Assembly (NCBI GenBank): GCA_030601745.1 | Contig: JAUWBI010000004.1 | Location: 1-64,000, forward strand | Length of the DNA: 64,000 nt | Reading direction: 5' to 3' | From: Phycisphaerae bacterium | GTDB taxonomy: Bacteria; Planctomycetota; Phycisphaerae; Sedimentisphaerales; Anaerobacaceae | Shown here: one piece after another, positions 1 to 64,000 of the stretch | How positions within the stretch are numbered: the stretch's first letter is position 1 | How the letters are laid out: each line of letters opens with the position of its first letter | Program-made: the position numbers and the translations under genes | Notes under the pieces: generated by a model | Seen by the model: only the letters and a program-made list of their open reading frames with translations | Databases searched by the model: none | What the model was told of the DNA's origin: nothing

Positions 1-141
1 CCCGGCAAAGACCAGCAGGTCCGGCAAATCGACTTCGCAGTCCCCGCTCAGATCACCCAACGGACAGACGGCCCACACAGAACCGGCCAGAGACACGGTT
101 AACACAAGGGTCAGCAACGAAATTTTCATAAATCTGAGCAT
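1..141 (-). CDS. secreted dockerin-like protein, 5' part only
   Basis: Only the first 47 codons are in the window; the gene continues beyond base 1. An ATG at 141 follows AGGAAG by seven bases, which is why this start is preferred to the in-frame ATG at 129. The product opens with a signal peptide (hydrophobic SLLTLVLTVSLAGSVWA) and then reads CPLGDLSGDCEVDLPDLLVF. This matches the 'GDlnGDc.Vdl.DL..la' calcium-binding, dockerin-like motif common in secreted planctomycete proteins. Function of the missing part is unknown. Confidence 0.6.
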   Translation of the reverse strand, partial: MLRFMKISLLTLVLTVSLAGSVWAVCPLGDLSGDCEVDLPDLLVFAG

Positions 142-440
142 CTTTTATCTTCCTGGAGTCCCTGTAACCTGCGGGCCTTAAAAAACAAAATCGCATAAAT
201 CGGCTTTTGTTATTTTAACATATATAATTTCAGACTGCAAGGACAAATAGCCAGAGCCGGCCAAGACGCCTTTGGTTCGCTGAGTTGGTCGCAGATTAGT
301 CTAAGAGAGCTCTCGTTGTTTTTGATAATCTCTCCAGGACCCGAAACAATGCTTTCTTGCAAATTTTTGGTCTGTAGATCAATATCTTACTAACTTCTTT
401 GGAGCGTTCGCGACAAAGCGGAATCTCAAACCCACCCAAA
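142..440. other. intergenic, no gene seen
   Basis: No supported gene. AT-rich sequence around 195-235 could hold the minus-strand promoter of the gene at 141, but no clear -35/-10 pair stands out. Confidence 0.4.
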
Positions 441-462
441 TAAAACCCGCCGTGTGCCGGGT
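441..462 (-). terminator. candidate rho-independent terminator
   Basis: Read on the minus strand, ACCCG and CGGGT form a short stem followed by TTTTATTT. It lies about 130 bases after the stop of the minus-strand gene at 594-1397 and would end that transcript. The stem is only five pairs. Confidence 0.4.
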
Positions 463-593
463 CTCATCCCCCTCTTTTTGTGCCTGCTTTTCTACAAATC
501 TGCTCGCCTGTCATTTCAGAATTATTCTCTGTTTTCCTACAAACACCGCACCAAGGCCGAGCAGCAGGAACGTGGATGCTTTCTTCCGCCGAA

Positions 594-1397
594 TCAACGC
601 CAACTGCCCGGTCTAATGGTATCCTTTATAAGGCGAGCTATTTCATTTTGCTCTTTGACTCTTCTGCTCTCCGTAAGGAGTCCATAGGACTGGCCCCATA
701 TGGTTACGGTTCCTCTCCTTGTCCCTCTTCTAACTCTGCGGCCATAAGTTCTCCACCCTCTACCACCTCTTACAGTTCCTGGACCTATTCCGCCCCAGTT
801 TGCTCTCATTGGCCAACCTCTGGCAAAGCCGGCTCCAAAGTTAAAGGCATAAGCGGCAGGCCTTGCTGCCAAGTAGCTAATGTCATAAATTCGGACTACC
901 ATTTTGGCAGGTAGAGAATCCTTTGTTCCAATGATAATTATTCCGCCTTCAATCACATAGTCCAATTCGGCCAGGCCACTTGAAACCGACCTCAACAAAA
1001 TCTTTAAGCCGGTACGCAGTGAAATCCCGGAAATACCATCAATGTTGATTGGCGTATCTTGCTCGACATCCGCGTTTTCACGCAAATCTCTCCACAGCAC
1101 AACTATCTTTAGGGGTGGGTCGGTTGAATTACGCAGAATGTCAATTGCCTCGCTAAAAGGCATATCAAATGTAAGAGCGGAAAGGTCAACAGTCTGTTTC
1201 GGTTGATTGTCGAAACTCGTATTACGTCGGCTGATGCGCGCAGAACTGCGCTGCTGGTTTGTCCGCGAGACCTTGGTCCACTTTTCCTGAGAGCTGATTT
1301 TTTCAGTCCGCGAAAGCTCCGTTTGGCCCCAGCCGCATGCGCAAATCACCAGTGTTATTGCTGCCGAAACCCAACCCTTTTTTGCGCTCATAGCCAT
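594..1397 (-). CDS. secreted STN/secretin-N-like domain protein
   Basis: 267 residues from the first ATG; a TTG three codons upstream is also possible and no ribosome site decides it. An N-terminal signal peptide (AITLVICACGWGQ) is followed by a charged linker. Residues about 70-165 fit the STN/secretin-and-TonB short N-terminal pattern: 'LSALTFDMPFSEAIDILR' and later 'IDGISGISLRTGLKILL...LDYVIEGGIIIIGTKDSL'. The rest is Gly/Arg-rich. The ORF stops just after 'IKDTIRPGSWR'. In related planctomycete proteins a PxSWxxxGG segment usually continues, so the C-terminus may be truncated. Exported, probably periplasmic; substrate unknown. Confidence 0.6.
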   Translation of the reverse strand: MAMSAKKGWVSAAITLVICACGWGQTELSRTEKISSQEKWTKVSRTNQQRSSARISRRNTSFDNQPKQTVDLSALTFDMPFSEAIDILRNSTDPPLKIVVLWRDLRENADVEQDTPINIDGISGISLRTGLKILLRSVSSGLAELDYVIEGGIIIIGTKDSLPAKMVVRIYDISYLAARPAAYAFNFGAGFARGWPMRANWGGIGPGTVRGGRGWRTYGRRVRRGTRRGTVTIWGQSYGLLTESRRVKEQNEIARLIKDTIRPGSWR

Positions 1398-1480
1398 AAG
1401 CCACAAAACCGATTTTAGTTTAAATCATTTCTAACTCACAATTATACCTTCAGCAATGCGGCTGTCAACAAATATTTTTG

Positions 1481-1524
1481 CCCCGCACCAATTGAGCTTA
1501 GGCTCACGCCTAATTGGTGCGGGG
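1481..1524. repeat. inverted repeat, 13-bp arms and 18-bp loop
   Basis: Arms CCCCGCACCAATT (1481-1493) and AATTGGTGCGGGG (1512-1524) are perfect complements around an 18-base loop that begins GAGCTTAGGCTC. It lies between divergent genes and has no T-run, so it is not a terminator. A second inverted repeat of identical geometry is at 1623-1666, and a related one at 52003-52061. Confidence 0.75.
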
Positions 1525-1574
1525 TCGAAAAATGGAAACCCTGCCCGCAACCTGCAGGAATTCTGATTTTTCAC

Positions 1575-1602
1575 TTGACTTCTGGGGCTCATTTGCTAAA
1601 TT
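1575..1602 (+). promoter_or_regulatory. candidate promoter for the Gfo/Idh/MocA gene
   Basis: TTGACT, 16 bases, TAAATT, about 135 bases before the ATG at 1738 and between the two inverted repeats. The -10 match is modest. Confidence 0.35.
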
Positions 1603-1622
1603 GAGCACAAAAAGCGGGCAGT

Positions 1623-1666
1623 CCAGCACCAAAACAGAGCTTCACCCGTCGTGGTTTTGGTGCTGG
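1623..1666. repeat. second inverted repeat, 13-bp arms and 18-bp loop
   Basis: Arms CCAGCACCAAAAC (1623-1635) and GTTTTGGTGCTGG (1654-1666) with an 18-base loop starting AGAGCTT. In the 5' untranslated region of the gene at 1738 if the promoter at 1575 is used. The same arm sequence recurs at 52003-52043. Confidence 0.75.
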
Positions 1667-1737
1667 ATAACTCTGCCTGCATTAAGAGGAATTGGGTTTT
1701 TTAATCTTTTTTTCAATACAAGAAGGGAGATATCATT

Positions 1738-3060
1738 ATGCCTATGAACCGTCGCGCTTTTCTTAAACGCTCCGCAGCTTCCGGTCTGGCCCTCACCGTT
1801 CCTAACATACTCAGGGCCGACAGGGCCAGCAAGTATCGCGCTGTCCTTATCGGCAGTGGGTGGTGGGGTATGAACATCGCTCGGGCTGCACTGCAGTCGG
1901 GCCAGTGCAAGATGACCGCTTGCTGTGACGTCGACCAGAATCAGCTGGATCCTGCCGCCAGGGAGATAGAACAGCTCAGCGGCGACAAGCCCAGGAAGTA
2001 TAAGGACTATCGAGAGCTTCTTGACCGGGAAAAACCGCAGATTGCCATCGTGGCCACGCCTGACCACTGGCATCCACTAATTACCATTTGCGCCGTCAAA
2101 GCAGGGGCCGATGTATACGTGGAGAAGCCTATCGGCCACACGATTTACGAAGGCCGCGCAATGGTAAAGGCCGCCCGCGATACCGGCCGGGTCGTCCAGA
2201 TTGGCACGCACCGCCGAGTCTCGCCGCACAATGTTTCGGGCATGAAATTTCTTAAGGAAGGCAAGGCCGGCAAAATCGGTATGGTTCGGGCCTTTGTCCA
2301 TTATGGAGGCGGTCCGGAAAAACCAAGGCCCAATGAAAAACCTCGCAAGGGCCTCGACTGGCGGATGTGGTGCGGGCCTGCACCGTTACGTCCATTCAAC
2401 ACGAAGATACACCCGAAGGGCTTCCGCCAATTCCTCGATTACGCCAACGGCACATTGGGCGATTGGGGCATACACTGGGTGGACCAAATCCTCTGGTGGA
2501 CCGAGGAAAAATATCCCAGGCGGGTCTTTTCCACCGGCGGCCGTGCCATCAAAGGCCCACCAATCCTCACCAAAGAAGAACAAACGACTGATGCTCCCGA
2601 CCATCAGGTTGCCAGTTTTGAATTTGAGAGTTTCACTGCGGTCTGGGAGCATCGCCAGTTCGCCGCAAATAATGCGGAGAAAGGCGAAAATGTCGGCTGT
2701 TATTTCTACGGTACCAAGGGGACCTTTCACATGGGCTGGATGGATGGATGGACTTTCTATCCGACCGGCCGCGGGCAACAGGTTATCCACGAGGAGCCCA
2801 AATTGCACCAACCGGACAGCCAGAATATTCCTGAACTGTGGGCTGATTTCCTAAACTGCATCAAGACACGAAAACGTCCGGTGTGTGATATCGAGATTGG
2901 TCACCGCTCGACAAATATGAGCCTGCTGGGCATGCTCTCGCTCAAGATTGGCCGCAGTATAGAATGGGACGGCGAGAAGGAAATAATCATCGGCGACCCT
3001 GAGGCCAACAAGCTGCTCCGACGTAAGTACCGAAAGCCGTGGGCCTATCCAGAGACATAG
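1738..3060 (+). CDS. Gfo/Idh/MocA oxidoreductase with Tat signal
   Basis: 440 residues; ATG preceded by GGGAG at good spacing. The N-terminus MPMNRRAFLKRSAASGLALT is a twin-arginine export signal. A Rossmann NAD(P) fold follows: GSGWWGMNIAR near residue 38, 'VATPDHWH' near 105, and the family signature EKPIGHT near 128, whose Lys is catalytic in this family. 'GTHRR' near 155 begins the C-terminal sheet domain (GFO_IDH_MocA_C-like). It probably oxidises or epimerises a sugar at the cell surface or in the periplasm. It converges with the DUF1080/ThuA operon, a grouping frequent in planctomycete sugar loci. Substrate cannot be read from sequence. Confidence 0.9.
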   Translation: MPMNRRAFLKRSAASGLALTVPNILRADRASKYRAVLIGSGWWGMNIARAALQSGQCKMTACCDVDQNQLDPAAREIEQLSGDKPRKYKDYRELLDREKPQIAIVATPDHWHPLITICAVKAGADVYVEKPIGHTIYEGRAMVKAARDTGRVVQIGTHRRVSPHNVSGMKFLKEGKAGKIGMVRAFVHYGGGPEKPRPNEKPRKGLDWRMWCGPAPLRPFNTKIHPKGFRQFLDYANGTLGDWGIHWVDQILWWTEEKYPRRVFSTGGRAIKGPPILTKEEQTTDAPDHQVASFEFESFTAVWEHRQFAANNAEKGENVGCYFYGTKGTFHMGWMDGWTFYPTGRGQQVIHEEPKLHQPDSQNIPELWADFLNCIKTRKRPVCDIEIGHRSTNMSLLGMLSLKIGRSIEWDGEKEIIIGDPEANKLLRRKYRKPWAYPET

Positions 3061-3261
3061 GGTACCAGAATATCAGGATACCCGGTTATCAGGTCGCCTG
3101 ATTCCCTGATTACCTGATTGCGCGGTTCCACATTTTACCGCAGAGTTCGCAGAGATTTTTTGTCGTTCCTGCGAAAGCAGGAATCCATTTTCTCTTTCTT
3201 TTATTCTTGTTTTTCTCTGCGGTCTCTTCGTAAGGAGTCCCAAGGACAGCGGTCTCTGCGT
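3061..3261. repeat. intergenic block of dispersed repeats
   Basis: Between convergent genes. It starts with tandem 'atCAGG'-type units (3068-3118). A bipartite 'CGCAGAG' repeat (about 3139-3155 and 3218-3262) is interrupted by a REP-like hairpin, TTCCTGC-GAAA-GCAGGAA at 3166-3183. A hairpin of the same kind lies inside lpxK at 58696-58743. This looks like nested insertion of genome-wide small repeats. Confidence 0.6.
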
Positions 3262-4866
3262 TTAATCCTTGTTCCACCGGTCTATCATCTGTTGAATCCT
3301 TTCTCGCCTCCAATTGTTCGGCTTCGGATAGTCCTGGTTCGCTTCCAGCTCCTCAATGGACGGAGTCTTCGACGGCACGCCGTTGGGCGGCACCTCGGCC
3401 CCGGTAATCCACACCAGCGAGTTGAGCACAAGTTTACGGAAGTCATTGCTGGCCCAGCTCCAGTGCCAGTGCCCGCCTGTGAAACCGAAGCCGCGTCCGC
3501 CGTCCGGCCGCTCGTACGCCCACGCCACGTGCTCAGGCATACCCATCCGCTCGCGGACGTGCGGATTACCGCCGTGGGCACTATCCCCCCTTTTGCGTGT
3601 GCTGTCCGGCGGAATAGCTGTGAGTATCGGCGTTACGTTCTGCATGTTTTTGGCGAAGCGCATGTGGTAGTACCACTCGTCATTCATCGAGAAGGGCTTG
3701 ACGCCGCGGGTGATTGGGTGCTTCGGCAGTTCCTTGAATTCGCCTTCCCAGTGCGGGTTGACCGACCAGTAGGTCTCAAAATATCCGCCTATCCAGTCAA
3801 GCAGGTAATTGCCGGGCTTTCCCTTGGGTACCTCGACTCCATAGTGAAGGCAAGCTATGCCAACTCCCTTTTTCGCAAGTTTGTCCATCTCCTCAAGGTG
3901 CTGCATAACCACGTGCCCGCCGCCACCATCGCAGTAGATAGCGATAGCGTTGGCGTTGTCGAAGGCGGTCGGGTCCTTGGGCCAGCCGTTGCGGTACACT
4001 GCCGCGTGGATGTTGGGCATATTTTCATTTAGTTGTTTTGCGAGCAGCAGACACCCAGCGTTATGCTCGTGGGCGCCGTAACCGTGGCTGCGCGGGCCGG
4101 CTACCAGAACGACTTTTCTCTTTTGACGCATCTTCAACCTCTTGAGTTGAATGTCTTTGAACTGGACCGTCATCGGCGGCCCGGCGTGCAACTGCAGCGC
4201 CAGCACGCCCGACAGGTCCCTGTTTTTCTTGTCGTTGTCGACTACCTCTGCCGTGACCCTGCCGTTAATCTTAAGAACAATCCGGCTGCCACGGGCGATG
4301 ATGTGATAGTCGTTCCAGCCGTCCTTTTTGATGTTGGCCATCAGGGTCTTTGTGTCTCCGATTGACGTGCTGGTCTTCTTGCCGTCCGGGCTGATGATGG
4401 TTTTCTGTCCGCGCGCTGCGAGCATTCTGCGGCCGCGCTCGTCGTAGAGTGCTCCGGCCCATCTACCGCCCCGATCGATGTCCGCCTGGTAGCCGGCGAC
4501 ATGCCCGTCCTTGTCAACCCGGCTGCGGACCTGGACGCCGGAGTTGGCCGACGGGGTTCCGCTGATGCGGTACTTGAGCTTCAGCTCAAAGTCGTCCAGC
4601 TCACCCAATTGCCAGACGAGGAACTGATTCGACTTGACCGGATGCTGCCGCGTAGAACGACCGGTAATCGCGCCGTCATCCACCGACCAGTGGCTCATGT
4701 CCGGTGCTTTCCAGCCGTTAAGTGTCTTGCCATCGAAAATGGGCTTAAAGCCGGCCTCCTCGGCCAGCCCCTCGGAGGGGCGGGCCTCAGCGACAGCAGC
4801 ATCTGTAACAAGACCCACCAGACCGATCAACACGAGTCCAACGAGTTGCAAGTAAATTGTACGCAT
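3262..4866 (-). CDS. DUF1080 (3-keto-disaccharide hydrolase-like) fused to ThuA-like domain
   Basis: 534 residues with an N-terminal signal peptide. Residues about 40-245 form a DUF1080 lectin/glucanase-like sandwich: 'GFKPIFDGKTLNGWK', 'WSVDDGAITGRS', 'NSGVQVRSRV', 'GYQADI', and the closing 'GVLALQLHAGPPMTVQFKDIQLK'. Residues about 250-480 are a ThuA-like class-I glutamine amidotransferase-like fold: 'KVVLVAGPRSHGYGAHEH', 'GGHVV', 'GIACLHYG', 'FGFTGGHWHWSW'. Last gene of the minus-strand operon, 49 bases after the epimerase. Families and neighbours suggest processing of 3-keto sugars made by Gfo/Idh/MocA enzymes; this is inference. Confidence 0.85.
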   Translation of the reverse strand: MRTIYLQLVGLVLIGLVGLVTDAAVAEARPSEGLAEEAGFKPIFDGKTLNGWKAPDMSHWSVDDGAITGRSTRQHPVKSNQFLVWQLGELDDFELKLKYRISGTPSANSGVQVRSRVDKDGHVAGYQADIDRGGRWAGALYDERGRRMLAARGQKTIISPDGKKTSTSIGDTKTLMANIKKDGWNDYHIIARGSRIVLKINGRVTAEVVDNDKKNRDLSGVLALQLHAGPPMTVQFKDIQLKRLKMRQKRKVVLVAGPRSHGYGAHEHNAGCLLLAKQLNENMPNIHAAVYRNGWPKDPTAFDNANAIAIYCDGGGGHVVMQHLEEMDKLAKKGVGIACLHYGVEVPKGKPGNYLLDWIGGYFETYWSVNPHWEGEFKELPKHPITRGVKPFSMNDEWYYHMRFAKNMQNVTPILTAIPPDSTRKRGDSAHGGNPHVRERMGMPEHVAWAYERPDGGRGFGFTGGHWHWSWASNDFRKLVLNSLVWITGAEVPPNGVPSKTPSIEELEANQDYPKPNNWRRERIQQMIDRWNKD

Positions 4867-4915
4867 AGTAATTCCTCCGTAATAAATGATATAAAAATGT
4901 CGTCAAGCTGTGTGT

Positions 4916-5767
4916 TTAGCCCGTGGCTTCCCACTGTTGCTTGACGAACTTCAAACCCTCGGTATAGACCTCTTCGTTGCTGGGAAAGAAATCGCGCCAG
5001 ACGCGGGTGGCAGCGGCCAGGTCCGGCAGTGCCCGCCCGAACGCCTCAATTACCAGCCATTGGTCGTAGCCGCCTGACCGCAGCGCCCTGAACGTGCCGG
5101 GCCAGTCGATATGGCCCTTGCCCGGCGTGCCACGGTCGTTCTCGCTGATGTGTACGTGTTTGATAACGCCAATGTGCTGACCGATGCAGCCGACCGGGTC
5201 CTTCTCTTCAATGTTGGCGTGGAAGGTGTCAAACAAAACGCCGAGGCTGGGGCGGTTGACGCGCTGAACGTAGTCCACTGCGTCAGCCATAGTGTTAAGG
5301 AAATAGCATTCGAAGCGGTTGAGATATTCCACTGCCAGGGTAACGTTAGCTGCAGCAGCAACCTTGGCGGCCTGACGGTGCACCTCGACGGCATATTGCT
5401 TTTCCTCTTCGGTGGGGCCCTGGCCGGTGAAAACGCCCAGCGGCTGGTAGAACGGCCCACATAGCACGGTGCTGCCCAGCGCTGCTGAGCAGTCGATTGC
5501 CCACTTGAGATACTCCACCGCTCCTTCACGGTGCCTGGCATCGGCACTAACGGGGTTGTGCTCCTCGTCCGGAATGACCGTCACGGATGTGCAGCCCAGG
5601 CCGTTGTCCTTGATTGCTTTACCGACCTTTTCAAAGTGCGCGGCGTCTCCCTCGAAGATGGGTACCTCGACACCGTCGTAGCCGACCTTCTTAAGTGTTT
5701 CCAGGAGGGGCAAGTCCTCTTCGGTAACGTGTGTGGTCCACAACAGCATGTTAAATCCGACTTTCAT
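4916..5767 (-). CDS. sugar phosphate isomerase/epimerase (TIM barrel, AP-endonuclease 2-like)
   Basis: 283 residues, no signal peptide, so cytoplasmic. Typical strand-end motifs of the xylose-isomerase-like barrel are present: 'GFNMLLWT', 'YDGVEVPIFEGD', 'LAVEYLNRFE', 'GVLFDTFHANIEE', 'KHVHISENDRGTPGKGHIDW' and 'VIEAFG'. The Glu of LAVEYLN, Asp of LFDTFH, His of HVHISE and Glu of VIEAFG are the expected metal-binding residues of tagatose 3-epimerase/hydroxypyruvate isomerase-like enzymes. Middle gene of the operon, 30 bases after thuA-like and 49 before DUF1080-ThuA. The exact sugar is unknown. Confidence 0.88.
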   Translation of the reverse strand: MKVGFNMLLWTTHVTEEDLPLLETLKKVGYDGVEVPIFEGDAAHFEKVGKAIKDNGLGCTSVTVIPDEEHNPVSADARHREGAVEYLKWAIDCSAALGSTVLCGPFYQPLGVFTGQGPTEEEKQYAVEVHRQAAKVAAAANVTLAVEYLNRFECYFLNTMADAVDYVQRVNRPSLGVLFDTFHANIEEKDPVGCIGQHIGVIKHVHISENDRGTPGKGHIDWPGTFRALRSGGYDQWLVIEAFGRALPDLAAATRVWRDFFPSNEEVYTEGLKFVKQQWEATG

Positions 5768-5797
5768 TAGCGTTTCTCCTTTGCAATTTGAGATTTC

Positions 5798-6601
5798 TTA
5801 CTTACTGCCTGGGGTTTTCTTCTGGGTCTTTGGAACAGGTGGCAGACCGGCCGCCCATGCACAACCTCGCCGGAATAGCTCAGCGGCACCCGGGTTGCGG
5901 ATGGCCTTGACGTCGTGACCCAACAAGCAGTGAAATACCCGGCCCTTGCCGTAGTTGAACGCGAACGCCATCAGGTAGTCTTTGCCGTCCACCTTTGAGC
6001 GAGCGGTGGCCAGTACATTGACGGGGCGATTACCCGTCAGGCAGGTGTACAGTTCATCATCGGTCTCGAAGGAATGCATGCCCCGCGTGATAGGGTGTTC
6101 GGCGTTCGTGATATTGACGCGGAAAGGCCCTCTGGGGTCGTGGGCCCTGGCTTTCGGGTCCCAGACCCTGCCGGCGAGGTTCCGAAATTCCGGCCAATCC
6201 TGGAAAGCACCGCAGCCAAAATGAATGATGAACAAACCCTTGCCAGCGTGGACGAATTCGCGGAGATTGGCTCGGGCCTTGGGACCAGGGGTAGGCTTCT
6301 GCCACGGCATAAAGTGCAGCACGACCACATCGTAGCGGTGCAATGCCGATGAATCAAGAAAGTGCGGGTCTTCCACCATGCGCACCTTTAACCGCGTGTC
6401 CTTATGGAGCACCTCGGCCAATACGGGGGCGGTCTGGCGCCAGTTGTGAGCGGGGTGGTCGATACCCGTTACGAGCAGCACATTGGCAGTCTGCTTCCCA
6501 AGTACAAAACCCCCCAAAACAACGCCAAAAACGGCGATAATCCAGACGGCGGCAAAAATCTTGCGTCCAGCTTGTTTTTTAATCAGGAAATTGATGCTCA
6601 T
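5798..6601 (-). CDS. ThuA-domain protein with a phage-supplied N-terminus
   Basis: 267 residues. From about residue 41 on, this is a ThuA-like domain: 'NVLLVTGIDHPAHNWRQTAP', 'YDVVVLHFMPW', 'GLFIIHFGCGAFQDW', 'HPITRGMHSF', 'FAFNYGKGRVFHCLLGHD'. Residues 1-34 lie on prophage DNA: a basic stretch (KKQAGRK) then about 22 hydrophobic residues, an uncleaved anchor or Sec-type signal. They join the host part in frame through the att core (residues 35-40, KQTAN). Without the prophage the gene would start at 51701 with a Tat signal and be 300 residues. The ATG at 6601 has no Shine-Dalgarno and lies about three bases from the expected start of the promoter at 6611-6638. Translation from this ATG is inference. 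Confidence 0.8.
   Translation of the reverse strand: MSINFLIKKQAGRKIFAAVWIIAVFGVVLGGFVLGKQTANVLLVTGIDHPAHNWRQTAPVLAEVLHKDTRLKVRMVEDPHFLDSSALHRYDVVVLHFMPWQKPTPGPKARANLREFVHAGKGLFIIHFGCGAFQDWPEFRNLAGRVWDPKARAHDPRGPFRVNITNAEHPITRGMHSFETDDELYTCLTGNRPVNVLATARSKVDGKDYLMAFAFNYGKGRVFHCLLGHDVKAIRNPGAAELFRRGCAWAAGLPPVPKTQKKTPGSK
6482..6497. other. attL, 16-bp core of the prophage
   Basis: ATTGGCAGTCTGCTTC here is identical to 51483-51498. Joining the outer flanks across one copy restores an open frame for the host ThuA gene, and joining the inner flanks restores one for the integrase. Two independent frame matches make this the attachment core with good certainty. Confidence 0.92.
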
Positions 6602-6610
6602 TTGGAGAAG

Positions 6611-6638
6611 ATTATACGGGCCTGGCCGAATTTGTCAA
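6611..6638 (-). promoter_or_regulatory. near-consensus sigma-70 promoter reading out into the host operon
   Basis: On the minus strand: TTGACA (6638-6633), a 16-base spacer, TATAAT (6616-6611). Both hexamers match the consensus exactly. Transcription should begin near 6604, about three bases before the ATG at 6601, giving an almost leaderless mRNA for thuA-like, epimerase and DUF1080-ThuA. It lies on phage DNA, inside the integrase C-terminal coding sequence. Confidence 0.75.
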
Positions 6639-6903
6639 CTGAATTACGGCGGGCAATTGTTAGAATGGTAGAATGACGGGGCAAAAAATATGTGGATTCT
6701 CAAAAAATTTATTGATAAAATTACATTTTTTTGTGGACAACTATATGAAGGAGATTCTAATATAGATTGCCTTTGGGGCAATGTCACAAAAAATTAGGTG
6801 GCAGAACAGCAAGGAGGTTGGGCTCCAAGATAGATATCGCATTTCGGCCCAACTTCCACGCGAAAATTATATTTGAGAAAGGTCTCTCTTTCTCTCAACG
6901 TGG

Positions 6904-7135
6904 TTTTTATTTAGGATAATTTGAAAGTCATTTAACAGTGATAAAGTAAGGCGTTTCGAGCGGAATCGCTAAATTGTTAGCCAAGGAAACGCGAAGCTGG
7001 TGCTTAAAAGGGCATCGTTTGAGTGTTCCTTGGAAGGCTTTAGCGAGCCTCGCTCGGACGCTCAACGATGCTCTTTAGGGAGCATTTTTTATTTAGGAGA
7101 GGTTGAAAATCGGGGTTTAACAGTGAAAAAGTAAG
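6904..7135. repeat. imperfect direct repeat flanking a hairpin-rich core
   Basis: The left copy runs TTTTTATTTAGGA ... TTTAACAGTGATAAAGTAAG (6904-6950). The right copy runs TTTTTATTTAGGA ... TTTAACAGTGAAAAAGTAAG (7086-7135). The copies are offset by about 185 bases. Between them CCAAGGAA (6981-6988) can pair with TTCCTTGG (7026-7033), and GCATCGTTTGAG (7012-7023) with CTCAACGATGC (7061-7071, one bulge). Confidence 0.7.
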
Positions 7136-7149
7136 ATTAAAATTGATTG

Positions 7150-7255
7150 AATAAAGGGCAGGCGGCTACTACCACCTGCCCCAGGTTCCCTTCTGAACCT
7201 GGGTAGGCTCAGAAAAGAACGCCTTGTTCTCCTATCTTAACCCCTGCCCTTTATT
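7150..7255 (+). ncRNA. candidate structured leader RNA with alternative stems
   Basis: Perfect 13-bp closing arms AATAAAGGGCAGG (7150-7162) and CCTGCCCTTTATT (7243-7255) enclose a 9-bp hairpin (7180-7188 with 7195-7203) and a small AGAAC/GTTCT hairpin (7216-7230). The 5' arm can instead pair locally, GGGCAGG (7156-7162) with CCTGCCC (7175-7181), which would break the closing stem and the inner hairpin. It ends 43 bases before the methylase ATG. I recognise no known riboswitch class. Confidence 0.5.
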
Positions 7256-7298
7256 TTAGTCAAGCCCTTTTTGGAAAATTTTTTATAGCGAGCCAAGG

Positions 7299-7823
7299 AT
7301 GGCTAAAAAATATCAAATTATATATGCAGACCCGCCTTGGCCGATTAAATGGCAAGGCAGCAATTCAATAGGAACCAAACCATTAAAATATCCCACTATG
7401 ACTTTAATGGAATTGGCACAATTATCTGTAAAAAGCATTGCTGAAGATTGTAGTAAATTATTTTTGTGGACGACCAATGGCTTTTTGCCAGAAGCACTGG
7501 GCCTATTGAAATTTTGGGGATTTCAATATGATAAATTGTGGACGTGGTGTAAACCAACTGGGGCAGGCGGACATCCCCGCAACGCCACAGAACACATAAT
7601 CGAGGCAACACGAGGCGCATTAAAGTCTCTTGATAGACACGAGAAGGCCAGAAATAATTGGTTTACTGCCCCGACAAAAGGCCATTCTGTTAAGCCAGAC
7701 GAAGCCCGATTACTTATTGAACATTGTTATCCCAACACCACAAAAATAGAATTATTTGCCAGGGAAAAAATTTTGGGATGGGACGCTTGGGGCGATGAGG
7801 TCGAAAGCGACATTGAATTATGA
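7299..7823 (+). CDS. MT-A70 family adenine-N6 DNA methyltransferase
   Basis: 174 residues. The catalytic DPPW motif is in 'QIIYADPPWPIKW' (residues about 7-19). 'KLFLWTTNGFLPEALGLLKFWGF' and 'WCKPTGAGGHPRNATEHIIEATRG' follow the MT-A70 layout, and 'HSVKPDEARLLIE' resembles the S-adenosylmethionine-proximal 'HSrKPde' segment. No target-recognition domain or linked nuclease, so an orphan methylase, probably protecting phage DNA from restriction. First gene of the plus-strand phage operon; its stop overlaps the next start (ATGA). Confidence 0.9.
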   Translation: MAKKYQIIYADPPWPIKWQGSNSIGTKPLKYPTMTLMELAQLSVKSIAEDCSKLFLWTTNGFLPEALGLLKFWGFQYDKLWTWCKPTGAGGHPRNATEHIIEATRGALKSLDRHEKARNNWFTAPTKGHSVKPDEARLLIEHCYPNTTKIELFAREKILGWDAWGDEVESDIEL

Positions 7824-8056
7824 AAAAGCGACAGGAAAACACACCGCTTTTACGTGATTTTTCAAGCACAGCAAGAAGTTTGGGAATTGGGAAGTCATTG
7901 TTATATCAGATGGACAGTGACGGCAGGCTGGGGCCGAAAAAGATTCGGTTCGGCAGGCGGTCTCTATTAGATACTGAGGAAATAGCCGATTGGGTTCGGG
8001 CGGGGACACCCTGCCGTGATGTGTGGCAAAAGATGAAAAAGGAAAGGAGGCAGTGA
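7820..8056 (+). CDS. small helix-turn-helix protein, AlpA/excisionase-like
   Basis: 78 residues. 'TARSLGIGKSLLYQMDSDGRLGPKKIRFGRRSLLDTEEIADWVRAG' is the MerR-like HTH_17/AlpA pattern: HTH, wing with 'irfGRR', then a helix ending in W-V. Such proteins act as excisionases or activators of prophage excision. Coupled on both sides by ATGA overlaps to the methylase and the CsrA-like gene. With the integrase 43 kb away in the lysogen, it becomes its near neighbour on the excised circle. Confidence 0.75.
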   Translation: MKKRQENTPLLRDFSSTARSLGIGKSLLYQMDSDGRLGPKKIRFGRRSLLDTEEIADWVRAGTPCRDVWQKMKKERRQ

Positions 8057-8259
8057 TGTTGTGTTTGGCATTACAAGCGGACGATAAAATTATGATTAAG
8101 GAAAACGGGCGGTTACTTGCAACGATTCGCATACCAGACAGCGTTGCTTATACAGAAACAAAATTATGTTTCGATGCACCGAGGTCAACGAACATCGTCC
8201 GGGGAAAAGCAGCAAGAAGGAAGCGCAATCGCAAAAAAAAACCCAACCTAATTACATAA
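8056..8259 (+). CDS. CsrA-like RNA-binding regulator encoded by the phage
   Basis: 67 residues from the ATG at 8056, which has AAAGGAGG seven bases upstream and overlaps the previous stop; a start at 8023 would lack this. The sequence follows CsrA: 'MLCLALQADDKIMI' matches MLxLxRxxgexixI, and 'KLCFDAPRSTNIVRGKA' matches 'RIGVNAPKEVxVHREEI', with AP and the RNA-contacting Arg retained. A Lys/Arg-rich tail (ARRKRNRKKKPN) is extra. Known CsrA dimers bind GGA in hairpins over ribosome sites. Here it could control phage or host mRNA translation. Confidence 0.7.
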   Translation: MLCLALQADDKIMIKENGRLLATIRIPDSVAYTETKLCFDAPRSTNIVRGKAARRKRNRKKKPNLIT

Positions 8260-8278
8260 TTGATAAGGTTCTTAAGTG

Positions 8279-9214
8279 ATGGAACACTCTTTCAATATAG
8301 AAATTGCACAAAAATATGGTGTCAACGCAGCAATCGTGCTCCGGCATATTCAGTTCTGGATTATCAAAAACAAAACACACAACAAACATATTCACGATGG
8401 TCGGACTTGGACCTATTATTCTCTGAACGCCTTTACGAAGATTTTCCCATACCTGTCGAAAAAACAGGTCCGGAGAGCATTACAAATCTTATTAGACAAC
8501 GGGGTGATCCTCAAGGCCGACTATAACAAATACATAAATACCAGGACGAGCTGGTACGCCTTTGTGGATGAAAGCTTGTTTGTGCCTGAGGGCAGACGAA
8601 ATAAAAGTTCGTGTGCCCCTGAGGGCACACCAGATAAAAGTTCGTGTGCCCCTGAGGGCACACCAAAGAAGAAAAGTTCGTGTGCCCCTGAGGGCACACC
8701 TTGTGCCCCTGAGGGCACACCATTTGCCCCTGAGGGCACACTATTTACAGATAAAGATAAACAGATAAGTGAAACAGATGAATCAACAGATAAGTCAAGG
8801 ATTTCTCAAGAGGGGGGTTTATCTTCAAAAGACTCTGACAAACATTACGCCTGCACACTACTCAGGCGCTATGGTGTTGATGTCGAGGTGGCCCGACAAA
8901 TAGTTTACGACCAGCACATACCGTTAGAGAGCATTACGGAAGTCATCAAGAACGGCCTGGCGAAAGAAATAAAATCAAAGCAGACCGATGGCAGGTTCGT
9001 GCTTGAGGCCGGCTATATTATTAAGACCCTGAACCAGGCCCGGAGCGAGGGAAAGACCGTAGGCCCGACGAAGCTGAGTAAAGCGTTGGCAGCCAAATTA
9101 TCAATACCACAGAAAGACCGCGTTCGACCCTCGCCGGCGGAGATACGAAAGCGTGTACGCCGTATGAAAGCTCAAGTAGCGGCAATGAAGGACACGGATG
9201 GAAACAACGCTTAA
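8279..9214 (+). CDS. replication initiator-like protein with iterons in its gene
   Basis: 311 residues from ATG 8279. The N-terminal 100 residues ('VNAAIVLRHIQFWI', 'TWTYYSLNAFTKIFPYLSKKQVRRALQILLDNGVI') form a winged helix like those of phage and plasmid replication proteins. Residues about 104-155 are a tandem SSCAPEGTP repeat encoded by six near-identical palindromes. The C-terminal part ('YACTLLRRYGVDVEVARQIVY') resembles the C-terminal domain of such initiators and ends basic. Phage lambda O likewise carries origin iterons inside its gene. A role in replication is inference from domain layout and position. Confidence 0.65.
   Translation: MEHSFNIEIAQKYGVNAAIVLRHIQFWIIKNKTHNKHIHDGRTWTYYSLNAFTKIFPYLSKKQVRRALQILLDNGVILKADYNKYINTRTSWYAFVDESLFVPEGRRNKSSCAPEGTPDKSSCAPEGTPKKKSSCAPEGTPCAPEGTPFAPEGTLFTDKDKQISETDESTDKSRISQEGGLSSKDSDKHYACTLLRRYGVDVEVARQIVYDQHIPLESITEVIKNGLAKEIKSKQTDGRFVLEAGYIIKTLNQARSEGKTVGPTKLSKALAAKLSIPQKDRVRPSPAEIRKRVRRMKAQVAAMKDTDGNNA
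8579..8741. repeat. six palindromic iterons, probable phage replication origin
   Basis: The unit TGTGCCCCTGAGGGCACAC is a perfect 7-bp palindrome (TGTGCCC/GGGCACA) around CTGA. Copies begin near 8579 (degenerate), 8612, 8645, 8689, 8702 and 8723, spaced 13-44 bases. They are in frame and encode CAPEGTP. Palindromic iterons within an initiator gene are the classic layout of a phage origin. Confidence 0.65.
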
Positions 9215-9422
9215 AACTCATTTTAAGGAAGAACTATATTTCTGGGGCATTGAGCTTACAAGGGCCAGAGAGAGTCTTGGTCTCTCCCAGGCTGAGTTTG
9301 CTGAAAAATGCGGCTGGACACAGCAGTATCAATCACAACTTGAATTGCCAGGCATCGAGCACAAGCTGGATTTTGACAAAAGGGAAGCATTGGCAAAAAT
9401 AGGCATTCATATTTCTTCATAA
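9198..9422 (+). CDS. XRE-family transcriptional regulator (Cro/CI-like HTH)
   Basis: 74 residues. 'TRARESLGLSQAEFAEKCGWTQQYQSQLELPG' is a canonical lambda-repressor-like helix-turn-helix. The ATG at 9198 overlaps the end of the initiator gene. It is Cro-sized with no cleavage domain, so a Cro-like or small repressor. It is the only repressor candidate in the phage. A short palindrome just after its stop (9428-9443) could be its operator. Confidence 0.75.
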   Translation: METTLKTHFKEELYFWGIELTRARESLGLSQAEFAEKCGWTQQYQSQLELPGIEHKLDFDKREALAKIGIHISS

Positions 9423-9427
9423 AAAAT

Positions 9428-9443
9428 ACAAGTAACCACTTGT
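9428..9443. promoter_or_regulatory. candidate operator palindrome
   Basis: ACAAGT-AACC-ACTTGT, a 6-bp inverted repeat six bases after the XRE gene and upstream of the lipoprotein gene. Single copy, so the assignment is tentative. Confidence 0.3.
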
Positions 9444-9518
9444 TAGTATTTCACAGGGGGGGTTTGTAAAATTGGGTAAGGTAAGTAAATTAGGAACTAA
9501 TTTTTAAGGAGAACTGTT

Positions 9519-10100
9519 ATGAAAAAGAGAATTGTATGTATGATGGTGTTGTGCCTGCTCGTTGCAGGTGCAGGATGCTTGCCGGATGAAATTGAGATGC
9601 ACAATTTCACAAAGCAGGTGGTGTTGTTGTCTGATAAGGTGGACGCTTATCAGGCTGAAATGGGTGAGGTTGTCAATTTGCTCGAAGCCGACAATATACT
9701 CAGCAAAGAGATTGTCGAGAAAATCGACAAAACCAATGAGGAAATCGACCGCATTCAGCCCAAGATAACCGAGGTAGCAATCGCAATACGGGATGCAGAG
9801 TATGTTTCAGGCGATGACGCTGGTAATATTATCAAAGGAGCCAAAGCCGGTACTGCCGCTACCGCATCGTGGAATCCTTATGCTGCTCCGATGTTGTTAG
9901 GGCTGAACCTGCTCGAAGGCGTCCTGCTACTAATTTTGAGGAGGAAGAAAAACCGCGAAACCAAGAAGCGTAATGCAGACAAAGTGGGCCGCGAGAAGAC
10001 TCTTCGAGAGATAGCGACTGTGGACGAAGGCAAGCTGACAGCGGCAGCAGTAAAATCGCTGATGTTCAATAACATCGGCGAAGCCCGAAAAGGTATCTAA
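9519..10100 (+). CDS. phage lipoprotein with coiled coil and membrane segment
   Basis: 193 residues; AAGGAG precedes the ATG. The N-terminus is a lipoprotein signal with lipobox LVAGAGC. Residues about 30-95 form a predicted coiled coil ('VDAYQAEMGEVVNLLEADN', 'EIVEKIDKTNEEIDRIQPKI'). A hydrophobic segment near residues 125-140 (AAPMLLGLNLLEGVLLLIL) is followed by basic RRKKNRETKKR. The architecture could suit a spanin- or superinfection-exclusion-type envelope protein, but no family is recognised. Confidence 0.6.
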   Translation: MKKRIVCMMVLCLLVAGAGCLPDEIEMHNFTKQVVLLSDKVDAYQAEMGEVVNLLEADNILSKEIVEKIDKTNEEIDRIQPKITEVAIAIRDAEYVSGDDAGNIIKGAKAGTAATASWNPYAAPMLLGLNLLEGVLLLILRRKKNRETKKRNADKVGREKTLREIATVDEGKLTAAAVKSLMFNNIGEARKGI

Positions 10101-10132
10101 CTCGATGCTGACCCCATTGAGTGATGTAAAAT

Positions 10133-10441
10133 ATGATGGTGGCGTATGGGCTGGGCATAGCCTGGCCCTACGCTACTCGCCCGCGATACGGAGCTTTAGT
10201 CGGTGACATAGACGAGAGAGTGACACTTATGGCGGAGAAACCTTATCACTATATTCGGGCCTGGGGAATTATAATGGGGTCGAGTGAAGGTTACATTAGA
10301 TTTCTGATTCGGTTGGCCCGTAAAGAGAAAGCTCCGTCAACAGTGATGTTTCGCAGCGCGGGGAAATGGACAAAGTTTGACGAGCTGCCGACACCGGAAA
10401 CGAGAGAGAAGGTGGAAACGCTTGTTGCAAGGTTAAGATGA
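10133..10441 (+). CDS. hypothetical phage protein
   Basis: 102 residues from ATG 10133, or 70 from the ATG at 10229 ([13 protein letters not shown]), which has GAGAG eight bases upstream. The core '[21 protein letters not shown]' and C-terminus '[12 protein letters not shown]' are helical and basic. The stop overlaps the SEC-C gene start (ATGA), supporting a real gene. No family recognised. Confidence 0.5.
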
Positions 10442-10893
10442 GTAAAATAGGACGTAACGAACCGTGCCCTTGTGGTAGTGGGCTAAAGTACAAGAAATGT
10501 TGTGGAAAGAATCGGATTATGAATGAGAAACCAAAAAACACGTTCAGAGACAAGGTTGCAGCCGGAGAGGTTTCAGAGCAAGAGCTGCTCGAGCGCGACC
10601 AGAGGGCAACTTATCTGGAGCTTAAGAACCAAGCGGAAATGAGAGAAACGGACAGGCTGCATCTGCAAGGAGCGATAGCGAAGCTAAAGGTTTTTGGCAA
10701 CGAGATATTTCAATTACCAGACAGTGAAGGCCGAGCAGCTATCCTCGAACAGAACAAAAAGCACATTGAGCGACTTGAAAAGCAGTTGGAGGTGTCGGCT
10801 ACGAATCGTCCTCAGCGAGTGTTGTTGAGCATCTTGGAAGAGAAATTCGGAGAAGCAGATGAGAACGTAGCGGCGAAGGAAAATGCAGATTAG
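10438..10893 (+). CDS. SEC-C zinc-motif protein
   Basis: 151 residues. The N-terminal '[22 protein letters not shown]' is the SEC-C motif (CxCxSGxxxxxCC), a zinc-binding module known from SecA and many small proteins. The rest is charged and helical ('[19 protein letters not shown]', '[15 protein letters not shown]'), probably a coiled coil. Overlaps neighbours at both ends. The motif gives no specific function. Confidence 0.75.
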
Positions 10894-11095
10894 CAAAGAG
10901 CGAGTTCAATGGCATCTGGATGTTCCTGTTTGCAGGATACTGCGAGGACTAAAAACTCACCTGACCTTTGTCGAGATGGGTGAACGTTGGGAGCTGTGCT
11001 GGTACTTCAAAGTAGATTCTGTTGAGGAATTAGTAAAGCAGATGTGGGCAAGGATAAAGGGCCGCAACAGCAAAAGTGTTGCAAGGTTACGATGA
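10883..11095 (+). CDS. hypothetical phage protein
   Basis: 70 residues; GAAGG precedes ATG 10883, which overlaps the SEC-C gene. Contains '[28 protein letters not shown]', a mixed alpha/beta small protein. Its last residues (VARLR) match the end of the 10133-10441 product, perhaps a trace of relatedness. Family unknown. Confidence 0.5.
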
Positions 11096-11105
11096 GGTTT
11101 AGATT

Positions 11106-11300
11106 ATGAAGTATAAAGTAACGATGGTATGCAGGGAAATTCGGAGAGCCGAAGCTATTGTTGAACACGACAATAATGACCACGAACAAATCAAAGATAA
11201 AGCGTGGGCTGGGTTCGATGTTCTTTCCACTCCGAATTTAGAACAGGAAAATTATACAAAAGTGGAAGAGTTGAAAGAGGAAGGTGTTTGCGTGAGGTAG
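11106..11300 (+). CDS. hypothetical phage protein
   Basis: 64 residues; ATG preceded by GAGG at eight bases. 'MKYKVTMVCREIRRAEAIVEHDNNDHEQIKDKAW' resembles small single-domain alpha/beta proteins that phages use as inhibitors or regulators, but no family is recognised. Stops three bases before the start of the next gene. Confidence 0.45.
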   Translation: MKYKVTMVCREIRRAEAIVEHDNNDHEQIKDKAWAGFDVLSTPNLEQENYTKVEELKEEGVCVR

Positions 11301-11302
11301 GA

Positions 11303-11842
11303 ATGACACAAAAAGACTTCATAGCAAAAGGCTTAACACTACAACTACCAAGCCTTGTTGGGACGCAGGAGTTTACACCATCGGGACTGATGGTAAAAAT
11401 GCTCTGTGCACACTTACAAAGCGTAGAGTTAGAGCAGCCCCAATCAGTGATACAACTCTTGATTGAAGATGGACATAGCAGGTCTAACTGGTACGACTGG
11501 CTCAAGAAAAAAGGGTTTGTAGAATGGTGGAATAAAGCCTGTACTGATTTCCATACACATATAGGACTTTCTAAGGTGTATATGGGTATATATAGAAGGG
11601 CAGTAAGCAGTTCTCCACAAGACGCCAAAACTTATCTTGAAAGGTTTGATAAGGACTATAAACCAGCCACGAGCCGGGAACACACCTTTCCTGGTCTGGA
11701 ACCACCGGAAGATGTGCCGGCAGCCATTGAGCGCAGCAAAAAGCGGACGAAGCTGGTGGCCTCTGAGGTCGTTGAGGACAGTCCTGAGCCTGCCCAGAAT
11801 GGACAGAACCCTGCTGCCAGTAGTGGTGGAGACGGAGTGTGA
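11303..11842 (+). CDS. probable terminase small subunit
   Basis: 179 residues from ATG 11303, chosen over an upstream GTG that would overlap the previous gene by almost 100 bases. 'VIQLLIEDGHSRSNWYDWLKKKGFVEWWNKACTDF' looks like the HTH of phage small terminases (t.YrWl....F...). 'SSPQDAKTYLERFDKDYKP' resembles the oligomerisation segment, and the acidic Gly/Ser tail is typical. It precedes the large terminase by three small ORFs. In the family it binds the packaging site and hands DNA to the large subunit. Confidence 0.55.
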   Translation: MTQKDFIAKGLTLQLPSLVGTQEFTPSGLMVKMLCAHLQSVELEQPQSVIQLLIEDGHSRSNWYDWLKKKGFVEWWNKACTDFHTHIGLSKVYMGIYRRAVSSSPQDAKTYLERFDKDYKPATSREHTFPGLEPPEDVPAAIERSKKRTKLVASEVVEDSPEPAQNGQNPAASSGGDGV

Positions 11843-11857
11843 AAACGGACGATTTTG

Positions 11858-12019
11858 ATGGACGAAAACAAGATACGAGCAAGATTGTGTGCAAGTTCGC
11901 GGTTATTCGCTGATAAGAGGGTAAAGCAACGGATTAACAGTCTGCTGCAAGGATTGTCCTTCCGATTCAGGCGGCTAATTGTCAGGCCGGCACAATGGCA
12001 GACAGGCCGGCAAAGTTGA
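11858..12019 (+). CDS. small Arg-rich ORF, doubtful
   Basis: 53 codons (MDENKIRARL...), very basic, with no convincing ribosome site. It fills part of the gap after the small terminase. May be spurious. Confidence 0.25.
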   Translation: MDENKIRARLCASSRLFADKRVKQRINSLLQGLSFRFRRLIVRPAQWQTGRQS

Positions 12020-12185
12020 GATACTTTATGAGAACATTGAGGGCAGACGGATGATTGACGACCGACCAAAGATGAGAATGTCGAGACCCCCCCCCAGGGG
12101 GTTTCGGGCGATGCCCGAATCTCTATTTGAGCCACAAGATATATTTTACTCATTTTTGGATTTTGGACAAGAAAGGTAGGAAATT
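12020..12185. other. gap with two hairpins
   Basis: A C-run/G-run hairpin (12086-12102) and TTCGGGC-GAT-GCCCGAA (12103-12119) lie here, without a T-run. They may shape the 5' region of the following gene or attenuate transcription. No gene is supported. Confidence 0.35.
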
Positions 12186-12416
12186 ATGTATAAAGTTCAG
12201 GAAAAACCAGATGGGATGGCACATCTTGCTAATGGTTCAATAGAGGTTAAACCATTAGTTACGCTCAAAGATGAACACGGCGGCGTCAGCCATATCATAA
12301 TGGACGACCATTGTTACGTACTAATAAACGGTAGAGCAGGTGGTTATTTTGCGATGGTCAAACACTGGTATCAGGAAGCGGCCATTGCTTTAAGAGATTT
12401 GCTTACTGTTGAATAA
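12186..12416 (+). CDS. hypothetical phage protein
   Basis: 76 residues; AGGTAGGA before ATG. 'EVKPLVTLKDEHGGVSHIIMDDHCYVLINGRAGGYFAMVKHWYQEAAIALRDLL' suggests a compact alpha/beta fold. It sits directly upstream of the large terminase. No family recognised. Confidence 0.5.
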   Translation: MYKVQEKPDGMAHLANGSIEVKPLVTLKDEHGGVSHIIMDDHCYVLINGRAGGYFAMVKHWYQEAAIALRDLLTVE

Positions 12417-12445
12417 AATCTATTAACACGTAATTCGGGACAATT

Positions 12446-13144
12446 ATGATACTTCCTCTGGACAGTGCGTTGCTGCCGGTAATTGACAGAAAATGCTGGC
12501 AGCGGATAAATAAGGATGAGTCCTGGCAAAGAGACGAGCGAGCGAGGTGTTCCCAGGAGCCCTGGTATTGGCTGGTTAATTTTGTCTATACCAAGCGCAA
12601 AGACGAACACGTTGAAGGTGGCGTTCTGGAGCGGTTTCCGCCGGACGAATATTTGAGATACATTTTTCACAAATTATTTACGGAGCCGTTTTTCGCCGGT
12701 GATAAGAGCCGCCAGGTGCGGATGTCGATATTACTAATGAGCTGGGCGGTTTGGTTATGCCAATACAGAAAACACGAACAAATTGTCTGTCAGTCCCAGA
12801 AGGAAAAGGACGCCGACAAGGAGTTGATTAAGGAGCGGGCTTATACTATCTGGCGATACCAACCTTCGTGGTTGAAGCCTTATGCCAAGTATAGTTTTTG
12901 CAAATTGGATTTCGAGTCGATGGACTCTGAGACAATCGGGATTCCCGCAGGTGATAATGCCGGCGACCAGATTCGCTCCAAGAATCCTACCCGTGTTATC
13001 CTGGACGAAGGTGGTTTCTACCAGGGTAAATTTGAGGAATGCCGGACGGCGGCCATTGCCTGCTGCAAAGATATTAAATGTATATCCACAGCCAATTCAG
13101 GCCAGTGGGCTGATTTTATCGAGTATGATAGGATTGTGGCGTGA
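12446..13144 (+). CDS. terminase large subunit, N-terminal ATPase half
   Basis: 232 residues. A variant Walker A, 'DKSRQVRMSILL' (residues about 86-97), is of the 'KSRQxRxS/T' type seen in phage packaging ATPases. 'QIVCQSQKEKDADKEL' follows, and Walker B with catalytic Glu is 'TRVILDEGGFYQG' (about 188). 'CISTAN' is the coupling motif (usually S-S/T-A). The ORF ends shortly after this motif, so the whole nuclease half is missing; it is found at 14107-15108 after a 960-base interruption. Confidence 0.8.
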   Translation: MILPLDSALLPVIDRKCWQRINKDESWQRDERARCSQEPWYWLVNFVYTKRKDEHVEGGVLERFPPDEYLRYIFHKLFTEPFFAGDKSRQVRMSILLMSWAVWLCQYRKHEQIVCQSQKEKDADKELIKERAYTIWRYQPSWLKPYAKYSFCKLDFESMDSETIGIPAGDNAGDQIRSKNPTRVILDEGGFYQGKFEECRTAAIACCKDIKCISTANSGQWADFIEYDRIVA

Positions 13145-13310
13145 GACATTTAATTTTTAGATTAAGTGTGAAATGTGGCAATTTTCTTTTCGGTGATTTT
13201 TATGCAAATCTCGAAAACCATAGATGCCGATATTCGTATTTTTTATACAGAGAGTTACAATTTCAACTTTATAAATTTTTGTATGAGAATTAAGAGATAG
13301 AGGCGAAAAA
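13145..13310. other. AT-rich start of the terminase interruption
   Basis: No gene seen. AT-rich compared with its neighbours, which supports an inserted segment. I could not find convincing group I or group II intron core motifs. Confidence 0.4.
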
Positions 13311-13547
13311 ATGAAATGTTTAATATGTAATGAAAGTTTATATTGTGTCAGTGCTGAGTGTGTCCTTTGTCATAATGAAGGAGGTCTTACCGAAGAATTT
13401 CCAGTTACAGATGCGACTGATATAGTGCTATTATTAAAATGTACGAAATGTAATATAGACCATAAGTTATGTATAAATGGATTTACTATGGACGCCAAGT
13501 TGACCGTAGATAAATCACAGGATGTAACGCTTGTTAATAAGAGCTAA
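13311..13547 (+). CDS. small Cys-rich protein within the split terminase
   Basis: 78 residues. Three CxxC-type pairs (CLIC, CVLC, CTKC) suggest a zinc ribbon. Its ribosome site AGATAGAGGCGAAAAAATG is repeated almost exactly before the next two ORFs. Such small zinc proteins can be regulators; no family identified. Confidence 0.55.
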   Translation: MKCLICNESLYCVSAECVLCHNEGGLTEEFPVTDATDIVLLLKCTKCNIDHKLCINGFTMDAKLTVDKSQDVTLVNKS

Positions 13548-13564
13548 AAGATAGAGGCGAAAAA

Positions 13565-13687
13565 ATGAGTGAATGGGAACAGGATTTATTGGGGATGCTT
13601 GCCGTGATAGAAGACGGCGATTTTAAGGACGAGGATTGGTACGTTGACGAAGATGGTAAAATTAAGATAGAGGCGAAAAATGGCTGA
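13565..13687 (+). CDS. 40-residue acidic protein within the split terminase
   Basis: MSEWEQDLLGMLAVIEDGDF... is strongly acidic (about one third Asp/Glu). It uses the same AGATAGAGGCGAAAAA ribosome-site cassette and overlaps the next gene by eight bases. Small acidic phage proteins can mimic DNA, but nothing here proves that. Confidence 0.45.
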   Translation: MSEWEQDLLGMLAVIEDGDFKDEDWYVDEDGKIKIEAKNG

Positions 13688-13994
13688 AAGAGAGGAATTA
13701 GTATTTGCCAGACAGTTCAGAAAATTACTTGATAATAAAACTCTTGGCGCTGGCAAGTGGATGGATTTGATTTATCAGGAAGGCGTTAAATCCTGTGATT
13801 TTATTGAGGCGTTAATACCGAAAGCGGATGAACTGATAACTTTACTCACTGATATTAAGACTTTGATGATTTCGGATGCTGAGAAGATAGCGGGCGAGTT
13901 TAGTGGCGGGAAATCGTGGGAAGAATATTGCAAGGACACCAAGGCATTGATAGGCAGGATTGATGAGGTGATTCTGGAACTCAGGAAAAGATAA
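13680..13994 (+). CDS. hypothetical helical protein within the split terminase
   Basis: 104 residues with the third copy of the AGATAGAGGCGAAAAA ribosome site. All-helical appearance ('ALIPKADELITLLTDIKTLMISDAEKI', 'DTKALIGRIDEVILELRKR'). A terminator follows at 14050-14094, closing this three-gene cassette. No homing-endonuclease motif is visible. Confidence 0.5.
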   Translation: MAEREELVFARQFRKLLDNKTLGAGKWMDLIYQEGVKSCDFIEALIPKADELITLLTDIKTLMISDAEKIAGEFSGGKSWEEYCKDTKALIGRIDEVILELRKR

Positions 13995-14049
13995 AGAAAA
14001 AAATTGAATAACGGGTTCGCCTTATAGCTAAAGGCGACGCAAGAACATT

Positions 14050-14094
14050 AAACGGCTGTATTGGGGCCAATACCTTCAGTATGGCCGTTTTTTG
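14050..14094 (+). terminator. rho-independent terminator before the second terminase half
   Basis: AAACGGC...GCCGTTTTTT with an inner GTA/TAT extension and a 6-T run. It would end the transcript of the inserted small genes 13 bases before the start of the nuclease half, so that half needs read-through or another arrangement. Confidence 0.6.
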
Positions 14095-14106
14095 TTGCCC
14101 GCAGAG

Positions 14107-15108
14107 ATGATTATGGCAACTGAATGGAAACAGATAATTCCGAGCCGTTCCCAATACGACAAGTGGGGTCTTCGTGAGCGCAGATTGGATACGGGCTTTT
14201 ACCACGTCCGGATAGGATTCTCCGCCGACCCCCTTAAAGACGATGAATGGGCACGGAGAGAGGCCCTGAAATACGGCGGTTTTGGTTCGCACCAATGGCG
14301 GCGAGAGCAGGGAATAGATTACAAGGCGTTAGGTGGGCAGAGAATCTGGCCGATGATGAACGAGAAAATTCACAGCGCCCAGATTGATATTAAGAACTGG
14401 ACTTTGTTCAGGGTAATTGACCAGGGGATACGTCACCCGACCGTTTGTATGTGGGTGGCTATAAACGCTCAAGGCGATAGGCACTTCTATCGGGAATATT
14501 ACGCTACGGACAAGTCGATTCCGATGAACTGTCGGGCGATACTCTCTTACGAGAAGGTCTCCGGTACATACATCGACCCAGCCGCCCGAAAACGTAATGC
14601 TGAAACATTAAAGACCGCCATTCAGGTCTATGAAGAAAATGGGATATGGTGTATCCCTGCGGATAATTCCTTCGTTGGTTACGATAGTGTAAGAAACGCC
14701 GCCCTTTCTACTCTTGCCCGACACGCTTTAAGCACGAACAAGTTGCCGTATTACTTTGAAGAATTGAAACCCAACCAAGACCAGCTCTTAAACTTGGCGT
14801 CAACGCCCGCCCTTACATTCGATTTGCGATTTACTTCACGGTGCTTCGAGGAGTGTGTTAATTTGAGGTGGCAGGAGTTCAAAGGCGATGAATCCCAGAA
14901 AGCACCGAAAGAAAAACCCGTTGACAAAGACGATGATGGTCCTGACTGTGTAAGATATGCCGTTCAAAGTCCTCTTTATTGTCGGCAACCAACGCCAAAA
15001 CTAATGAAGTCCACCAACATTAACATTGAGCAGATATTTACGGAAAGAAGAAAAGAGAAAAAACATCAGGAGTTATTAAACCGAAATGCAAGGCGAGCGT
15101 ACTGCTGA
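14107..15108 (+). CDS. terminase large subunit, C-terminal nuclease half
   Basis: 333 residues from ATG 14107; an ATG at 14113 is also possible and neither has a good ribosome site. 'RLDTGFYHVRIGFSADPLKDDEWARREAL' is the linker seen after the ATPase domain in large terminases. The RNase-H-like nuclease follows: 'FRVIDQGIRHPTVCMWVAI' (first acidic residue in a beta strand), 'GTYIDPAARKRN' (second Asp), and 'DDDGPDCVRYAVQS' near the C-terminus (third Asp of 'hDalRYa'). It lacks the ATPase half, which lies at 12446-13144. It cuts DNA into unit lengths during packaging. Confidence 0.78.
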   Translation: MIMATEWKQIIPSRSQYDKWGLRERRLDTGFYHVRIGFSADPLKDDEWARREALKYGGFGSHQWRREQGIDYKALGGQRIWPMMNEKIHSAQIDIKNWTLFRVIDQGIRHPTVCMWVAINAQGDRHFYREYYATDKSIPMNCRAILSYEKVSGTYIDPAARKRNAETLKTAIQVYEENGIWCIPADNSFVGYDSVRNAALSTLARHALSTNKLPYYFEELKPNQDQLLNLASTPALTFDLRFTSRCFEECVNLRWQEFKGDESQKAPKEKPVDKDDDGPDCVRYAVQSPLYCRQPTPKLMKSTNINIEQIFTERRKEKKHQELLNRNARRAYC

Positions 15109-17065
15109 AAATATTGCTGAAAAATCGAAGGATGAGATAGACGAAAAACAGGTCTATCTGTACTGGATGAACTGCATCAAGCGGGCGGAGAAGGCCCAAC
15201 CCACTGACGAATGGAAGGCGGCTAAAGACCGGCTCGAATGTAAAGGCGAGAATGAAGACAAGAAGAAGCCTTATGTGAACGGTTTTCGTTTGCATTACGA
15301 GACCCTAAAGAGTTTTCTCGACCAGACCGTAGCGGAGTTCAGAATAACGCCTACGGACGCCTTTGTAATGGACGAGATTGCAATTAAACAGGCGGAGTGC
15401 GACCTTGCTTATTTAACTTACGTTTGGAATGAGCAAAAGTGCCAGATAGTATCAAGCCAGAAGCTCGATAGCACAATTATCAGAAACATCGGGGTTAGCC
15501 TTGTCGGATTCGATAAGAGAAAATGGATGCCTTTCACTAAATATATACTCGCCAAAAATCTGCTTTTAGATCCTGATTGCGATGGTATCAGGGCCAATGC
15601 CAAATGGGAAGGTTTCAAAGAGCCGACTACCATAGAGGAATTGGTCTCGAAAAATCCAAATTTGACCGAAGATGAAATAACCAAAATAAAAAAGGAAAAT
15701 ACAGAGAACTTACTTACCGATGAAGAACAAAGCAAGGTCGATGACGAGCTTGACAATAAGCAATTTTCCGTAATCACATTATATCATATTTTTGCCCGCA
15801 ACGATGCAGCTATTCGTAAAGTCAAGGAAGGCGAAGAACAGATTCCCGAAAAAGAAGTTGCTCAAAAACTAAATCTCACGACCCCTAAAAGATATTTGCA
15901 ATTCATAAAGGGGATGGAAAAGCCCTTGAGGGACGAGGACGACTGGCCTTATGAACTCGATGATAACGAATTTCCGACAACGATTTTAAGATTCAATACA
16001 CCGGTTGAAAACAGCTACGGCTTTACGGACAATATCCAGATGGAGCGGCTCGATACCGCTTTCGATAATATAATGCACGATATAGAAGAAAGTGCATACT
16101 GGGAAGGGAACAAGAAATTCGCAGGCACGCCCGAAGCCGCCGACTTGACCGATGCCGATATTGAAAAATATCTCAAAGACCCGAAGAAATATTATCTTTC
16201 CAAAATGATTGGTTCGGACGGCAAGCCTAAAATCCAACAAATAGATACTGGCAAATTCGCTTCTGACCTGGTACCGGCGTTAAAACTCATTGACGAACAG
16301 AGGGACAAGGCGTCTGCGCTTGGTGAATTGCTGGCTTCCGAGGCCAGCCATTTCAAGGATGTTACGGCCATAGGGGTAAGGGTACACGATGCAAATGTCC
16401 ATCAAAAAGTAAATCGAAGATTGAGCGGGCCGGAGGCATACGAAGCAAGCATCTGTGAGGATGCCGTTAAAATGCTGGAAATTGCACACCAGTTCGTTCC
16501 AAGATATTCGCTGCTGGAAGTCCCAACTCCCATAGCCGGAATAAATGAGGTCGGTGAGTTCTATGAGACCGGCGAGACTTATATGGATTATATCTCTTTG
16601 CCCTGGGAGCAGGCGGTAAGCGCACTAAATCAACCCGGCGTTAGTTTGATTTATTTGGGTGTCGATGCCATTGTCGGGCCGGAGCTTGCACCCTATTGGC
16701 GGACAGCGGACGAATATCCGCCCCGATTGTTAAAGTTATCGACAAAGATTCGGGTATTGCCCGGCTCTACACGCACAATCACAAAAGAGCATCGAGCGGC
16801 TGTCCTGAAAATGTATTATCGGGAAATATTTTTACCGTTATATCAGGCGATGAACAGGTGGGACCTGGCACGAAACTTTATCGACCATATCAGTAATTTA
16901 ATTGGCTTGAGTGAGAGCAAGGACTTGATTCCCGATATGAGTTCCGTTCAGCAATTTATGAAGGAGCAGGAAATGCTCAAACAAATGCAACTGCAACTGC
17001 AATTACAACAGGGACAACAGGGACAACAAAGTCAAACAAAAGAACCAAAAGAGGGAAGTGAATAA
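15086..17065 (+). CDS. portal protein
   Basis: 659 residues, in the size range of short-tailed phage portals. It begins inside the terminase end and follows it directly, the usual portal position. 'YVNGFRLHYETLKSFLDQTVAEFRITPTDAF', the long central helices ('LVPALKLIDEQRDKASALGELLASEASHFKDVTA') and a Gln-rich tail (QMQLQLQLQQGQQGQQ) fit. The dodecameric portal forms the DNA channel at one capsid vertex. Identification rests mainly on size, position and overall character. Confidence 0.7.
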   Translation: MQGERTAENIAEKSKDEIDEKQVYLYWMNCIKRAEKAQPTDEWKAAKDRLECKGENEDKKKPYVNGFRLHYETLKSFLDQTVAEFRITPTDAFVMDEIAIKQAECDLAYLTYVWNEQKCQIVSSQKLDSTIIRNIGVSLVGFDKRKWMPFTKYILAKNLLLDPDCDGIRANAKWEGFKEPTTIEELVSKNPNLTEDEITKIKKENTENLLTDEEQSKVDDELDNKQFSVITLYHIFARNDAAIRKVKEGEEQIPEKEVAQKLNLTTPKRYLQFIKGMEKPLRDEDDWPYELDDNEFPTTILRFNTPVENSYGFTDNIQMERLDTAFDNIMHDIEESAYWEGNKKFAGTPEAADLTDADIEKYLKDPKKYYLSKMIGSDGKPKIQQIDTGKFASDLVPALKLIDEQRDKASALGELLASEASHFKDVTAIGVRVHDANVHQKVNRRLSGPEAYEASICEDAVKMLEIAHQFVPRYSLLEVPTPIAGINEVGEFYETGETYMDYISLPWEQAVSALNQPGVSLIYLGVDAIVGPELAPYWRTADEYPPRLLKLSTKIRVLPGSTRTITKEHRAAVLKMYYREIFLPLYQAMNRWDLARNFIDHISNLIGLSESKDLIPDMSSVQQFMKEQEMLKQMQLQLQLQQGQQGQQSQTKEPKEGSE

Positions 17066-17388
17066 TGCCATTATACGAATACAAATGTCCGGCTTGTGAG
17101 CATTACCAGGTAGAAATAAGACCTGTTTCAAAACGGGATATGCTGACCTTGTGTGAAAACTGCCGGTCTGTTACAAAAAAACTTATCTCTGCCCCGAACG
17201 TTATTACGGACGGCGATTTTGCTCTGACCGGAAAAATTGACCGCCGGCTCGGCGGCGGGCCGATTGAAGGCAGAAAAGATTATCAAAAAAGAGTGCAGGA
17301 AAAAGGTTTCAGGGAATTAAGCAATCGTGAACTGAAGGATTTAAGAGATGACGATTCAGAACGAAAAATGCCAACAGTTAATTTCTAA
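17065..17388 (+). CDS. FmdB-type zinc-ribbon protein
   Basis: 107 residues. 'MPLYEYKCPACEHYQVEI...LTLCENCRSVTKKLISAPNVI' is a clear FmdB/CxxC-CxxC-SSSS putative regulator zinc ribbon. Starts inside the portal stop (TAATG), so translationally coupled. Role in the phage unknown. Confidence 0.8.
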   Translation: MPLYEYKCPACEHYQVEIRPVSKRDMLTLCENCRSVTKKLISAPNVITDGDFALTGKIDRRLGGGPIEGRKDYQKRVQEKGFRELSNRELKDLRDDDSERKMPTVNF

Positions 17389-18772
17389 AAGTTACGGCTT
17401 TTGCGACAGACTTAATATGAATGTGCCAGCGAGCTTCTGTCAATTGGTATGTCAAGGCAGGCCCGAAGAGTGGGGCCGACAGAGTATCAAGGAGGCAAGA
17501 ATAAAAAAATTCCTAAAAATCCCGCTACCCAAAAGCACAAGCGATAACGAAATCACAACCGTCATTATTCCAGCCGTCGAAGAGGATAGGGAATATCTCG
17601 AAAGAACTATTAAAAGCGTTAAAGACAACGCCCTCGGCTCGATAGAAGTAATTGTCGTGGCCGATGGCTGGACGGGGACGAATGGTGAACTGTCGTATCC
17701 TAAAAGGATAGGCTTGAGAAAAGCAATGAATCTCGCCGCCGAAAAAGCAAAAGGAAAGTATCTCGTCAAGCTGGACGGGCATTGCGCAATGAGTCCCGAA
17801 TGGGATAACAGATTAAAAGTGGCCTGCAAGGGGAAAATGATAACCGTTCCAGCGATAGACCATCTTAATACGGATACTTGGACGGGTGAAGGCGGGGATA
17901 TGTCTTTTGTAACCCTTGATGGCAGTTTAAGAATGCAATATGTCCACCCCTACGAATATAAGGGCGAATGCCCACTTGAAAGCGATATTATCTCAATGAC
18001 CGCCTGCTGCTGGATGATGGAGAAGGATTATTATTTCGAGTTGGGCGGTTGCGATGAGGAATTGGGTGTATGGGGCGAATTGGGAGCTGAATGGGCGTTA
18101 AAGGCGTGGCTTACCGGCGGCAGAATGATGTTGAGGGCCGACGTTGTTTGTTCCCACTTATTCAGGAAAACAACTCCATTTACTATTGATAGCGTTGTAA
18201 GAAGAAATGCTTTAAGAAAATTGTGCCGTCAGTGGATTCTTGGCAAGGACAAACGAAGGACCAGGACGCCCGGCTGGATGGTTGAGAAATTCGCCCATAT
18301 AAACAAAAAGGATATTTGTCTTTTTGGTGTGGGCGGTGCGGGATATTCCATAAGGGACAAAGACTGGGAATTTCTGAAATCGTTTGTCCAGAGAAATAAC
18401 CTCAAAAATATTCTGGAGTTTGGTTCGGGGAAATCGACTTTGATGTTCGATAATTTGGGATGCAACGTAATCTCTTATGATACTTTGCCGTTTTATGCAA
18501 AGACCGTTCAAGCGTTATCGGGCAAGCGGGTTCAGGTTCGACATTGGGACAACAAACAAATTAAAGGCAGGTTCGATTTACTTTTTATTGACGGTCCCGC
18601 CGGCGGGGAGAATCGAGAGCAATCTTATAAGGTAGGTTCGCGGGCGAACGCCAGATATATTGCCTGCCACGATGCTCAAAGGAAGTGGGAGTTGAAATGG
18701 ATAGAGAAATATCTGTCCAGTCGGAAATGTATTGCAAGTATGGATGACAATGTAATTAAGGTCTTTGAATAA
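17348..18772 (+). CDS. glycosyltransferase family 2 fused to a methyltransferase-like domain
   Basis: 474 residues. Residues about 70-290 are GT-A fold: 'ITTVIIPAVEEDREYLERTIKSV', the DxD-like 'LVKLDGHCAMSPEW', and 'LGGCDEELGVWGELGAEWALKAWLTGGRMML...SHLFRK', which closely follows the polypeptide GalNAc-transferase/GT27-like 'E...WGGEN.E.S.R.W..GG' region. From about 320, 'FVQRNNLKNILEFGSGKSTLMFDNLG' is a Rossmann S-adenosylmethionine-binding motif, followed by 'FDLLFIDGPAGG'. The gene lies between portal and scaffold. It may modify virion proteins or the host surface; the target is unknown. Confidence 0.8.
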   Translation: MTIQNEKCQQLISKSYGFCDRLNMNVPASFCQLVCQGRPEEWGRQSIKEARIKKFLKIPLPKSTSDNEITTVIIPAVEEDREYLERTIKSVKDNALGSIEVIVVADGWTGTNGELSYPKRIGLRKAMNLAAEKAKGKYLVKLDGHCAMSPEWDNRLKVACKGKMITVPAIDHLNTDTWTGEGGDMSFVTLDGSLRMQYVHPYEYKGECPLESDIISMTACCWMMEKDYYFELGGCDEELGVWGELGAEWALKAWLTGGRMMLRADVVCSHLFRKTTPFTIDSVVRRNALRKLCRQWILGKDKRRTRTPGWMVEKFAHINKKDICLFGVGGAGYSIRDKDWEFLKSFVQRNNLKNILEFGSGKSTLMFDNLGCNVISYDTLPFYAKTVQALSGKRVQVRHWDNKQIKGRFDLLFIDGPAGGENREQSYKVGSRANARYIACHDAQRKWELKWIEKYLSSRKCIASMDDNVIKVFE

Positions 18773-18972
18773 TGCCGGCGAAAAGCAAAGTACAGCAGAT
18801 GGCGGCGGGAGCGGCTTTGTCAGCCAAAAGAGGCGAAATTCCCGTAAGTGAATTAGACGGGGCCGCTTTGAGTATGTATAAATCAATGACAATTGCAGAG
18901 CTGGAAGAATACGCCGGAACTAAACGAAAGGGATTGAGATTCAGAAAACATAAAAGAAAAAAAAGGTTGTAG
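18772..18972 (+). CDS. small basic protein, DUF3008-like
   Basis: 66 residues: 'MPAKSKVQQMAAGAALSAKRGEIP' matches the DUF3008 opening (MPAKSkaQQ...), followed by 'MTIAELEEYAGTKRKGL' and a Lys/Arg tail. Coupled to the previous gene by TAATG. Function unknown; DNA binding is plausible. Confidence 0.6.
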   Translation: MPAKSKVQQMAAGAALSAKRGEIPVSELDGAALSMYKSMTIAELEEYAGTKRKGLRFRKHKRKKRL

Positions 18973-19034
18973 CCAAAAGAAAACAAGCATAGGCGGTTAG
19001 CTACCGTTGAGTGCTATACCACGCAGCTTGTATA

Positions 19035-19069
19035 GGGGCTGTCAGGAAACTGACAGTCCCTTTTCTTTT
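19035..19069 (+). terminator. rho-independent terminator
   Basis: GGGGCTGTCAG-GAAA-CTGACAGTCCC, an 11-bp stem with a GAAA tetraloop, then TTTTCTTTT. Separates the portal-region transcript from the scaffold-capsid genes, letting the latter have their own promoter or level. Confidence 0.8.
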
Positions 19070-19136
19070 GGTTTGGAAATAAGGTTTAGATGCCAAGCAA
19101 CGGCAGGCCAAGCCGTCTGGCGGAAAGGAGTTAAAA

Positions 19137-20171
19137 ATGGCAAAGGGGAAAAAAGAAGAGGTAGTCAGTATTGACGATGAGTTTGAGGCGAATGAAACGC
19201 CTGGCAAATCCAGTGAAGACGATACTGACCAGTCCGAAGCGGGCACGTTGCCCGACAAGGACAAAACCACAGCTTCCGAGCAGAAGGCAACTACCACAGC
19301 AACACTCGAACCCCCCGAAGCTCCCGAAGGGGATGAAGTTTCGGAACAAGGTTCAGAGCAAGCTGCTGCGGCTGCCGGAGCCGAGAAGACGTGGAAAGAT
19401 TTTGGTATTGAAGACTTTGAAGGCAAAAGTAGTGAGGAAATCGCAGCGATTGTAAGACGGGAACGAGAGGACAGTAGTTTTCGGCGGAGAGTTTACGGCG
19501 AACAGGCGGATGAACTTGGTGGATTGCGTACATTCAAAACCGAAACCGAAGCGAAAGCAAAAGCCGCAGCCGAGGAGAAAAAACCCGACCTGCTTGAGCA
19601 GATGCCGGATATGACCGATGGCGAGGTTCTTGACTTTAATAAAATCTACGAGGCCCATCCTGTCAAGGCGATATTAAAGTACGCCCGCCCCGTCATTGAG
19701 CAGTTAGTACAGCAGCAGCTTCAGGAAGCCATAAAGGGCGGAGTCAAGAATACTATCTCCGAATCAATAGGCGACCAGAGAGATAGTCTTGAGTATGCCA
19801 GTTTTCTCCAAAGGCACGAGGACGCTGAGACCTATCTATCGGCTATGAAGGTTCTGGATAAGCCGGAATATCTCGGCGAACAGTCTCGTTCTTACGAGGA
19901 GCTGTATGGTCTGGCAAAACTCAGTTCCGAGAAGAGTCCCCTCTATGCTCCTGTTTTTCAACTGATGGCCAAACATCCCACCGCGTCCTTTAAGGAGGCC
20001 GAGCAGCTTGCAAAACAGCAACTGGGAGCGGTTGGAACGGCAGCAAAAAAGAGAGAGCAGATACAGCAGAATATCGACAAGCTTGATGTGGTGAACTCGT
20101 CCACTACTGCCAGTGCAAAGTCTAAAACTACCAAAGGAATTGTAACTATTGACGATGAATTTCAAATTTAG
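19137..20171 (+). CDS. probable capsid scaffolding protein
   Basis: 344 residues, acidic, directly upstream of the capsid gene. The first 95 residues are disordered, with runs such as 'SEDDTDQSEAGTLPDKDK'. The middle is helical ('ARPVIEQLVQQQLQEAIKGG'). The C-terminus is basic then acidic. The N-terminus (VVSIDDEFEAN) and the C-terminus (IVTIDDEFQI) share a near-identical peptide. Scaffolds of this size assemble inside the procapsid and leave or are cleaved. Assignment by position and composition. Confidence 0.65.
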   Translation: MAKGKKEEVVSIDDEFEANETPGKSSEDDTDQSEAGTLPDKDKTTASEQKATTTATLEPPEAPEGDEVSEQGSEQAAAAAGAEKTWKDFGIEDFEGKSSEEIAAIVRREREDSSFRRRVYGEQADELGGLRTFKTETEAKAKAAAEEKKPDLLEQMPDMTDGEVLDFNKIYEAHPVKAILKYARPVIEQLVQQQLQEAIKGGVKNTISESIGDQRDSLEYASFLQRHEDAETYLSAMKVLDKPEYLGEQSRSYEELYGLAKLSSEKSPLYAPVFQLMAKHPTASFKEAEQLAKQQLGAVGTAAKKREQIQQNIDKLDVVNSSTTASAKSKTTKGIVTIDDEFQI

Positions 20172-20182
20172 GAGATACTCAA

Positions 20183-21346
20183 ATGGGAGCAGTAGCGGCA
20201 GCAACGGCCAGGGCAATGGCCCAGAAGATTCAAAAGGTCTTGCCTGGCATAAACTATATTTTTATCGACCAGCATCCTCTACTGAAGATAGCCAAACGTA
20301 AAGGGAATATCAAGTATAAGGGCTCACACACCGAGTACGAATGGTTTATCTACAAGGATGACACGGACGACCCGTCCTGGGGCGGCGGGGAGCTTTCGGT
20401 CAACACCTTCGAGGAACACGACCCCGCTACCCGGGCGCATCTTCCTTATTGCTGGCTCCAGAAAAATTACGGTGTCAGCGACAGGACGATGGAGGCCAAT
20501 CGCCATTCGCCGGATAGGGTCTATAAGCCGTTGGGGGCCAACCTGAAACTTGCGCAGATTCATATGTACAAGGTCATCGGCCCCTCCATTTATACCGGCG
20601 GTTCGTCCGGGGATGGCGGCGAAGCACCTGTCGGGTTGAAGCACGTTATCGGTAATGCCTACGAGACAACGAGCAATGTAACAATTACCGCCAGTTACAG
20701 TTACGCAGGCAAACTCATTACCAACGCCAATGGTATTGATACCTATGTGGCCGGTAAGAAATCTACGGGCTCAAGCGTTGTCGGATTCAACGAAGAACAA
20801 TGGGCGCCGGAAGTGGCCAGTCTCCACGAGATTCCTAACGTGGCGAGCGGTACAGCCGCAAATGCCAAGTGGAGTGTGGATTGTCTTATCGCCCTTGCCT
20901 ATATGGAAGAAGAAATGGCATTGACGGCTGACCTTACTGGTACTGGCGAATCGCAGAAGCCGGACATCGCTTTAATGCAAAGAGACCCGTTCCACGCAAT
21001 GACGGCAAAGGTAGTCGCCTTTCAGTCACAGTATGGCATTCCCGCGCAGTTGGTTGACGAGGATTTGAAGCTTGCCGGATGGCGCAATATCGTGGTTGGC
21101 GGCCTTACCTGTATTAAGGACAACAACGTTCCCAACGCTTCTGATGGCTACGAGCGTGTGCTTATTCAGGACAGCAAACAGTTCATTATCAAGACCACTC
21201 ATACAAAGGCGGAAGGTCTTATTCGCAACGAGTTCGACCCTAATAACGTGATGGTCAACGGCGTGATAGGCAAGCTGTCTGCCAATATCAGTTTCTATGT
21301 AAAGTCCCCGACCAGCGTTGGTGCGATTTTGGGATGTAACGACTAA
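20183..21346 (+). CDS. major capsid protein (probable)
   Basis: 387 residues; GGAG before ATG. Placed after the scaffold, and of the size of HK97-fold capsid proteins. 'FEEHDPATRAHLPYCWLQKNYGVSDRTMEANRHSPDRVYKPLGANLKLAQIHMYKVI' could be the long E-loop/spine helix portion, and 'PFHAMTAKVVAFQSQYGIPAQLVDEDLKLAGWRNIVVGGLTCIKDNNVP' the A-domain. No signature proves the fold; position and length carry the call. Confidence 0.7.
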   Translation: MGAVAAATARAMAQKIQKVLPGINYIFIDQHPLLKIAKRKGNIKYKGSHTEYEWFIYKDDTDDPSWGGGELSVNTFEEHDPATRAHLPYCWLQKNYGVSDRTMEANRHSPDRVYKPLGANLKLAQIHMYKVIGPSIYTGGSSGDGGEAPVGLKHVIGNAYETTSNVTITASYSYAGKLITNANGIDTYVAGKKSTGSSVVGFNEEQWAPEVASLHEIPNVASGTAANAKWSVDCLIALAYMEEEMALTADLTGTGESQKPDIALMQRDPFHAMTAKVVAFQSQYGIPAQLVDEDLKLAGWRNIVVGGLTCIKDNNVPNASDGYERVLIQDSKQFIIKTTHTKAEGLIRNEFDPNNVMVNGVIGKLSANISFYVKSPTSVGAILGCND

Positions 21347-21391
21347 TCGACGGGTAAACATTTTTAACGAAAATTTATTAGGAGTTCAGAA

Positions 21392-22129
21392 ATGAATTAC
21401 GCAAGTATTTTAACAAACTTTCCCGGTATCGCCGCAGCAAGACTGCCGCAGGATGTGCACGTATTCTTTGAGGACTTTCGTGCGCCCCTTTTAGGTGCTG
21501 CGTTAGCAACTAACTGGCTGTGGACAGCAGTTAGCGGACAATCGGCCACTGGTTGTTCTGCGTTTGCCGGTACTGATAACGTCCAGGCGCTGGCGGGCGG
21601 GATTCTTAAAATGACTTCCGAAGCCACCGCTGTTGATGGTGATAACATCACTGTTCACGGAGAGAGTTTTCAGATAAAGGATGGTTATCCGCTTTATTTT
21701 GAAGCTCGAATCCAGGCCGTTGTTATCGCTGACAGTAATCTGTGGGTTGGTTTGACAAATTCCGACGTTGACGTTATCGAGGGCGGCGTTACTGAGTCTG
21801 TCGGTTTTGAGATTAAGGCGGGTTCGATTTATATCACTTCGTCTCATACGTCAGAGAAACAGACCGATACCGGCATTGACTTGACCGCTGCGGTTTTTGT
21901 AAGGCTTGCATTCTTCTTTGACGGCGTGGATACCATCCATTTTTACGTTGACATTGATGATGATGGCGACTTCGTTTATGTCGGCTCGAAGACGGTAAGC
22001 ACAACGGCAGAATATGTTCCTGAAAACGTGATGCTTACTCCAACCCTGGAGCACGCAAGCGCTGGAACAAACTCTCCAACAGCGTATGCGGATTACATTC
22101 TTTGTGCTCAACAAAGGTACAGAGCTTAG
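21392..22129 (+). CDS. concanavalin/lectin-like virion protein (decoration candidate)
   Basis: 245 residues; AGGAG before ATG. 'VHVFFEDFRAPLLGAALATNWLW', 'YPLYFEARIQAVVIADSNLWVGLTN', 'AVFVRLAFFFDGVDTIHFYVDIDDDGDFVYV' is the pattern of a jelly-roll lectin/glucanase-like sandwich. Directly after the capsid gene, it may decorate the head. Function inferred. Confidence 0.5.
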   Translation: MNYASILTNFPGIAAARLPQDVHVFFEDFRAPLLGAALATNWLWTAVSGQSATGCSAFAGTDNVQALAGGILKMTSEATAVDGDNITVHGESFQIKDGYPLYFEARIQAVVIADSNLWVGLTNSDVDVIEGGVTESVGFEIKAGSIYITSSHTSEKQTDTGIDLTAAVFVRLAFFFDGVDTIHFYVDIDDDGDFVYVGSKTVSTTAEYVPENVMLTPTLEHASAGTNSPTAYADYILCAQQRYRA

Positions 22130-22145
22130 TCCTCTATCTTTTTGA

Positions 22146-22171
22146 CTGGGGGCTGGGAGACCGGCCCCCAG
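22146..22171 (+). terminator. GC-rich hairpin after the decoration gene
   Basis: CTGGGGGC and GCCCCCAG pair around a 10-base loop, 8 bp, followed by TTAATTAAGG rather than a T-run. It may slow transcription or stabilise the mRNA 3' end. Confidence 0.4.
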
Positions 22172-22189
22172 TTAATTAAGGAGAAACTA

Positions 22190-22381
22190 ATGAAGAAACT
22201 AATGAAGAAACTAAACGGTCTCGCAAAATGGATTATAGTCGCTCTTATTTTAGCGGGAATTGCTTACGACATTATCAATACAAGGGCTATGCGAGCAAAC
22301 GATATAAAACACCTACAAGAGGATGTCATTCGCATAGAAGCGAAAGTTGACCGTATCATAGAACACCTTATGGACAAATAG
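22190..22381 (+). CDS. small membrane protein, holin-like size
   Basis: 63 residues from ATG 22190 (AAGGAG six bases upstream; the longer GTG start at 22142 would run through the hairpin). MKKLMKKL is encoded by a tandem 12-bp repeat. One membrane helix (WIIVALILAGIAYDII) and a charged amphipathic C-terminal helix follow ('IKHLQEDVIRIEAKVDRIIEHL'). Topology fits a small holin or a membrane-anchored coiled coil; there is no adjacent endolysin. Confidence 0.5.
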   Translation: MKKLMKKLNGLAKWIIVALILAGIAYDIINTRAMRANDIKHLQEDVIRIEAKVDRIIEHLMDK

Positions 22382-22405
22382 GTAATTACCTTGTGAGAAA
22401 ACCTG

Positions 22406-23815
22406 ATGTCAGTGATATTTGAAAGTAAGGACTCGGTCTTTTTTGTCGGTGGCCGAGGGACAAAGGCCGGTACTGCCAATGCTGGCGGTTGCACACAGAC
22501 CTTCTGGGGCAGTAGCCAGAATCTGGCTGATGTGATGAAGGATAATGGACAGACACAGGGTTATTGCGATGGTGCATTGATTACGAACAATGGCAATAAC
22601 AAGGTGCGAATATCAGGGGATGAAAATAATTTCGCAACTTGTAGCGCAGGGCTGGTGGCTTACATAGACTTTGATGCTACCTATCCTGATGGTCGATATG
22701 AGGTAATTGCTGTTGATGAAGGTGCTGACTGGATTGATATTGACCTTACTTATTCTGCCGATACTGCTTGTGAAATTTGGGTTGGCGGTGCTTTTGATAA
22801 GGCCCAGACTGCCTGGAATAATACGGATGCAACTCAGGGTTATAACGTTACGATTCATAGCAACAAAAGTCAATCCAAAACCAACGGCGATTTTGTAGCA
22901 TCTTGGTTGCTGGGAACGGCAGGTGGGAGTTTCACCAATAAATCATTCAAGCGTCTTTGTAGCTTTACCACACAGCCAGAGGACGGAGGGCAGATTACCT
23001 TTGACGGTGAAGATGATGCAGCATTTGGTACTGATGGGGGTATCAGGTTTAATGCTGCTATTGAAAATGTAATCTTTGAGAATGTGATTGTTAAAAATGC
23101 TCGTTTTAATTGGAAATTCACTTATGCAGATATATACAATGTTCGGTTGATAAACTGTGAAGGCAACAGCGGTACGCACACGGGCTTCTATCTAAGGTAC
23201 GGTAGAGGTCTGGTTCTGATTGATTGTAAAGCAGATGGCAACAGTCAACACGGATTTTCCTTGTATTCTAACAGTAGTACCGCGAATCATCTTTTGAAAA
23301 GATGTATCGCTTCTAATAACTTGCAAGGTGGTTTTAGCTATGTAGGTGGGTACAACGCAGATGTTCTTTTAGGGTGTTTGGCTTATGGTAACGGTGCCGA
23401 AGGTTTTCTGGTTAGTAGTCGTTTTGGTTTTGGTGCCGTAATGGATTGTGTCGCTTATGACAATGGTTCACACGGTTTTGAGTTTACAGGAAAGCAAGGC
23501 GTGGCTATCAACTGTATTGCTAAGGATAATGGAGGTTGGGGATTCAAGGGCGACTTGGCAGAGATGGCACCTTATGTTGCATACTGCTGTGCTCACGGTA
23601 ATAGTAGCGGCCAGTTTAACTTACCCGCTCCTTTGATTATGATGGGCAATGTCGAGGCAGACCCGCAATTTGTAGATGCAGCCAATGGTGATTTCAGACT
23701 AAAAGAATCTCCTCTCATCAATAAAGGCTTCCGAACCTTGGGCGGTGTTACAGAGGAAGGATATACAACCATCGGTGCGTGGCAGAGAATTTCTTATTTA
23801 CTTGGAATGAAATAA
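22406..23815 (+). CDS. right-handed beta-helix protein, probable tail spike
   Basis: 469 residues. From about 200 on it has repeating short strands with small and Asn residues ('IENVIFENVIVKNARF', 'VRLINCEGNSGTHTGFYLRYGRGLVLIDCKADGNSQHGFSL', 'LKRCIASNNLQGGFSYV'), typical of pectate-lyase-like parallel beta-helices. It ends with 'EADPQFVDAANGDFRLKESPLINKG', a signature planctomycete beta-helix cap. In phages such proteins act as receptor-binding or polysaccharide-depolymerising spikes. No catalytic triad can be assigned. Confidence 0.7.
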   Translation: MSVIFESKDSVFFVGGRGTKAGTANAGGCTQTFWGSSQNLADVMKDNGQTQGYCDGALITNNGNNKVRISGDENNFATCSAGLVAYIDFDATYPDGRYEVIAVDEGADWIDIDLTYSADTACEIWVGGAFDKAQTAWNNTDATQGYNVTIHSNKSQSKTNGDFVASWLLGTAGGSFTNKSFKRLCSFTTQPEDGGQITFDGEDDAAFGTDGGIRFNAAIENVIFENVIVKNARFNWKFTYADIYNVRLINCEGNSGTHTGFYLRYGRGLVLIDCKADGNSQHGFSLYSNSSTANHLLKRCIASNNLQGGFSYVGGYNADVLLGCLAYGNGAEGFLVSSRFGFGAVMDCVAYDNGSHGFEFTGKQGVAINCIAKDNGGWGFKGDLAEMAPYVAYCCAHGNSSGQFNLPAPLIMMGNVEADPQFVDAANGDFRLKESPLINKGFRTLGGVTEEGYTTIGAWQRISYLLGMK

Positions 23816-24447
23816 TGAACGATGTCATTTTCATAAAAAAAGGCAGTACGGACGTAACCATTCAGGTCAAGCTGCGGGACGCCTACAATGGCTCTCTCAA
23901 GACCGGCGTTACGATAACCGACCTCGACCTTTATTATATTCGGGTAGAAACCGACAACGATGTAACCATTAGTGCTAAAGCGGATTTGACAGCGCTTGCT
24001 TCTCTTACAGATGCACACGCTGACAATAAGGCATACGAAATAGGGCAGGGCTATTATAGATTAGATATTCCCGATGCGGCGTTTGCAACAGGGGCGGTGA
24101 GCGGGACGTTAGTAATAGTGGATGGAGCTACCTCTCCGGCGGTACTTACTACAACGGTGGATTTTCAGCTTGTTGACCATATTTTATTCACGGCGGGGGC
24201 AATCGAAGTACCTTATACAATGTACACCGATGAGGATGCCGAAACCGGCCCGATAGAAGGGGTAGAGATATTTATAACAACGGATTCGGCGGGCAATAAT
24301 GTTATCTGGTCGGGGACAACGGATGCTTTAGGTGTATTAAGGGAATCGGGCGGCAGCAAGCCTTGGCTGGATAGGGGGACTTACTATTTCTTTAGAAAAA
24401 AGAGTGGATACCAATTTACGAATCCAGACTCGGAGACGATTTCGTAG
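23815..24447 (+). CDS. virion structural protein with Ig-like domains
   Basis: 210 residues from ATG 23815, overlapping the previous stop (TAATG). 'MNDVIFIKKGSTDVTIQVKLRDAYNGSLKTGVT' resembles the N-terminal domain of baseplate-type beta-sandwich proteins. The C-terminal half ('PIEGVEIFITTDSAGNNVIWSGTTDALGVLRES...GTYYFFRKKSGY') resembles carboxypeptidase-regulatory/Ig-like folds. Function unproven. Confidence 0.5.
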   Translation: MNDVIFIKKGSTDVTIQVKLRDAYNGSLKTGVTITDLDLYYIRVETDNDVTISAKADLTALASLTDAHADNKAYEIGQGYYRLDIPDAAFATGAVSGTLVIVDGATSPAVLTTTVDFQLVDHILFTAGAIEVPYTMYTDEDAETGPIEGVEIFITTDSAGNNVIWSGTTDALGVLRESGGSKPWLDRGTYYFFRKKSGYQFTNPDSETIS

Positions 24448-24456
24448 GAGTTTATT

Positions 24457-25191
24457 ATGGCATACAAAGGCGAAGGGACAGCAACGTCTGTTGGTGGTTC
24501 GACCTTATCCGACTTAAAGGATATATGTAAATATCACGGTTGGCACGATACGACAACTGCTGGCCTTGCGGCATTAACGAATTTTATCAATCGTACTTTA
24601 CAGATTCTATCACGGCTCGGCCCCTGGCCGGAATATCACAAACGGGATGGTACGATTAGCGTAGTTGCCGACGACGAGGATTACACGCTGTCGGAATCAA
24701 ATATACAGCAATTAGGAAATATAGTCCGCGCCAATTGGACTACGCCGTTGGAAATAATTGTAGGGGGCCTTGACGAATGGTTGTTGAAAGTCAAGTCAAC
24801 TGGTGCAACCGGCAAGCCAACGGAATACGCTATTCGCAAATCAGTGAATAATTCAGGCGAAATTATAACCGAAGTCCTCGTCTATCCGAAACCAACGGAT
24901 TCAGAGACGCTCTATTATTGCTATCGGCTACTCCCTACGAAACTCGTAAATGACAGTGATGTTTGTGATTGGCCGGATAGCAGGTTATGGCTATTGGACG
25001 AGGCGTTGAGTGTTCGTATCAATTCAGCCAATAGGGACATTAGGGGTGTGGCACTTGAAGGCGCCGACTTTATGGCGAATGTTCGATTAGCTTTATCGGA
25101 TACGAGAACGAGCTATATGCCGTTACCAATAGAACCTCTTATCGACAAGAGGCACAGAAGTATAAGAGAAATACCAATACAAACTATTTAA
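24457..25191 (+). CDS. probable head-to-tail adaptor
   Basis: 244 residues; AGGAG before ATG. 'LSDLKDICKYHGWHDTTTAGLAALTNFINRTLQILSRLGPWPEY' is the helical start typical of adaptors (short helix bundle, then 'W...'). It continues with a beta domain and C-terminal helices ('RLWLLDEALSVRINSANRDI'). Position before the tail tube proteins supports a connector role below the portal. Confidence 0.55.
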   Translation: MAYKGEGTATSVGGSTLSDLKDICKYHGWHDTTTAGLAALTNFINRTLQILSRLGPWPEYHKRDGTISVVADDEDYTLSESNIQQLGNIVRANWTTPLEIIVGGLDEWLLKVKSTGATGKPTEYAIRKSVNNSGEIITEVLVYPKPTDSETLYYCYRLLPTKLVNDSDVCDWPDSRLWLLDEALSVRINSANRDIRGVALEGADFMANVRLALSDTRTSYMPLPIEPLIDKRHRSIREIPIQTI

Positions 25192-25201
25192 GGAGAGTAA
25201 A

Positions 25202-25582
25202 ATGGCTGCAAAGGCATCCGTAAATATTACAGTAACAGTTTCGGGATTAGGGAAAGCCACCTACACTTTGCCCATAAGTTTCACAGGTACTGTTCCCACA
25301 GTAGTTACCCCTCAATATAGACTACTTGCTGCCGGTGCTGACGAGGCATTGCCTTTGGGTGATATTACTGCGGTAGAGGGGGTTTTGATTATCGCTTCCG
25401 TCTGTAATGATGGGGCAATAGAGGTCGATACTTCTTATGAAGCCGCTTTTAATGCGGAGCTAACAATGGCCGAGGGCGAGGCGCAGTATATTAAGATTGC
25501 CGATGATGCCAAACCGATTCACGTTAAAAACGCCGATGATGCGGCTGGTGCGTATGAATACCTTTTGTTTGGAACCGCATAA
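25202..25582 (+). CDS. hypothetical virion protein
   Basis: 126 residues, AAGGAGAG before ATG, Ala/Val/Thr-rich beta protein ('ASVNITVTVSGLGKATYTLPISFTGTVPTVV'). Coupled to the following tail gene (TAATG). Probably structural; family unknown. Confidence 0.5.
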   Translation: MAAKASVNITVTVSGLGKATYTLPISFTGTVPTVVTPQYRLLAAGADEALPLGDITAVEGVLIIASVCNDGAIEVDTSYEAAFNAELTMAEGEAQYIKIADDAKPIHVKNADDAAGAYEYLLFGTA

Positions 25583-27345
25583 TGGCAATTATTTCAGAAC
25601 GAGTCGATACTTTTCTCGGCCTGAACAATATGCTCAATCCTGCCAGCGCCGAGTACAGAGAAGGTATGGCCTGGCGGAGTAAGGATGCCCGCATAGATGA
25701 GAGCGGTCTATGGTCGCCACGGCGGTCGCTGGCTGGCTGTTCAAGCCCGCCTGGGTTATTGACTGCCTGGGGTGGTGGTAATCACTTTAAGAATTTAGCG
25801 GTAGAAAATACGGACAAGATTATTACCGGCCTTGGAACTACCGAATGTGTGGATACGGGGCCGAACGGATTTCTTTATGGAACTACCGGCTCTGGTACGG
25901 TTAAAAGGCAGGATGCGGGTGGCGATAAGACCGAATGCGAAACATATACCCCACCTACTGGATTCAGTGTGGCGGAAACAGATGGTGCAAGTAGCAGAGC
26001 CGAAAATGGTACGTATTACTATATGTGCACCTACTTTGATAATATCTACAAAAGAGAAAGTCTGCCCTCAATAGTTGATAGCGTAGAAATAGACCACGAT
26101 GCCGGAACGAAAGACTGTGTAACAATAACATATCCAGCCGCATCGAGCGATGTAAGGGTTCGCATTTACAGAACACTTCGTATCTGTCCCGCCGAGGGTG
26201 TTTATAACACTACGAATAAATTTTACTTCGTAGCTGAGAAAACCAGCGGAACCACTCACGTTGATTATATGCACGATGATGATATTCGTGATACCGAATA
26301 CGAGGGTCGTGGTACAGCCCCACCAACGGCAGTAGATTATCTGGCAGGTTACAATAACAGGGTGCTCTACTTCAAAGGCAATACCGTTTATTGGTCAAGC
26401 GCAGGACAGCCTGACGAGGTAGCTACTGATTATAAAATTACTTATAAACAAAAAAATGGTTCACCAGAGGATACCGTTGATTGCAAAGCCAAATTAAGTC
26501 TCGGCGTTTACGGTGAGGCGAAATTTGAAATAACGGAACTGGCTGGCCAGAAGATATTAGCTGGAATGGTAAGGAACGGAAAACTCTGGCTATGGACTGC
26601 CTCGATGACCGGATACCTAAAAGCCACTAACAGATTAGAGGGATACAGATTTACAACAGTCAGGAAAGGTATTGGTGTTACCAGTGATAAAGTCCTTGCC
26701 TTTACCCCTTATGGTATATTCGGCGCAGACCGGCAAGGGATGTGGCTGTTGGATAATGCCGACAGGATATACCGATTGAGTGAGTCAGCAATAGATATAT
26801 ACGCTGGACAAGATACGACCTTTACCCAGTCGGCCATAACAAACAGTTTTGGCGTCTGGATACCTATTCTTAACGAATATTGGTGGAGTGTAAGTAATGT
26901 TCAGATAGTTTTTCAAGCCAATAGAGGTATATTCGCGGGGCCTTATACATACGGAATTTCAGGTGGCACGAGTTTCGTATCGTCCGGCGGTGCACAGGCA
27001 TATTTAACTGGCGGCCAGACTCCTCATACAACGACTTTAGATACGGCCACTACGCAATACCTGGAGTTCTGGTTCGGCCAATCGAAACCGGCAATGATAA
27101 AGGATACGCTCGAAGTTGAGATAACGCATCCTGATTATACGGGCACTGCAAGCGCAACCGTTTACCAAAACTCCATACCTTCGGAGACGGGAGCTACGTC
27201 GGGAGGCGCTGTCGCTTATAACGATAAGCATATTGGCAAAGTCGGCGGTGTCGGTAGTGGTAGATTATTTAAGGTAAAACTTACTATGTCTTCCGGCAGG
27301 AAGATGGCAACAATAAATTACAAATATGAAATTGTTGAGGATTAA
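25582..27345 (+). CDS. tail protein, paralogue 1
   Basis: 587 residues, beta-rich. It shares with the product of 27491-29218 a common plan: 'LNNMLNPASAEYREGMAW', 'GTYYYMCTYFDNIYKRESLPS', 'NNRVLYFKGNTVYWSSAGQPDEV', 'LEFWFGQSKPAMIKDTLEVEI' and 'VYQNSIPSETGA'. Repeated WxxS and YW...W segments suggest a beta-propeller-like tail-tube or nozzle protein of short-tailed phages. Coupled to the gene before it. Role inferred from position between adaptor and late genes. Confidence 0.55.
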   Translation: MAIISERVDTFLGLNNMLNPASAEYREGMAWRSKDARIDESGLWSPRRSLAGCSSPPGLLTAWGGGNHFKNLAVENTDKIITGLGTTECVDTGPNGFLYGTTGSGTVKRQDAGGDKTECETYTPPTGFSVAETDGASSRAENGTYYYMCTYFDNIYKRESLPSIVDSVEIDHDAGTKDCVTITYPAASSDVRVRIYRTLRICPAEGVYNTTNKFYFVAEKTSGTTHVDYMHDDDIRDTEYEGRGTAPPTAVDYLAGYNNRVLYFKGNTVYWSSAGQPDEVATDYKITYKQKNGSPEDTVDCKAKLSLGVYGEAKFEITELAGQKILAGMVRNGKLWLWTASMTGYLKATNRLEGYRFTTVRKGIGVTSDKVLAFTPYGIFGADRQGMWLLDNADRIYRLSESAIDIYAGQDTTFTQSAITNSFGVWIPILNEYWWSVSNVQIVFQANRGIFAGPYTYGISGGTSFVSSGGAQAYLTGGQTPHTTTLDTATTQYLEFWFGQSKPAMIKDTLEVEITHPDYTGTASATVYQNSIPSETGATSGGAVAYNDKHIGKVGGVGSGRLFKVKLTMSSGRKMATINYKYEIVED

Positions 27346-27347
27346 CT

Positions 27348-27491
27348 ATGGGAGCTTGGACGGAAATACCAAAAAGGCCAAACGATAAGGAACGAACTGT
27401 CGCTGACAAAAAGGGCACCGGCGAAGAGGGCGAAACCGAAGATGCCCGCGAAGAATTGAGACGGGAAACAATGCCATACGAGGAGTCATAA
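27348..27491 (+). CDS. small charged protein between the tail paralogues
   Basis: 47 residues (MGAWTEIPKRPNDKERTVAD...), highly charged. Its stop overlaps the start of the next gene (TAATG) and its ATG is two bases after the previous stop, so it is very probably translated. Function unknown. Confidence 0.6.
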   Translation: MGAWTEIPKRPNDKERTVADKKGTGEEGETEDAREELRRETMPYEES

Positions 27492-29218
27492 TGGGAAAAA
27501 TCAATCAGATAGTCAATATAGCAAGGGGCCTTAACAACGCTATTAACCCAACATCACCGCTTTACAAGGAAGGTCTGGCTTATGTATCGGATAACAGCCG
27601 AATCAGTATTGACGCAACGTGGGTCAAGTCGCCGAGTAAGGGAACGAATAACGGTACTGTACCTACTTCTGACAACAAAGTGAGAGGGCCTAACGGAATA
27701 GTTTACGAGGTTACTAATAGCGTATTATCAGGCGGCGGCGTAGCTATAACACTTACGCCCATTTTTTCAAGTGTTATTACATCAACGAAGGCGGGGACAA
27801 GGCAGAAATCGGGTATCTACTACTATATGTGTACGGCCTGGGATAATACCAATAAAAGAGAGTCCCTGCCCTCGAATGTAAAAGAGCATTGGGTGAATAA
27901 GAAATATGACGAGAACGATACCCGTGTCGCCGATGTGCCAAAACTTGTCGGCTCTGCCGGCGCTGGAGATACCGTCAGATGGTACAGGTCAAGATGTATC
28001 GAAGTGGAAAAAGGCGATACGCAGCAGCTAACTGAAATTGCGCCGCCTACGGAGTTCTATTATCTCGGAGAAGGTACAACATTCTATGATTATGCCGGCG
28101 ATGCCGAAATTGCAAGAGAGGATAATTTATACACCGGTCGAGGAAGCACACCGCCCAGCGACCCTGAAGCCATTGGTAAATTTGAAGGCCGAATGTTTTA
28201 CTTCAAGGGTAATGTGGCTTACTGGTCGAGTGCGGGCAGGCCGGAAGAAGTACCCCAGAATTATACCTTAACCATAGTGCCTACTTATAGTCTCGGTCAT
28301 TGGAATGTAGATAACGTACTTGTAGCCGGTGGCGGGGCCAGCATAACCCTTACCCAAAAACCCCGACTGGATGGTGGTTTGTATTCGGAGGCCAAAATGA
28401 CTATGCCGGAACTAACCGGCAAGACGGTCGAAAGGGCTGAATCAATAGGCGGCAAGCTATGGGTCTGGACTACCACTTCCGCAGGTTACATCGTAGCCAC
28501 TGGCGGTTATGAGGGCTATAAATATATTCACGTTTCGGACGATTGCGGTTTGGTAACTCCCTGGTGTCTTATTAAGAGTCCTTACGGTGTTTTCGGCGCC
28601 GACAGCAAAGGCGTTTGGCAGCTTGGCGAAATTCCGAAAAGGATAAGCAGTGGCGTTATCGATATAGCCACTTCGGGAAAAAGTACATACGTTAGTAGTG
28701 CCGCTTCGAGCTTTGGCTGCTGGTGTTCTGATTTGAATGAGTATTGGTGGAAGGCAACGGCCAGTCTCATCATAGTTTATCAGGCGGACAAAGGTCTGTT
28801 CGCAGGGCCTTATAAAGATAACGGAGCAACTGCGATTACCAATAAAGTAGAACTAATTGACGGAATGTATCAATGTTATTTTACGAGCACTACGGCGGCG
28901 GGAGCGCAGACTCTAAAGTTCTGGTTGGGTCAATCGTCTCTTAACAATGTCAAGGATGCTCTTGATATTGAGGTCATTTATAATGGCAATGACGGTACGG
29001 TTACTGCCAAGACTTATCAGAACTCCATAGCTTCCGAGACGGGCGCAAAGGCAAGCGGGGACTGTTCCCATACTACCAACGTAGGGATAATTCATCCGCC
29101 CCATTCCGGCAGGTTCTTTGAGGTTGTATTAACTATTCCTTCAGGAACTACCGCTCCCGTAGCGGCTATAAACTATTCGGCCAATGCCCTGACCAGGTTG
29201 GAAAGGGGGTTTAGATAA
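27491..29218 (+). CDS. tail protein, paralogue 2
   Basis: 575 residues, related along its whole length to the product of 25582-27345: 'LNNAINPTSPLYKEGLAY', 'GIYYYMCTAWDNTNKRESLPS', 'EGRMFYFKGNVAYWSSAGRPEEV', 'LKFWLGQSSLNNVKDALDIEV', 'TYQNSIASETGA'. The pair looks like a tandem gene duplication with divergence. Probable stacked tail-tube or nozzle subunits. Confidence 0.55.
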   Translation: MGKINQIVNIARGLNNAINPTSPLYKEGLAYVSDNSRISIDATWVKSPSKGTNNGTVPTSDNKVRGPNGIVYEVTNSVLSGGGVAITLTPIFSSVITSTKAGTRQKSGIYYYMCTAWDNTNKRESLPSNVKEHWVNKKYDENDTRVADVPKLVGSAGAGDTVRWYRSRCIEVEKGDTQQLTEIAPPTEFYYLGEGTTFYDYAGDAEIAREDNLYTGRGSTPPSDPEAIGKFEGRMFYFKGNVAYWSSAGRPEEVPQNYTLTIVPTYSLGHWNVDNVLVAGGGASITLTQKPRLDGGLYSEAKMTMPELTGKTVERAESIGGKLWVWTTTSAGYIVATGGYEGYKYIHVSDDCGLVTPWCLIKSPYGVFGADSKGVWQLGEIPKRISSGVIDIATSGKSTYVSSAASSFGCWCSDLNEYWWKATASLIIVYQADKGLFAGPYKDNGATAITNKVELIDGMYQCYFTSTTAAGAQTLKFWLGQSSLNNVKDALDIEVIYNGNDGTVTAKTYQNSIASETGAKASGDCSHTTNVGIIHPPHSGRFFEVVLTIPSGTTAPVAAINYSANALTRLERGFR

Positions 29219-29970
29219 TGGCAGAAACTGGTAGTATTGTCGGCCCGCTGCCGGAACCTATCGAATCTATCGATAAGTACGCTCCTTTATTGGAAAAGAT
29301 ACGAGCGATGATGAACGAAGCCATAGCTGAAGCATCCGAAGAATATCGGTACGAGAATCCATCGGAGATTTATGAGATTATCAATCAATATTTTAAGCAA
29401 AATGTCAATGTTGGTGCCAAAAGTTACTTCAGTAATATAGTGAAACCTTTATTTGATAGTATAAATGTTCGGCAGGCAAGAACAAGGAGTGCGGCAGGTT
29501 CTTCCCAAACTATTCAGGTTAATTTGTTTGACAATCTCGGTAATGAAATTACAACGGGAGCGGGTTCTAATATAACTGTTTATTGTAATACAGGAGGAGA
29601 TAATCTGGACGTTTCAGTACCTCTTTTGACGAATGACCAGGATTTTATGGTTGTTTATAAGGCGGGGACGGGGAAATGGTGGTGTATTGATTCTTTTAAT
29701 GTGGGCCAAACTGCAAAAGCGTGGGTACAGATAACTCCTGGTGCGGTTACATCCGTATCTTGTTGGTTTAGTGAGACTGATGGTTCGGGGCAAACAATTT
29801 CTGTCCCTATCAATATTATCGGCGGTGGAAATTTGAACGCCGCTGTGCCTCGCCTTGTAGATGGAAACCCAATAGTAGCTACCAAGTACAGAAAAGCGTC
29901 GGGAGGAATAGGGACAGTCTGGGCGTGTCCGAGTTTATTTATGGGTTCTAAGGCGTGTGCCTGTTCATAA
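29218..29970 (+). CDS. hypothetical virion protein
   Basis: 250 residues. The N-terminal 90 are helical ('LLEKIRAMMNEAIAEASEEYRYENPSEIYEIINQYF'), the rest a beta sandwich ('QTIQVNLFDNLGNEITTGAGSNITVYCN', 'SVSCWFSETDGSG'). Coupled to the tail gene by TAATG. Perhaps a tail tip or fibre component; no family recognised. Confidence 0.5.
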   Translation: MAETGSIVGPLPEPIESIDKYAPLLEKIRAMMNEAIAEASEEYRYENPSEIYEIINQYFKQNVNVGAKSYFSNIVKPLFDSINVRQARTRSAAGSSQTIQVNLFDNLGNEITTGAGSNITVYCNTGGDNLDVSVPLLTNDQDFMVVYKAGTGKWWCIDSFNVGQTAKAWVQITPGAVTSVSCWFSETDGSGQTISVPINIIGGGNLNAAVPRLVDGNPIVATKYRKASGGIGTVWACPSLFMGSKACACS

Positions 29971-29977
29971 GGATGAA

Positions 29978-30463
29978 ATGACAATGGGGCTAAAAGTACA
30001 AGAAGATGCCTCAGACGGCAACAAAATAAAAACTATACTTGACGGTGGTATAGTAAAGGTGCAGACGTATTATGAGTGTGCTGGAGGAGCTGGTATCTCT
30101 GTTACTTTTAGTGGGATAACTCATTGTGATGGACAACCTGCTTGGCCTTCCGACCCCAATAGAACTTTTAATAATTTCATTTTTGGTGGTGTAAGTGAAT
30201 ATGGTTACACTGGTGCTTGTGGTTATTATTGTACCAACGGAGATTGGCGATGTTTCTTTTCGTGGCACCCGGTTGAAAAGAAAGTTCGCATTCTTATAAG
30301 AGCAAATGTTTATCCACCTCTTTATTGGGTTTTTATAAAGCCGTTTTCGGACTCAGGGGACGACTCCAATCCTCTTCCTAACCAACTTGGAATAGGAGAT
30401 TGTAGTTCTTCGTATCGAGGTTATGGCGGTGAGGCGGCTTGGACTATTCCTGGAGGGTGGTAA
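29978..30463 (+). CDS. hypothetical virion protein
   Basis: 161 residues from ATG 29978, AAGGA just upstream; a longer GTG start at 29957 overlaps the previous gene. Beta-rich, Gly/Tyr/Cys-rich ('YECAGGAGISVTFSGI', 'SEYGYTGACGYYCTNGDWRCFF'). Overlaps the next gene by TAATG. Function unknown. Confidence 0.5.
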   Translation: MTMGLKVQEDASDGNKIKTILDGGIVKVQTYYECAGGAGISVTFSGITHCDGQPAWPSDPNRTFNNFIFGGVSEYGYTGACGYYCTNGDWRCFFSWHPVEKKVRILIRANVYPPLYWVFIKPFSDSGDDSNPLPNQLGIGDCSSSYRGYGGEAAWTIPGGW

Positions 30464-30681
30464 TGGGATGTAGATGTAAGGCAATTAAGAAACTCAAAAA
30501 TATAGCTCTCGGATACCGACGGCTTGCGGCAGGATTTACAACCGTATGGTCAAGAGAAAGAAGAGCGGAGTGTAATGAATGTAATAAACGAACCCCGCAC
30601 GATTGGTGTAAGGAGTGCTGGTGTTTTATTCCCGCGAAGATTTTAGTTGAAGATGAACATTGTAAGTTAGGGAAATGGTAA
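30463..30681 (+). CDS. Cys-rich zinc protein, DUF6171-like
   Basis: 72 residues from ATG 30463. 'RRAECNECNKRTPHDWCKECWCFIPAKILVEDEHCKLGKW' has paired Cys and ends in the 'C.C.FI.AK......C.LGKW' pattern common in small phage structural-region proteins. Likely a zinc ribbon. Coupled to the previous gene. Confidence 0.6.
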   Translation: MGCRCKAIKKLKNIALGYRRLAAGFTTVWSRERRAECNECNKRTPHDWCKECWCFIPAKILVEDEHCKLGKW

Positions 30682-30682
30682 A

Positions 30683-31594
30683 ATGGCTTATAATAGAAGT
30701 TGGCGTGATATATTTGGCGGTGAAGATGATTGGGGGCGCCCTACCGTAACAAAAAGAAGATTTGTTAGGTTTCCAAAAAGAGAACTCGACCCCTATGGCT
30801 ATAAGTATATGGGTATGAGAGGAGGCCCTGGCGGTGCTATCCCTTACTACGCTCAAGGCGAATGGGAAGAGGACGAGGAGCCGTATTATTCCCCTTACGA
30901 TATTCTTAATCAGATGAGAAGGCGCCTCGAATCCCAGCCAGTAAAATATATTACTGACCCCAAAACTGGCAAGGTTATGGCAGAAAAGTCAATGCCGAGA
31001 TTTGAATTGCCCGAAGAAATGGCAGGGATGTATCCGCATTTACAGAGATACTTTGGAGAAGGGAAAGACCTTACCGCTCGATGGGTATTACCTAAAGGTG
31101 CTCTGACCGGCCCGAAAATGATAACCCGACAAGCACCGGCGACAGACCCTATGAGACAGATGGGTTATCAGGCGGGAGTTAGCGGTTTAGGAACCAGCGT
31201 AAGTACGGTAAGTCCCCAGACTTTCTGGCCTGGCAGCTCTTTCAAAGTACCCTGGCGGCAGCCAGGAGCGGCCACTTATGCAGAGCGAGGATTAGGTGGG
31301 ATAAGCAGGGGACGCTTCGGTGCTATGGCGGAGCCGGTATTCGGTGCCACGATAGATTACACTACTGGCGAATGGCGTTTACCCCCCGCCGGCGGTGGAG
31401 TGAGGAGCCAGATGCGTTCACAACCTTACGGTCTGTTTGAAAAGAGATTCAAAACACCGCCTGGTGTTGGACAAATGCCACGTATCGGTGCTTATCAATA
31501 TCCCCGCTTCCAACCGTATCCAAGTATCGACCCTTATGATTTGTATCAGCAGAGACGAAGGCGCAAAAAGATGTATGAAGATGAGTATTATTAA
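30683..31594 (+). CDS. hypothetical late protein, Arg/Gly/Pro/Tyr-rich
   Basis: 303 residues. Low-complexity composition rich in Tyr, Pro, Gly, Arg ('KYMGMRGGPGGAIPYYAQGEWEEDEEPYYSPYDIL', 'QYPRFQPYPSIDPYDLYQQRRRRKK'). No domain recognised. Located just before the two large genes probably encoding ejected virion proteins, it may be an internal virion protein or assembly factor. Confidence 0.45.
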   Translation: MAYNRSWRDIFGGEDDWGRPTVTKRRFVRFPKRELDPYGYKYMGMRGGPGGAIPYYAQGEWEEDEEPYYSPYDILNQMRRRLESQPVKYITDPKTGKVMAEKSMPRFELPEEMAGMYPHLQRYFGEGKDLTARWVLPKGALTGPKMITRQAPATDPMRQMGYQAGVSGLGTSVSTVSPQTFWPGSSFKVPWRQPGAATYAERGLGGISRGRFGAMAEPVFGATIDYTTGEWRLPPAGGGVRSQMRSQPYGLFEKRFKTPPGVGQMPRIGAYQYPRFQPYPSIDPYDLYQQRRRRKKMYEDEYY

Positions 31595-31605
31595 AGGATA
31601 ACATT

Positions 31606-33144
31606 ATGAATGGTTTTTCAAGACGATGGTATTCGCCGCCCGACCTATTTGGCGATGCTCCCTTGAGGCGAATAAGAAGGCGTTTAATGAAACCGCCTGA
31701 CTTAACAAGAGCAGGACAACCGCCTATACTTGAAGCAGCCACGCCCACAGCACTTGCACCACGACCAGGAGAGGTGCCGACAAGAGTCGCACCGGAATTA
31801 GGCTATGAGGATTACCTTAAAAGATATAATATTAGAAATCCCGAAGACCCACGACACAGATATGATTATCGTGCTGCTTTTGAAGCAGGCATTACCCCAA
31901 CAAAATGGAGAGATTTGCCAGAAGCGGAAAGATTACAAGATTTAGAACAAATCCGTAAAGGGTTACGGGAACCTATACCAGAAGAAGGGTATATGTGGCC
32001 GGATGAATTTAAGGTAACACCTGATTTAACTTATGAAGATTACAAGGCACAACCGCCAAGTTTAAGATTTGCAGGTATTCAGCCAAGCGAGATGAGTCCC
32101 TACGAAATTGAGGAATACGCTGATGAAATGGCTGCACGAAGAAAAGCTGAAAAGACACAACGAATGCAGGAACTATACGAGCAAAGTAGGGCTGAAGGGA
32201 TGGTATTGCCAGGTGAGACCATTGACCTTGCGCCAACCTATCGATACACTGGAATGCCACGAACAAGACGAGAGGTTGGCAGGTCTATTGATTTGAGGAT
32301 GTTACGTCGAGGGCGTGCAACACCAGAGCAAGTCGCAGGTATAAGAGCAAGGCGCAGGGCGAGATTTACTCCTACCAAAGAGGCTTGGGAAAGGCGAGAA
32401 ACTACAATAGAAGGCGCTAAAATTGCTGATTGGTTGACGGGGCCGAAAGGTGCAATACCGCCAGACCTTACAAGACGTGAATATCCTGAACCGCCAAGTT
32501 TCGAGGAAGAAGTCGCTGGCCTTGAAAAAGTATTGCCGCCGAATTTGCGGGCAATCCGAGCAAGACAACAATATGCGATAGAACGTCCAGAAGCGCCCAC
32601 ATTGCCACGATACGAAACCACAGTAACCCGAAGGATGCCTGGGGGTGTAACGCTTACTCACAAACCGATTAGCGCACCTGAATTTCCTACTGAACTTGAA
32701 ATTGAGCAGGCAAAAGGGAGATTGGCAGCCGAGCAGGCGAGGAAGGCGTATTGGGAACGCCCAACAACTACGCTTTCGCCAATTATGAGAATGGTCGATG
32801 AAGGGCTTTTAACATTTGAAGAGGGAAAAGGCTTGGCAACAAAAGAAAAAGATGACGACCTCACGGAAAAAGACGTGATTAGCATAATGCACACTATCGA
32901 GAGAGCTTTGGCAGCAACCTATACTCCCTTAAACGAGCCATTAGAAGGCAAAGAATATGCGGAGCGCCGAAACTATTACGCTCAACAACTCGAAGTTTAT
33001 AGAAATCGTCTTGACCAAATCCGTGCAGGAAAAACTAAGCCCAACAGAGTAAAAGTAAAAGCCCCTGATGGAACGATAGGCACTTTGCCCTCAAGCCAGA
33101 TAGCAGAGGCCGTAAAAGCAGGCTATCAAGTAATTACAGATTGA
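31606..33144 (+). CDS. hypothetical internal virion protein
   Basis: 512 residues; AAAGGA before ATG. Highly charged, with repeated 'PPDLTR' (residues about 30 and 286) and 'MP.R...RS' motifs and predicted helices separated by Pro-rich linkers. The same 'PPxLTR/PELTR' style continues into the N-terminus of the next giant protein, suggesting co-assembly. No known domain. Confidence 0.45.
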   Translation: MNGFSRRWYSPPDLFGDAPLRRIRRRLMKPPDLTRAGQPPILEAATPTALAPRPGEVPTRVAPELGYEDYLKRYNIRNPEDPRHRYDYRAAFEAGITPTKWRDLPEAERLQDLEQIRKGLREPIPEEGYMWPDEFKVTPDLTYEDYKAQPPSLRFAGIQPSEMSPYEIEEYADEMAARRKAEKTQRMQELYEQSRAEGMVLPGETIDLAPTYRYTGMPRTRREVGRSIDLRMLRRGRATPEQVAGIRARRRARFTPTKEAWERRETTIEGAKIADWLTGPKGAIPPDLTRREYPEPPSFEEEVAGLEKVLPPNLRAIRARQQYAIERPEAPTLPRYETTVTRRMPGGVTLTHKPISAPEFPTELEIEQAKGRLAAEQARKAYWERPTTTLSPIMRMVDEGLLTFEEGKGLATKEKDDDLTEKDVISIMHTIERALAATYTPLNEPLEGKEYAERRNYYAQQLEVYRNRLDQIRAGKTKPNRVKVKAPDGTIGTLPSSQIAEAVKAGYQVITD

Positions 33145-33145
33145 A

Positions 33146-36100
33146 ATGGCAAGATTTGATTTTCAGCCAGAACGAAAGTTTGACTTCAGGCCGATTGAAA
33201 AAAAGTTTGCTTTCAGGCCAGAGCCGCCCGCAGTAACCCAGGTTATAGAAGCTCCAGAGCTTACCCGTATTGACCAACCAGCCCCCACAATAGCCCCAGA
33301 ACCGCCCAGGATGCCCCCTGCTGCGAGAGTTCCTACCGAAAGGCCCGTGATAGCTCCTGAATTGCCTCGCCCCGAATATATAACTACGCCAAGAGATATA
33401 AGACCGCCCGAAATCCCAGACCTTACTCGTATTGCCGAGCCGACCGTTAAGGCAAAACCGTTTAGTTTGTTCGGTAAGTCGTTCATACAACAACTTGCTG
33501 GCCGTCCGGCAATGATGTTGCGTGGTGCTCAAGTTTATACGCCAGGCAAAAGTCTTGGATTAGACCCCTTAATGCAGCAGGCAAGTTTTTATCTTGAATC
33601 GCAAAGAGACCCTGTAATAGCAAAGGAAATCGAGCAAGCTGCCAGAGGCAAACTCTGGCCGATAGGAGACGACCAGAAGTGGTGGAAGGTCGAAAAGAAA
33701 TACCTGCCTGAAACGATAAATGCTTGGGCTGCTAATGTGGGAGCCCAAGTCCCTATTATGCTCATCACGCAAGCGGGCCGAATGTTAGGAAAGGTCGTTG
33801 GTAAACCTGTTGGTGCTGCTGTTGGTGCGGCGGCAGCATTAGTTACCGGCGGCCCCGACCCGACAGACGTTGGAACTGCGCCTATTGTTGCCAAGATAAC
33901 AAGTGGGGTAATAAAGCATCTCGGCGGAGCTGTGCCTTTGGTGGCAATGGAAGCTGGTGGCTTTATGGACGAAGCGGAGAATCTTGCTATTGATAAAGAC
34001 ATCAGCGAAAAATATGCACGAATTTATGGACTCGGCAGCGGGACAATAGAGTACGCCCAATGGTTATTTGTTTTGGGTTCATATCGAAGGCTTGCCAGAC
34101 CAGCCCAGAAAACAATCGTCAAAAAGATACTGATTGAAATTGGTGGCGATGCCGTTGAAGGATTAGAGGAAATCTCGCAGGAAGGTCTGCAAAACAAGCT
34201 GCTTCAAAAAGCCGTTGCTGAAATGAAGCAACGGTATCCTGACTATACAGGCCAAGCCCCGAAAACGTGGGCGGGTTGGAAACGTGCCGGTGCGATTGGC
34301 GCAGGGACAGCGTTTATCACCCGCTTACCAGGGCATGGCCTTACAATGGCCGAGGGTAGATTAGCAAGGCGAAAAATCGTTGAATCCCAAATAGTACCAC
34401 CTGCCGCAGAAGTACCCGAAATAACGCCTGAGCCGCCCATTGCTGGCCCAAAACTCCCTGTGGTAGAACCAACAGAAGTAACAGAACCAATAGAGCCTGA
34501 ATTACAAGAATTATTAAAATCAAAACCAGCAAGCATAAACAAATTCCTGCCAAAAAGCGATACCCGAATAATAACAAAAGAAGGCGAATACACAAATGGT
34601 GTATGGCTTATAAAGAAAGAGTTTGTGCCACCCAAAGTCAAAGAAAGAATTGATGCAGAACCTTCTGGCAGGGAATTGTCGTCTAAAGATATATATCCCG
34701 AAGATGAAGGGAGTTTTTCAGTAGGTATCGTTGGAGTTGCAAACCTTGATTATAAACCTTCTTATGTTTTGCGTAATGCAGAAGGCGTAGAAATTGGAAT
34801 AGATAAAGATTTTTACGATTATCTCGATAAACATATCCCTAATTTCAGACTAACATTCAAAAAAGGAGATGCGCCAGCAGCTATATATTCAGGCCGCCAA
34901 AAAGCAGGTTTGATTATGCCCGTTACTATATCTGAACCAAAATATATTAAACCCTCTGAAGAACCACCCACAATAGCCGCCGAGCCGACCGCAGGCAAAA
35001 AATATGAAGGAAAAGCATACAGGGCCGAAACTGGTTTGGTTATCAAAGGAGAAACTGCTGCTGATGTTGTAAGATATGAGCAGGAGGACCTGGGAAATGA
35101 TTTAGGGGTCTCAGAAGAAAAAATTGCAGAATTAGAAAAGCGTCCTGAAAAGGATATTGTTTGGGTTGCCAGGGACAGGGAAACAGCAGCAAGATATGGC
35201 GAACCAGAAGAAGTAACGGATGCTGTTGTTGGTGGTGAAATAATCGCCGAAATTCCTGATGGTGTTTTAGTTCTCAAGCCCGCCGTTGAAAAAGCAGCAG
35301 AAGTGAAACCCAAATTCAAAGTCACCAGAGCACGTATTCCAATCACCAAAGAAGGAGTAGTGCCGGAAGTGATATCGGAAAAGAGATACACTGCCGAAGG
35401 CGAGGAAATCGAACCCGCCGAGCCTGCCGAAGAACTGTGGAAAATGACCAGGGAAGAATACGAAGCCACGCCTGACTTTCAAAGAATATACGGCAGAACG
35501 GAAGGCAAAAATCGAGAAGCTGCGCTTAGTGTCCACAAGATTGCGGTCGAAGATGCTTTAGCCAAAGGCGAACCCGTCCCCAGCCACGTTCTTGAAAGTT
35601 ACAAAACCGAGGAATGGGCACAAGAGGCCCTCGCCCCAGCCAAGCCAACTGCCGAAATAAAAGCCCCTGTAAGTGATGAGGTAATAAACTTGATAGAGGC
35701 AGGCTTCAAATTGAAAGATGGGCGTATTATCTCAACGGGCCACGTTCACGCTTTGCCTGAAAACATTTCTGTAGAGGATGTTGCAGAGGTTGGTTTCGTT
35801 CGCATTGACACAAATGAGTTTATGAGTAGAGAGGAAACAGAAAAACTTATTGGAACGAGCGATACCACAGAACTTATAAAATTAAAAGAAGCCATAGAGA
35901 AAGCCGAGCCGACTGTAGAGGGGCAGCTCACGAAAAAAGCCTTTGATGATTATTGGGCCGAAGTAGGAGATAAGCCGGAATTGTTAGAGGATGCCGTTTT
36001 AGAATATGTGGCCAACGCTAATCAAGAGTTCAAAGACCTTGAAGACAAGCTGATGGAGATAGAGGAAACTGACCCCGTAGGTCATACCGCCGAACACAAG

Positions 36101-39100
36101 AAAGTGATGGGCCAACTTGATAAAATCCGTGCGGATTTAGAGGCCAAAATCCGAGCCGTTGAGAAGGTTGCACCTGCGAGACCGATACCAAAAGGCATCA
36201 TAGTAAAGCCGCCCGCTGAAAAGCCTGGTGTCGGCACTGTTGATAACATCAATGTAATCGGCCTTGCGGACAGGTTTTCGGAACGGCTAAAGACTATAGA
36301 GGCACCGATTGACAACAGGCAGGTCAAGCAATGGGTGGCTGAGGAATTAGGTGTTTCGGAATCCGAGTTAAGGCCCGAAAAGGGTTACTCCCACAAGAGA
36401 GTACAGGAAGCGATGGAATTGGCCCTTGTAAGGGCAGCCAGGAGCATTGTCGAGGAGAATAGAGGACAGCCTGATGAAACCTTTAGACGTTTACAGCAAT
36501 TATACGAGCGTCAGCCCATCCTTGCAGCTCGAACAGGAATTTCAATCAAAAGGCAGGCATATTCCACGCCGGCACCATTGGCTTTCATAGCTAATGAGCT
36601 TGCACATATAACACCTGACACAATGATTTATGAGCCAACAGCCGGTACGGGTATGCTTACGATCGGTTCCGTTCCGAATATGACCGTTGTCAATGAACTT
36701 GACCCTACCAGAGCGGAAATATTACGTTCACAAGGCTATTACCAGGTCAGCCAAAAAGATGCACGAGCCATATCACCTAAAATCGAAAAGAGCTTTGATG
36801 CCGTCATAATGAATCCGCCTTTTGGAAAACACAAGACCGTTCCTTATGACAAATTCAAGCTATCTCACATTGAGCATATCATAGCCGCCGAGAATCTAAA
36901 AGCGATGAAAGATGAAGGCCGGGCGGTAATGATAATAGCGGCACCCAAGAAAATGGGTAGGTATTCAACCCCTGAATGGGTCTTTGGAAACTACATTTAC
37001 AGCCATTATAACGTTACAGGGGACTTTGAAGTAGCGGGGGATTTGTACCGCAGACAGGGAGCTGCGTGGCCCGTAAGGGTTATAGCAATTCACGGTCGAA
37101 AAAAATCTGAAAAATATGGCCCCAAAAAAGGAATTTTCCGTGCAAATACCTGGGAAGAAGCGTATAATAAGATGAAGGAGATTTTGGCAGATGAGCCGGA
37201 AATTATATATCCCGCCGCCAGAGAGAAGCCTGTCGGCCCTGAGGGTCTTAGGGGTCGAATTGAAAGGCGGCCCGCCGAAGAGTTGGAGCCGGTACGAGAA
37301 CCTGCTGCGGAGCCGATTGAACCGGCTGGCGAAAGACCGGCGGTCGCGCGCAGGCCTGGTGAACGAATTACTGAACGACGCCCTGCTGAACGAAGACCCA
37401 GGGGACGAGTTGTTAGAGTTCCTGCTGGCGAGCGAGAGGTACAGCCAGAACCATTTCGTTTGGCAAAGCCTGTTTTACCTGACCGCAAAGCCCCCTCAAA
37501 AGAGAAAGCTCCTGGCGAACGCCCGGAAAGACCCGCAGTTCGCAAAGCTGAACGAGAACCAGAAGTTGAACGAGTTGAGAAGCGTAAGCCTGTGGGAGTG
37601 GTGGGACCTTCTGCGTTAGGCAAACTTCAAATCCCATACAAACCATCCTCAAAAGCACCAGCGCCAAATGAGAACATTCCTACTTATCTTGAACCTCACG
37701 TTACTGCTGCTCTTGAAAATCTCAAACAAAATGTCGGCGATATAGATGAATATGTCAGGGAGCAATTACAGTATGAATCAAACGAGAGGATGTGGGAGCA
37801 TCTATCGGCCTCACAAGTAGATTCTATTGCATTAGCTTTGGATAAAATTGATAAGCGTTCTGCTATGGTCGTAGGCCATCAGACCGGAGTGGGAAAAGGC
37901 AGGGTTGCCGCCGGTATTGTTAGGCGAGAAATCATTAACGGGCGAAAACCGATATTCTTCACTTCCGGTAAACATTTATTTACTGATTTCTTTCGAGACT
38001 TATTTGATGTCGGATTAACCGAAGACCAAATCAAGCCACTGATGATGAACGCTGACGTTGATATTAAAGACCAGCAAAATAGAGTGATAGTTAAACAACA
38101 CGGCAACCGAGCTGTTGCGGACCAGGCAATTCACAAGGCAATACAAACAAAAGACTATAATTTAGTCTTATCCACCTATCACCAGATTAACACCGAAACG
38201 CGCAAGCAGCGAGCGCAGCTTGCAACTCTTATGCCTGGCAATTTACTTATTCTTGACGAATCACACAACGCCGCCGGCGAGAGTCAAACCGGTGAATATC
38301 TCAAAGAGATACTGATTCCTCATTCAGCGGGAGTTTTATTCAGTTCTGCCACTTACGCAAAGACGCCCAAAACTATGGCTTTATATGCCCGGACGGGACT
38401 TCTGGATGCCTTTGATGGCGATACTGAAAATATGCTCGATGCTGTTCAGACCGGTGGTGAGCCGTATCAAGAAGTTATTGCCGCTGCTCTGGCCCGCGCC
38501 AATTCCTATATACGGACTGAACTGGATTTTTCCGGTATCAAATATGAAACGACTATTGACGCACGACATCTTGATAGAGACGCGGAAAGAGCAGACAGGG
38601 TTACATCTGTTTTAAGAGATATAATTGCATTTGACAATTACTTCGCAAAAGTGATTGTTGACCCTGTAAAGAAGGAAGCGAAGGCACAAGCCAAAAGACG
38701 CAGGGGGCCGGCTATGACTGTCGGCCATACGAACTTTGCCGCAGTCAGCCATAATGCCATCAAACAGATGCTACTTACACTCAAAATAGACGAAACCATA
38801 GAACAGGCAAAACAAGCACTACAGGCCGGCCAGCGCCCCATCATAGCCTTAGAGAATACAATGGGTTCTTTTCTGAAACGCTATGTTGAACAGCACGGAC
38901 TTAACGCCGGTGATATTATTAAGGATTTCGATTATCGTGAAGTCCTGCTCAATATGCTCCGCAACACCCTATCTTACACCATTGTACACGGCTGGGGCGA
39001 TATTGAAGTTATCAAGGTTCCGCTTGAAGAATTGCCATTGGATGCTCAAGACGCATTTCATAGGGCTGAAAACGATATAAAAGAAATGGAGCTGGACTTG

Positions 39101-42100
39101 CCGGGTTCCCCCATTGACGAGATTATCAGCCGACTTGAGGCCGAAGGCCACAAAGTCGGAGAAATAACAGGTCGTGAAATCCGACTAATCAAAAAAGGGA
39201 AAAACGAATACGAATTAGCCCATCGACCTGCAAAAGAGCGCGACAAAACCAGTATAGTATATGATTACAACAATGGCTCCACCGAAGTTCTCGTTGTCAA
39301 TGTCGCAGGCGCCGAGGGAATGAGTGCTCACGCCTCAAGGGATTTCAAAAATCAAGAGAAGCGGGTAATGATAGTTGCTCAACCTGCGGCAGATATTAAC
39401 AAATTCGTCCAGATTCTCGGACGCATCAATCGCAAAGGCCAGGTAATTGACCCTGAATATAAAATCCTGATGACCGCACTTCCGTCTGAGATAAGACCTG
39501 CGGCTATTCTTGAGAACAAGATGCGCTCGCTTAATGCAAATACTTCTGCAAAAACAAAGGGTGCCTATCAGCAGAAAGAAATACCGGATATTCTCAATTT
39601 GTATGGTGAGTACATCACGGCCCAGTATATCATTCAGAACCCCGATATTCTCAAACAGATGGGATTAGACCTTGAAATTAGTAAATATGCCAATGCGATG
39701 TCCGAAGGCAATTATCACGGCCCCTGGAATGAAGATAAGGTGGCAAGACGTTTTACGGGCAGACTTGCCTTGTTATCCACAGACCAGCAGCAGGAATTTT
39801 ATGAGTGGGCCGAGCCGACATTCAATAGTCTAATTGACCTTCTTAATAAAACAGACCAAAACGAGCTTGTCAGCGCCGACAAGGACTACAAAGCCGAATT
39901 GGTAGATTCCAAGACTATATTCGTAGGTGAGCCAGGCAATATCTTTCAAGAGCCGGCCACTTTGGACAAGATGAGCACAGTTCTCGAAGGCCGGCCAATG
40001 ACTACTGTTGAGATTAAAGATGAGGTCCAGCAGGTAGTTGAGGCCGCTAATTTATCAACTCCAAGTGCTTATATGGAGTATATGAGGACGAGAATTGATA
40101 CCGCCTGGGGAGAATATCAAGCAGCTCGTAAGCGCAAGGGCAAAAAGGTACGACAAAGTTCTGTCAATGCCCAGGAGAAAGGGAAAGATATGCTGCGTTA
40201 TCTCAAATTGTCCTCTGTCCGCGCCGATGGCGAGGGTAATCCTTTTGTCCTTTTGGAAATCATAGATTCTTTCGGCAAGAAGGAATACGCAATCAATCCA
40301 GCGGCGCCGAGTAATATTCGGGTTAGAATTGCAATTCCGCATCCTGCCCGGACGGCTGTTATCTCTTTGGGGCAATTTCATAATTCACAGTCTTTTTACG
40401 GCAATCTTGACAAATACTTTAATATTCCCGCTGACCAAAAAGAGGAGCGCTACATAGCCAATGGTAACATCATAGCCGCAATGGGTGTTCTGGTGGGTGA
40501 TAGTGAAAAAGGTAAACAAGTCCGGCCAAAGGTTATCAATTACACAATGGCCGATGGAAGCAGAAGACAGGGCTTGTTGTTACCAAAGACTTATGACCCT
40601 GCTTACGACCTTCCGTCTTCGGTTAATATGATACCCGAAGCTGCGGCGGCTTATCTAATGGAACAACCAACGGGAACAGCACATCTGAAAATGGGCGAAG
40701 CGCGAATAATCAAAGTTGCAACTAACAGCGTTTATATTGAAGTGCCAAAATCCAAAGCTCGTGGTTTGAAATATTTTGGCGATACAGGTCTTAAAGAATT
40801 GGTCGGCGAATTTGAGACCTGGCGACAGGCAATGAGGGCCGATTTCAGTGCTGACATACTTCTTGATGTTTTGAACTATCTGAAAAGCAGGGGCAATGCG
40901 ATAAAAAGCGATGATGCTGCTCCTGAAACGGCGAGGGAATATAATAACGCTCACCGTGATAGAGGCGAAGCGGTAGGATTCGCTGAGCCGGCCAAAGAAA
41001 TAAAAATAGCACTGCAGCGCGGAGTAGCCAGGCCTGCGGATATTTCACAAAGACAAATAATTCAATTTTTGAGCAAAAGTTTTGGTATTCCCATTAGAGG
41101 AATAGCGACTTTCAGAAAGAAAAAGCCTGGCTGGTATAATCAGCGGACTCGCGGCATACGATTGAAAAATGTCAATAGTCTCAGAGTGGCTGCACACGAA
41201 GTTGGACATCATATTGACATATATTTCAATAACAAAGCCAGTGTAAAGATGTCACACGCCTGGTACGGCCTGGGTGCCGAGCTCGTCAGATTGGGTAAAG
41301 CAGTTTATGGAAAGAAAAGACCCAAAGAAGGTTATAAGATGGAAGGCTACGCCGAGTTTGTATTCGGCTGGCTTACCGGAGCCATTGACCTTAAAAAAGA
41401 AGCGCCCCAGATGCTTCAATTTTTTGAGAAAAGCTATCTGAAAGACAATGCCGAGATAGCGGATATTCTCCACACCGCCCGTGATATGATAGACAAATGG
41501 AAAGAGCAGGGCGCCGAGGCCAGGTTCGATTCGCAGATAGGCCAGAAATTAAGACCTGAAAAGAATTGGAAAGAAAGGTTTAGTCTGTGGTTCCAGACGG
41601 CGTTTACCGATGTATCAGCGCCTATACAGAGAGCTTTACACGAGAACATTCCTGCAAGAAGCATTTGGTTCGGCAGTAAAGACCCTGGATTTCTATATCA
41701 ATTCTTCGCGCAGACCGAAGGTGCGAGGGCGATAACGATGGTGGAAGAACACACCATAGACCTTTGGGGCAATCCTACCGGAAAGTCTCTGCGTGCAGTT
41801 CTAAAACCAGTAGCACACCAGATAAAGGATTTTGTTCGCTATGTCGTAGCGGCCAGGGCGATAAATCTAAATGCCAGAGAAATCGAATCGGGATTTGATA
41901 TAGAAGATGCTGTCTATATCTTCAAGAAATACGATTCCCCACAATGGAGAAAAGCAGCTCACGAACTGACCGAGTGGAACCATAGGATTCTGGATTATCT
42001 TGTTCAGGCCGGCGGCCTCGAAGAAGAAGCTGCAAAACAGATGAGAGAGCTTAATCCTATTTATGTCCCCTTTTTGCGGAGCTTTGCGCCCGGGGAGAAA

Positions 42101-44107
42101 CGAAGAACGCCGAGAGGCGTTGGTCGGGGACTAATAAGACGGGGCAAAGGCGTCTATAAAATCACGGGTTCCGGCAGGGGTATTGACGACCCGATAGAAT
42201 CTATGATAACCCAAACCCGCCGAATGATTTCGATAGCCCATAAATCACTTATAGCCCGTGCTTTTGTAGAAGTTGAGCAGAAAACCCCTGGTCTTTCAGG
42301 TTTAATAGAAAGAGTCCCGCCGCCAATGAAGGCCACTACATTTAATGCTTCACAACTCAAAAAACAGTTAATTGATTTGGGTATTGATGTCGAACCAGGC
42401 GAACTTGATGATGCGATGTTTACTGTCTTTAGCAATTCGCCTATCTTTTTAGGCAAAGAACACATCATTTCAATAATCGGCGTGGATGGTAAGAGACAGT
42501 GGTTTGAAATTGCCCCTGAGCTTTACAGGGTTCTTGAATCTCTTGACCAGTTCCAGTTGCCGAAAGCCTTCAATCTGATACTTGGCAAAGCCTGTAGATT
42601 GTGTCGTTTAGGTGCTACTGGTATTCACGCCGCCTTCGGCCTGGTCCGAAATCCTATAAGAGATATTATGGATACCGTAGTAAAGGCCAGATATGCCAGG
42701 GGGCCAGCGGCTTTTGTAAAAGGAGTAGCCAAAGACCTTTCAAATACCGGGCTTGCAAAAGCATTAGGAATAGAGCCAAATAAAGCGGCAGAGAGATTCA
42801 CTGATATCGGCGGTCAGATTTCAGGATATTTAGGACAAGATAGAACTTCCATACAGCATTTAAGAGGCTCGGCACTTAGCAACACGGTTGGAGAACATAC
42901 TATTGAAACAGTCAAACATCCTATTATTGTCTTGCGAAAGCTCTTTGGAATACCGGAGTCGGGATTGAGGATTGAGGAATTTGAGCGGGCATTAAAGGAC
43001 TGGATGGAAAAACATCAGCCACAGGGCGGCGAACCATCACCGGATGCTATCGTGTATGCTTTTGCGATGGCGTCAGACCAGACCATCAATTATCGCCGGG
43101 CTGGTCTCTATGGTAGATGGCTCAACGGAATGATTCCTTTCTGGAACGCCAATGCGCAAGACCCATCGAAAGTCTATCGGACTTTTACTGGTGATAGAGC
43201 AAAGCAAGCTGCTTTGTGGGGTCTTGCTGCTCTGACTTTACCTGCGATCGGAATATGGTGGTTGAACAAAGATGAGGAATGGTGGAAGGAATTACCGCCC
43301 TGGGAGAAGGCGAATAATATCCATATTCCCATCTTTAAGCGGGCCAAACAAATACCGATTCTTGGACGAGTGATTACAAAATACAAACAGGGCGAGGAAG
43401 TTGATTACATTTTCCGTATTCCTGTTCCGTTTTTGGTGGGCCACATCTTTCAGAGTATGCCGGTTACGATTTTGGATGCCCTTTATAATTTAGACCCCCA
43501 AAAAATTAGTGATTTTCTCGGTGAAGTTTATAACGCCGATGTAAAACCTCTGTTCGATTGGCCCGCAGCGATAGGCCCATATCTTGACTTGCGAAGCAAT
43601 AAGGATTGGGCGGGCCGAGCGATAATTCCCCCGTCAGTTGAAGGAAAGTTGCCAGAAGACCAGTATAAACATTACACTACCGAGTTTTGCAAAGCCATAG
43701 GCAAAATATTCAACGTTTCGCCAGCGCAGATAGAGTATGCACTTAACTCTTATTCGGGAGGTCTCTATCGCCGACCCGGGCGCATAGCCGGAATCATTAC
43801 CAAAGCCCCAGAAGAAAGACAACCTGCCGACTGGCCTGTAATCGGGACTTTATTTGTTCGTGACCCATTTGCACCGAAAGAATCCATCCAAAGATTTTAC
43901 GAAGAAAAAGAGCGTCTCAACAGGATGTATCAATCGGGCAAAATCGTAGCGGGAAGTGAACTCGGCAGAAAAAGAAAAAGGTATAACTATATCAGCACAA
44001 AATATCTGTCCCTGTATTGGAAAAGGCTACAAGAGGCAAAATTGATTTCAGAACGCAAGCGGATTTATGGAAAAATTGGAGAGTTGATTAAGAAGAGCAC
44101 CTCATAG
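33146..44107 (+). CDS. giant polyvalent protein: methylase, helicase, metallopeptidase
   Basis: 3653 residues. Pro-rich start; Ala/Gly-rich, membrane-active-looking helices (about 110-420). An N6-adenine methylase-like domain follows (about 1140-1290; SAM motif 'YEPTAGTGM' at 1162, NPPF at 1223). After a Pro/Glu/Arg linker (about 1370-1490) comes a Strawberry-notch/DarB-like SF2 helicase (about 1540-2140; 'GHQTGVGKGR' at 1575, 'LILDESHN' at 1704, 'LGRINRKGQ' at 2091). A zinc peptidase motif HEVGH is at 2684. A C-terminal stretch with 'MIPFWNANAQDPSKVYRTF' near 3327 resembles the LPD38 domain of polyvalent proteins. Families suggest co-injection with phage DNA for antirestriction, as with P1 DarB. 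Substrate effects are inference. Confidence 0.85.
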   Translation: MARFDFQPERKFDFRPIEKKFAFRPEPPAVTQVIEAPELTRIDQPAPTIAPEPPRMPPAARVPTERPVIAPELPRPEYITTPRDIRPPEIPDLTRIAEPTVKAKPFSLFGKSFIQQLAGRPAMMLRGAQVYTPGKSLGLDPLMQQASFYLESQRDPVIAKEIEQAARGKLWPIGDDQKWWKVEKKYLPETINAWAANVGAQVPIMLITQAGRMLGKVVGKPVGAAVGAAAALVTGGPDPTDVGTAPIVAKITSGVIKHLGGAVPLVAMEAGGFMDEAENLAIDKDISEKYARIYGLGSGTIEYAQWLFVLGSYRRLARPAQKTIVKKILIEIGGDAVEGLEEISQEGLQNKLLQKAVAEMKQRYPDYTGQAPKTWAGWKRAGAIGAGTAFITRLPGHGLTMAEGRLARRKIVESQIVPPAAEVPEITPEPPIAGPKLPVVEPTEVTEPIEPELQELLKSKPASINKFLPKSDTRIITKEGEYTNGVWLIKKEFVPPKVKERIDAEPSGRELSSKDIYPEDEGSFSVGIVGVANLDYKPSYVLRNAEGVEIGIDKDFYDYLDKHIPNFRLTFKKGDAPAAIYSGRQKAGLIMPVTISEPKYIKPSEEPPTIAAEPTAGKKYEGKAYRAETGLVIKGETAADVVRYEQEDLGNDLGVSEEKIAELEKRPEKDIVWVARDRETAARYGEPEEVTDAVVGGEIIAEIPDGVLVLKPAVEKAAEVKPKFKVTRARIPITKEGVVPEVISEKRYTAEGEEIEPAEPAEELWKMTREEYEATPDFQRIYGRTEGKNREAALSVHKIAVEDALAKGEPVPSHVLESYKTEEWAQEALAPAKPTAEIKAPVSDEVINLIEAGFKLKDGRIISTGHVHALPENISVEDVAEVGFVRIDTNEFMSREETEKLIGTSDTTELIKLKEAIEKAEPTVEGQLTKKAFDDYWAEVGDKPELLEDAVLEYVANANQEFKDLEDKLMEIEETDPVGHTAEHKKVMGQLDKIRADLEAKIRAVEKVAPARPIPKGIIVKPPAEKPGVGTVDNINVIGLADRFSERLKTIEAPIDNRQVKQWVAEELGVSESELRPEKGYSHKRVQEAMELALVRAARSIVEENRGQPDETFRRLQQLYERQPILAARTGISIKRQAYSTPAPLAFIANELAHITPDTMIYEPTAGTGMLTIGSVPNMTVVNELDPTRAEILRSQGYYQVSQKDARAISPKIEKSFDAVIMNPPFGKHKTVPYDKFKLSHIEHIIAAENLKAMKDEGRAVMIIAAPKKMGRYSTPEWVFGNYIYSHYNVTGDFEVAGDLYRRQGAAWPVRVIAIHGRKKSEKYGPKKGIFRANTWEEAYNKMKEILADEPEIIYPAAREKPVGPEGLRGRIERRPAEELEPVREPAAEPIEPAGERPAVARRPGERITERRPAERRPRGRVVRVPAGEREVQPEPFRLAKPVLPDRKAPSKEKAPGERPERPAVRKAEREPEVERVEKRKPVGVVGPSALGKLQIPYKPSSKAPAPNENIPTYLEPHVTAALENLKQNVGDIDEYVREQLQYESNERMWEHLSASQVDSIALALDKIDKRSAMVVGHQTGVGKGRVAAGIVRREIINGRKPIFFTSGKHLFTDFFRDLFDVGLTEDQIKPLMMNADVDIKDQQNRVIVKQHGNRAVADQAIHKAIQTKDYNLVLSTYHQINTETRKQRAQLATLMPGNLLILDESHNAAGESQTGEYLKEILIPHSAGVLFSSATYAKTPKTMALYARTGLLDAFDGDTENMLDAVQTGGEPYQEVIAAALARANSYIRTELDFSGIKYETTIDARHLDRDAERADRVTSVLRDIIAFDNYFAKVIVDPVKKEAKAQAKRRRGPAMTVGHTNFAAVSHNAIKQMLLTLKIDETIEQAKQALQAGQRPIIALENTMGSFLKRYVEQHGLNAGDIIKDFDYREVLLNMLRNTLSYTIVHGWGDIEVIKVPLEELPLDAQDAFHRAENDIKEMELDLPGSPIDEIISRLEAEGHKVGEITGREIRLIKKGKNEYELAHRPAKERDKTSIVYDYNNGSTEVLVVNVAGAEGMSAHASRDFKNQEKRVMIVAQPAADINKFVQILGRINRKGQVIDPEYKILMTALPSEIRPAAILENKMRSLNANTSAKTKGAYQQKEIPDILNLYGEYITAQYIIQNPDILKQMGLDLEISKYANAMSEGNYHGPWNEDKVARRFTGRLALLSTDQQQEFYEWAEPTFNSLIDLLNKTDQNELVSADKDYKAELVDSKTIFVGEPGNIFQEPATLDKMSTVLEGRPMTTVEIKDEVQQVVEAANLSTPSAYMEYMRTRIDTAWGEYQAARKRKGKKVRQSSVNAQEKGKDMLRYLKLSSVRADGEGNPFVLLEIIDSFGKKEYAINPAAPSNIRVRIAIPHPARTAVISLGQFHNSQSFYGNLDKYFNIPADQKEERYIANGNIIAAMGVLVGDSEKGKQVRPKVINYTMADGSRRQGLLLPKTYDPAYDLPSSVNMIPEAAAAYLMEQPTGTAHLKMGEARIIKVATNSVYIEVPKSKARGLKYFGDTGLKELVGEFETWRQAMRADFSADILLDVLNYLKSRGNAIKSDDAAPETAREYNNAHRDRGEAVGFAEPAKEIKIALQRGVARPADISQRQIIQFLSKSFGIPIRGIATFRKKKPGWYNQRTRGIRLKNVNSLRVAAHEVGHHIDIYFNNKASVKMSHAWYGLGAELVRLGKAVYGKKRPKEGYKMEGYAEFVFGWLTGAIDLKKEAPQMLQFFEKSYLKDNAEIADILHTARDMIDKWKEQGAEARFDSQIGQKLRPEKNWKERFSLWFQTAFTDVSAPIQRALHENIPARSIWFGSKDPGFLYQFFAQTEGARAITMVEEHTIDLWGNPTGKSLRAVLKPVAHQIKDFVRYVVAARAINLNAREIESGFDIEDAVYIFKKYDSPQWRKAAHELTEWNHRILDYLVQAGGLEEEAAKQMRELNPIYVPFLRSFAPGEKRRTPRGVGRGLIRRGKGVYKITGSGRGIDDPIESMITQTRRMISIAHKSLIARAFVEVEQKTPGLSGLIERVPPPMKATTFNASQLKKQLIDLGIDVEPGELDDAMFTVFSNSPIFLGKEHIISIIGVDGKRQWFEIAPELYRVLESLDQFQLPKAFNLILGKACRLCRLGATGIHAAFGLVRNPIRDIMDTVVKARYARGPAAFVKGVAKDLSNTGLAKALGIEPNKAAERFTDIGGQISGYLGQDRTSIQHLRGSALSNTVGEHTIETVKHPIIVLRKLFGIPESGLRIEEFERALKDWMEKHQPQGGEPSPDAIVYAFAMASDQTINYRRAGLYGRWLNGMIPFWNANAQDPSKVYRTFTGDRAKQAALWGLAALTLPAIGIWWLNKDEEWWKELPPWEKANNIHIPIFKRAKQIPILGRVITKYKQGEEVDYIFRIPVPFLVGHIFQSMPVTILDALYNLDPQKISDFLGEVYNADVKPLFDWPAAIGPYLDLRSNKDWAGRAIIPPSVEGKLPEDQYKHYTTEFCKAIGKIFNVSPAQIEYALNSYSGGLYRRPGRIAGIITKAPEERQPADWPVIGTLFVRDPFAPKESIQRFYEEKERLNRMYQSGKIVAGSELGRKRKRYNYISTKYLSLYWKRLQEAKLISERKRIYGKIGELIKKSTS

Positions 44108-44306
44108 TGTGTAGTGTGTAAGGTACAAAGCTATAATCCTTTGCTTTTTCCCGACAGTCTGGATTATCGTTGCAATAGCGTACATTCTGTTCACCGAGAA
44201 CTTGGCCGTTTACTATTAGGGGTTTTGTGCAAACAGAGATGCTTGCATCTGGGCAAACTTTGCCGCAGATATGACACTTCCAAGTTTCAAATCCAGGTAT
44301 TGTCAT
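44088..44306 (-). CDS. small Cys-rich protein on the opposite strand
   Basis: 72 residues; AAGG seven bases before ATG 44306. Six Cys in 'WKCHICGKVCPDASISVCTKP' and 'RYCNDNPDCREKAKDY' suggest a treble-clef or zinc ribbon. Three bases after the stop of the next upstream minus-strand gene, so the two form an operon; its own end overlaps the giant gene's end on the other strand. Confidence 0.6.
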   Translation of the reverse strand: MTIPGFETWKCHICGKVCPDASISVCTKPLIVNGQVLGEQNVRYCNDNPDCREKAKDYSFVPYTLHTMRCSS

Positions 44307-44309
44307 TAT

Positions 44310-44528
44310 TTACCTTTTTATTTTCCGAACAGGAACTTGCTCGATATAGCAAACTGGCTTATGCTTATCATCAAGAAGCCTAAAATACTGCCCTATATCT
44401 TTTCTGATATAATGGAACCGGCCTCGTCCATAGGTTTGCTTAACCTTTTCTATAACTGCTTTTTTTGTTGTGAAAACCTCAGCGACTCTCATATCGTTAC
44501 AATCTTGCATAAACCATACTTTTGTCAT
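44310..44528 (-). CDS. hypothetical small protein on the opposite strand
   Basis: 72 residues from ATG 44528 (GAGGTAAAT upstream, nearly identical to the ribosome site of its partner). 'MTKVWFMQDCNDMRVAEVFTTKKAVIEKVKQTYG' and 'YFRLLDDKHKPVCYIEQVPV' suggest an alpha/beta fold. First gene behind the minus-strand promoter at 44558-44585. One of few phage genes against the main direction, so possibly expressed in the lysogen. Confidence 0.6.
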   Translation of the reverse strand: MTKVWFMQDCNDMRVAEVFTTKKAVIEKVKQTYGRGRFHYIRKDIGQYFRLLDDKHKPVCYIEQVPVRKIKR

Positions 44529-44557
44529 ATTTACCTCAAATCCCTTCAATTATCTCA

Positions 44558-44585
44558 ATTATACCCCTAATTTCACAGATTTCAA
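44558..44585 (-). promoter_or_regulatory. promoter of the minus-strand two-gene unit
   Basis: TTGAAA (44585-44580), 16 bases, TATAAT (44563-44558), 30 bases before ATG 44528. Back-to-back with the plus-strand promoter at 44619. Confidence 0.65.
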
Positions 44586-44618
44586 GGTAAGATTTTTTTT
44601 ATTTTTTTCTGATTTTCA

Positions 44619-44647
44619 TTGACACGCAGACACGAATCAACTATACT
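44619..44647 (+). promoter_or_regulatory. promoter of the cargo genes
   Basis: TTGACA (44619-44624), a 17-base spacer, TATACT (44642-44647), about 70 bases before the PEP-CTERM gene. One mismatch from consensus. It makes the cargo independent of late phage transcription. Confidence 0.7.
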
Positions 44648-44719
44648 GCTTTTAGTGGACAACCAAACAACACAACCCAGGATATCAAAAGAAAGAACAG
44701 AAGTGGAAAGGAGCAAATT

Positions 44720-45364
44720 ATGAAAGGTGCAACCATATCAATAATTATCTGTATGTTGGCTCTTTCCGTACCGCCGGCTGAAGCAGCACTGATAACAATA
44801 AAGATTGAAGCTGAAATAGATTCTGTCAACGACCCGTACAATCTTCTGGAAGGCCAAATCAACCCCGGCGACATCATAATCGGCGCATACACCTACGAAT
44901 CTACAACGCCGGATTCAAGTCCATCATATCCCACTGTAGGACGATATGAACAGTCTGCCACTCTCTGCGGTATATCTGTAGTGATAGCCCCGCCCCAAAC
45001 AAAACTGATATTTTTCAGGACGAATCCTGCGAATGTTGAGTTCCTTGTGGGTATTATTAACGACGGTACGTCGGGCGGTTTGCAAGATGGCTACTGGTTG
45101 ATAAGCCATAACAACCTACCTCTTTTCAATGGTACTTCGGTTGACTACATTTCTTGGGGACTTAGAGACTACTCTGCCACTGCCCTGTCAAGTATAGAGC
45201 TTCCCACAACCGCTCCGGTTCTGGAGGACTGGCAAGAAAATATTTTTATCATTGGAGGACATAGAACCTTCTGGATTCGGGCACATATGACTTCTGCCGT
45301 TCCGGAACCAGCAACGATGTTGTTGTTTGGCTTAGGTGGTTTATTTCTCAGAAAGCGGAGCTAA
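44720..45364 (+). CDS. PEP-CTERM secreted protein carried by the phage
   Basis: 214 residues; AAAGGAG before ATG. Signal peptide (SIIICMLALSVPPAEAA), a beta-rich body ('TIKIEAEIDSVNDPYN', 'PGDIIIGAYTYES'), and the C-terminal sorting signal 'VPEPATMLLFGLGGLFLRKRS': PEP motif, hydrophobic helix, Arg-rich end. Host exosortase should process and anchor it, so this is a host-type surface protein expressed from the prophage's own promoter. The middle resembles common PEP-CTERM bodies of unknown function. Confidence 0.85.
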   Translation: MKGATISIIICMLALSVPPAEAALITIKIEAEIDSVNDPYNLLEGQINPGDIIIGAYTYESTTPDSSPSYPTVGRYEQSATLCGISVVIAPPQTKLIFFRTNPANVEFLVGIINDGTSGGLQDGYWLISHNNLPLFNGTSVDYISWGLRDYSATALSSIELPTTAPVLEDWQENIFIIGGHRTFWIRAHMTSAVPEPATMLLFGLGGLFLRKRS

Positions 45365-45402
45365 AATATTTCACTCAAGATTTTGGTTAAGGAGGAACAA
45401 AG

Positions 45403-48336
45403 ATGTCACCAAACAAACGAATTCTTATTCTTGTATCACTCGTTATACTTGCCATCAACATCTCTGCCACAGCCGACTGGAAGGAAGACGCAAGAGCGAT
45501 AGACATCTCCGGCGGAGAAAACCATACGCTTGTCCTTACCCAGAACAAATGGCCCTGGGCCTGTGGTTCCAACGTCTCTTACCAGCTCGGCATTGGTGAT
45601 GATGCAAACGACCAATGGACACTTGTTCGAGTTCACGGGCCCAATGACGTCAACTTCCTTGAGAATATCAACGACATTGACGCTGGCTGGACACACTCAC
45701 TCGCCCTGGATGTAAACGGCTTTGTCTGGGCCTGGGGTAGAAATGTTGAAGGCCAGCTTGGAGACAACCAGAAATCGAGTACCCAACAATCTGCCACACC
45801 TGTGCAGGTTCACGATGGCGGTATGAATACCCCATCAGGCTATCTCGAAAATATCATTGTCATCTCTGCGGGCAGGAGCGGATTACATTCCTTAGCTGTT
45901 GATGCCAATAACTTTGTCTGGGCCTGGGGTTATAACTACAATGGGCAGCTCGGCAACGGTGAAAGTGGCATCTGGACCAATAAACCTGCACCTGTGAAGG
46001 TTCGCGGCGGCGAGATGGGGACAACCTTTCTCGAAAACATCATTGCCGTTTCCGCTGGTGAGAACCAATCTATGGCACTGGATGTAAATGGATTCGTCTG
46101 GACCTGGGGCAGTAACCACTGGCCAGCAGACTACGGCGACTACCCGGGAGGAACCGGCAAACTCGGTAATGGCCTGACGGAGGACACCAATACTCCCGTC
46201 CAGGTTCTGAAAGGCCAGCAGCAAAGCAGTTCAGATTATCTGGAAAATATAGTTGCTGTCAACGCCGGCTGGGACCATTGTATGGCTCTGGAGAAGTATG
46301 ACCCCTGTCTTCCCTGGGAGCCGAATTATGACCCCAATTATGGCCTTGGCTATGTTTATACCTGGGGCAACAACGGACAATGCTACGATTCTGACGGCGG
46401 CAGACTCGGAAATGGTACAATGACCAACAGTAATACACCGGTATTTGTTCTTTCCGGTCAGCAGGACCCCAATAATCCAGACTCTTATCTTAAAGGAATT
46501 ATTGCGGTCTCGGCGGGCGAAGGCCATAGCCTTGCTTTGGACCTTAATGGCACCGTCTGGGCCTGGGGTGATAACAAATACGGCCAACTCGGTAATGACA
46601 CAAATGACCCGTGTACCACTGCCGTAGCAGTTGTCGGCCTTAATGGTGAAGGTTACCTTGAAAACATCATTGCTATTTCCGCAGGATTCTGGCATTCGCT
46701 CGCTATCGATGTCGATGGCACTATATGGACCTGGGGCAAAGGTGATTATGGCCGGCTCGGCCTGGGAAATGACGCTAATAGCAATACACCTCACCCGATA
46801 CGTGTCGTTTACAATTTCACACAGCACACCTTTTATTTCGGAATACAAACGGCGATTGACAATGCTAATAATGGCGAAGTTATTGTAGCTTCGCTCGGCA
46901 CCTATTATGAAAACATCGACTTTCTTGACAAAAGCATAACCGTTAGAAGCACCGACCCGGATAATTGGGACGTGGTGGCCAAAACAATCATCGATGGCTC
47001 AAATAACGATTCAAATGTGGTAACATTTGACGACAACTCCGGCTCGACACTGGCCGGATTCACCATTACAAACGGCTATGACGGTGGCATATACTTTAGA
47101 AATCAGTCCTCGGCCGATATCACAAATTGTGAGATTCTCAACAATGACGGCAGCGGAATATATTGCTGGGACAACTCCGACCCGAACATAATTAACTGCA
47201 ACATTGAGGCAAATAATGATGGTGGGATTTGGTGTGACAACTCCCATCCGAACATAACCAATTGTATTTTCAGTGGTAATTCAGCTTCACACGCCGGAGG
47301 GATATATAATGCATATTCCGACCCGAATGTAACTAACTGCACTTTCACTGGCAATACCGCCGATGGGGGGTACGGCGGCGGGATGCTAAACTACCAATCT
47401 TCCCCGACAGTGACTAACTGCATATTCAGCGGGAACTCAGCGGAATGGGGTGGTGGGATGCAAAACCTTACCGAATCTTCCCCGACAGTGATTAACTGCT
47501 CCTTCAGCGGGAACTCAGCCGGTTACGGCGGAGGGATGCACAACGAGCAATCTTCCCCGACGATAACAAACTGCATCTTCTGGGACAACGATGCCGTTAG
47601 AGACGGTAACGAGATATATAACTGGGGGGATTCTGACCCGAACTTCAGCTACTGCGATATAGAAGATTCCAACGGCAGCGGAGATAATTGGCACCTAAAG
47701 CTCGGAATAGATGGCGGCGAAAATATCGACGAAGACCCGCTCTTTTATGACCCGAATGACCCTAATGATTATCATCTTGGTCCAAACTCGCCCTGTATCG
47801 ACGCAGGAACGAATACACCCATCGGCGGCTTGCCCACGACAGACATTGACGGCGAAGACCGAGTGATAGACGGCGACGGCGATGGAAACAGTATTGTCGA
47901 TATGGGTGCCGATGAGTATGATTATAGAGATGCCGATTTCAACAATGACGGCACAGTCAACTTCATTGATTACGCCATATTTGCTAATGCCTGGCAAACC
48001 GACAATCCTGATTTCAGCCTGGATGACGATAATGATGTTGATATGAACGACCTTTCTCTCTTTGTGGAAGACTGGCTCTGGATAGCTGGCTGGACAAAAA
48101 CTTTCGCCGCCGGTTACGGCCAAAGTATGAGCCAGGGTTTCGGTCTTATGGAAGCCCTTTACCAGGCTGCGCCGGCCGAACAACAGCCAACCCAGATTAA
48201 ACCGCTTGATATTAAAGAGATAATAAAGCGGCTTGAGGAAATCTGGCTCGACCCTGAGGTGCAAGAGGTAATAGATGAGGACAAGTGGCTGAAATTTATG
48301 AAATCACTAAAGAGGAACAAATATAAAATCGGTTAG
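45403..48336 (+). CDS. secreted RCC1-repeat, beta-helix and dockerin-like protein
   Basis: 977 residues; AAGGAGG before ATG; signal peptide. Residues about 30-470 hold RCC1/ATS1-type propeller repeats with the unit 'IxAGxxHSLALDxNGxVWAWGxNxxGQLGxG'. Residues about 475-800 are a right-handed beta-helix with 'SSPTVTNCIFSGNSAxxGGGM' coils and the 'CIDAGTNTPIGGLPTTDIDGEDRVIDG' cap. At about 842-905, 'ADFNNDGTVNFIDYAIFANAW' and 'DDDNDVDMNDLSLFVEDWLW' make a dockerin-like calcium pair. It is 38 bases after the PEP-CTERM gene and shares its promoter. It looks like a host extracellular protein, not a virion part. Confidence 0.85.
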   Translation: MSPNKRILILVSLVILAINISATADWKEDARAIDISGGENHTLVLTQNKWPWACGSNVSYQLGIGDDANDQWTLVRVHGPNDVNFLENINDIDAGWTHSLALDVNGFVWAWGRNVEGQLGDNQKSSTQQSATPVQVHDGGMNTPSGYLENIIVISAGRSGLHSLAVDANNFVWAWGYNYNGQLGNGESGIWTNKPAPVKVRGGEMGTTFLENIIAVSAGENQSMALDVNGFVWTWGSNHWPADYGDYPGGTGKLGNGLTEDTNTPVQVLKGQQQSSSDYLENIVAVNAGWDHCMALEKYDPCLPWEPNYDPNYGLGYVYTWGNNGQCYDSDGGRLGNGTMTNSNTPVFVLSGQQDPNNPDSYLKGIIAVSAGEGHSLALDLNGTVWAWGDNKYGQLGNDTNDPCTTAVAVVGLNGEGYLENIIAISAGFWHSLAIDVDGTIWTWGKGDYGRLGLGNDANSNTPHPIRVVYNFTQHTFYFGIQTAIDNANNGEVIVASLGTYYENIDFLDKSITVRSTDPDNWDVVAKTIIDGSNNDSNVVTFDDNSGSTLAGFTITNGYDGGIYFRNQSSADITNCEILNNDGSGIYCWDNSDPNIINCNIEANNDGGIWCDNSHPNITNCIFSGNSASHAGGIYNAYSDPNVTNCTFTGNTADGGYGGGMLNYQSSPTVTNCIFSGNSAEWGGGMQNLTESSPTVINCSFSGNSAGYGGGMHNEQSSPTITNCIFWDNDAVRDGNEIYNWGDSDPNFSYCDIEDSNGSGDNWHLKLGIDGGENIDEDPLFYDPNDPNDYHLGPNSPCIDAGTNTPIGGLPTTDIDGEDRVIDGDGDGNSIVDMGADEYDYRDADFNNDGTVNFIDYAIFANAWQTDNPDFSLDDDNDVDMNDLSLFVEDWLWIAGWTKTFAAGYGQSMSQGFGLMEALYQAAPAEQQPTQIKPLDIKEIIKRLEEIWLDPEVQEVIDEDKWLKFMKSLKRNKYKIG

Positions 48337-48478
48337 CTGTTTTTATCTTGTGGACTTTTTTGCAGAGCATTGGCTCTGGTAAGAAACAGTGTCAGGCGGT
48401 GGTCCAGGTGGCTGATGAGGTGGCTTCCCTGGTTCTCCTGCAGGGTGGGCGGCTGGCGTGGCTGTTGAGCTTTCCTGC

Positions 48479-48509
48479 AAAACGGTGTCCGCTGGCTGCC
48501 CCGTTTTTT
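48479..48509 (+). terminator. rho-independent terminator after the cargo genes
   Basis: AAAACGG and CCGTTTT pair around a 15-base loop, followed by T residues. Confidence 0.6.
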
Positions 48510-48529
48510 AGCATTTGCTATTTCCTTCC

Positions 48530-48569
48530 AGGGCCAGCTTGGAGCTTTGCTCGCTGGCCCTACTTTTTT
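48530..48569 (+). terminator. second terminator after the cargo genes
   Basis: AGGGCCAGC and GCTGGCCCT form a 9-bp stem with a 14-base loop, then ACTTTTTT. Stronger than the one before it. The tandem pair isolates the cargo unit. Confidence 0.75.
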
Positions 48570-48751
48570 GTGGTAGTCGAGCTATGAGAATCGTGCGAAT
48601 CATTGGAATCATAATCGCCCTGACAATTTTCGTCTGGCTGTGCTACCTGGCATATCACGCCTGGCCTATCGCAATGGACAGCGTGGGAGAACGTTTGGAT
48701 TTGCCATAGTAGTTGCAACAGAGCGACAAAAAGCAAAATCCATTTTCGCAT
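48560..48751 (-). CDS. small exported or membrane protein, minus strand
   Basis: 63 residues from ATG 48751, AAAGG upstream. A signal or membrane helix (WILLFVALLQLLWQIQTF) precedes a Cys-containing, then Ser/His/Asp-rich tail. It follows the next minus-strand gene by 14 bases. A competing plus-strand 41-codon ORF overlaps it; composition does not settle which is used. Confidence 0.4.
   Translation of the reverse strand: MRKWILLFVALLQLLWQIQTFSHAVHCDRPGVICQVAQPDENCQGDYDSNDSHDSHSSTTTKK
48584..48709 (+). CDS. alternative 41-residue membrane ORF, plus strand
   Basis: MRIVRIIGIIIALTIFVWLC... is one clear membrane helix with a short tail. The ribosome site is poor and it starts 15 bases after a terminator's T-run. 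Listed because it overlaps the minus-strand candidate at 48560-48751; at most one of the two is likely to be real. Confidence 0.25.
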   Translation: MRIVRIIGIIIALTIFVWLCYLAYHAWPIAMDSVGERLDLP

Positions 48752-48765
48752 AGTTCGCAACCTTT

Positions 48766-49032
48766 CTAAACCTGATTATGAGGGTGTTCCATTTCCTTGC
48801 GCATTTCACTCAGTCGCTCTACTCGATATCCATCCTGTTCTGATTTGCCGTTCAGCCAGTTGTTTGTGTTGTGCAGCCAGGTGAAGCATTCGTAGATTGT
48901 CTTCTCGGACGCTGCCTGGTTGCCACTGATGATTCTGTCAGCCAATTTCCTGACTTTCAGCCTGCGGATGTAGATGATAATCGTGTGGACCACAAACCAG
49001 ACAAGTATAACGAACAATATCAACTCAAACAT
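48766..49032 (-). CDS. membrane-anchored small protein, minus strand
   Basis: 88 residues from ATG 49032; AAAGG eight bases upstream. An N-terminal membrane helix (LILFVILVWFVVHTIIIYI) is followed by a basic patch (RRLKVRKLADRI) and a soluble helical domain ('EKTIYECFTWLHNTNNWL'). The layout suits a lysogenic membrane protein such as a superinfection-exclusion factor, or a spanin-type protein; no family recognised. Confidence 0.55.
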   Translation of the reverse strand: MFELILFVILVWFVVHTIIIYIRRLKVRKLADRIISGNQAASEKTIYECFTWLHNTNNWLNGKSEQDGYRVERLSEMRKEMEHPHNQV

Positions 49033-49270
49033 TCTCTGACCTTTCAATAAATCTGATTATGGTGTGTCGGCGTTTTTGGGGGGCGGCTTTAACCTGCATC
49101 AGGAGCAAACAGTATAAAAGGGGTATCGTAGGTAGGGCCGGCCAAAGAAAACGCAGCACAAGCCATCCTCATAAGCCGAATATACACAGATTCGGCCAAA
49201 ACAGGCAAAATGGCACAATAATAGTGGAAAAATAAATCTTGAATTATTTTCAAAAAACTTCAGATTTTAT
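49033..49270. other. intergenic, no gene seen
   Basis: A G-rich patch near 49075-49085 and AT-rich sequence toward the next promoter. I see no gene. Confidence 0.4.
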
Positions 49271-49299
49271 TTGACCTTGCCGATATAGTAAGATATAAT
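49271..49299 (+). promoter_or_regulatory. strong promoter of the structured RNA
   Basis: TTGACC (49271-49276), 17 bases, TATAAT (49294-49299). Transcription should begin near 49306, exactly where the first arm of the pseudoknot begins. Confidence 0.7.
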
Positions 49300-49306
49300 A
49301 CAAAAC

Positions 49307-49430
49307 GCTATGGATACCAACGACAATCATAGACCTAAACAGAATCATAATAAGGTAGCACAAAAAGCCCTACGACGATGTCCGGTCTCCCCCCCAGCCG
49401 GTATCCATAGCTTTGTAGGGCTTTTATTCT
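49307..49430 (+). ncRNA. candidate pseudoknotted small RNA
   Basis: Two perfect stems interleave. GCTATGGATACC (49307-49318) pairs with GGTATCCATAGC (49400-49411), 12 bp. AAAAGCCCTAC (49363-49373) pairs with GTAGGGCTTTT (49415-49425), 11 bp. The order A-B-A'-B' is a pseudoknot, or a switch if only one forms. The second stem runs into TTTTATTCTT, so it can also act as a terminator. A strong promoter lies immediately upstream. I recognise no Rfam family. Confidence 0.6.
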
Positions 49431-49493
49431 TGGCGGGGCTGGTAGGTTTGGAGCTTTGGGTGTGGGCGTCTGGGTCACTGGCCCTGCTTTTTT

Positions 49494-49588
49494 TATTGCA
49501 TCTCACAGGGAGCGGTCATTTCTTCCGCAAATTTCGCCTGATGAATGTTTCGGTCTTTTTCATAAGGCAAAAGCCGCTCCCATTTTTT
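49494..49588 (+). ncRNA. hairpin RNA repeat, copy 1
   Basis: GGGAGCGG (49508-49515) pairs with CCGCTCCC (49574-49581), followed by TTTTTT; an inner TTTCGCCT/AGGCAAA stem extends it. Preceded by TTGCATCTCACA. Copy 2 at 49691-49783 keeps both stems while the loop has changed, suggesting selection on RNA structure. Confidence 0.55.
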
Positions 49589-49607
49589 ACTGCATTTTGG
49601 CAGGCCG

Positions 49608-49626
49608 GAGCGATGCGCTCATTTTT
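49608..49626 (+). terminator. short terminator between the hairpin repeats
   Basis: GAGCG-ATG-CGCTC followed by ATTTTT. Only five base pairs. Confidence 0.4.
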
Positions 49627-49690
49627 CACCTTTTTATTTAGCTCAAGCTCAAGGTGTTTTGTTATCAGATTCGCTCGCTTCGGTTTGTCT

Positions 49691-49783
49691 TTATTGCATT
49701 TCACAGGGAGCGGTCAATTCTTTTACAAATTTCGCCTGATGGGTGTGTTTCGTTCTTTAAGGCAAAAGCCGCTCCCGCTTTTT
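49691..49783 (+). ncRNA. hairpin RNA repeat, copy 2
   Basis: GGGAGCGG (49706-49713) and CCGCTCCC (49769-49776), then GCTTTTTATT. The stretches ATTTCGCCTGATG and AAGGCAAAAGCCGCTCCC are identical to copy 1. About 198 bases from copy 1. Confidence 0.55.
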
Positions 49784-49797
49784 ATTGTAGATGAGTT

Positions 49798-50016
49798 ATG
49801 CAAATAAAAAAATGGTATCGCTGGCTTAAATGCAAAACCGGAAAGCACGAAAGAAATTGGGGCTTTTATTCGTTTGGGAAGGGGACAGTGATTTTCCGCT
49901 GCCTTTACTGCAAACATTTAGAGGAAATCCCCCTTGACGACTTGACGGAAAAAGAGAGAGACTTTGTTTTGGACCTATATAAAGAGCTGATAGGATGGTG
50001 GAACAAGCAAAATTGA
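49798..50016 (+). CDS. small Cys-containing protein upstream of the integrase
   Basis: 72 residues, basic and Trp-rich N-terminus (MQIKKWYRWLKCKTGKHERNW), a CxxC (CLYC) and an acidic helical C-terminus ('LDDLTEKERDFVLDLYKELIGWW'). Weak ribosome site. Fifteen bases before the integrase, so probably co-transcribed. Could be a directionality or regulatory partner, but it has no recognised family. Confidence 0.5.
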   Translation: MQIKKWYRWLKCKTGKHERNWGFYSFGKGTVIFRCLYCKHLEEIPLDDLTEKERDFVLDLYKELIGWWNKQN

Positions 50017-50030
50017 AAGGCAGGTGACTT

Positions 50031-51563
50031 ATGAGAGTTTACAAACCGAGCTACACAAAACCCTTGCCGGAGAAGGCAAAGATTTCCTCCCGCAAGGGTA
50101 AACGATTCGCAAAGTTCAAGGATGCAAAAGGCCACACAGCCGAAGCACGTCTAACGCAGGCGGGCGATAAGATTCTCTGCGAGACCGTGCACTGGCATAT
50201 CGGCTTCGAGGACAACCGAAGTATTCGTAGACAGCTAAAAGCGTTCACCAATGAGCAGGCAACGAAACGTCTGGCCGATAGAATCCAGCAGCTTTTGAAC
50301 TGCAAGGCGAACAACCTGACACCTGATACAGGATTGCAGAAATTTCTTGAGCAGATACCCGCTACGATACGGGATGAGCTTATCAGCTTTGGGTTGCTGG
50401 ACGGGACGGCGGCGGGACGAACCCTTGCCGAGCGCATTGAGGATTTTCGGGACTACCTGACAAAGAAGGAACGGAACCCTAAATATATCAGGGGAACCAT
50501 ATCGGGCATAAAGCATTTATTCGCCGACTGTGAATTTGAAAGTTGGAGCGATATAAACGCCGATAGGTTAAAAGCACACCTGGACGAATTGAGGGACAGG
50601 GGGGACGGGATAAGTAAGCGAACCTATAACAGCAAGCTGAAAGCGGCGAAACATTTTTGCCACTGGCAGGCAAAGCAATTACGCACAACGTCTTCGATAG
50701 ATTTTATTGAGGGATTAGATAACGAGGGCACAGACAGGCGGCACGAACGCAGGGCGGCTACGCCTGACGAGATACGCAGACTGTTAGAGGTTACGGCTGC
50801 GGGGCCGGAGCGTTACGGAATGAGCGGCAGGGAACGCAGCTTGTTATATCGGTTTGCTGTCGAGACGGGATTTAGGGCCGGAGAAATTAGCACTTTAACA
50901 ACGGGCTGTTTCGACTTTGACAATCTGACCGTAACCGTTAAGGCCGGTTACTCGAAGCACAGACAAGAGGACGTCCAGGCGATAAGGCCGGAATTGGCAG
51001 CGATGTTAAAAGAGCATTGTCGGGGCAAGCTGCCGACAGTAAAAGTATTCGGCGGCTCTTTTAAGCAGTTGACCAACAAGGCGGCGGATATGTTAAAACT
51101 TGACCTTGCGGATGCGGGGATACCGTATATCGAGAATGACAGGATATTCGACTTTCACGCTTTCCGCCACACTTTCGTTACCAGCTTGCGTAATGTATCG
51201 AGCAGGACGGCCCAGGCGTTAGCCAGACACAAAAGCTCCGCTATGACCGATAGATACACCCATATCGAGTTACACGATGAGAGGACGGCTCTGGCCGACC
51301 TGCCGGATTACGGTGCGCCGAGCAGGGAAAGTCAAAGGGCCACAGGGACGGACGATAAAATCTTGTCGAAATCTTGTTTTCAGGATGCACACACACGGAC
51401 ACAAGCGGAAACTGGCGGACAGAAAACCGCTTTAGCGACACAAAAAACGCCGTTGGGGGCTGGTAACAAGGGGGCTGATAGGATTGGCAGTCTGCTTCTT
51501 TTCGGCGACCGCCGTCGCGGCTGCACTGGCCCCGCCCCTCGGAGGGGCTGGGCTGGCAGCTGA
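50031..51563 (+). CDS. tyrosine-type integrase, C-terminus swapped by integration
   Basis: 510 residues as it stands. A SAM-like core-binding domain (about 135-230) precedes the catalytic domain with the tyrosine-recombinase set: Arg in 'VETGFRAGEI', Lys near 'KAGYSKHRQ', HxxR in 'FHAFRHTFV', His in 'LARHKSS', Tyr in 'MTDRYTH'. Residues 1-489 are phage-encoded. The last 21 (LFGDRRRGCTG...) are read from host DNA beyond the core at 51483-51498. In the excised circle the frame continues into 6498-6676 and gives 548 residues with the typical 'W..L...R.AI..MV' end. Confidence 0.93.
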   Translation: MRVYKPSYTKPLPEKAKISSRKGKRFAKFKDAKGHTAEARLTQAGDKILCETVHWHIGFEDNRSIRRQLKAFTNEQATKRLADRIQQLLNCKANNLTPDTGLQKFLEQIPATIRDELISFGLLDGTAAGRTLAERIEDFRDYLTKKERNPKYIRGTISGIKHLFADCEFESWSDINADRLKAHLDELRDRGDGISKRTYNSKLKAAKHFCHWQAKQLRTTSSIDFIEGLDNEGTDRRHERRAATPDEIRRLLEVTAAGPERYGMSGRERSLLYRFAVETGFRAGEISTLTTGCFDFDNLTVTVKAGYSKHRQEDVQAIRPELAAMLKEHCRGKLPTVKVFGGSFKQLTNKAADMLKLDLADAGIPYIENDRIFDFHAFRHTFVTSLRNVSSRTAQALARHKSSAMTDRYTHIELHDERTALADLPDYGAPSRESQRATGTDDKILSKSCFQDAHTRTQAETGGQKTALATQKTPLGAGNKGADRIGSLLLFGDRRRGCTGPAPRRGWAGS

Positions 51564-51701
51564 GGCCCCATCCTGCCACTTGCACAAGAGCAAAACAAAA
51601 CAACTCACTGCCAGTATGGCTGTGGTGCCGGCCAGGAATTGGCGGCGAGTCAGATGGCCGGGACGCTTCAGTTTGGTACTGGATGAAGTGTGCAGGGTCA
51701 T
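51432..51701 (-). pseudogene. cut-off 5' end of the host ThuA gene with Tat signal
   Basis: 89 codons. ATG 51701 has AAGGAG seven bases upstream. 'HLTRRQFLAGTTAILAVSCF' is a twin-arginine signal. The host-derived part (67 residues) ends at 51499 with '...AATAVAEKK'. Beyond the core the frame runs antisense through the integrase to a chance stop. Fused across the core to 6481-5798 it reads '...AEKKQTANVLLVTGID' in frame, a 300-residue Tat-exported ThuA protein. In the lysogen only a signal-peptide fragment is made from this promoter. Confidence 0.85.
51483..51498. other. attR, 16-bp core of the prophage
   Basis: ATTGGCAGTCTGCTTC, identical to 6482-6497. Here it is inside the integrase ORF (plus) and the truncated host gene (minus). 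Confidence 0.92.
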
Positions 51702-51810
51702 AATCAAACTCCTTGTCGTTGGGATTTTATAACCGTTCGGGCCTCCTGCGAACCCAAGTATTTCACTTGACTGGACAGGGCTATACACCCAGCAGCAAAA
51801 CACCCGTTCG

Positions 51811-51869
51811 CCCCGTTAGAAATTTCCCCTTTTTGTATCGTATTGTCCATTGTAGAATTTCTAACGGGG
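51811..51869. repeat. inverted repeat, 14-bp arms
   Basis: CCCCGTTAGAAATT (51811-51824) and AATTTCTAACGGGG (51856-51869) with a 31-base AT-rich loop. In the original promoter region of the interrupted host gene. No T-run; looks like a dispersed hairpin element. Confidence 0.7.
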
Positions 51870-52002
51870 TTCGCATTTGCTGCAACATAACGCGCCTTGC
51901 GGCTACTTGTCAAATCCTATTGCAAAAACTTTCTCAAAAACCCTCTTTTCACACAAATATCGGCGATTTCATTTATCCCATCTACGACCCTGTACCAATT
52001 GC

Positions 52003-52064
52003 CCAGCACCAAAAGAGCTTGGCTCAGTCGTTTTTGGTGCTGGACACGCCTAATTAGTGCGGGG
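52003..52064. repeat. hairpin related to the repeats at 1481 and 1623
   Basis: CCAGCACCAAAA (52003-52014) pairs with TTTTGGTGCTGG (52032-52043), and the loop starts GAGCTTGGCTCA. It is followed by CGCCTAATTAGTGCGGGG, almost the right arm of the 1481-1524 element. The two loci share both arm sequences and loop, so they belong to one repeat family. Confidence 0.7.
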
Positions 52065-52070
52065 TTTGCC

Positions 52071-55000
52071 CTAACGGTGAATGATTACCCTGAGCACCTG
52101 GTTTTCCGTGAGAGTTAGCTTTTTCTTTAGTGTGATATCGAGACGTCCGTTTTTGAGCATGTAGTCAATTTTGATGGGTCTGGCTCCCACTATTATGAAA
52201 ACTTTCACCGACCGGAAATTTTCGGGAACGGTAAAGGCAAGAGACCTCAGACTCAATCGACCCCAGCGCAGCTCGATTCGCTCGCTTTGTATTAGGCCGT
52301 CTTGCTTTTGTGTAAACGTGCCCCAGCCCTCAGCGGCCGTGAAGGCTGCGCGGAAATTATCCGGCGTTAGCCTTGGCGCAAAGCCGAGATGGCCCTTCGG
52401 GCCGTGGTGCTCATAGCCAGCAAGGGCTGTATAGACGCCCCAGCTCGCCATTGCACGCGCGTAGTGGTCGCCGCACTCAACCTCGTTGAAGGGGTTATGC
52501 CTGGCCGGGTGGTAGCGCTCGTGGATGCCCCGGCAGATAGCGAGCGCCTCGGTAACCATGCCTTCACAGACCATATGGCCGGCCACCTGATACTCGATGC
52601 CCGTCCAGACCTCATTCTTGTAGCGAACGCCGGCCGCGAGATATGGGCTCTTGGGCCACGTGCAGATGAACAGGCCGGGCTCGCCGGCCCTGGCAAACCA
52701 GCGCTCCGGTTTGTGGGTGGCGTTGTACGGCCCGATGTCGGGTGCCCAGTTGTATTTCCAGACGGACTGCAGTGCCTTTGTGACGTGTTCCGGCGGGTAG
52801 ATGTAGCCGAGCCCGAGTTGATGCGCCCAGCCCTGGCCAAAAAGCTGGTCGGACAGGCACCCTTTTGCATACTGGTGTTTTGGATGCTTCTCTGTGTCGA
52901 CAAGTTGAATGAAATATTCGCCGTCCCAGAGGCGCTCGGCGGTGAGGCGGCTGCCACTTTCAAATATCTTTCGGCAGCGTCTGGCGAACTCCTCGTCGCC
53001 CATTTCTCTTGCCATCTCCTCGCCGGCGCGAAGGGCAGCGAGGTACAGCGAGCCGACGAAGGTGTTGGCTCCCTCGAAGTTGATGTCATACGTGTTGTGC
53101 TGGCTGCTTTCGATGAGGCCGTCGTCGTTGCCATCGCGGGCGATGGAGAACTCGAGGGCCTTCTTGATGCGAGGCCAGTTGCGCTTCAGGAAGGCAGCAT
53201 CGGCAGACATCTGGTGCTCCCGGTAGGCCTTGAGTATGGTGCCGCACTGCCCATCGGCGGCGTAGGCGAGGTTGCTCCGGAACCCGACCAGGCCGCTTTT
53301 GCTGTCAAAGCCCTGGCCAAAATCCTGCATTTCCCTGGCGCTGCGCTCAAGCTCGGGAAAGAGGCGGGCTGGGGCGTGGGCATAGTTCCACACATGGGTA
53401 CAGGTGCCTGCGCAGCAGCCGACGCCCTCCCATGCCCAAAACCGGCCGTTCTTCCACCACTGGCACGTCCCCGTCGCCAGGTTGCACACGGTCGAGTGAA
53501 GGCGGAAAAGCAACCAGCGAGGCAGCGTGCTGTCCTCGTAGTATGTATCGTGCCACTTGCGCGTGTCGCCCACGAGGCGTTCGTGGTTATCAAGGATATA
53601 ATGTGCGACCTCGGCTGCACTGTTGAAGCGGTTGGCGTACTCCCGGCCGTTCGGGTGGTTGGGGAAAAACCAGCTCAAAACAAAAGTAAAGGTGCGTTTT
53701 GCTCCAGGGGCTAACTCTACCTCTTGGCTGCAGAGGGCTGCGTTGCGTCTCTCGGTGACGGGAAAGGCGATATCCCTGTCAGCGTGCAGCTTGCCGGCAG
53801 CATCCCCAGCAAGGCCGAGAACCTGGTGAGTCTTCCGTAGTGGGGTGTCGCGTTCGGCAAGAGCCAGTACCATCGAGCCATAGTCCGGCAGTTTATCGAG
53901 CGGACCCGCTGGGAGCTTTTGCGGCTCGTCAGAGAGCTCGATCTGGTCAATGTTGATGTGACCCCACCCGCCGGAAGCTCGGTCAACGATTTCGATTCGG
54001 GCTGTTTTGCCTTCGAATTCCTGCACGTTCCAGAAATGCCAGTCGAGCTTCTCGTTGTTCTTGCCGATTGCTGTATGCACCACCTTACCGTCTATAAGCA
54101 GGTTGATGCACGTCTGACCTGCGTGATTGCCCCCACCGATGAGGAAGTTGATGAACTTCCGCGAGATATTAAATGGTGGCGAGGTCAGCGTGCCGTGTGG
54201 GCCGTCCATACCAAGGAAGGTGTTCACGAGCCCTTTTCCGAGAAAGCCGGTTACCCTTTGCTGTTCGGGGAGCGTACCCTTCGCAGGTCCTTTCCCAAAA
54301 GCTTTTCCGGTCACCTTCCAGTCAGCATAGTCTGGGCCTTCGAAGTCGGCGAGGACAATCTTCGGCCGCGGTTTCGTCGCGCCCTCCGGTAGAGGTGCTT
54401 TCTCAACCGTGTGGATCACCAAGGTGCGGCCTCGCTCGTCAACGATGCGGCTTCGGCGCAGACCGTGGATGGTCGGGGCGGAATGGATGCAGACGGCGTT
54501 TTCGAGCCATCCTAAAATGCCGGCCCGAAGGCTTTTGCCGGAGATGTTTTCGACCGTGATATGGAACAGCGTTGCCGGCAGGGCCGAGTCTTTCGCATTG
54601 AGCGGAATGAAAGGAGAAAAGACCTCCAGCTCAACCTTCACGGGAAATCCGTCTTCGCGGTAGCGGACAATGCCGACAGGATATTCGCCGGCGAACTCTA
54701 CGGTTGAAAAATTCCGATTCAACAGCTTTGCGAGAGTCTTGCCGTCCTTCTCCACAATCACAGCGAAGCCGGAATCCACGGGCGAGTCGGGCTTATAGGT
54801 GCGGTAACAGTTCTGCCCATAACCCGTGAAAACGTGGCGGTTGAAGATTTGCCAGAGGCCGAGCGTCCCGTCGCCACGCAGATAGAGTTGACCCGTTGCA
54901 ATACCGCCAATGGGCATCCCGATTGTGTCGAGCTCTTTGCCGCGATAGGTTTCGGTGGTGCCCCGCTCAAAAAGACCTCGCGCCCATTCCTGCGAGAGCT

Positions 55001-55121
55001 TTTTGTCCGCGGGAATTAGGCGTTCTGGTCGTGACTTGCTCTCCTCGGCTGTGCTATGAAATATCGGTAAAGAGCTGCAAACCGCAAACCCAATTACAAT
55101 CACCCAAAATTTTCTCATCAT
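52071..55121 (-). CDS. GH116/DUF608-like secreted glycosidase
   Basis: 1016 residues; GAGGAAG before ATG; signal peptide (FWVIVIGFAVCSSLPIFHSTA). An N-terminal beta domain ('IGMPIGGIATGQLYLRGDGTLGLW') is interrupted at about 254-400 by an inserted sandwich domain ('LADFEGPDYADWKVTGKAFG...INFLIGGG...GGWGHINIDQIELSD') also found in planctomycete GH32-type enzymes. The C-terminal alpha/alpha barrel has 'EGVGCCAGTCTHVWNYAHA', 'HNTYDINFEGANTFVGSLYLAALRA' (its Asp aligns with the GH116 acid/base) and 'GIEYQVAGHMV'. I could not place the GH116 nucleophile with certainty. Probably cleaves beta-glycosides outside the cytoplasm, feeding the operon it originally preceded. Confidence 0.82.
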   Translation of the reverse strand: MMRKFWVIVIGFAVCSSLPIFHSTAEESKSRPERLIPADKKLSQEWARGLFERGTTETYRGKELDTIGMPIGGIATGQLYLRGDGTLGLWQIFNRHVFTGYGQNCYRTYKPDSPVDSGFAVIVEKDGKTLAKLLNRNFSTVEFAGEYPVGIVRYREDGFPVKVELEVFSPFIPLNAKDSALPATLFHITVENISGKSLRAGILGWLENAVCIHSAPTIHGLRRSRIVDERGRTLVIHTVEKAPLPEGATKPRPKIVLADFEGPDYADWKVTGKAFGKGPAKGTLPEQQRVTGFLGKGLVNTFLGMDGPHGTLTSPPFNISRKFINFLIGGGNHAGQTCINLLIDGKVVHTAIGKNNEKLDWHFWNVQEFEGKTARIEIVDRASGGWGHINIDQIELSDEPQKLPAGPLDKLPDYGSMVLALAERDTPLRKTHQVLGLAGDAAGKLHADRDIAFPVTERRNAALCSQEVELAPGAKRTFTFVLSWFFPNHPNGREYANRFNSAAEVAHYILDNHERLVGDTRKWHDTYYEDSTLPRWLLFRLHSTVCNLATGTCQWWKNGRFWAWEGVGCCAGTCTHVWNYAHAPARLFPELERSAREMQDFGQGFDSKSGLVGFRSNLAYAADGQCGTILKAYREHQMSADAAFLKRNWPRIKKALEFSIARDGNDDGLIESSQHNTYDINFEGANTFVGSLYLAALRAGEEMAREMGDEEFARRCRKIFESGSRLTAERLWDGEYFIQLVDTEKHPKHQYAKGCLSDQLFGQGWAHQLGLGYIYPPEHVTKALQSVWKYNWAPDIGPYNATHKPERWFARAGEPGLFICTWPKSPYLAAGVRYKNEVWTGIEYQVAGHMVCEGMVTEALAICRGIHERYHPARHNPFNEVECGDHYARAMASWGVYTALAGYEHHGPKGHLGFAPRLTPDNFRAAFTAAEGWGTFTQKQDGLIQSERIELRWGRLSLRSLAFTVPENFRSVKVFIIVGARPIKIDYMLKNGRLDITLKKKLTLTENQVLRVIIHR

Positions 55122-55314
55122 TCACTTCCTCTCTTTTTATTCTGTGCATCCAAAAACCGTAAACAAGGGGTATCGCACCTATAGCTGCCGATGCAAAATG
55201 TACTGAATTTGCGTGCTCAAGAACCCTTCTCTCTATCCAAATTAACACAAAGTCGTACTAAGTGCCCATTGTAAGAATGGGGGCAAGTACTTATGAATAA
55301 CATGCCTGCGGCAA

Positions 55315-55387
55315 TGAGAGTGTTGGGACTCGAACCCAAGACCTACGGCTTAAAAGGCCGTTGCTCTACCGACTGAGCTACACTCCC
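55315..55387 (-). tRNA. tRNA-Lys (anticodon TTT)
   Basis: 73 bases. Acceptor GGGAGTG/CACTCTC with one G-U pair, D arm 'GCTCAGTCGGTAGAGC', anticodon stem ACGGC/GCCGT with loop CTTTTAA, T arm 'TTGGGTTCGAGTCCCAA', discriminator A. CCA is not encoded. Confidence 0.95.
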
Positions 55388-55561
55388 GATATCCATTAAA
55401 ACAAAAGGTTAAAGCAGTTCTTCAAAAATGTCAACACAAAACGCCTTTGCAGGAAAATTAAACGCGCGTTTCTGTACAAAACAAATTGGAAACCATATCG
55501 TTGACAGTTCCATCATTAAAAGATAACATACTATCTTATAAATAGTTGGGAGCGTTAGGAA

Positions 55562-56641
55562 ATGGCTGATGTAACTTTAATTACCGGCGATGGAATTGGC
55601 CCGGAAATTGCAGAGGCTGCACGCAGGTGCATCGATGCTACGGGCGCTGGAATCAACTGGGAATTGGCGCAAGCAGGTGTGGATGTAATGGCTCGGCTTG
55701 GGACCCCCCTGCCGGACGCCACTGTCGAATCAATTAATAAAAATGGCATAGCGTTAAAAGCACCTATCACTACGCCAGTCGGAAAAGGTTATAGAAGCAT
55801 AAATGTGCATCTTCGTCAGATGCTTGATTTGTATGCTTGTCTAAGGCCCTGCAAAAGCTATAAGGGCGTGCGAAGCAGATACTCCGATATTAACCTTGTG
55901 GTCGTGCGCGAAAACACTGAAGACCTTTATGCAGGCATTGAATTTCAAAAGGGCAAAGACGAGACGGCTCAAATTATCAACTGGATAAATAAACACAGCA
56001 GCCGAAAGATAACCGAAGACGCCGGCATAAGTATAAAGCCCATTTCGGTCAAGGCCACAGAGCGGATAGTCCGTTTCGCATTTGATTACGCCCGAAAAAT
56101 GGGGCGTAAAAAGGTAACGTCCGTCCACAAAGCCAATATTATGAAATTCTCCGATGGCTTATGGCTTGAGGTAAGTCGAGAGGTCGCAAAGCAATATCCT
56201 GATATCGAATTTGAAGACCGGATTGTTGATAATATGTGTATGCAGTTGATTCAAAAGCCCGAGCTTTACGACGTAATTGTGCTGCCGAACCTTTACGGTG
56301 ATATAATAAGCGACTTGTGTGCCGGGTTAGTCGGCGGACTGGGCGTGGCACCCGGTGCGAACATCGGCGAAAAAATAGCTATCTTCGAGGCAACTCACGG
56401 CAGCGCACCAAAATACAAAGGCCAAAACAAGGTCAATCCAACAGCTCTGATACTCAGCGGCGTGATGATGCTAAGACACATAGGCAAAACAGTCGAGGCG
56501 GACAAGCTGGAGACAGCGGTGGCCGCGGTAATTGCCGAGGGCAAAAACGTAACGTACGATATGAAAGCAGACCGCAACGACCCAACTGCTGTCGGGACAA
56601 GCGAAATGGCTGACGCCATCATTGAAAAAATCGAAGGCTAA
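55562..56641 (+). CDS. NAD-dependent isocitrate dehydrogenase (isocitrate/isopropylmalate family)
   Basis: 359 residues; AGGA just before ATG. '[12 protein letters not shown]' start, substrate-loop '[24 protein letters not shown]', '[16 protein letters not shown]', '[15 protein letters not shown]', and the metal-site Asp region '[29 protein letters not shown]' followed by '[19 protein letters not shown]'. The short NAD-type form, as in many anaerobes and in mitochondria. Converts isocitrate to 2-oxoglutarate in the cytoplasm; a related hydroxyacid dehydrogenase such as homoisocitrate dehydrogenase cannot be fully excluded. Confidence 0.85.
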
Positions 56642-56786
56642 CCGCTTACATTTCCGCCACATACTCAACGGATTACTTTCAAAAGATTCAAAACACCGAA
56701 GGCGCTGAAAACTAACTTCCTAAAATACGAAAAAATTTCTTTTTCAAACTAAAAAACAACAAGTACAAGGCAAAAAAGGCAAATAA

Positions 56787-56849
56787 ATGAACATTGACGA
56801 GTTATTCACGTATAAAAATGAAGCTTTCTGGCCGATAGTAATTTATTAG
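56787..56849 (+). CDS. possible 20-residue leader peptide
   Basis: MNIDELFTYKNEAFWPIVIY ends with TAG at 56847-56849, touching the ribosome site of the signal peptidase gene. Weak upstream AAGG. Could couple translation to the next gene, or be chance. Confidence 0.25.
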   Translation: MNIDELFTYKNEAFWPIVIY

Positions 56850-56858
56850 GGGAAAAAA

Positions 56859-57560
56859 ATGAAGAACCGGAGAGCAACAAAGTTCATTTACAGGATTTGG
56901 AAAGAATGGCGAAGGACCATTTTTTTCATAGTTTTTGTACTAATACCTGTAAAATCAAGTTTGGCGGACTGGAATTGGGTGCCAACTGGTTCTATGAATC
57001 CCACCATAATGGAAGGCGATTTGGTGTATGTGGACAAAATGGCGTATGACCTGAGATTTCCTCTTACATTTTATCGGCTTGCAAAATGGTCAAACCCCAA
57101 AAGAGGGGATATTGTGATTTGTTTTTCTCCGCAAGACCAAACCCGATTAGTCAAAAGAGTAATAGCAGTACCAGGCGATACAATCGAAATGAAGAGAAAC
57201 GCTCTTTTCTTAAATGGGCGGTCGGCCACCTACAGGACGATCGATTCGAAATACACAAAATATCTCCCTCTTGAATTGAAAAAACGTTCCATATTAGCGA
57301 TGGAAAGTCTGGATGGATCTACTCATGCGGTGATGAGCACTCCTTCGAGCCGTGCGATGCGAGACTTTGGGCCAATTACGGTGCCACCAGACAAATACTT
57401 TGTAATGGGCGACAACAGAGATAGTAGTAAGGATTCAAGATATTTCGGATTTGTGGAAAGAAAAGTGATAGTCGGAAAAGCAAAGGCAGTATTATTGTCA
57501 TTCGACATTACCGACAAATACCAGCCCCGATTGAAAAGGTTCTTCGCCTCTCTAAAGTAA
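56859..57560 (+). CDS. lepB: signal peptidase I (S26)
   Basis: 233 residues; AGGGGA before ATG. One N-terminal membrane helix (TIFFIVFVLIPVKSSLA), then box B 'VPTGSMNPTIMEGDLVYVDK' with the catalytic Ser, box D 'RLVKRVIAVPGDTIEMK' with the general-base Lys, and box E 'MGDNRDSSKDSRYFGFV'. Removes signal peptides from Sec- and Tat-exported proteins at the membrane. Within the family's normal length range. Confidence 0.93.
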   Translation: MKNRRATKFIYRIWKEWRRTIFFIVFVLIPVKSSLADWNWVPTGSMNPTIMEGDLVYVDKMAYDLRFPLTFYRLAKWSNPKRGDIVICFSPQDQTRLVKRVIAVPGDTIEMKRNALFLNGRSATYRTIDSKYTKYLPLELKKRSILAMESLDGSTHAVMSTPSSRAMRDFGPITVPPDKYFVMGDNRDSSKDSRYFGFVERKVIVGKAKAVLLSFDITDKYQPRLKRFFASLK

Positions 57561-57659
57561 GCAGTCCCAAATCTCATACTATACTTTTGAAATTTCAGGC
57601 CCAACCCTTCTTTGGCTATATCGGCCGACAAGCAATCGCCAAATAATTAATGACAATTC

Positions 57660-58847
57660 GTGGAAAAATTGATAAAAAGGAGTGCTTTACAAAGGGCTTC
57701 TCAATTGAATCAGGATGATTTTAGAAAACTGGTTTCAGGCCAAAGCACTGGCTTGGGTGCAGCACTTCTGCGACTCCTTTTGGAGGTCGCTGCGAGCGGT
57801 TACTCGATTATCATTTGCCTGCGCAATTTCTTATATTCCAAACGGTGGCTGAAAGCACATCGCGCAGACGCAGCCGTAATAAGCATCGGCAATATAACAG
57901 TCGGCGGGACAGGTAAAACTCCACTTGTAATCTGGCTTTGCAGATTTCTACAACAAAAAGAAATTCGCTGTGCTGTTCTAACCAGAGGCTATAAGGCTCG
58001 TCGTGCGTCGTGCGTGATGCGTCGTGCGAAAAACGGACACAATACGCAATACGATATACGCAATACGATAGATGAGCCGGCAATTCTTGCCGAAAGCTGC
58101 CCGGAGGCCGAAGTGATTGTAAACCCGGACCGTGTTGCAGGTGCGGCTGAAGCCGTGAACAAATTTGGCGCACAGGTATTGATTATGGATGATGGATTTC
58201 AACATCGCCGATTAGCAAGAGACCTGGATATCGTGACAATTGACGGCACGTGTCCTTTTGGCTATGGGAAGATACTGCCTGCCGGGCTGCTCAGAGAACC
58301 TGTCACCGCATTGAAGCGGGCTGATGCCGTTGTTGTTACCAGGTGCGACCAAACCGCTGAGTCCGAATTGACCCAGCTTGAAGAGAAGCTGCAACAGGTC
58401 AATCCGGATATGATAATTGCAAGGTCGACACACGCACCCGTTTGTGCAAAATCTATAGGCCACAAAGAAATCGCTCTTGAAGAGCTAAAGGACAAAAAGA
58501 TATTTGCCTTTTGCGGCATAGCCAATCCCGGTGCCTTTTTAAGCACAATCAAGAACACCGGGGCCAATCTGGTCGGTTCGAAAATTTATAACGACCATTA
58601 TCACTACACGGACGATTGTTTAGCTGATATTTACGAACAAGCCAAATATCTTAAGGCGGATTTAATACTGTCAACGCAGAAAGACTGGTTTTCGTCCCCT
58701 GCTTTCGCAGGGGCAAGCTCTGTCATCCCTGCGCAAGCAGGGATACCTTTCGCGTATCTGGCAATTGAGCTAAGATTTATTAGCGGGGAAGATAAAATAA
58801 CGCAGTTGATTGAGGATGCATTAGCGGGTAAAATCCCCAGAAAGTAA
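57660..58847 (+). CDS. lpxK: tetraacyldisaccharide 4'-kinase with inserted repeats
   Basis: 395 residues; start GTG 57660 is uncertain because no ribosome site is evident. Walker A 'VGGTGKTPLVIWL' (about residue 85), 'AVLTRGYKARR', and 'VLIMDDGFQHRRLARDLDIVTID' (Walker B-like) are diagnostic. It phosphorylates the lipid A precursor at 4' on the inner membrane. Two stretches are not family sequence: residues 114-138 (RRASCVMRRA...NTQYDIRNTID) and 346-362 (PAFAGASSVIPAQAGIP), each encoded by dispersed palindromic repeats inserted in frame. First gene of the LPS-core cluster. Confidence 0.88.
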   Translation: MEKLIKRSALQRASQLNQDDFRKLVSGQSTGLGAALLRLLLEVAASGYSIIICLRNFLYSKRWLKAHRADAAVISIGNITVGGTGKTPLVIWLCRFLQQKEIRCAVLTRGYKARRASCVMRRAKNGHNTQYDIRNTIDEPAILAESCPEAEVIVNPDRVAGAAEAVNKFGAQVLIMDDGFQHRRLARDLDIVTIDGTCPFGYGKILPAGLLREPVTALKRADAVVVTRCDQTAESELTQLEEKLQQVNPDMIIARSTHAPVCAKSIGHKEIALEELKDKKIFAFCGIANPGAFLSTIKNTGANLVGSKIYNDHYHYTDDCLADIYEQAKYLKADLILSTQKDWFSSPAFAGASSVIPAQAGIPFAYLAIELRFISGEDKITQLIEDALAGKIPRK

Positions 58848-58882
58848 AAGGACCAAAAAATCGGAAGTGCAAAGAGCTTAAA

Positions 58883-60367
58883 ATGTATGAAAAGCTGCTG
58901 AAAACGGTAACGAATCTCGGCTCGCCGAAAATTCTGCTCGTGGGCGACTTTATGCTCGATGTTTATATCTACGGCGATGCGTTAAGAATAAGTCCGGAGG
59001 CACCGGTGCCTGTGCTGAAAGTTACCAAAACCGAGTATAGCTGCGGTGGAGCAGGGTCTGTGGCTACCGACCTTGCGGCTCTCGGTGCGCTGCCTGTCTG
59101 TCTGGGTGTCATCGGAGATGACCAGAACGGTAAAATTCTCAGCGAAAAGCTGATAAAAGCCGGAGCCGATGTCAGCGGGCTTTATACCGTGCCGGGTCGG
59201 CCCACCATCAGCAAACAAAGACTCATCGGCTTAGCACAGCATCGCCATCGACAGCAATTGTTCAGAATAGATGAAGAATCGACGGAGCCGTTATCTGATG
59301 GACAGTATGAAAAGATTTTACAAATTTACAAAGATAAATTGAAACTTATCTGTATCGTTTGTCTGCAGGATTATGATAAGGGCTTGCTTGACTCATCGCT
59401 TTGCAAGCAGATGATACAGTTGGCAAAGCAGGCGAACAAAAAGGTTCTTGTTGACCCTTCGCTTGCTGGCGACTATTCAAAATACGCCGGTGCCACCCTC
59501 ATTACGCCAAACCGTAGAGAGACTTCAGCAGTGGTTGGTTTCGATATAAAAACCGCAGAAGATGGCGCCAGGGCGGCAGAAGAGCTTGCCGAGAAGTTAA
59601 AGCTCACGGCTGTGGTAATTACACTTGATAAGGAAGGCGCATATCTTAGAACAGAAAAGGAAAGTGAAATCATACCCACCAGACCTCGCAGTGTCTATGA
59701 CGTCACTGGCGCCGGCGATATGGTTCTGGCGACGCTTGCGATAGCCCTGGCTGCTGATTGTGATTATAAAACTGCTGTACAGTTGTCCAACATAGCCGGT
59801 GGGATTGAGGTGGAAAAATTCGGCGCCGCAACAGTAACTATTGAGGAAATTATCAATGAAATCGTCGGTCAAAAGCGGGGCAAAAGCGGTAAGATACGCT
59901 CGATTGATTCTCTGGTTGAAGAACTTACCTGGCATCGCAGGCAAAAAGAGACTATAGTCTTTACCAATGGCTGTTTTGATGTGGTACATAGAGGGCACAC
60001 CGAGTTTCTGAAATTCTGCAGGTCACAAGGAGACATAGTCGTTGTCGGACTAAACAGTGACAGCTCGGTAAGAACCATAAAAGGACCCGACCGGCCGATT
60101 AACAACCAATATGACAGGGCTGCGGTCCTTGCTGCACTGGAAACGGTCGATTACGTTACGGTCTTCGATGAGCCGGACCCGCTTAACCTAATCAAGAAAC
60201 TAAAGCCCGATGTGTTAGTAAAAGGTGAGGACTGGGCAGAGAAAGGTGTCGTCGGTCGGGAGTTCGTTGAATCTTATGGCGGCAAGGTTGTTCTTGCCCC
60301 GCTTGTTGAAGGAAAAAGCTCAACTGCAACAATCGAAAAGATGAAGTCATTGGAAATAAAATCCTGA
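58883..60367 (+). CDS. hldE: bifunctional heptose-7-phosphate kinase / heptose-1-phosphate adenylyltransferase
   Basis: 494 residues. Residues 1-325 are a PfkB/ribokinase-type kinase: 'LVGDFMLDVYIYGDALRISPEAPVPVL', 'CGGAGSVATDLAALGA', 'YDVTGAGDMVLATLA' with the catalytic Asp. Residues 350-490 are a nucleotidyltransferase: 'IVFTNGCFDVVHRGHTEFL' (HxGH), 'VGLNSDSSVRTIKG', 'LVEGKSSTATIEKM'. It carries out the two ends of ADP-heptose activation. Overlaps gmhA by TGATG. Confidence 0.95.
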   Translation: MYEKLLKTVTNLGSPKILLVGDFMLDVYIYGDALRISPEAPVPVLKVTKTEYSCGGAGSVATDLAALGALPVCLGVIGDDQNGKILSEKLIKAGADVSGLYTVPGRPTISKQRLIGLAQHRHRQQLFRIDEESTEPLSDGQYEKILQIYKDKLKLICIVCLQDYDKGLLDSSLCKQMIQLAKQANKKVLVDPSLAGDYSKYAGATLITPNRRETSAVVGFDIKTAEDGARAAEELAEKLKLTAVVITLDKEGAYLRTEKESEIIPTRPRSVYDVTGAGDMVLATLAIALAADCDYKTAVQLSNIAGGIEVEKFGAATVTIEEIINEIVGQKRGKSGKIRSIDSLVEELTWHRRQKETIVFTNGCFDVVHRGHTEFLKFCRSQGDIVVVGLNSDSSVRTIKGPDRPINNQYDRAAVLAALETVDYVTVFDEPDPLNLIKKLKPDVLVKGEDWAEKGVVGREFVESYGGKVVLAPLVEGKSSTATIEKMKSLEIKS

Positions 60368-60963
60368 TGAACGACAGTACAAAGAAACAGATTGCAGAAG
60401 CGATAGAAACGCACAAGAAGATGATTGCCGAATTCCAGATAAGTGGCATTGAAACGATCGCTATCGCTGCTGAGGCAATAATAAAGTCACTAAAGCAAAA
60501 CGGCAGGGTTTATCTCTGTGGCAACGGAGGCTCGGCAGCAGATGCTCAACATATAGCCGGCGAACTTGTCGGCAGATTCGAGCGCGAACGCAGGCCACTG
60601 CCGGCACTTGCCCTGACAACCGATACATCCGTGATAACGTCGATTTCCAACGACGATAGCTTCAAAAATGTATTTGTCAGGCAGGTCGAAGCGTTGGTTA
60701 GAGAAGGTGATATCCTGTGGGCTATTTCGACCAGCGGCACCTCGGCAAATGTCATTGCGGCTGCCGAATTAGCAAAGCAAAAAGGCGCTTGCGTACTGGC
60801 CTTTACAGGCAGGACTAATAGTAAACTGGAGCAAATTGCTGATATTTGCTTCTGCGCCGGTAACAAATCAACGGCGCGTAGCCAGGAGATTCACCAGCTT
60901 GCTTACCATATAATCTGTGACCTGGTAGAACAGAGTTTTTGCGGACAGTTGAACCAAAGATAA
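60367..60963 (+). CDS. gmhA: sedoheptulose-7-phosphate isomerase
   Basis: 198 residues, SIS fold: 'GRVYLCGNGGSAADAQHIAGELVGRFERERRPLPALALTTDTS', 'VEALVREGDILWAISTSGTSANVIAAAELAKQKGA', and the C-terminal His/Glu segment 'ARSQEIHQLAYHIICDLVE'. First step of ADP-L-glycero-D-manno-heptose synthesis. Start overlaps the hldE stop. Confidence 0.95.
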   Translation: MNDSTKKQIAEAIETHKKMIAEFQISGIETIAIAAEAIIKSLKQNGRVYLCGNGGSAADAQHIAGELVGRFERERRPLPALALTTDTSVITSISNDDSFKNVFVRQVEALVREGDILWAISTSGTSANVIAAAELAKQKGACVLAFTGRTNSKLEQIADICFCAGNKSTARSQEIHQLAYHIICDLVEQSFCGQLNQR

Positions 60964-60969
60964 ACTTAA

Positions 60970-61944
60970 ATGAATATGTCTAATAAAGCGATATTCTTAG
61001 ACCGTGATGACACTTTAATTGAAGACCCCGGCTATATCAATCATCCCGACCAGGTAAAGCTGCTGGACGATGTCACTAAGGCACTTATCGAGCTAAAGCG
61101 TATGGGGTACAAGCTAATTGTCGTCTCTAATCAATCGGCTGTTGCACACGGAATCGTTACCGAGAAAGTCCTTGGTGAAATTCATAACCGCTTAAAGCAA
61201 CTGCTGGCCGAAAAGGGAGTATTTTTAGACCAGATTTATTACTGCCCTTACCATCCCGATGGGGCTATCCCGAAATACCGTAAAGAAAGTGACTGGAGAA
61301 AGCCGAATCCCGGGATGCTGCTGGCTGCCGCCGATGAAATGGATATCGACCTTAGCCAATCCTGGAGCATCGGCAATAGCGCACGTGACGTTGAGGCCGG
61401 TTTGCGAGCCGGCTGCAAAACTATATTAATAAATCGCTCTTCGCATTACAAACAGCCCGACCCCTGCTTGTTGCTGGCAGGGACAAATCCACACTACAAG
61501 AGTGTAAATATAAAGGAGGCGGTAAATATCATAAAAAAGTATCACCGTTCCTCTGGCAAACCTGCAGACCAAACCCAGTCGGCCCCAGCGGGTCAAACTC
61601 AACCTCTCTTGCAAGCTGTGGAACAACCACGCAGTTCAGAGCCTAAAGAGCCGGCACCGGCCCCTTCGGAGCAAAATGCTGCTGGTAAGAGAACCGAACA
61701 GTTGCTCAGCAGTATCCTCGAACAACTAAAAAGTACGCAGCGGGCCAATATGTTCGGTGAATTTTCAATAATGAGACTGATGGCCGGGATTATGCAAATT
61801 ATTGTTCTGTTTTGCCTGTTGATAACCATATGGTTTCTGATGAGCCCGACCAGGCAGGACAATTTGGTTTTAATTGCCCTTGGGTTCGCTATGCTTTTTC
61901 AGCTAATGTCACTAACCTTCTACATAATGCACGGGCGAAGATAG
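60970..61944 (+). CDS. gmhB: heptose-1,7-bisphosphate phosphatase with a membrane-bound C-terminal extension
   Basis: 324 residues, against about 190 for a usual GmhB. Residues 1-190 are the HAD phosphatase: 'AIFLDRDDTLIEDPGYINHPDQV' with the nucleophile and acid Asp, 'VVSNQSAVAHG', 'YYCPYHPDG' (zinc-loop-like), 'WRKPNPGMLL', 'SIGNSARDVEAGLRAG'. Then a Pro/Gln/Ala-rich linker and two membrane helices (IMQIIVLFCLLITIWFLM and LVLIALGFAMLFQLMSLTF). The extension would tether the enzyme to the membrane. Confidence 0.88.
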   Translation: MNMSNKAIFLDRDDTLIEDPGYINHPDQVKLLDDVTKALIELKRMGYKLIVVSNQSAVAHGIVTEKVLGEIHNRLKQLLAEKGVFLDQIYYCPYHPDGAIPKYRKESDWRKPNPGMLLAAADEMDIDLSQSWSIGNSARDVEAGLRAGCKTILINRSSHYKQPDPCLLLAGTNPHYKSVNIKEAVNIIKKYHRSSGKPADQTQSAPAGQTQPLLQAVEQPRSSEPKEPAPAPSEQNAAGKRTEQLLSSILEQLKSTQRANMFGEFSIMRLMAGIMQIIVLFCLLITIWFLMSPTRQDNLVLIALGFAMLFQLMSLTFYIMHGRR

Positions 61945-61953
61945 TGATGCGAG

Positions 61954-63030
61954 ATGCAAGATACGAGATACGAGATTTTAGTTTGGCTTCCTTCTCCTAT
62001 GGGTGATGCTGTTCTTTGCACACCGGCCTTGCGGGCCATTCGCCAACATTTCAAATCCTGCAAAATTTCGCTTCTTACTAAGCCCGCGGTTCGCGAAGTC
62101 TTATCGCCGAGCAGCTTCAACGACAGTTGGCTGGAGCAACGGAGCAAAAATCCGTTTGCGATTGCAAAAATGCTCAAGGGCCATAAATTCACACATGCAA
62201 TCCTTTTCAAAAATTCTTTTGCTTCCAGCCTGGCGGTTTTTTTAGCAAGGATACCGGTGCGGACTGGCTATGCCCGCGAGGGACGAGGGCTTCTGCTCAC
62301 TGACAAACTCTATCCACCAAAACTACCTGACGGTAAATTCAAACCCCTTTCTATGATTGACTACTATCTCGCGATTGCCTCCTGGCTCGGTGCCGATACC
62401 ACCAATAAAAATCTTGAACTGCTCATCGACCCACAAGACCAGGAAAAACTAAAAGCCAAATTGCCGGAAGTTGTCAATGCCGACAGACCGATTGCTGTCA
62501 TTGTCCCAGGCGGAGCATTCGGGCCAAGTAAGTGCTGGCTCAACGAAAGATTTGCCCAAACAGCGGATTGGCTAATTACTAACTACAAGGCAACAGTTGT
62601 TGTTTCCGTCGCATCCAACCCTGTTGAGAGGCAAATTGCCGGAGAAATTTGCAATTCAAGCAGTCTGTCATTGCGAGCGCAGCGAAGCAATCTCAAACAC
62701 AAACTTATCAACTTAGCGGCCAGCCCCGTAACTCTTGGCGAATTAAAATCGCTTTTTTCAATTGCTGATTTAGTAATAAGCAACGACACAGGCCCACGCC
62801 ATATAGCCATAGCTCTGGGCCGTAAAATTATCAGTTTGTTTGGGCCAAATAACCCTGTCTGGACCGATACCGGCTACGAAAATGAAATTCAAATAGTCGG
62901 TGACGTCTCTTGCGCTCCCTGCAGCAAGCCGGTATGTGAAAAGAACGAACATTTGTGTATGCAGGCAATCACTGTAGAGATGGTTTGTGACGCCGCGAAA
63001 AAATTACTCGAAAAAAAAATCACCGGATAA
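61954..63030 (+). CDS. waaF: ADP-heptose:LPS heptosyltransferase (GT9), waaF-like
   Basis: 358 residues. 'ILVWLPSPMGDAVLCTPALRAIRQHF' is the GT9 N-terminal motif. 'AVIVPGGAFGPSKCWLNERFAQTADWLI' and 'LVISNDTGPRHIAIALGRKIISLFGPNNPVWTDT' are the ADP-heptose-binding C-terminal motifs. Adds the second core heptose at the cytoplasmic face. Residues about 238-247 (LSLRAQRSNL) come from an inserted dispersed repeat, and the first codons overlap a 'gatacgagatacgagat' repeat, so the natural start is uncertain. Confidence 0.88.
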   Translation: MQDTRYEILVWLPSPMGDAVLCTPALRAIRQHFKSCKISLLTKPAVREVLSPSSFNDSWLEQRSKNPFAIAKMLKGHKFTHAILFKNSFASSLAVFLARIPVRTGYAREGRGLLLTDKLYPPKLPDGKFKPLSMIDYYLAIASWLGADTTNKNLELLIDPQDQEKLKAKLPEVVNADRPIAVIVPGGAFGPSKCWLNERFAQTADWLITNYKATVVVSVASNPVERQIAGEICNSSSLSLRAQRSNLKHKLINLAASPVTLGELKSLFSIADLVISNDTGPRHIAIALGRKIISLFGPNNPVWTDTGYENEIQIVGDVSCAPCSKPVCEKNEHLCMQAITVEMVCDAAKKLLEKKITG

Positions 63031-63039
63031 TCAACAGCT

Positions 63040-63906
63040 ATGAGTGAACAAAAATTTGTAGAAATTTCAAAATCGTTTTTTATCGACCCCGATTATAAAA
63101 CGGCATTTAGCGAATTGGGCTTAACTTCCATCGATGCTGTCTTTTCTTTCAATGCCGCTAAGAATCTGGCCAAGGACAATCTTGCCGGGTTCCGCAGCCG
63201 TTTGCAATTTGAAATAAATTCGCCAGCGTCTCCACCGTCAACCACTGTGTTTTTGAAACGCTATGATAAGCCGCCAATCTTAACCCAGCTCGGAAACTGG
63301 CTCTCGGCTCGCTGCCGGATGAGCTGCGGCTTCTTCGATTTCGAGCCGGCAAATAAACTCACAATAGCGGGCATAAATAACCCGAAAATTATTTCTTACG
63401 GCGAGCAATGGGGTACCTTTTTTGAGAAAAAAAGCTTTATAATCACCGAAAAAATTCCTGATGCCGAATCCCTGGAACGAAAATTGCCCGACTGTTTCAA
63501 CGCTCCGGATACAGTTGAAAATTTGAAACTGCGAAGAAATTTTATCGTTCAATTAGCGGGCTTTGTAAAAAAATTCCACGAGACAAATTATCGTCATCGA
63601 GACCTTTATCTTTCGCACATATTCTATGCCGACAGCGGCAATTTTTATCTGATAGACCTGGCGCGGGCCTTTAAACCAATCGTCTGGCGCCGGCGATTTC
63701 GGATAAAAGATATTGCGCAAGTTTATTATTCAGCCCCGGCCAGGTATTTCTCGAACACCGACCGGCTGCGTTTTTACTTTGGCTATACAGGCCAAAATAA
63801 GCTGACCAGGAAAGACAAAGTATTTATTCGTAAAGTAATAAACAAAGCAAAACGGATGGCACGGCACGATAGAAAGCACGGCAGGGCCATCCCCTTTGAA
63901 AGCTGA
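63040..63906 (+). CDS. LPS-core kinase-like protein (WaaP/Kdo-kinase family)
   Basis: 288 residues. Protein-kinase-like fold: 'TTVFLKRYDKPP' carries the ATP-site Lys, 'SFIITEKIPDAESLE' the hinge, 'FVKKFHETNYRHRDLYLSHIFY' the HRD catalytic loop with Asp, 'NFYLIDLARAF' the DFG-equivalent Asp. This arrangement is that of RfaP/WaaP kinases, which phosphorylate core heptose. Position right after waaF agrees. Exact acceptor unproven. Confidence 0.82.
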   Translation: MSEQKFVEISKSFFIDPDYKTAFSELGLTSIDAVFSFNAAKNLAKDNLAGFRSRLQFEINSPASPPSTTVFLKRYDKPPILTQLGNWLSARCRMSCGFFDFEPANKLTIAGINNPKIISYGEQWGTFFEKKSFIITEKIPDAESLERKLPDCFNAPDTVENLKLRRNFIVQLAGFVKKFHETNYRHRDLYLSHIFYADSGNFYLIDLARAFKPIVWRRRFRIKDIAQVYYSAPARYFSNTDRLRFYFGYTGQNKLTRKDKVFIRKVINKAKRMARHDRKHGRAIPFES

Positions 63907-63929
63907 CCGAATTCGGTTATAATTCTGCG

Positions 63930-64000
63930 ATGAAGATGAAAGTCGCAATCATAATAGAACGGGCAAATATTGCCTTAGGAGGAGCAGAGCGTTCGGTTTT
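63930..64000 (+). CDS. glycosyltransferase (GT4-like), 5' end only
   Basis: Reads MKMKVAIIIERANIALGGAERSV to the window edge. The opening beta strand and 'GGAERS' loop are the start of GT-B family 4 transferases such as WaaG-type core glucosyltransferases. The rest is outside the window. Confidence 0.65.
   Translation, partial: MKMKVAIIIERANIALGGAERSV

Follow-up and report, generated by a model that had tools for sequence, protein, structure and literature searches.

In the window analysed here (the whole stretch of 64,000 nucleotides), a tyrosine-integrase prophage of about 45 kb has recombined at a 16-bp core within thuA. The core lies in the 5' part of this gene, which is the first of three in a keto-sugar operon. 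The integration left the conserved promoter, the Shine-Dalgarno (SD) sequence, the start codon and the RR (Tat-type) leader of thuA at attR, and the remaining thuA body now adjoins the severed 3' end of the integrase gene (int). There the antisense strand of the int tail carries a perfect host-type promoter, an ATG and an in-frame hydrophobic leader, so that from this phage DNA the lysogen would most likely express a ThuA that is exported or anchored in the membrane, together with the two enzymes encoded downstream. In the free phage, the same DNA is predicted to encode the C-terminus of the integrase. The promoter and start codon look like a gain of this lineage and not a conserved phage device. 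As a whole, integration in thuA with a new, lineage-specific gene start antisense to the int tail is the explanation that we favour, and we hold it to be reasonably probable.

Insertion of the prophage inside thuA

A 16-bp exact repeat, ATTGGCAGTCTGCTTC, marks the two ends of the prophage. The attL copy (6482-6497) lies inside thuA and carries the codons for KQTAN, and the identical attR copy (51483-51498) lies inside the 3' end of int. When the host flanks are joined computationally at this core, they form one continuous thuA ORF, which begins at ATG 51702 with the SD AAGGAG and encodes the leader MTLHTSSSTKLKRPGHLTRRQFLAG..., then KKQTANVLLVTG and then the ThuA body. In this native leader, which is Tat-like by eye, an RR motif precedes a hydrophobic stretch. 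RR leaders occur at the matching place in the empty-site relatives G014, G016, G017 and G018, and a different hydrophobic leader is present at thuA in G015 and G020. Because the joined host flanks form a single ORF and empty-site relatives carry comparable leaders, we place the insertion in the 5' part of the thuA gene itself and not in front of the operon.

The native start of the gene is still recognisable at the other end of the prophage. Upstream of native thuA in the six genomes compared, conservation is highest over the 30 columns of TTGACAAGTAGCCGCAAGGCGCGTTATGTT (51913-51884, minus strand), of which 18 are invariant compared with a mean of 5, and the conserved native promoter TTGACA-18-TATGTT is found here. 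This promoter and the 5' end of native thuA with its SD, start codon and RR leader (51499-51702, minus strand) are now stranded beyond attR, reading antisense into int. The preliminary description proposed that the phage cuts the operon off from its own promoter. That is true, but the insertion lies within the first gene and replaces the ribosome-binding site, start codon and RR leader together with the promoter.

In the lysogen, thuA (5798-6601, minus strand; ThuA, PF06283) is chimeric, with a host body (5798-6497) and a phage-derived N-terminus (6498-6601). It is followed on the same strand by a gene for a sugar isomerase-like TIM barrel (4916-5767; PF01261) and by one that combines a 3-keto-disaccharide hydrolase with a ThuA domain (3262-4866; PF06439 and PF06283), and this order of three genes is conserved in relatives with sufficiently long contigs. 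A GH116 gene was also considered as an operon partner and rejected, since no GH116 was found upstream of thuA in the examined upstream flanks of six relatives. It appears to be a chance neighbour, and its separation from the operon, pointed out in the preliminary description, is for the same reason probably of no consequence.

Among the other phage genes in the window, one encodes a large polyvalent protein of 3653 aa (33146-44107) with strawberry-notch-type helicase domains and LPD38, and another a protein of 977 aa (45403-48336) in which RCC1-type repeats are joined to a beta-helix domain. Six near-copies of TGCCCCTGAGGGCACAC form a short palindromic repeat array within a phage ORF (8581-8741).

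The integrase tail and the new gene start

The tyrosine integrase gene (50031-51563, plus strand) matches the Phage_integrase domain PF00589 (E = 6.6e-15) and phrog_1 (E = 3.5e-30). Its integrated form encodes 510 aa, the last codons being host DNA. When the phage ends are joined, a computational step on which the attP-in-int layout rests, one Int of 548 aa results, whose frame crosses the core, continues over 6498-6676 and ends in ...EIDAHLEKIIRAWPNLSTELRRAIVRMVE. Hence attP lies inside int and integration splits the gene, leaving its severed 3' end at the left end of the prophage (6482-6676, plus strand). The catalytic domain match (residues 244-412) stays within the 510-aa form.

The window appears to hold one member of a planctomycete family of tyrosine integrases with attP in their own 3' coding part (here 50031-51563 and 6482-6676; further loci L068, L147 and L149). 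In this family, integration detaches a conserved tail, DPDLxxVIxxWPxLSxELRxAIxRMV, which stays behind as an orphan ORF at the opposite end of the element. The ends also join in frame to an integrase with a similar tail in G059:C187 (tRNA-Lys, 30-bp core), G072:C247 (44-bp core) and G073:C492 (52-bp core), and 12 of 19 related integrase loci have a tRNA gene that overlaps the int frame at its 3' end. The int of G059:C187 (72% identity) was considered as the partner of the thuA prophage and rejected, as it is part of a distinct small element located at the tRNA-Lys gene.

On the minus strand of the severed tail, TTGACA (6638-6633) and TATAAT (6616-6611) are separated by a 16-nt spacer and form a perfect sigma-70-type promoter (6611-6638; 12/12 consensus match). 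The site is situated on the phage side of the att core and reads out of the prophage, across att, into the host operon. Nine bases separate the -10 box from ATG 6601-6599 (CTTCTCCAA), and the minus-strand sequence before this ATG contains no SD. Transcription would be expected to start at about 6604-6602, a position computed from the sequence, and the leader would then comprise only about 0-3 nt before the AUG, implying near-leaderless translation. The exact promoter, its outward direction and the close ATG without SD agree with the preliminary description, which had also regarded the outward segment as a promoter region of the phage. This last view does not hold: promoter and leader lie antisense to the phage's own int 3' end (6482-6676), and the segment is no free promoter region.

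Several features of the genome help to judge this site. Counting exact patterns only, with the reversed pattern as control, TTGACA-N16-TATAAT occurs 11 times in the own 3.45-Mb genome (control: 0) and the N17-spaced form 19 times (control: 1), and all of the other 29 perfect sites fall outside long ORFs. From this excess over the control and this placement, we take exact perfect sites to be real promoters in the host to a good approximation. The other 29 sites have no ATG-started ORF of 70 aa or more that begins less than 37 nt past the -10 box, and the near-leaderless layout at 6611-6638 is therefore an outlier among the perfect promoters of the genome. We count the missing SD and the 0-3 nt leader at ATG 6601, unlike every other perfect promoter here, against the explanation that we favour. 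The one planctomycete examined in PMC5397173 has nucleotide biases that would fit leaderless mRNA or initiation dependent on S1, and this indirect genomic bias is what our literature search on leaderless mRNA in Planctomycetes returned.

A weaker outward promoter-like site, GTGACA-17-TATATT (6759-6787, minus strand; 10/12), is located about 160 nt upstream of ATG 6601 and could yield a longer leader, likewise without SD. Within the operon itself, between 3262 and 6600, the minus strand has no promoter-like site of at least 10/12, and a search for RNA elements at the junction with Rfam finds only a tRNA-Lys at 55315. Elsewhere in the window, a second perfect TTGACA-16-TATAAT (1441-1468, minus strand) precedes the ORF 594-1406, with 43 nt to its ATG.

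The phage-supplied ATG opens a hydrophobic leader of 35 aa (6498-6601, minus strand) in frame with thuA. The ThuA of the lysogen would begin MSINFLIKKQAGRKIFAAVWIIAVFGVVLGGFVLG-KQTAN..., and its frame is intact from ATG to stop. The maximum 19-aa hydropathy of the new leader is 2.63, against 2.38 in the native one. By eye it has neither an RR pair nor a clear cleavage site, and for these reasons a membrane anchor seems as likely as a cleaved signal. To what extent such features follow from the coding of the int tail was estimated by re-encoding the tail peptide with synonymous codons in 10,000 trials. The antisense hydropathy of the recoded window tail has a median of 2.21 and a 95th percentile of 2.63; because a hydrophobic antisense stretch is so often obtained, the leader alone is weak evidence. 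A 12/12 antisense promoter arose in 0.9% of the 10,000 recodings of the window tail peptide and in none of 10,000 recodings of the corresponding peptide of the related prophage in G059, which is described below.

The promoter match may accordingly be read as a chance by-product of int-tail coding, in which case thuA would be unproductive in the lysogen and the operon either off or driven from another start. The frequency of perfect matches among the recodings is in line with such an origin, as are the absence of an SD, the outlying leader length and the fact that the sister lysogen in G059 apparently lives without the promoter. We nevertheless consider it unlikely, given that this genome has far more perfect sites than the control and that these lie outside long ORFs, that the thuA frame is unbroken from ATG to stop, and that the ATG coincides with the very place where the int tail departs from the family motif (D-A-H-L in the window, mostly DPDL or DPNL in the other tails).

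A sister prophage without the gene start

G059, a genome of the same genus, contains a related prophage at exactly the same thuA core. Its segment is 74% identical to that of the window over 195 bases, with the frame and stop of the int tail kept. The site corresponding to the promoter reads CTGATA-16-CACAAT (8/12), no ATG, GTG or TTG is available for a leader, and a TAG stands before KQAESKIF. The sister prophage restores no leader start, and restoration is hence not a property of the element family. The hydrophobic stretch, as judged from both sequences, is common to the two prophages and arrived with the phage tail. The G059 locus may represent a silenced operon.

The promoter region is not conserved between the window and G059, which is the only other known lysogen at this site. 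None of the other readable int tails of the family has an antisense promoter above 10/12, and at the homologous position their scores are 6-8. The preliminary description, in which the operon is given a phage promoter, is thus right in that the DNA is phage-derived, but the promoter in this DNA is not a conserved one. Differences between the window and G059 tails are spread evenly over the codon positions (17/15/18), a pattern that neither supports nor excludes constraint in either frame. G059 was the only close relative among genome contigs searched by int; viral contigs searched by the int protein, by the att core and then with tblastn gave no relative, and neither did known phages searched by the int protein.

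Other comparisons with G059 are of interest in themselves. About 26 bp (AACAACGCCAAAAACGGCGATAATCC) at 6517-6542, near the attL core, are identical in the two genomes and are perhaps a binding site for the integrase or an accessory protein. The thuA of G059 (L067:6803-7456) shares 71% identity with that of the window, against 88-92% for its neighbours; over the first 58 residues past the core the two differ very little, and they diverge from there on. Behind thuA comes an additional TIM-barrel gene (7463-8470) whose product has an RR leader, and the operon of G059 seems to be a mosaic.

Since G059 and the other int tails lack the promoter, the promoter and start codon are probably a lineage-specific gain, by chance or selection, on a pre-existing hydrophobic antisense frame. 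With two lysogens only, a gain here looks the same as a loss in G059, and a change before integration the same as one after it. It is possible, though we advance it tentatively, that selection after integration built the promoter and start codon on the antisense of the severed int tail, beside the existing hydrophobic stretch, and so rescued the operon and gave ThuA a new leader that targets it to the membrane, to the detriment of the C-terminus of the phage integrase.

Selection might instead have acted on the phage, making promoter and leader a phage function that renders the insertion in thuA harmless to the host, as in the SXT elements in prfC or the islands in dusA. A perfect promoter, a start and a leader, all in place and in frame, would be expected of such a function, and there are published precedents (PMC8409611, PMC6814406). 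The sister prophage at the same core without promoter and start, and the other readable int tails of the family, never above 10/12, make this improbable. The same lack of conservation, in the sister prophage and in the other tails, speaks against a promoter that serves the free phage by acting antisense to int and lowering integrase after excision, with host expression as a side effect. In the joined circle a transcript from 6603 would indeed pass the core and continue antisense to int; even so, we regard this role as very improbable. For the lineage-specific gain that we favour, the occupied sister site without promoter and the empty-site relatives make a gain or loss of the gene start after integration testable.

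Comparison with known integrative elements

The prophage in thuA is a concrete case of an insertion that rewrites how a host gene is controlled and, with it, the export signal of the product, and it shares features with three kinds of known systems. In Escherichia coli, an outward promoter of phage HK022 replaces the native promoter of torS (PMC6814406). Likewise, the promoter at the left end described here belongs to the phage DNA and faces across att towards a host gene whose native promoter is cut off. One native torS start is within 3 bp of the putative start codon and has no canonical SD (PMC6814406), which resembles the layout at ATG 6601. However, HK022 integrates between genes, its promoter lies past the int stop codon, with 73 bp from that stop to the junction, and its promoter region is conserved across HK022-like prophages.

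The SXT/R391 ICEs in prfC and the dusA islands, for instance IMEVchUSA3, supply their target genes with a promoter and an N-terminus (PMC8409611, PMC4482086). As in these elements that restore a gene at its 5' end, the att core in thuA lies inside the 5' coding part of a protein gene, and the new promoter and in-frame start come from the element. The new N-terminus provided by IMEVchUSA3 is as long as the native one, with 61% identity over 35 residues, whereas in thuA the RR export leader gives way to an unrelated hydrophobic one whose coding sequence lies antisense to int. Unlike these islands, moreover, the thuA element has a sister at the same site that lacks promoter and start.

Recombinases that disrupt their own gene have been stated to be found only in archaea (PMC8371274). 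Our survey points to a bacterial integrase family with attP in its own gene, in which every integration would sever a conserved C-terminal tail. The arrangement is like that of the archaeal suicidal integrases of SSV1 and pTN3 (PMC8371274), as attP is inside int and integration splits the coding sequence, but in the bacterial integrase only the C-terminal tail is severed and the catalytic part stays whole.

Follow-up and report, generated by a model that had tools for sequence, protein, structure and literature searches.

Phage polyvalent proteins, described by Iyer et al. in 2017, join several unrelated enzymatic domains with phage-type LPD domains in one chain, and a few of them carry Strawberry-notch-type helicases (PMC5512222). 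In P1, a myovirus, DarB has a methylase followed by a superfamily 2 helicase, a pair for which DNA protection has been proposed. P1 DarB is located in the head and is believed to enter the cell, and its N-terminal 30 residues send cargo to the capsid (PMC9024508); this is the only experimentally mapped N-terminal loading signal that we found for a DarB-type protein. The DarB-like gp69 of Burkholderia phage JC1 (4,515 aa, 22% of the genome) was identified by mass spectrometry in CsCl-purified virions, with 51 unique peptides and a score second only to that of the major capsid protein (PMC9144972). Phage DEV ejects a 3,398-aa RNA polymerase with two partner ejection proteins (PMC10925440). Two further giants bear directly on the present locus: gp01 of the Vibrio phage VvAW1, a 3,640-aa protein named 'DarB-like antirestriction', and gp3 of the Bacteroides phage BS-TP4, which has 5,391 aa.

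The protein studied here is a member of this polyvalent, DarB-like class. It is encoded in the window, the first 64 kb of a contig from a draft genome of 3.45 Mb in 123 contigs, by a single open reading frame that runs from ATG to stop without interruption (3,653 codons, 33146-44107, +). A profile HMM search placed AAA_34, Helicase_C_4 and LPD38 all well above the Pfam cut-offs. Three unrelated enzymatic domains (methylase, helicase and zincin) and a phage-type LPD domain (LPD38, E 8.5e-29) share one chain. The first-pass annotation had named an adenine methylase, a Strawberry-notch helicase, an HEVGH peptidase and an LPD38-like end, all of which we found, and also membrane-active helices, which we did not. 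In the N-terminal third, every 19-residue window falls short of the hydrophobicity usual for a transmembrane helix, and the top-scoring one (aa 217, 1.46) is equalled by 52% of shuffles. The strongest window of the chain (aa 3355-3373, 1.64) lies just before LPD38.

The N6-adenine-type DNA methyltransferase domain (36479-37093, +) has the features of EcoKI/TaqI-type adenine methylases: a TP cap (STP), motif I (EPTAGTG, aa 1163) and NPP[FY] (NPPF, aa 1223), conserved in 73-74 of 74 relatives. It falls below the Pfam cut-offs; aa 1129-1315 match three PHROG DNA-methyltransferase families, and STP, EPT.G.G and NPPFGK are invariant in an alignment with BS-TP4 gp3 and an Acinetobacter phage protein. 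C-terminal to it in the same chain, the order of the DarB-like pair, is the Strawberry-notch-type helicase. Its ATPase half (AAA_34, 3e-23, aa 1551-1803; 37796-38554, +) has GVGKGR at aa 1581, DESH at aa 1704 and SAT at aa 1734, and its C-terminal half (Helicase_C_4, 1e-23, aa 1989-2230; 39110-39835, +) has GRINRKGQ at aa 2092, so that the superfamily 2 motifs (Walker A, DESH, SAT and motif VI) are all present. Of 74 non-identical full-length relatives, all retain NPP[FYW], 73 motif I, 72 Walker A, 71 DExH and 70 motif VI. Catalytic residues are thus kept in 70-74 of the 74 methylase-helicase homologues, as they are in nearly all of the zincin homologues. Scans for the methylase-helicase part matched 83 viral stretches and 40 from bacterial genomes, most of these genomes being Bacteroidota.

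The resemblance to P1 DarB lies in this pair. P1 DarB differs in having an LPD36-type N-terminus (GxGG), a helicase of another family (SWI2/SNF2) and no N-terminal repeat, and LPD38 was not reported for it in the literature searched. LPD36 normally lies N-terminal to the methylase in DarB-like proteins; Pfam scans gave no match to it here and GxG[GAS] was not seen by eye, while the region N-terminal to the methylase (aa 1020-1110) is conserved in relatives. JC1 gp69 shares the C-terminal LPD38 (pfam18857) with the present protein, but has a HepA/SNF2-type helicase and an N-terminal lytic transglycosylase (PMC9144972). BS-TP4 gp3 has the same methylase-Strawberry-notch order (31% identity over about 1,290 aa) and a C-terminal LPD38, but it stands at the start of the structural genes, adjoining the portal gene, and no HExxH was found in it.

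A single-sequence viral scan gave no close relatives; alignment-based scans found them, the direct homologues being mostly metagenomic. The two closest, both from IMG/VR, are 64-76% identical over about 2,300-2,600 aa: L017 is 76% identical from aa 1029, and L059 is 64% identical from aa 1353 and 47% from aa 927. Both have the methylase, the helicase, the zincin and the LPD38-type C-terminal module. Their N-terminal 570-860 residues, in contrast, are unrelated to those of the giant and to each other, and begin with other repeats. The set of activities, first described as unusually rich, turns out to be a recurrent combination, since 14 of the 60 complete methylase-Strawberry-notch giants retrieved also have the HExxH zincin motif and the C-terminal module. 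Richer chains are known: BS-TP4 gp3 adds ParB-like and pyrophosphatase domains, and Iyer et al. reported up to 15 domains in one chain (PMC5512222).

The zincin metallopeptidase domain (41063-41458, +) has HEVGH at aa 2684 and EGYAE, with the downstream glutamate ligand, at aa 2733. These motifs are nearly invariant (at least 90% conserved in 57 homologues) and align with those of Vibrio phages VvAW1 and 1.211.A. An AlphaFold2 model of aa 2640-3602 had a pLDDT of 84 and a pTM of 0.83, and its first 132 residues match zincin peptidase domains, the best at Z 7.0 and an rmsd of 3.2 over 119 residues. A zincin fold in phage polyvalent proteins had already been assigned from sequence profiles by Iyer et al. 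(PMC5512222). Beyond the zincin part the model matches only predicted viral proteins, 87 of them at E < 0.001 and many of these annotated as LPD38 or polyvalent proteins. A Foldseek comparison of the C-terminal module with the PDB gave no match at E < 0.001, to a solved ejection protein or otherwise, and sequence searches found no relatives of solved structure. This conserved module (41777-43951, +), which contains LPD38 (PF18857, 8.5e-29, aa 3377-3549; 43274-43792, +), is shared with podophage giants, and at least 592 viral contigs carry it. LPD38 is rare in our Planctomycetota sample (3 of 392 genomes). The C-terminal 950 or so residues are homologous to VvAW1 and Vibrio 1.211.A, with HExxH aligned.

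The peptidase might be offensive, cutting host proteins after injection, as the first-pass annotation suggested. The best solved match to its fold, at Z about 7 and above unrelated entries, is a protein-cutting metallopeptidase domain, and the antirestriction protein ArdC also scores, at Z 4.5. Fold similarity does not, however, give the substrate, and we found no specific support for host proteins as targets. The zincin is tied to the C-terminal structural module even in giants too short to hold the methylase and helicase, which suits processing or assembly better, and the main proposal for polyvalent peptidases is that they process their own polyprotein (PMC5512222). An attack on host proteins therefore seems doubtful to us, and self-cleavage at least as likely.

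The gene lies in a prophage, with bacterial genes to its left (ThuA-like, sugar hydrolase) and right (glycosyl hydrolase 116, isocitrate dehydrogenase type, LpxK) and, between them, a terminase, an SU10-type adaptor, unassigned structural genes and an integrase. If the prophage spans about 7 to about 51.5 kb, both ends being approximate, the earlier estimate of a quarter for the giant's share of the phage is roughly correct. An exact 16-base direct repeat lies close to both presumed ends (6482-6497, inside the ThuA-like gene, and 51483-51498, at the 3' end of the integrase gene). Its copies may be attachment sites or a chance match; the attachment-site search gave nothing beyond this one 16-bp repeat, which chance could explain. 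The early prophage region holds a TGAGGGCACAC-type repeat array (8567-8742) with spacings of 21 and 33 bases, and within the structural module are genes for an FmdB-like zinc-ribbon protein and a family 2 glycosyltransferase (17065-18772). Just downstream of the giant (44720-48336), two proteins have apparent signal peptides, one PEP-CTERM-like and the other made up of 977 aa with RCC1 repeats; these are possibly cargo genes of the prophage.

The terminase large subunit is in two pieces with PHROG matches (12446-15108, comprising 12446-13144 and 14092-15108, +). The approximately 950 bases between them hold small open reading frames, three of which follow a repeated AAGATAGAGGCGAAAAA leader. 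An intron, an insertion or decay could each account for the split; a search for an intron in the gap gave no Rfam match. Given the split terminase, the prophage may be a defective one, and the giant gene could be a passenger in a decaying element, with no current function. The draft state of the genome and the lack of a close copy in the phylum sample would fit such decay. On the other hand, the 10.96-kb frame is intact with all of its catalytic motifs, and the 76%-identical relative keeps the same motifs in an independent viral contig, so that we consider a functionless passenger very unlikely.

Late-gene context is present around the giant. The order is terminase, SU10-type head-tail adaptor (PF24175, E 1e-7; 24457-25191, +), which anchors the structural module, then two candidate ejection partners of 303 aa (30683-31594, +) and 512 aa (31606-33144, +), and then the giant, the last gene of a podovirus-like structural block; a tyrosine recombinase-type phage integrase (PF00589; 50031-51563, +) lies downstream. 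As neither candidate partner matched an ejection-protein family (the 512-aa protein matched no family at all), they are proposed as members of an ejection trio solely through their position. The VvAW1 genes run from terminase through portal, scaffold, head, stabilisation and fibre to a DNA-ejection protein (PHROG 598), which a single small gene separates from the 3,640-aa giant. VvAW1 gp01 is thus nearly the length of the present protein, similarly placed at the end of the structural block, and has a homologous zincin and LPD38 module in which HExxH and EG[FY]AE align. It differs in its SNF2-type helicase and Eco57I-type methylase, and the identity of the C-terminal module is only about 23%. 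In one Pelagibacter and one Manatee Spring podovirus, which belong to other groups, 'internal virion protein B' is followed by one intervening gene and then an LPD38-type protein.

From this gene order and the relatives we infer that the giant is the large member of an ejection set. Its main task there could be mechanical, with the Strawberry-notch translocase pulling phage DNA into the cell and methylation secondary. The giant RNA polymerase ejected by DEV, with its two partner proteins, has been proposed to pull in the genome (PMC10925440), and here a comparable position in the gene order is taken by a translocase whose motifs are intact. Yet the methylase motifs are conserved as well as those of the helicase, and a helicase is not recognisable in several LPD38 proteins, giant or shorter, so that pulling cannot be the general role. 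We regard a genome-ejection motor as quite unlikely to be the primary function.

We think it probable instead that the giant is packaged and ejected, that its methylase and translocase act on the entering DNA, and that its zincin frees parts of the chain. It would be made late and packaged into the virion as the terminal member of a podovirus-like ejection set, and would exit the particle together with the DNA or before it. The C-terminal zincin and LPD38 module would be the phage-structural part that places the protein in the virion or ejection apparatus, with the methylase and Strawberry-notch translocase as its cargo. Methylation, perhaps with some help in drawing the DNA in, would spare the entering DNA from host restriction, the zincin would most likely free chain parts through self-cleavage, and the threefold motif at the N-terminus might be a docking signal for assembly or ejection. 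The gene position, the relatives and the published precedents are consistent with entry alongside the DNA and with its protection by the methylase-helicase pair. The rival readings overlap with this one, and our confidence in each should not be expected to add to a whole.

The N-terminal third is less easily assigned. A Gly/Ala-rich, probably helical region without a clear transmembrane helix (aa ~110-420; 33473-34405, +) matched no family. By eye, aa ~590-760 (34913-35425, +) look ADP-ribosyltransferase-like, a likeness that is unconfirmed: the region matched no family, had no homologue among the fetched open reading frames and gave a low-confidence single-sequence model (pLDDT 44). Nearer the start, a proline-rich linker with two P[DE]LTR motifs, at aa 37 and 91 (33254-33430, +), resembles the N-terminus of the upstream 512-aa protein. 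The local alignment score of 68 was reached by one of 2000 shuffles, and the two proteins were the top pair in a survey of N-termini from the same locus. The common P[DE]LTR...QP segments occupy 31606-31845 in the upstream gene, where PPDLTR is itself repeated. A single motif common to all cargo of a phage was in general not borne out, with 0.25% of other genes' N-termini resembling the giant's at z>5 against a background of 0.09%; the clearest exception is the upstream gene in this phage.

At the extreme N-terminus (aa 3-25; 33152-33220, +) a short motif occurs three times, as RFDFQP, KFDFRP and KFAFRP. The self-repeat is weak by score (z 3.3), although none of 200 shuffles reached it, and the codons differ between copies. 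The close relatives, with their unrelated N-termini, each open with a short motif of their own in two or three copies: FDFQPERK/FDFRPIEKK/FAFRP here, TLEELAGVK/SLEELAGVK in L017 and IRLSDIPE/IRLSDIPEEP in L059. The pattern was spotted by eye before it was tested. Among 75 giants with mutually dissimilar N-termini, 41% had a repeat at z>5 in the first 80 residues; the corresponding rates were 0.7% for 750 internal windows and 1.3% for 792 other genes from these loci (Fisher p about 1e-27). Repeats at z>3 were found in 52% of windows starting at residue 1, 7% of those starting at residue 41 and none starting at residue 81. A second set of 23 giants, drawn afterwards from further scans, gave 30% at z>3, where internal windows gave 2.7% and other genes 2.0% (p 7e-6). 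These figures are for first-ATG starts in phages that are phylogenetically non-independent, and both sets come from one homology network.

The repeats differ by lineage (L114, L132, L124, L094, L046, L185, L099 and others), as in SPYSFLNEP x3, IDLSDLPPA x3 and NPFDQFD x2. Recent DNA duplication does not account for most of them, as identical residues are encoded by different codons. Codon identity among these residues is 0.50, barely above the 0.42 expected from codon usage, and most repeats thus appear to be old and kept by selection on the protein; L124, L132 and L071 are exceptions whose repeats look recent. DdrA, a head protein of the P1 Dar system (ddrA, L215 27542-27907), has a duplicated start motif, AIELMDLSDKLDALM / GMELLDISDEIDQIM, with z 7.7, a value reached by none of 1000 shuffles. 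The repeat is not, however, the P1 DarB signal, as P1 DarB has none (z -0.9). With a repeat in DdrA and none in DarB, a role in docking for assembly or ejection is a guess. The literature searched, which was limited in extent, held no description of a repeat at the start of phage giants, and the feature is apparently previously undescribed.

It may be that the class of phage giant ejection proteins is marked, at the extreme N-terminus, by a lineage-specific short motif in two or three copies that is under selection and is swapped along with the N-terminal domains while the duplication itself persists, forming a multivalent loading or threading signal. We put this forward tentatively, giving it somewhat less than an even chance.

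The giant adds a prophage example, from a phylum in which LPD38 is rare, to a known strategy in which phages inject enzymes that protect their DNA. The class of protein was already known; the repeat at the start of the giants is the new part, and as the more useful outcome it is the one that deserves to be followed up. Should the repeat serve as a signal for loading or ejection, it would help to account for the sorting of giant multi-enzyme chains into particles and for the free exchange of their N-termini, and it would offer a handle for loading foreign cargo into virions.
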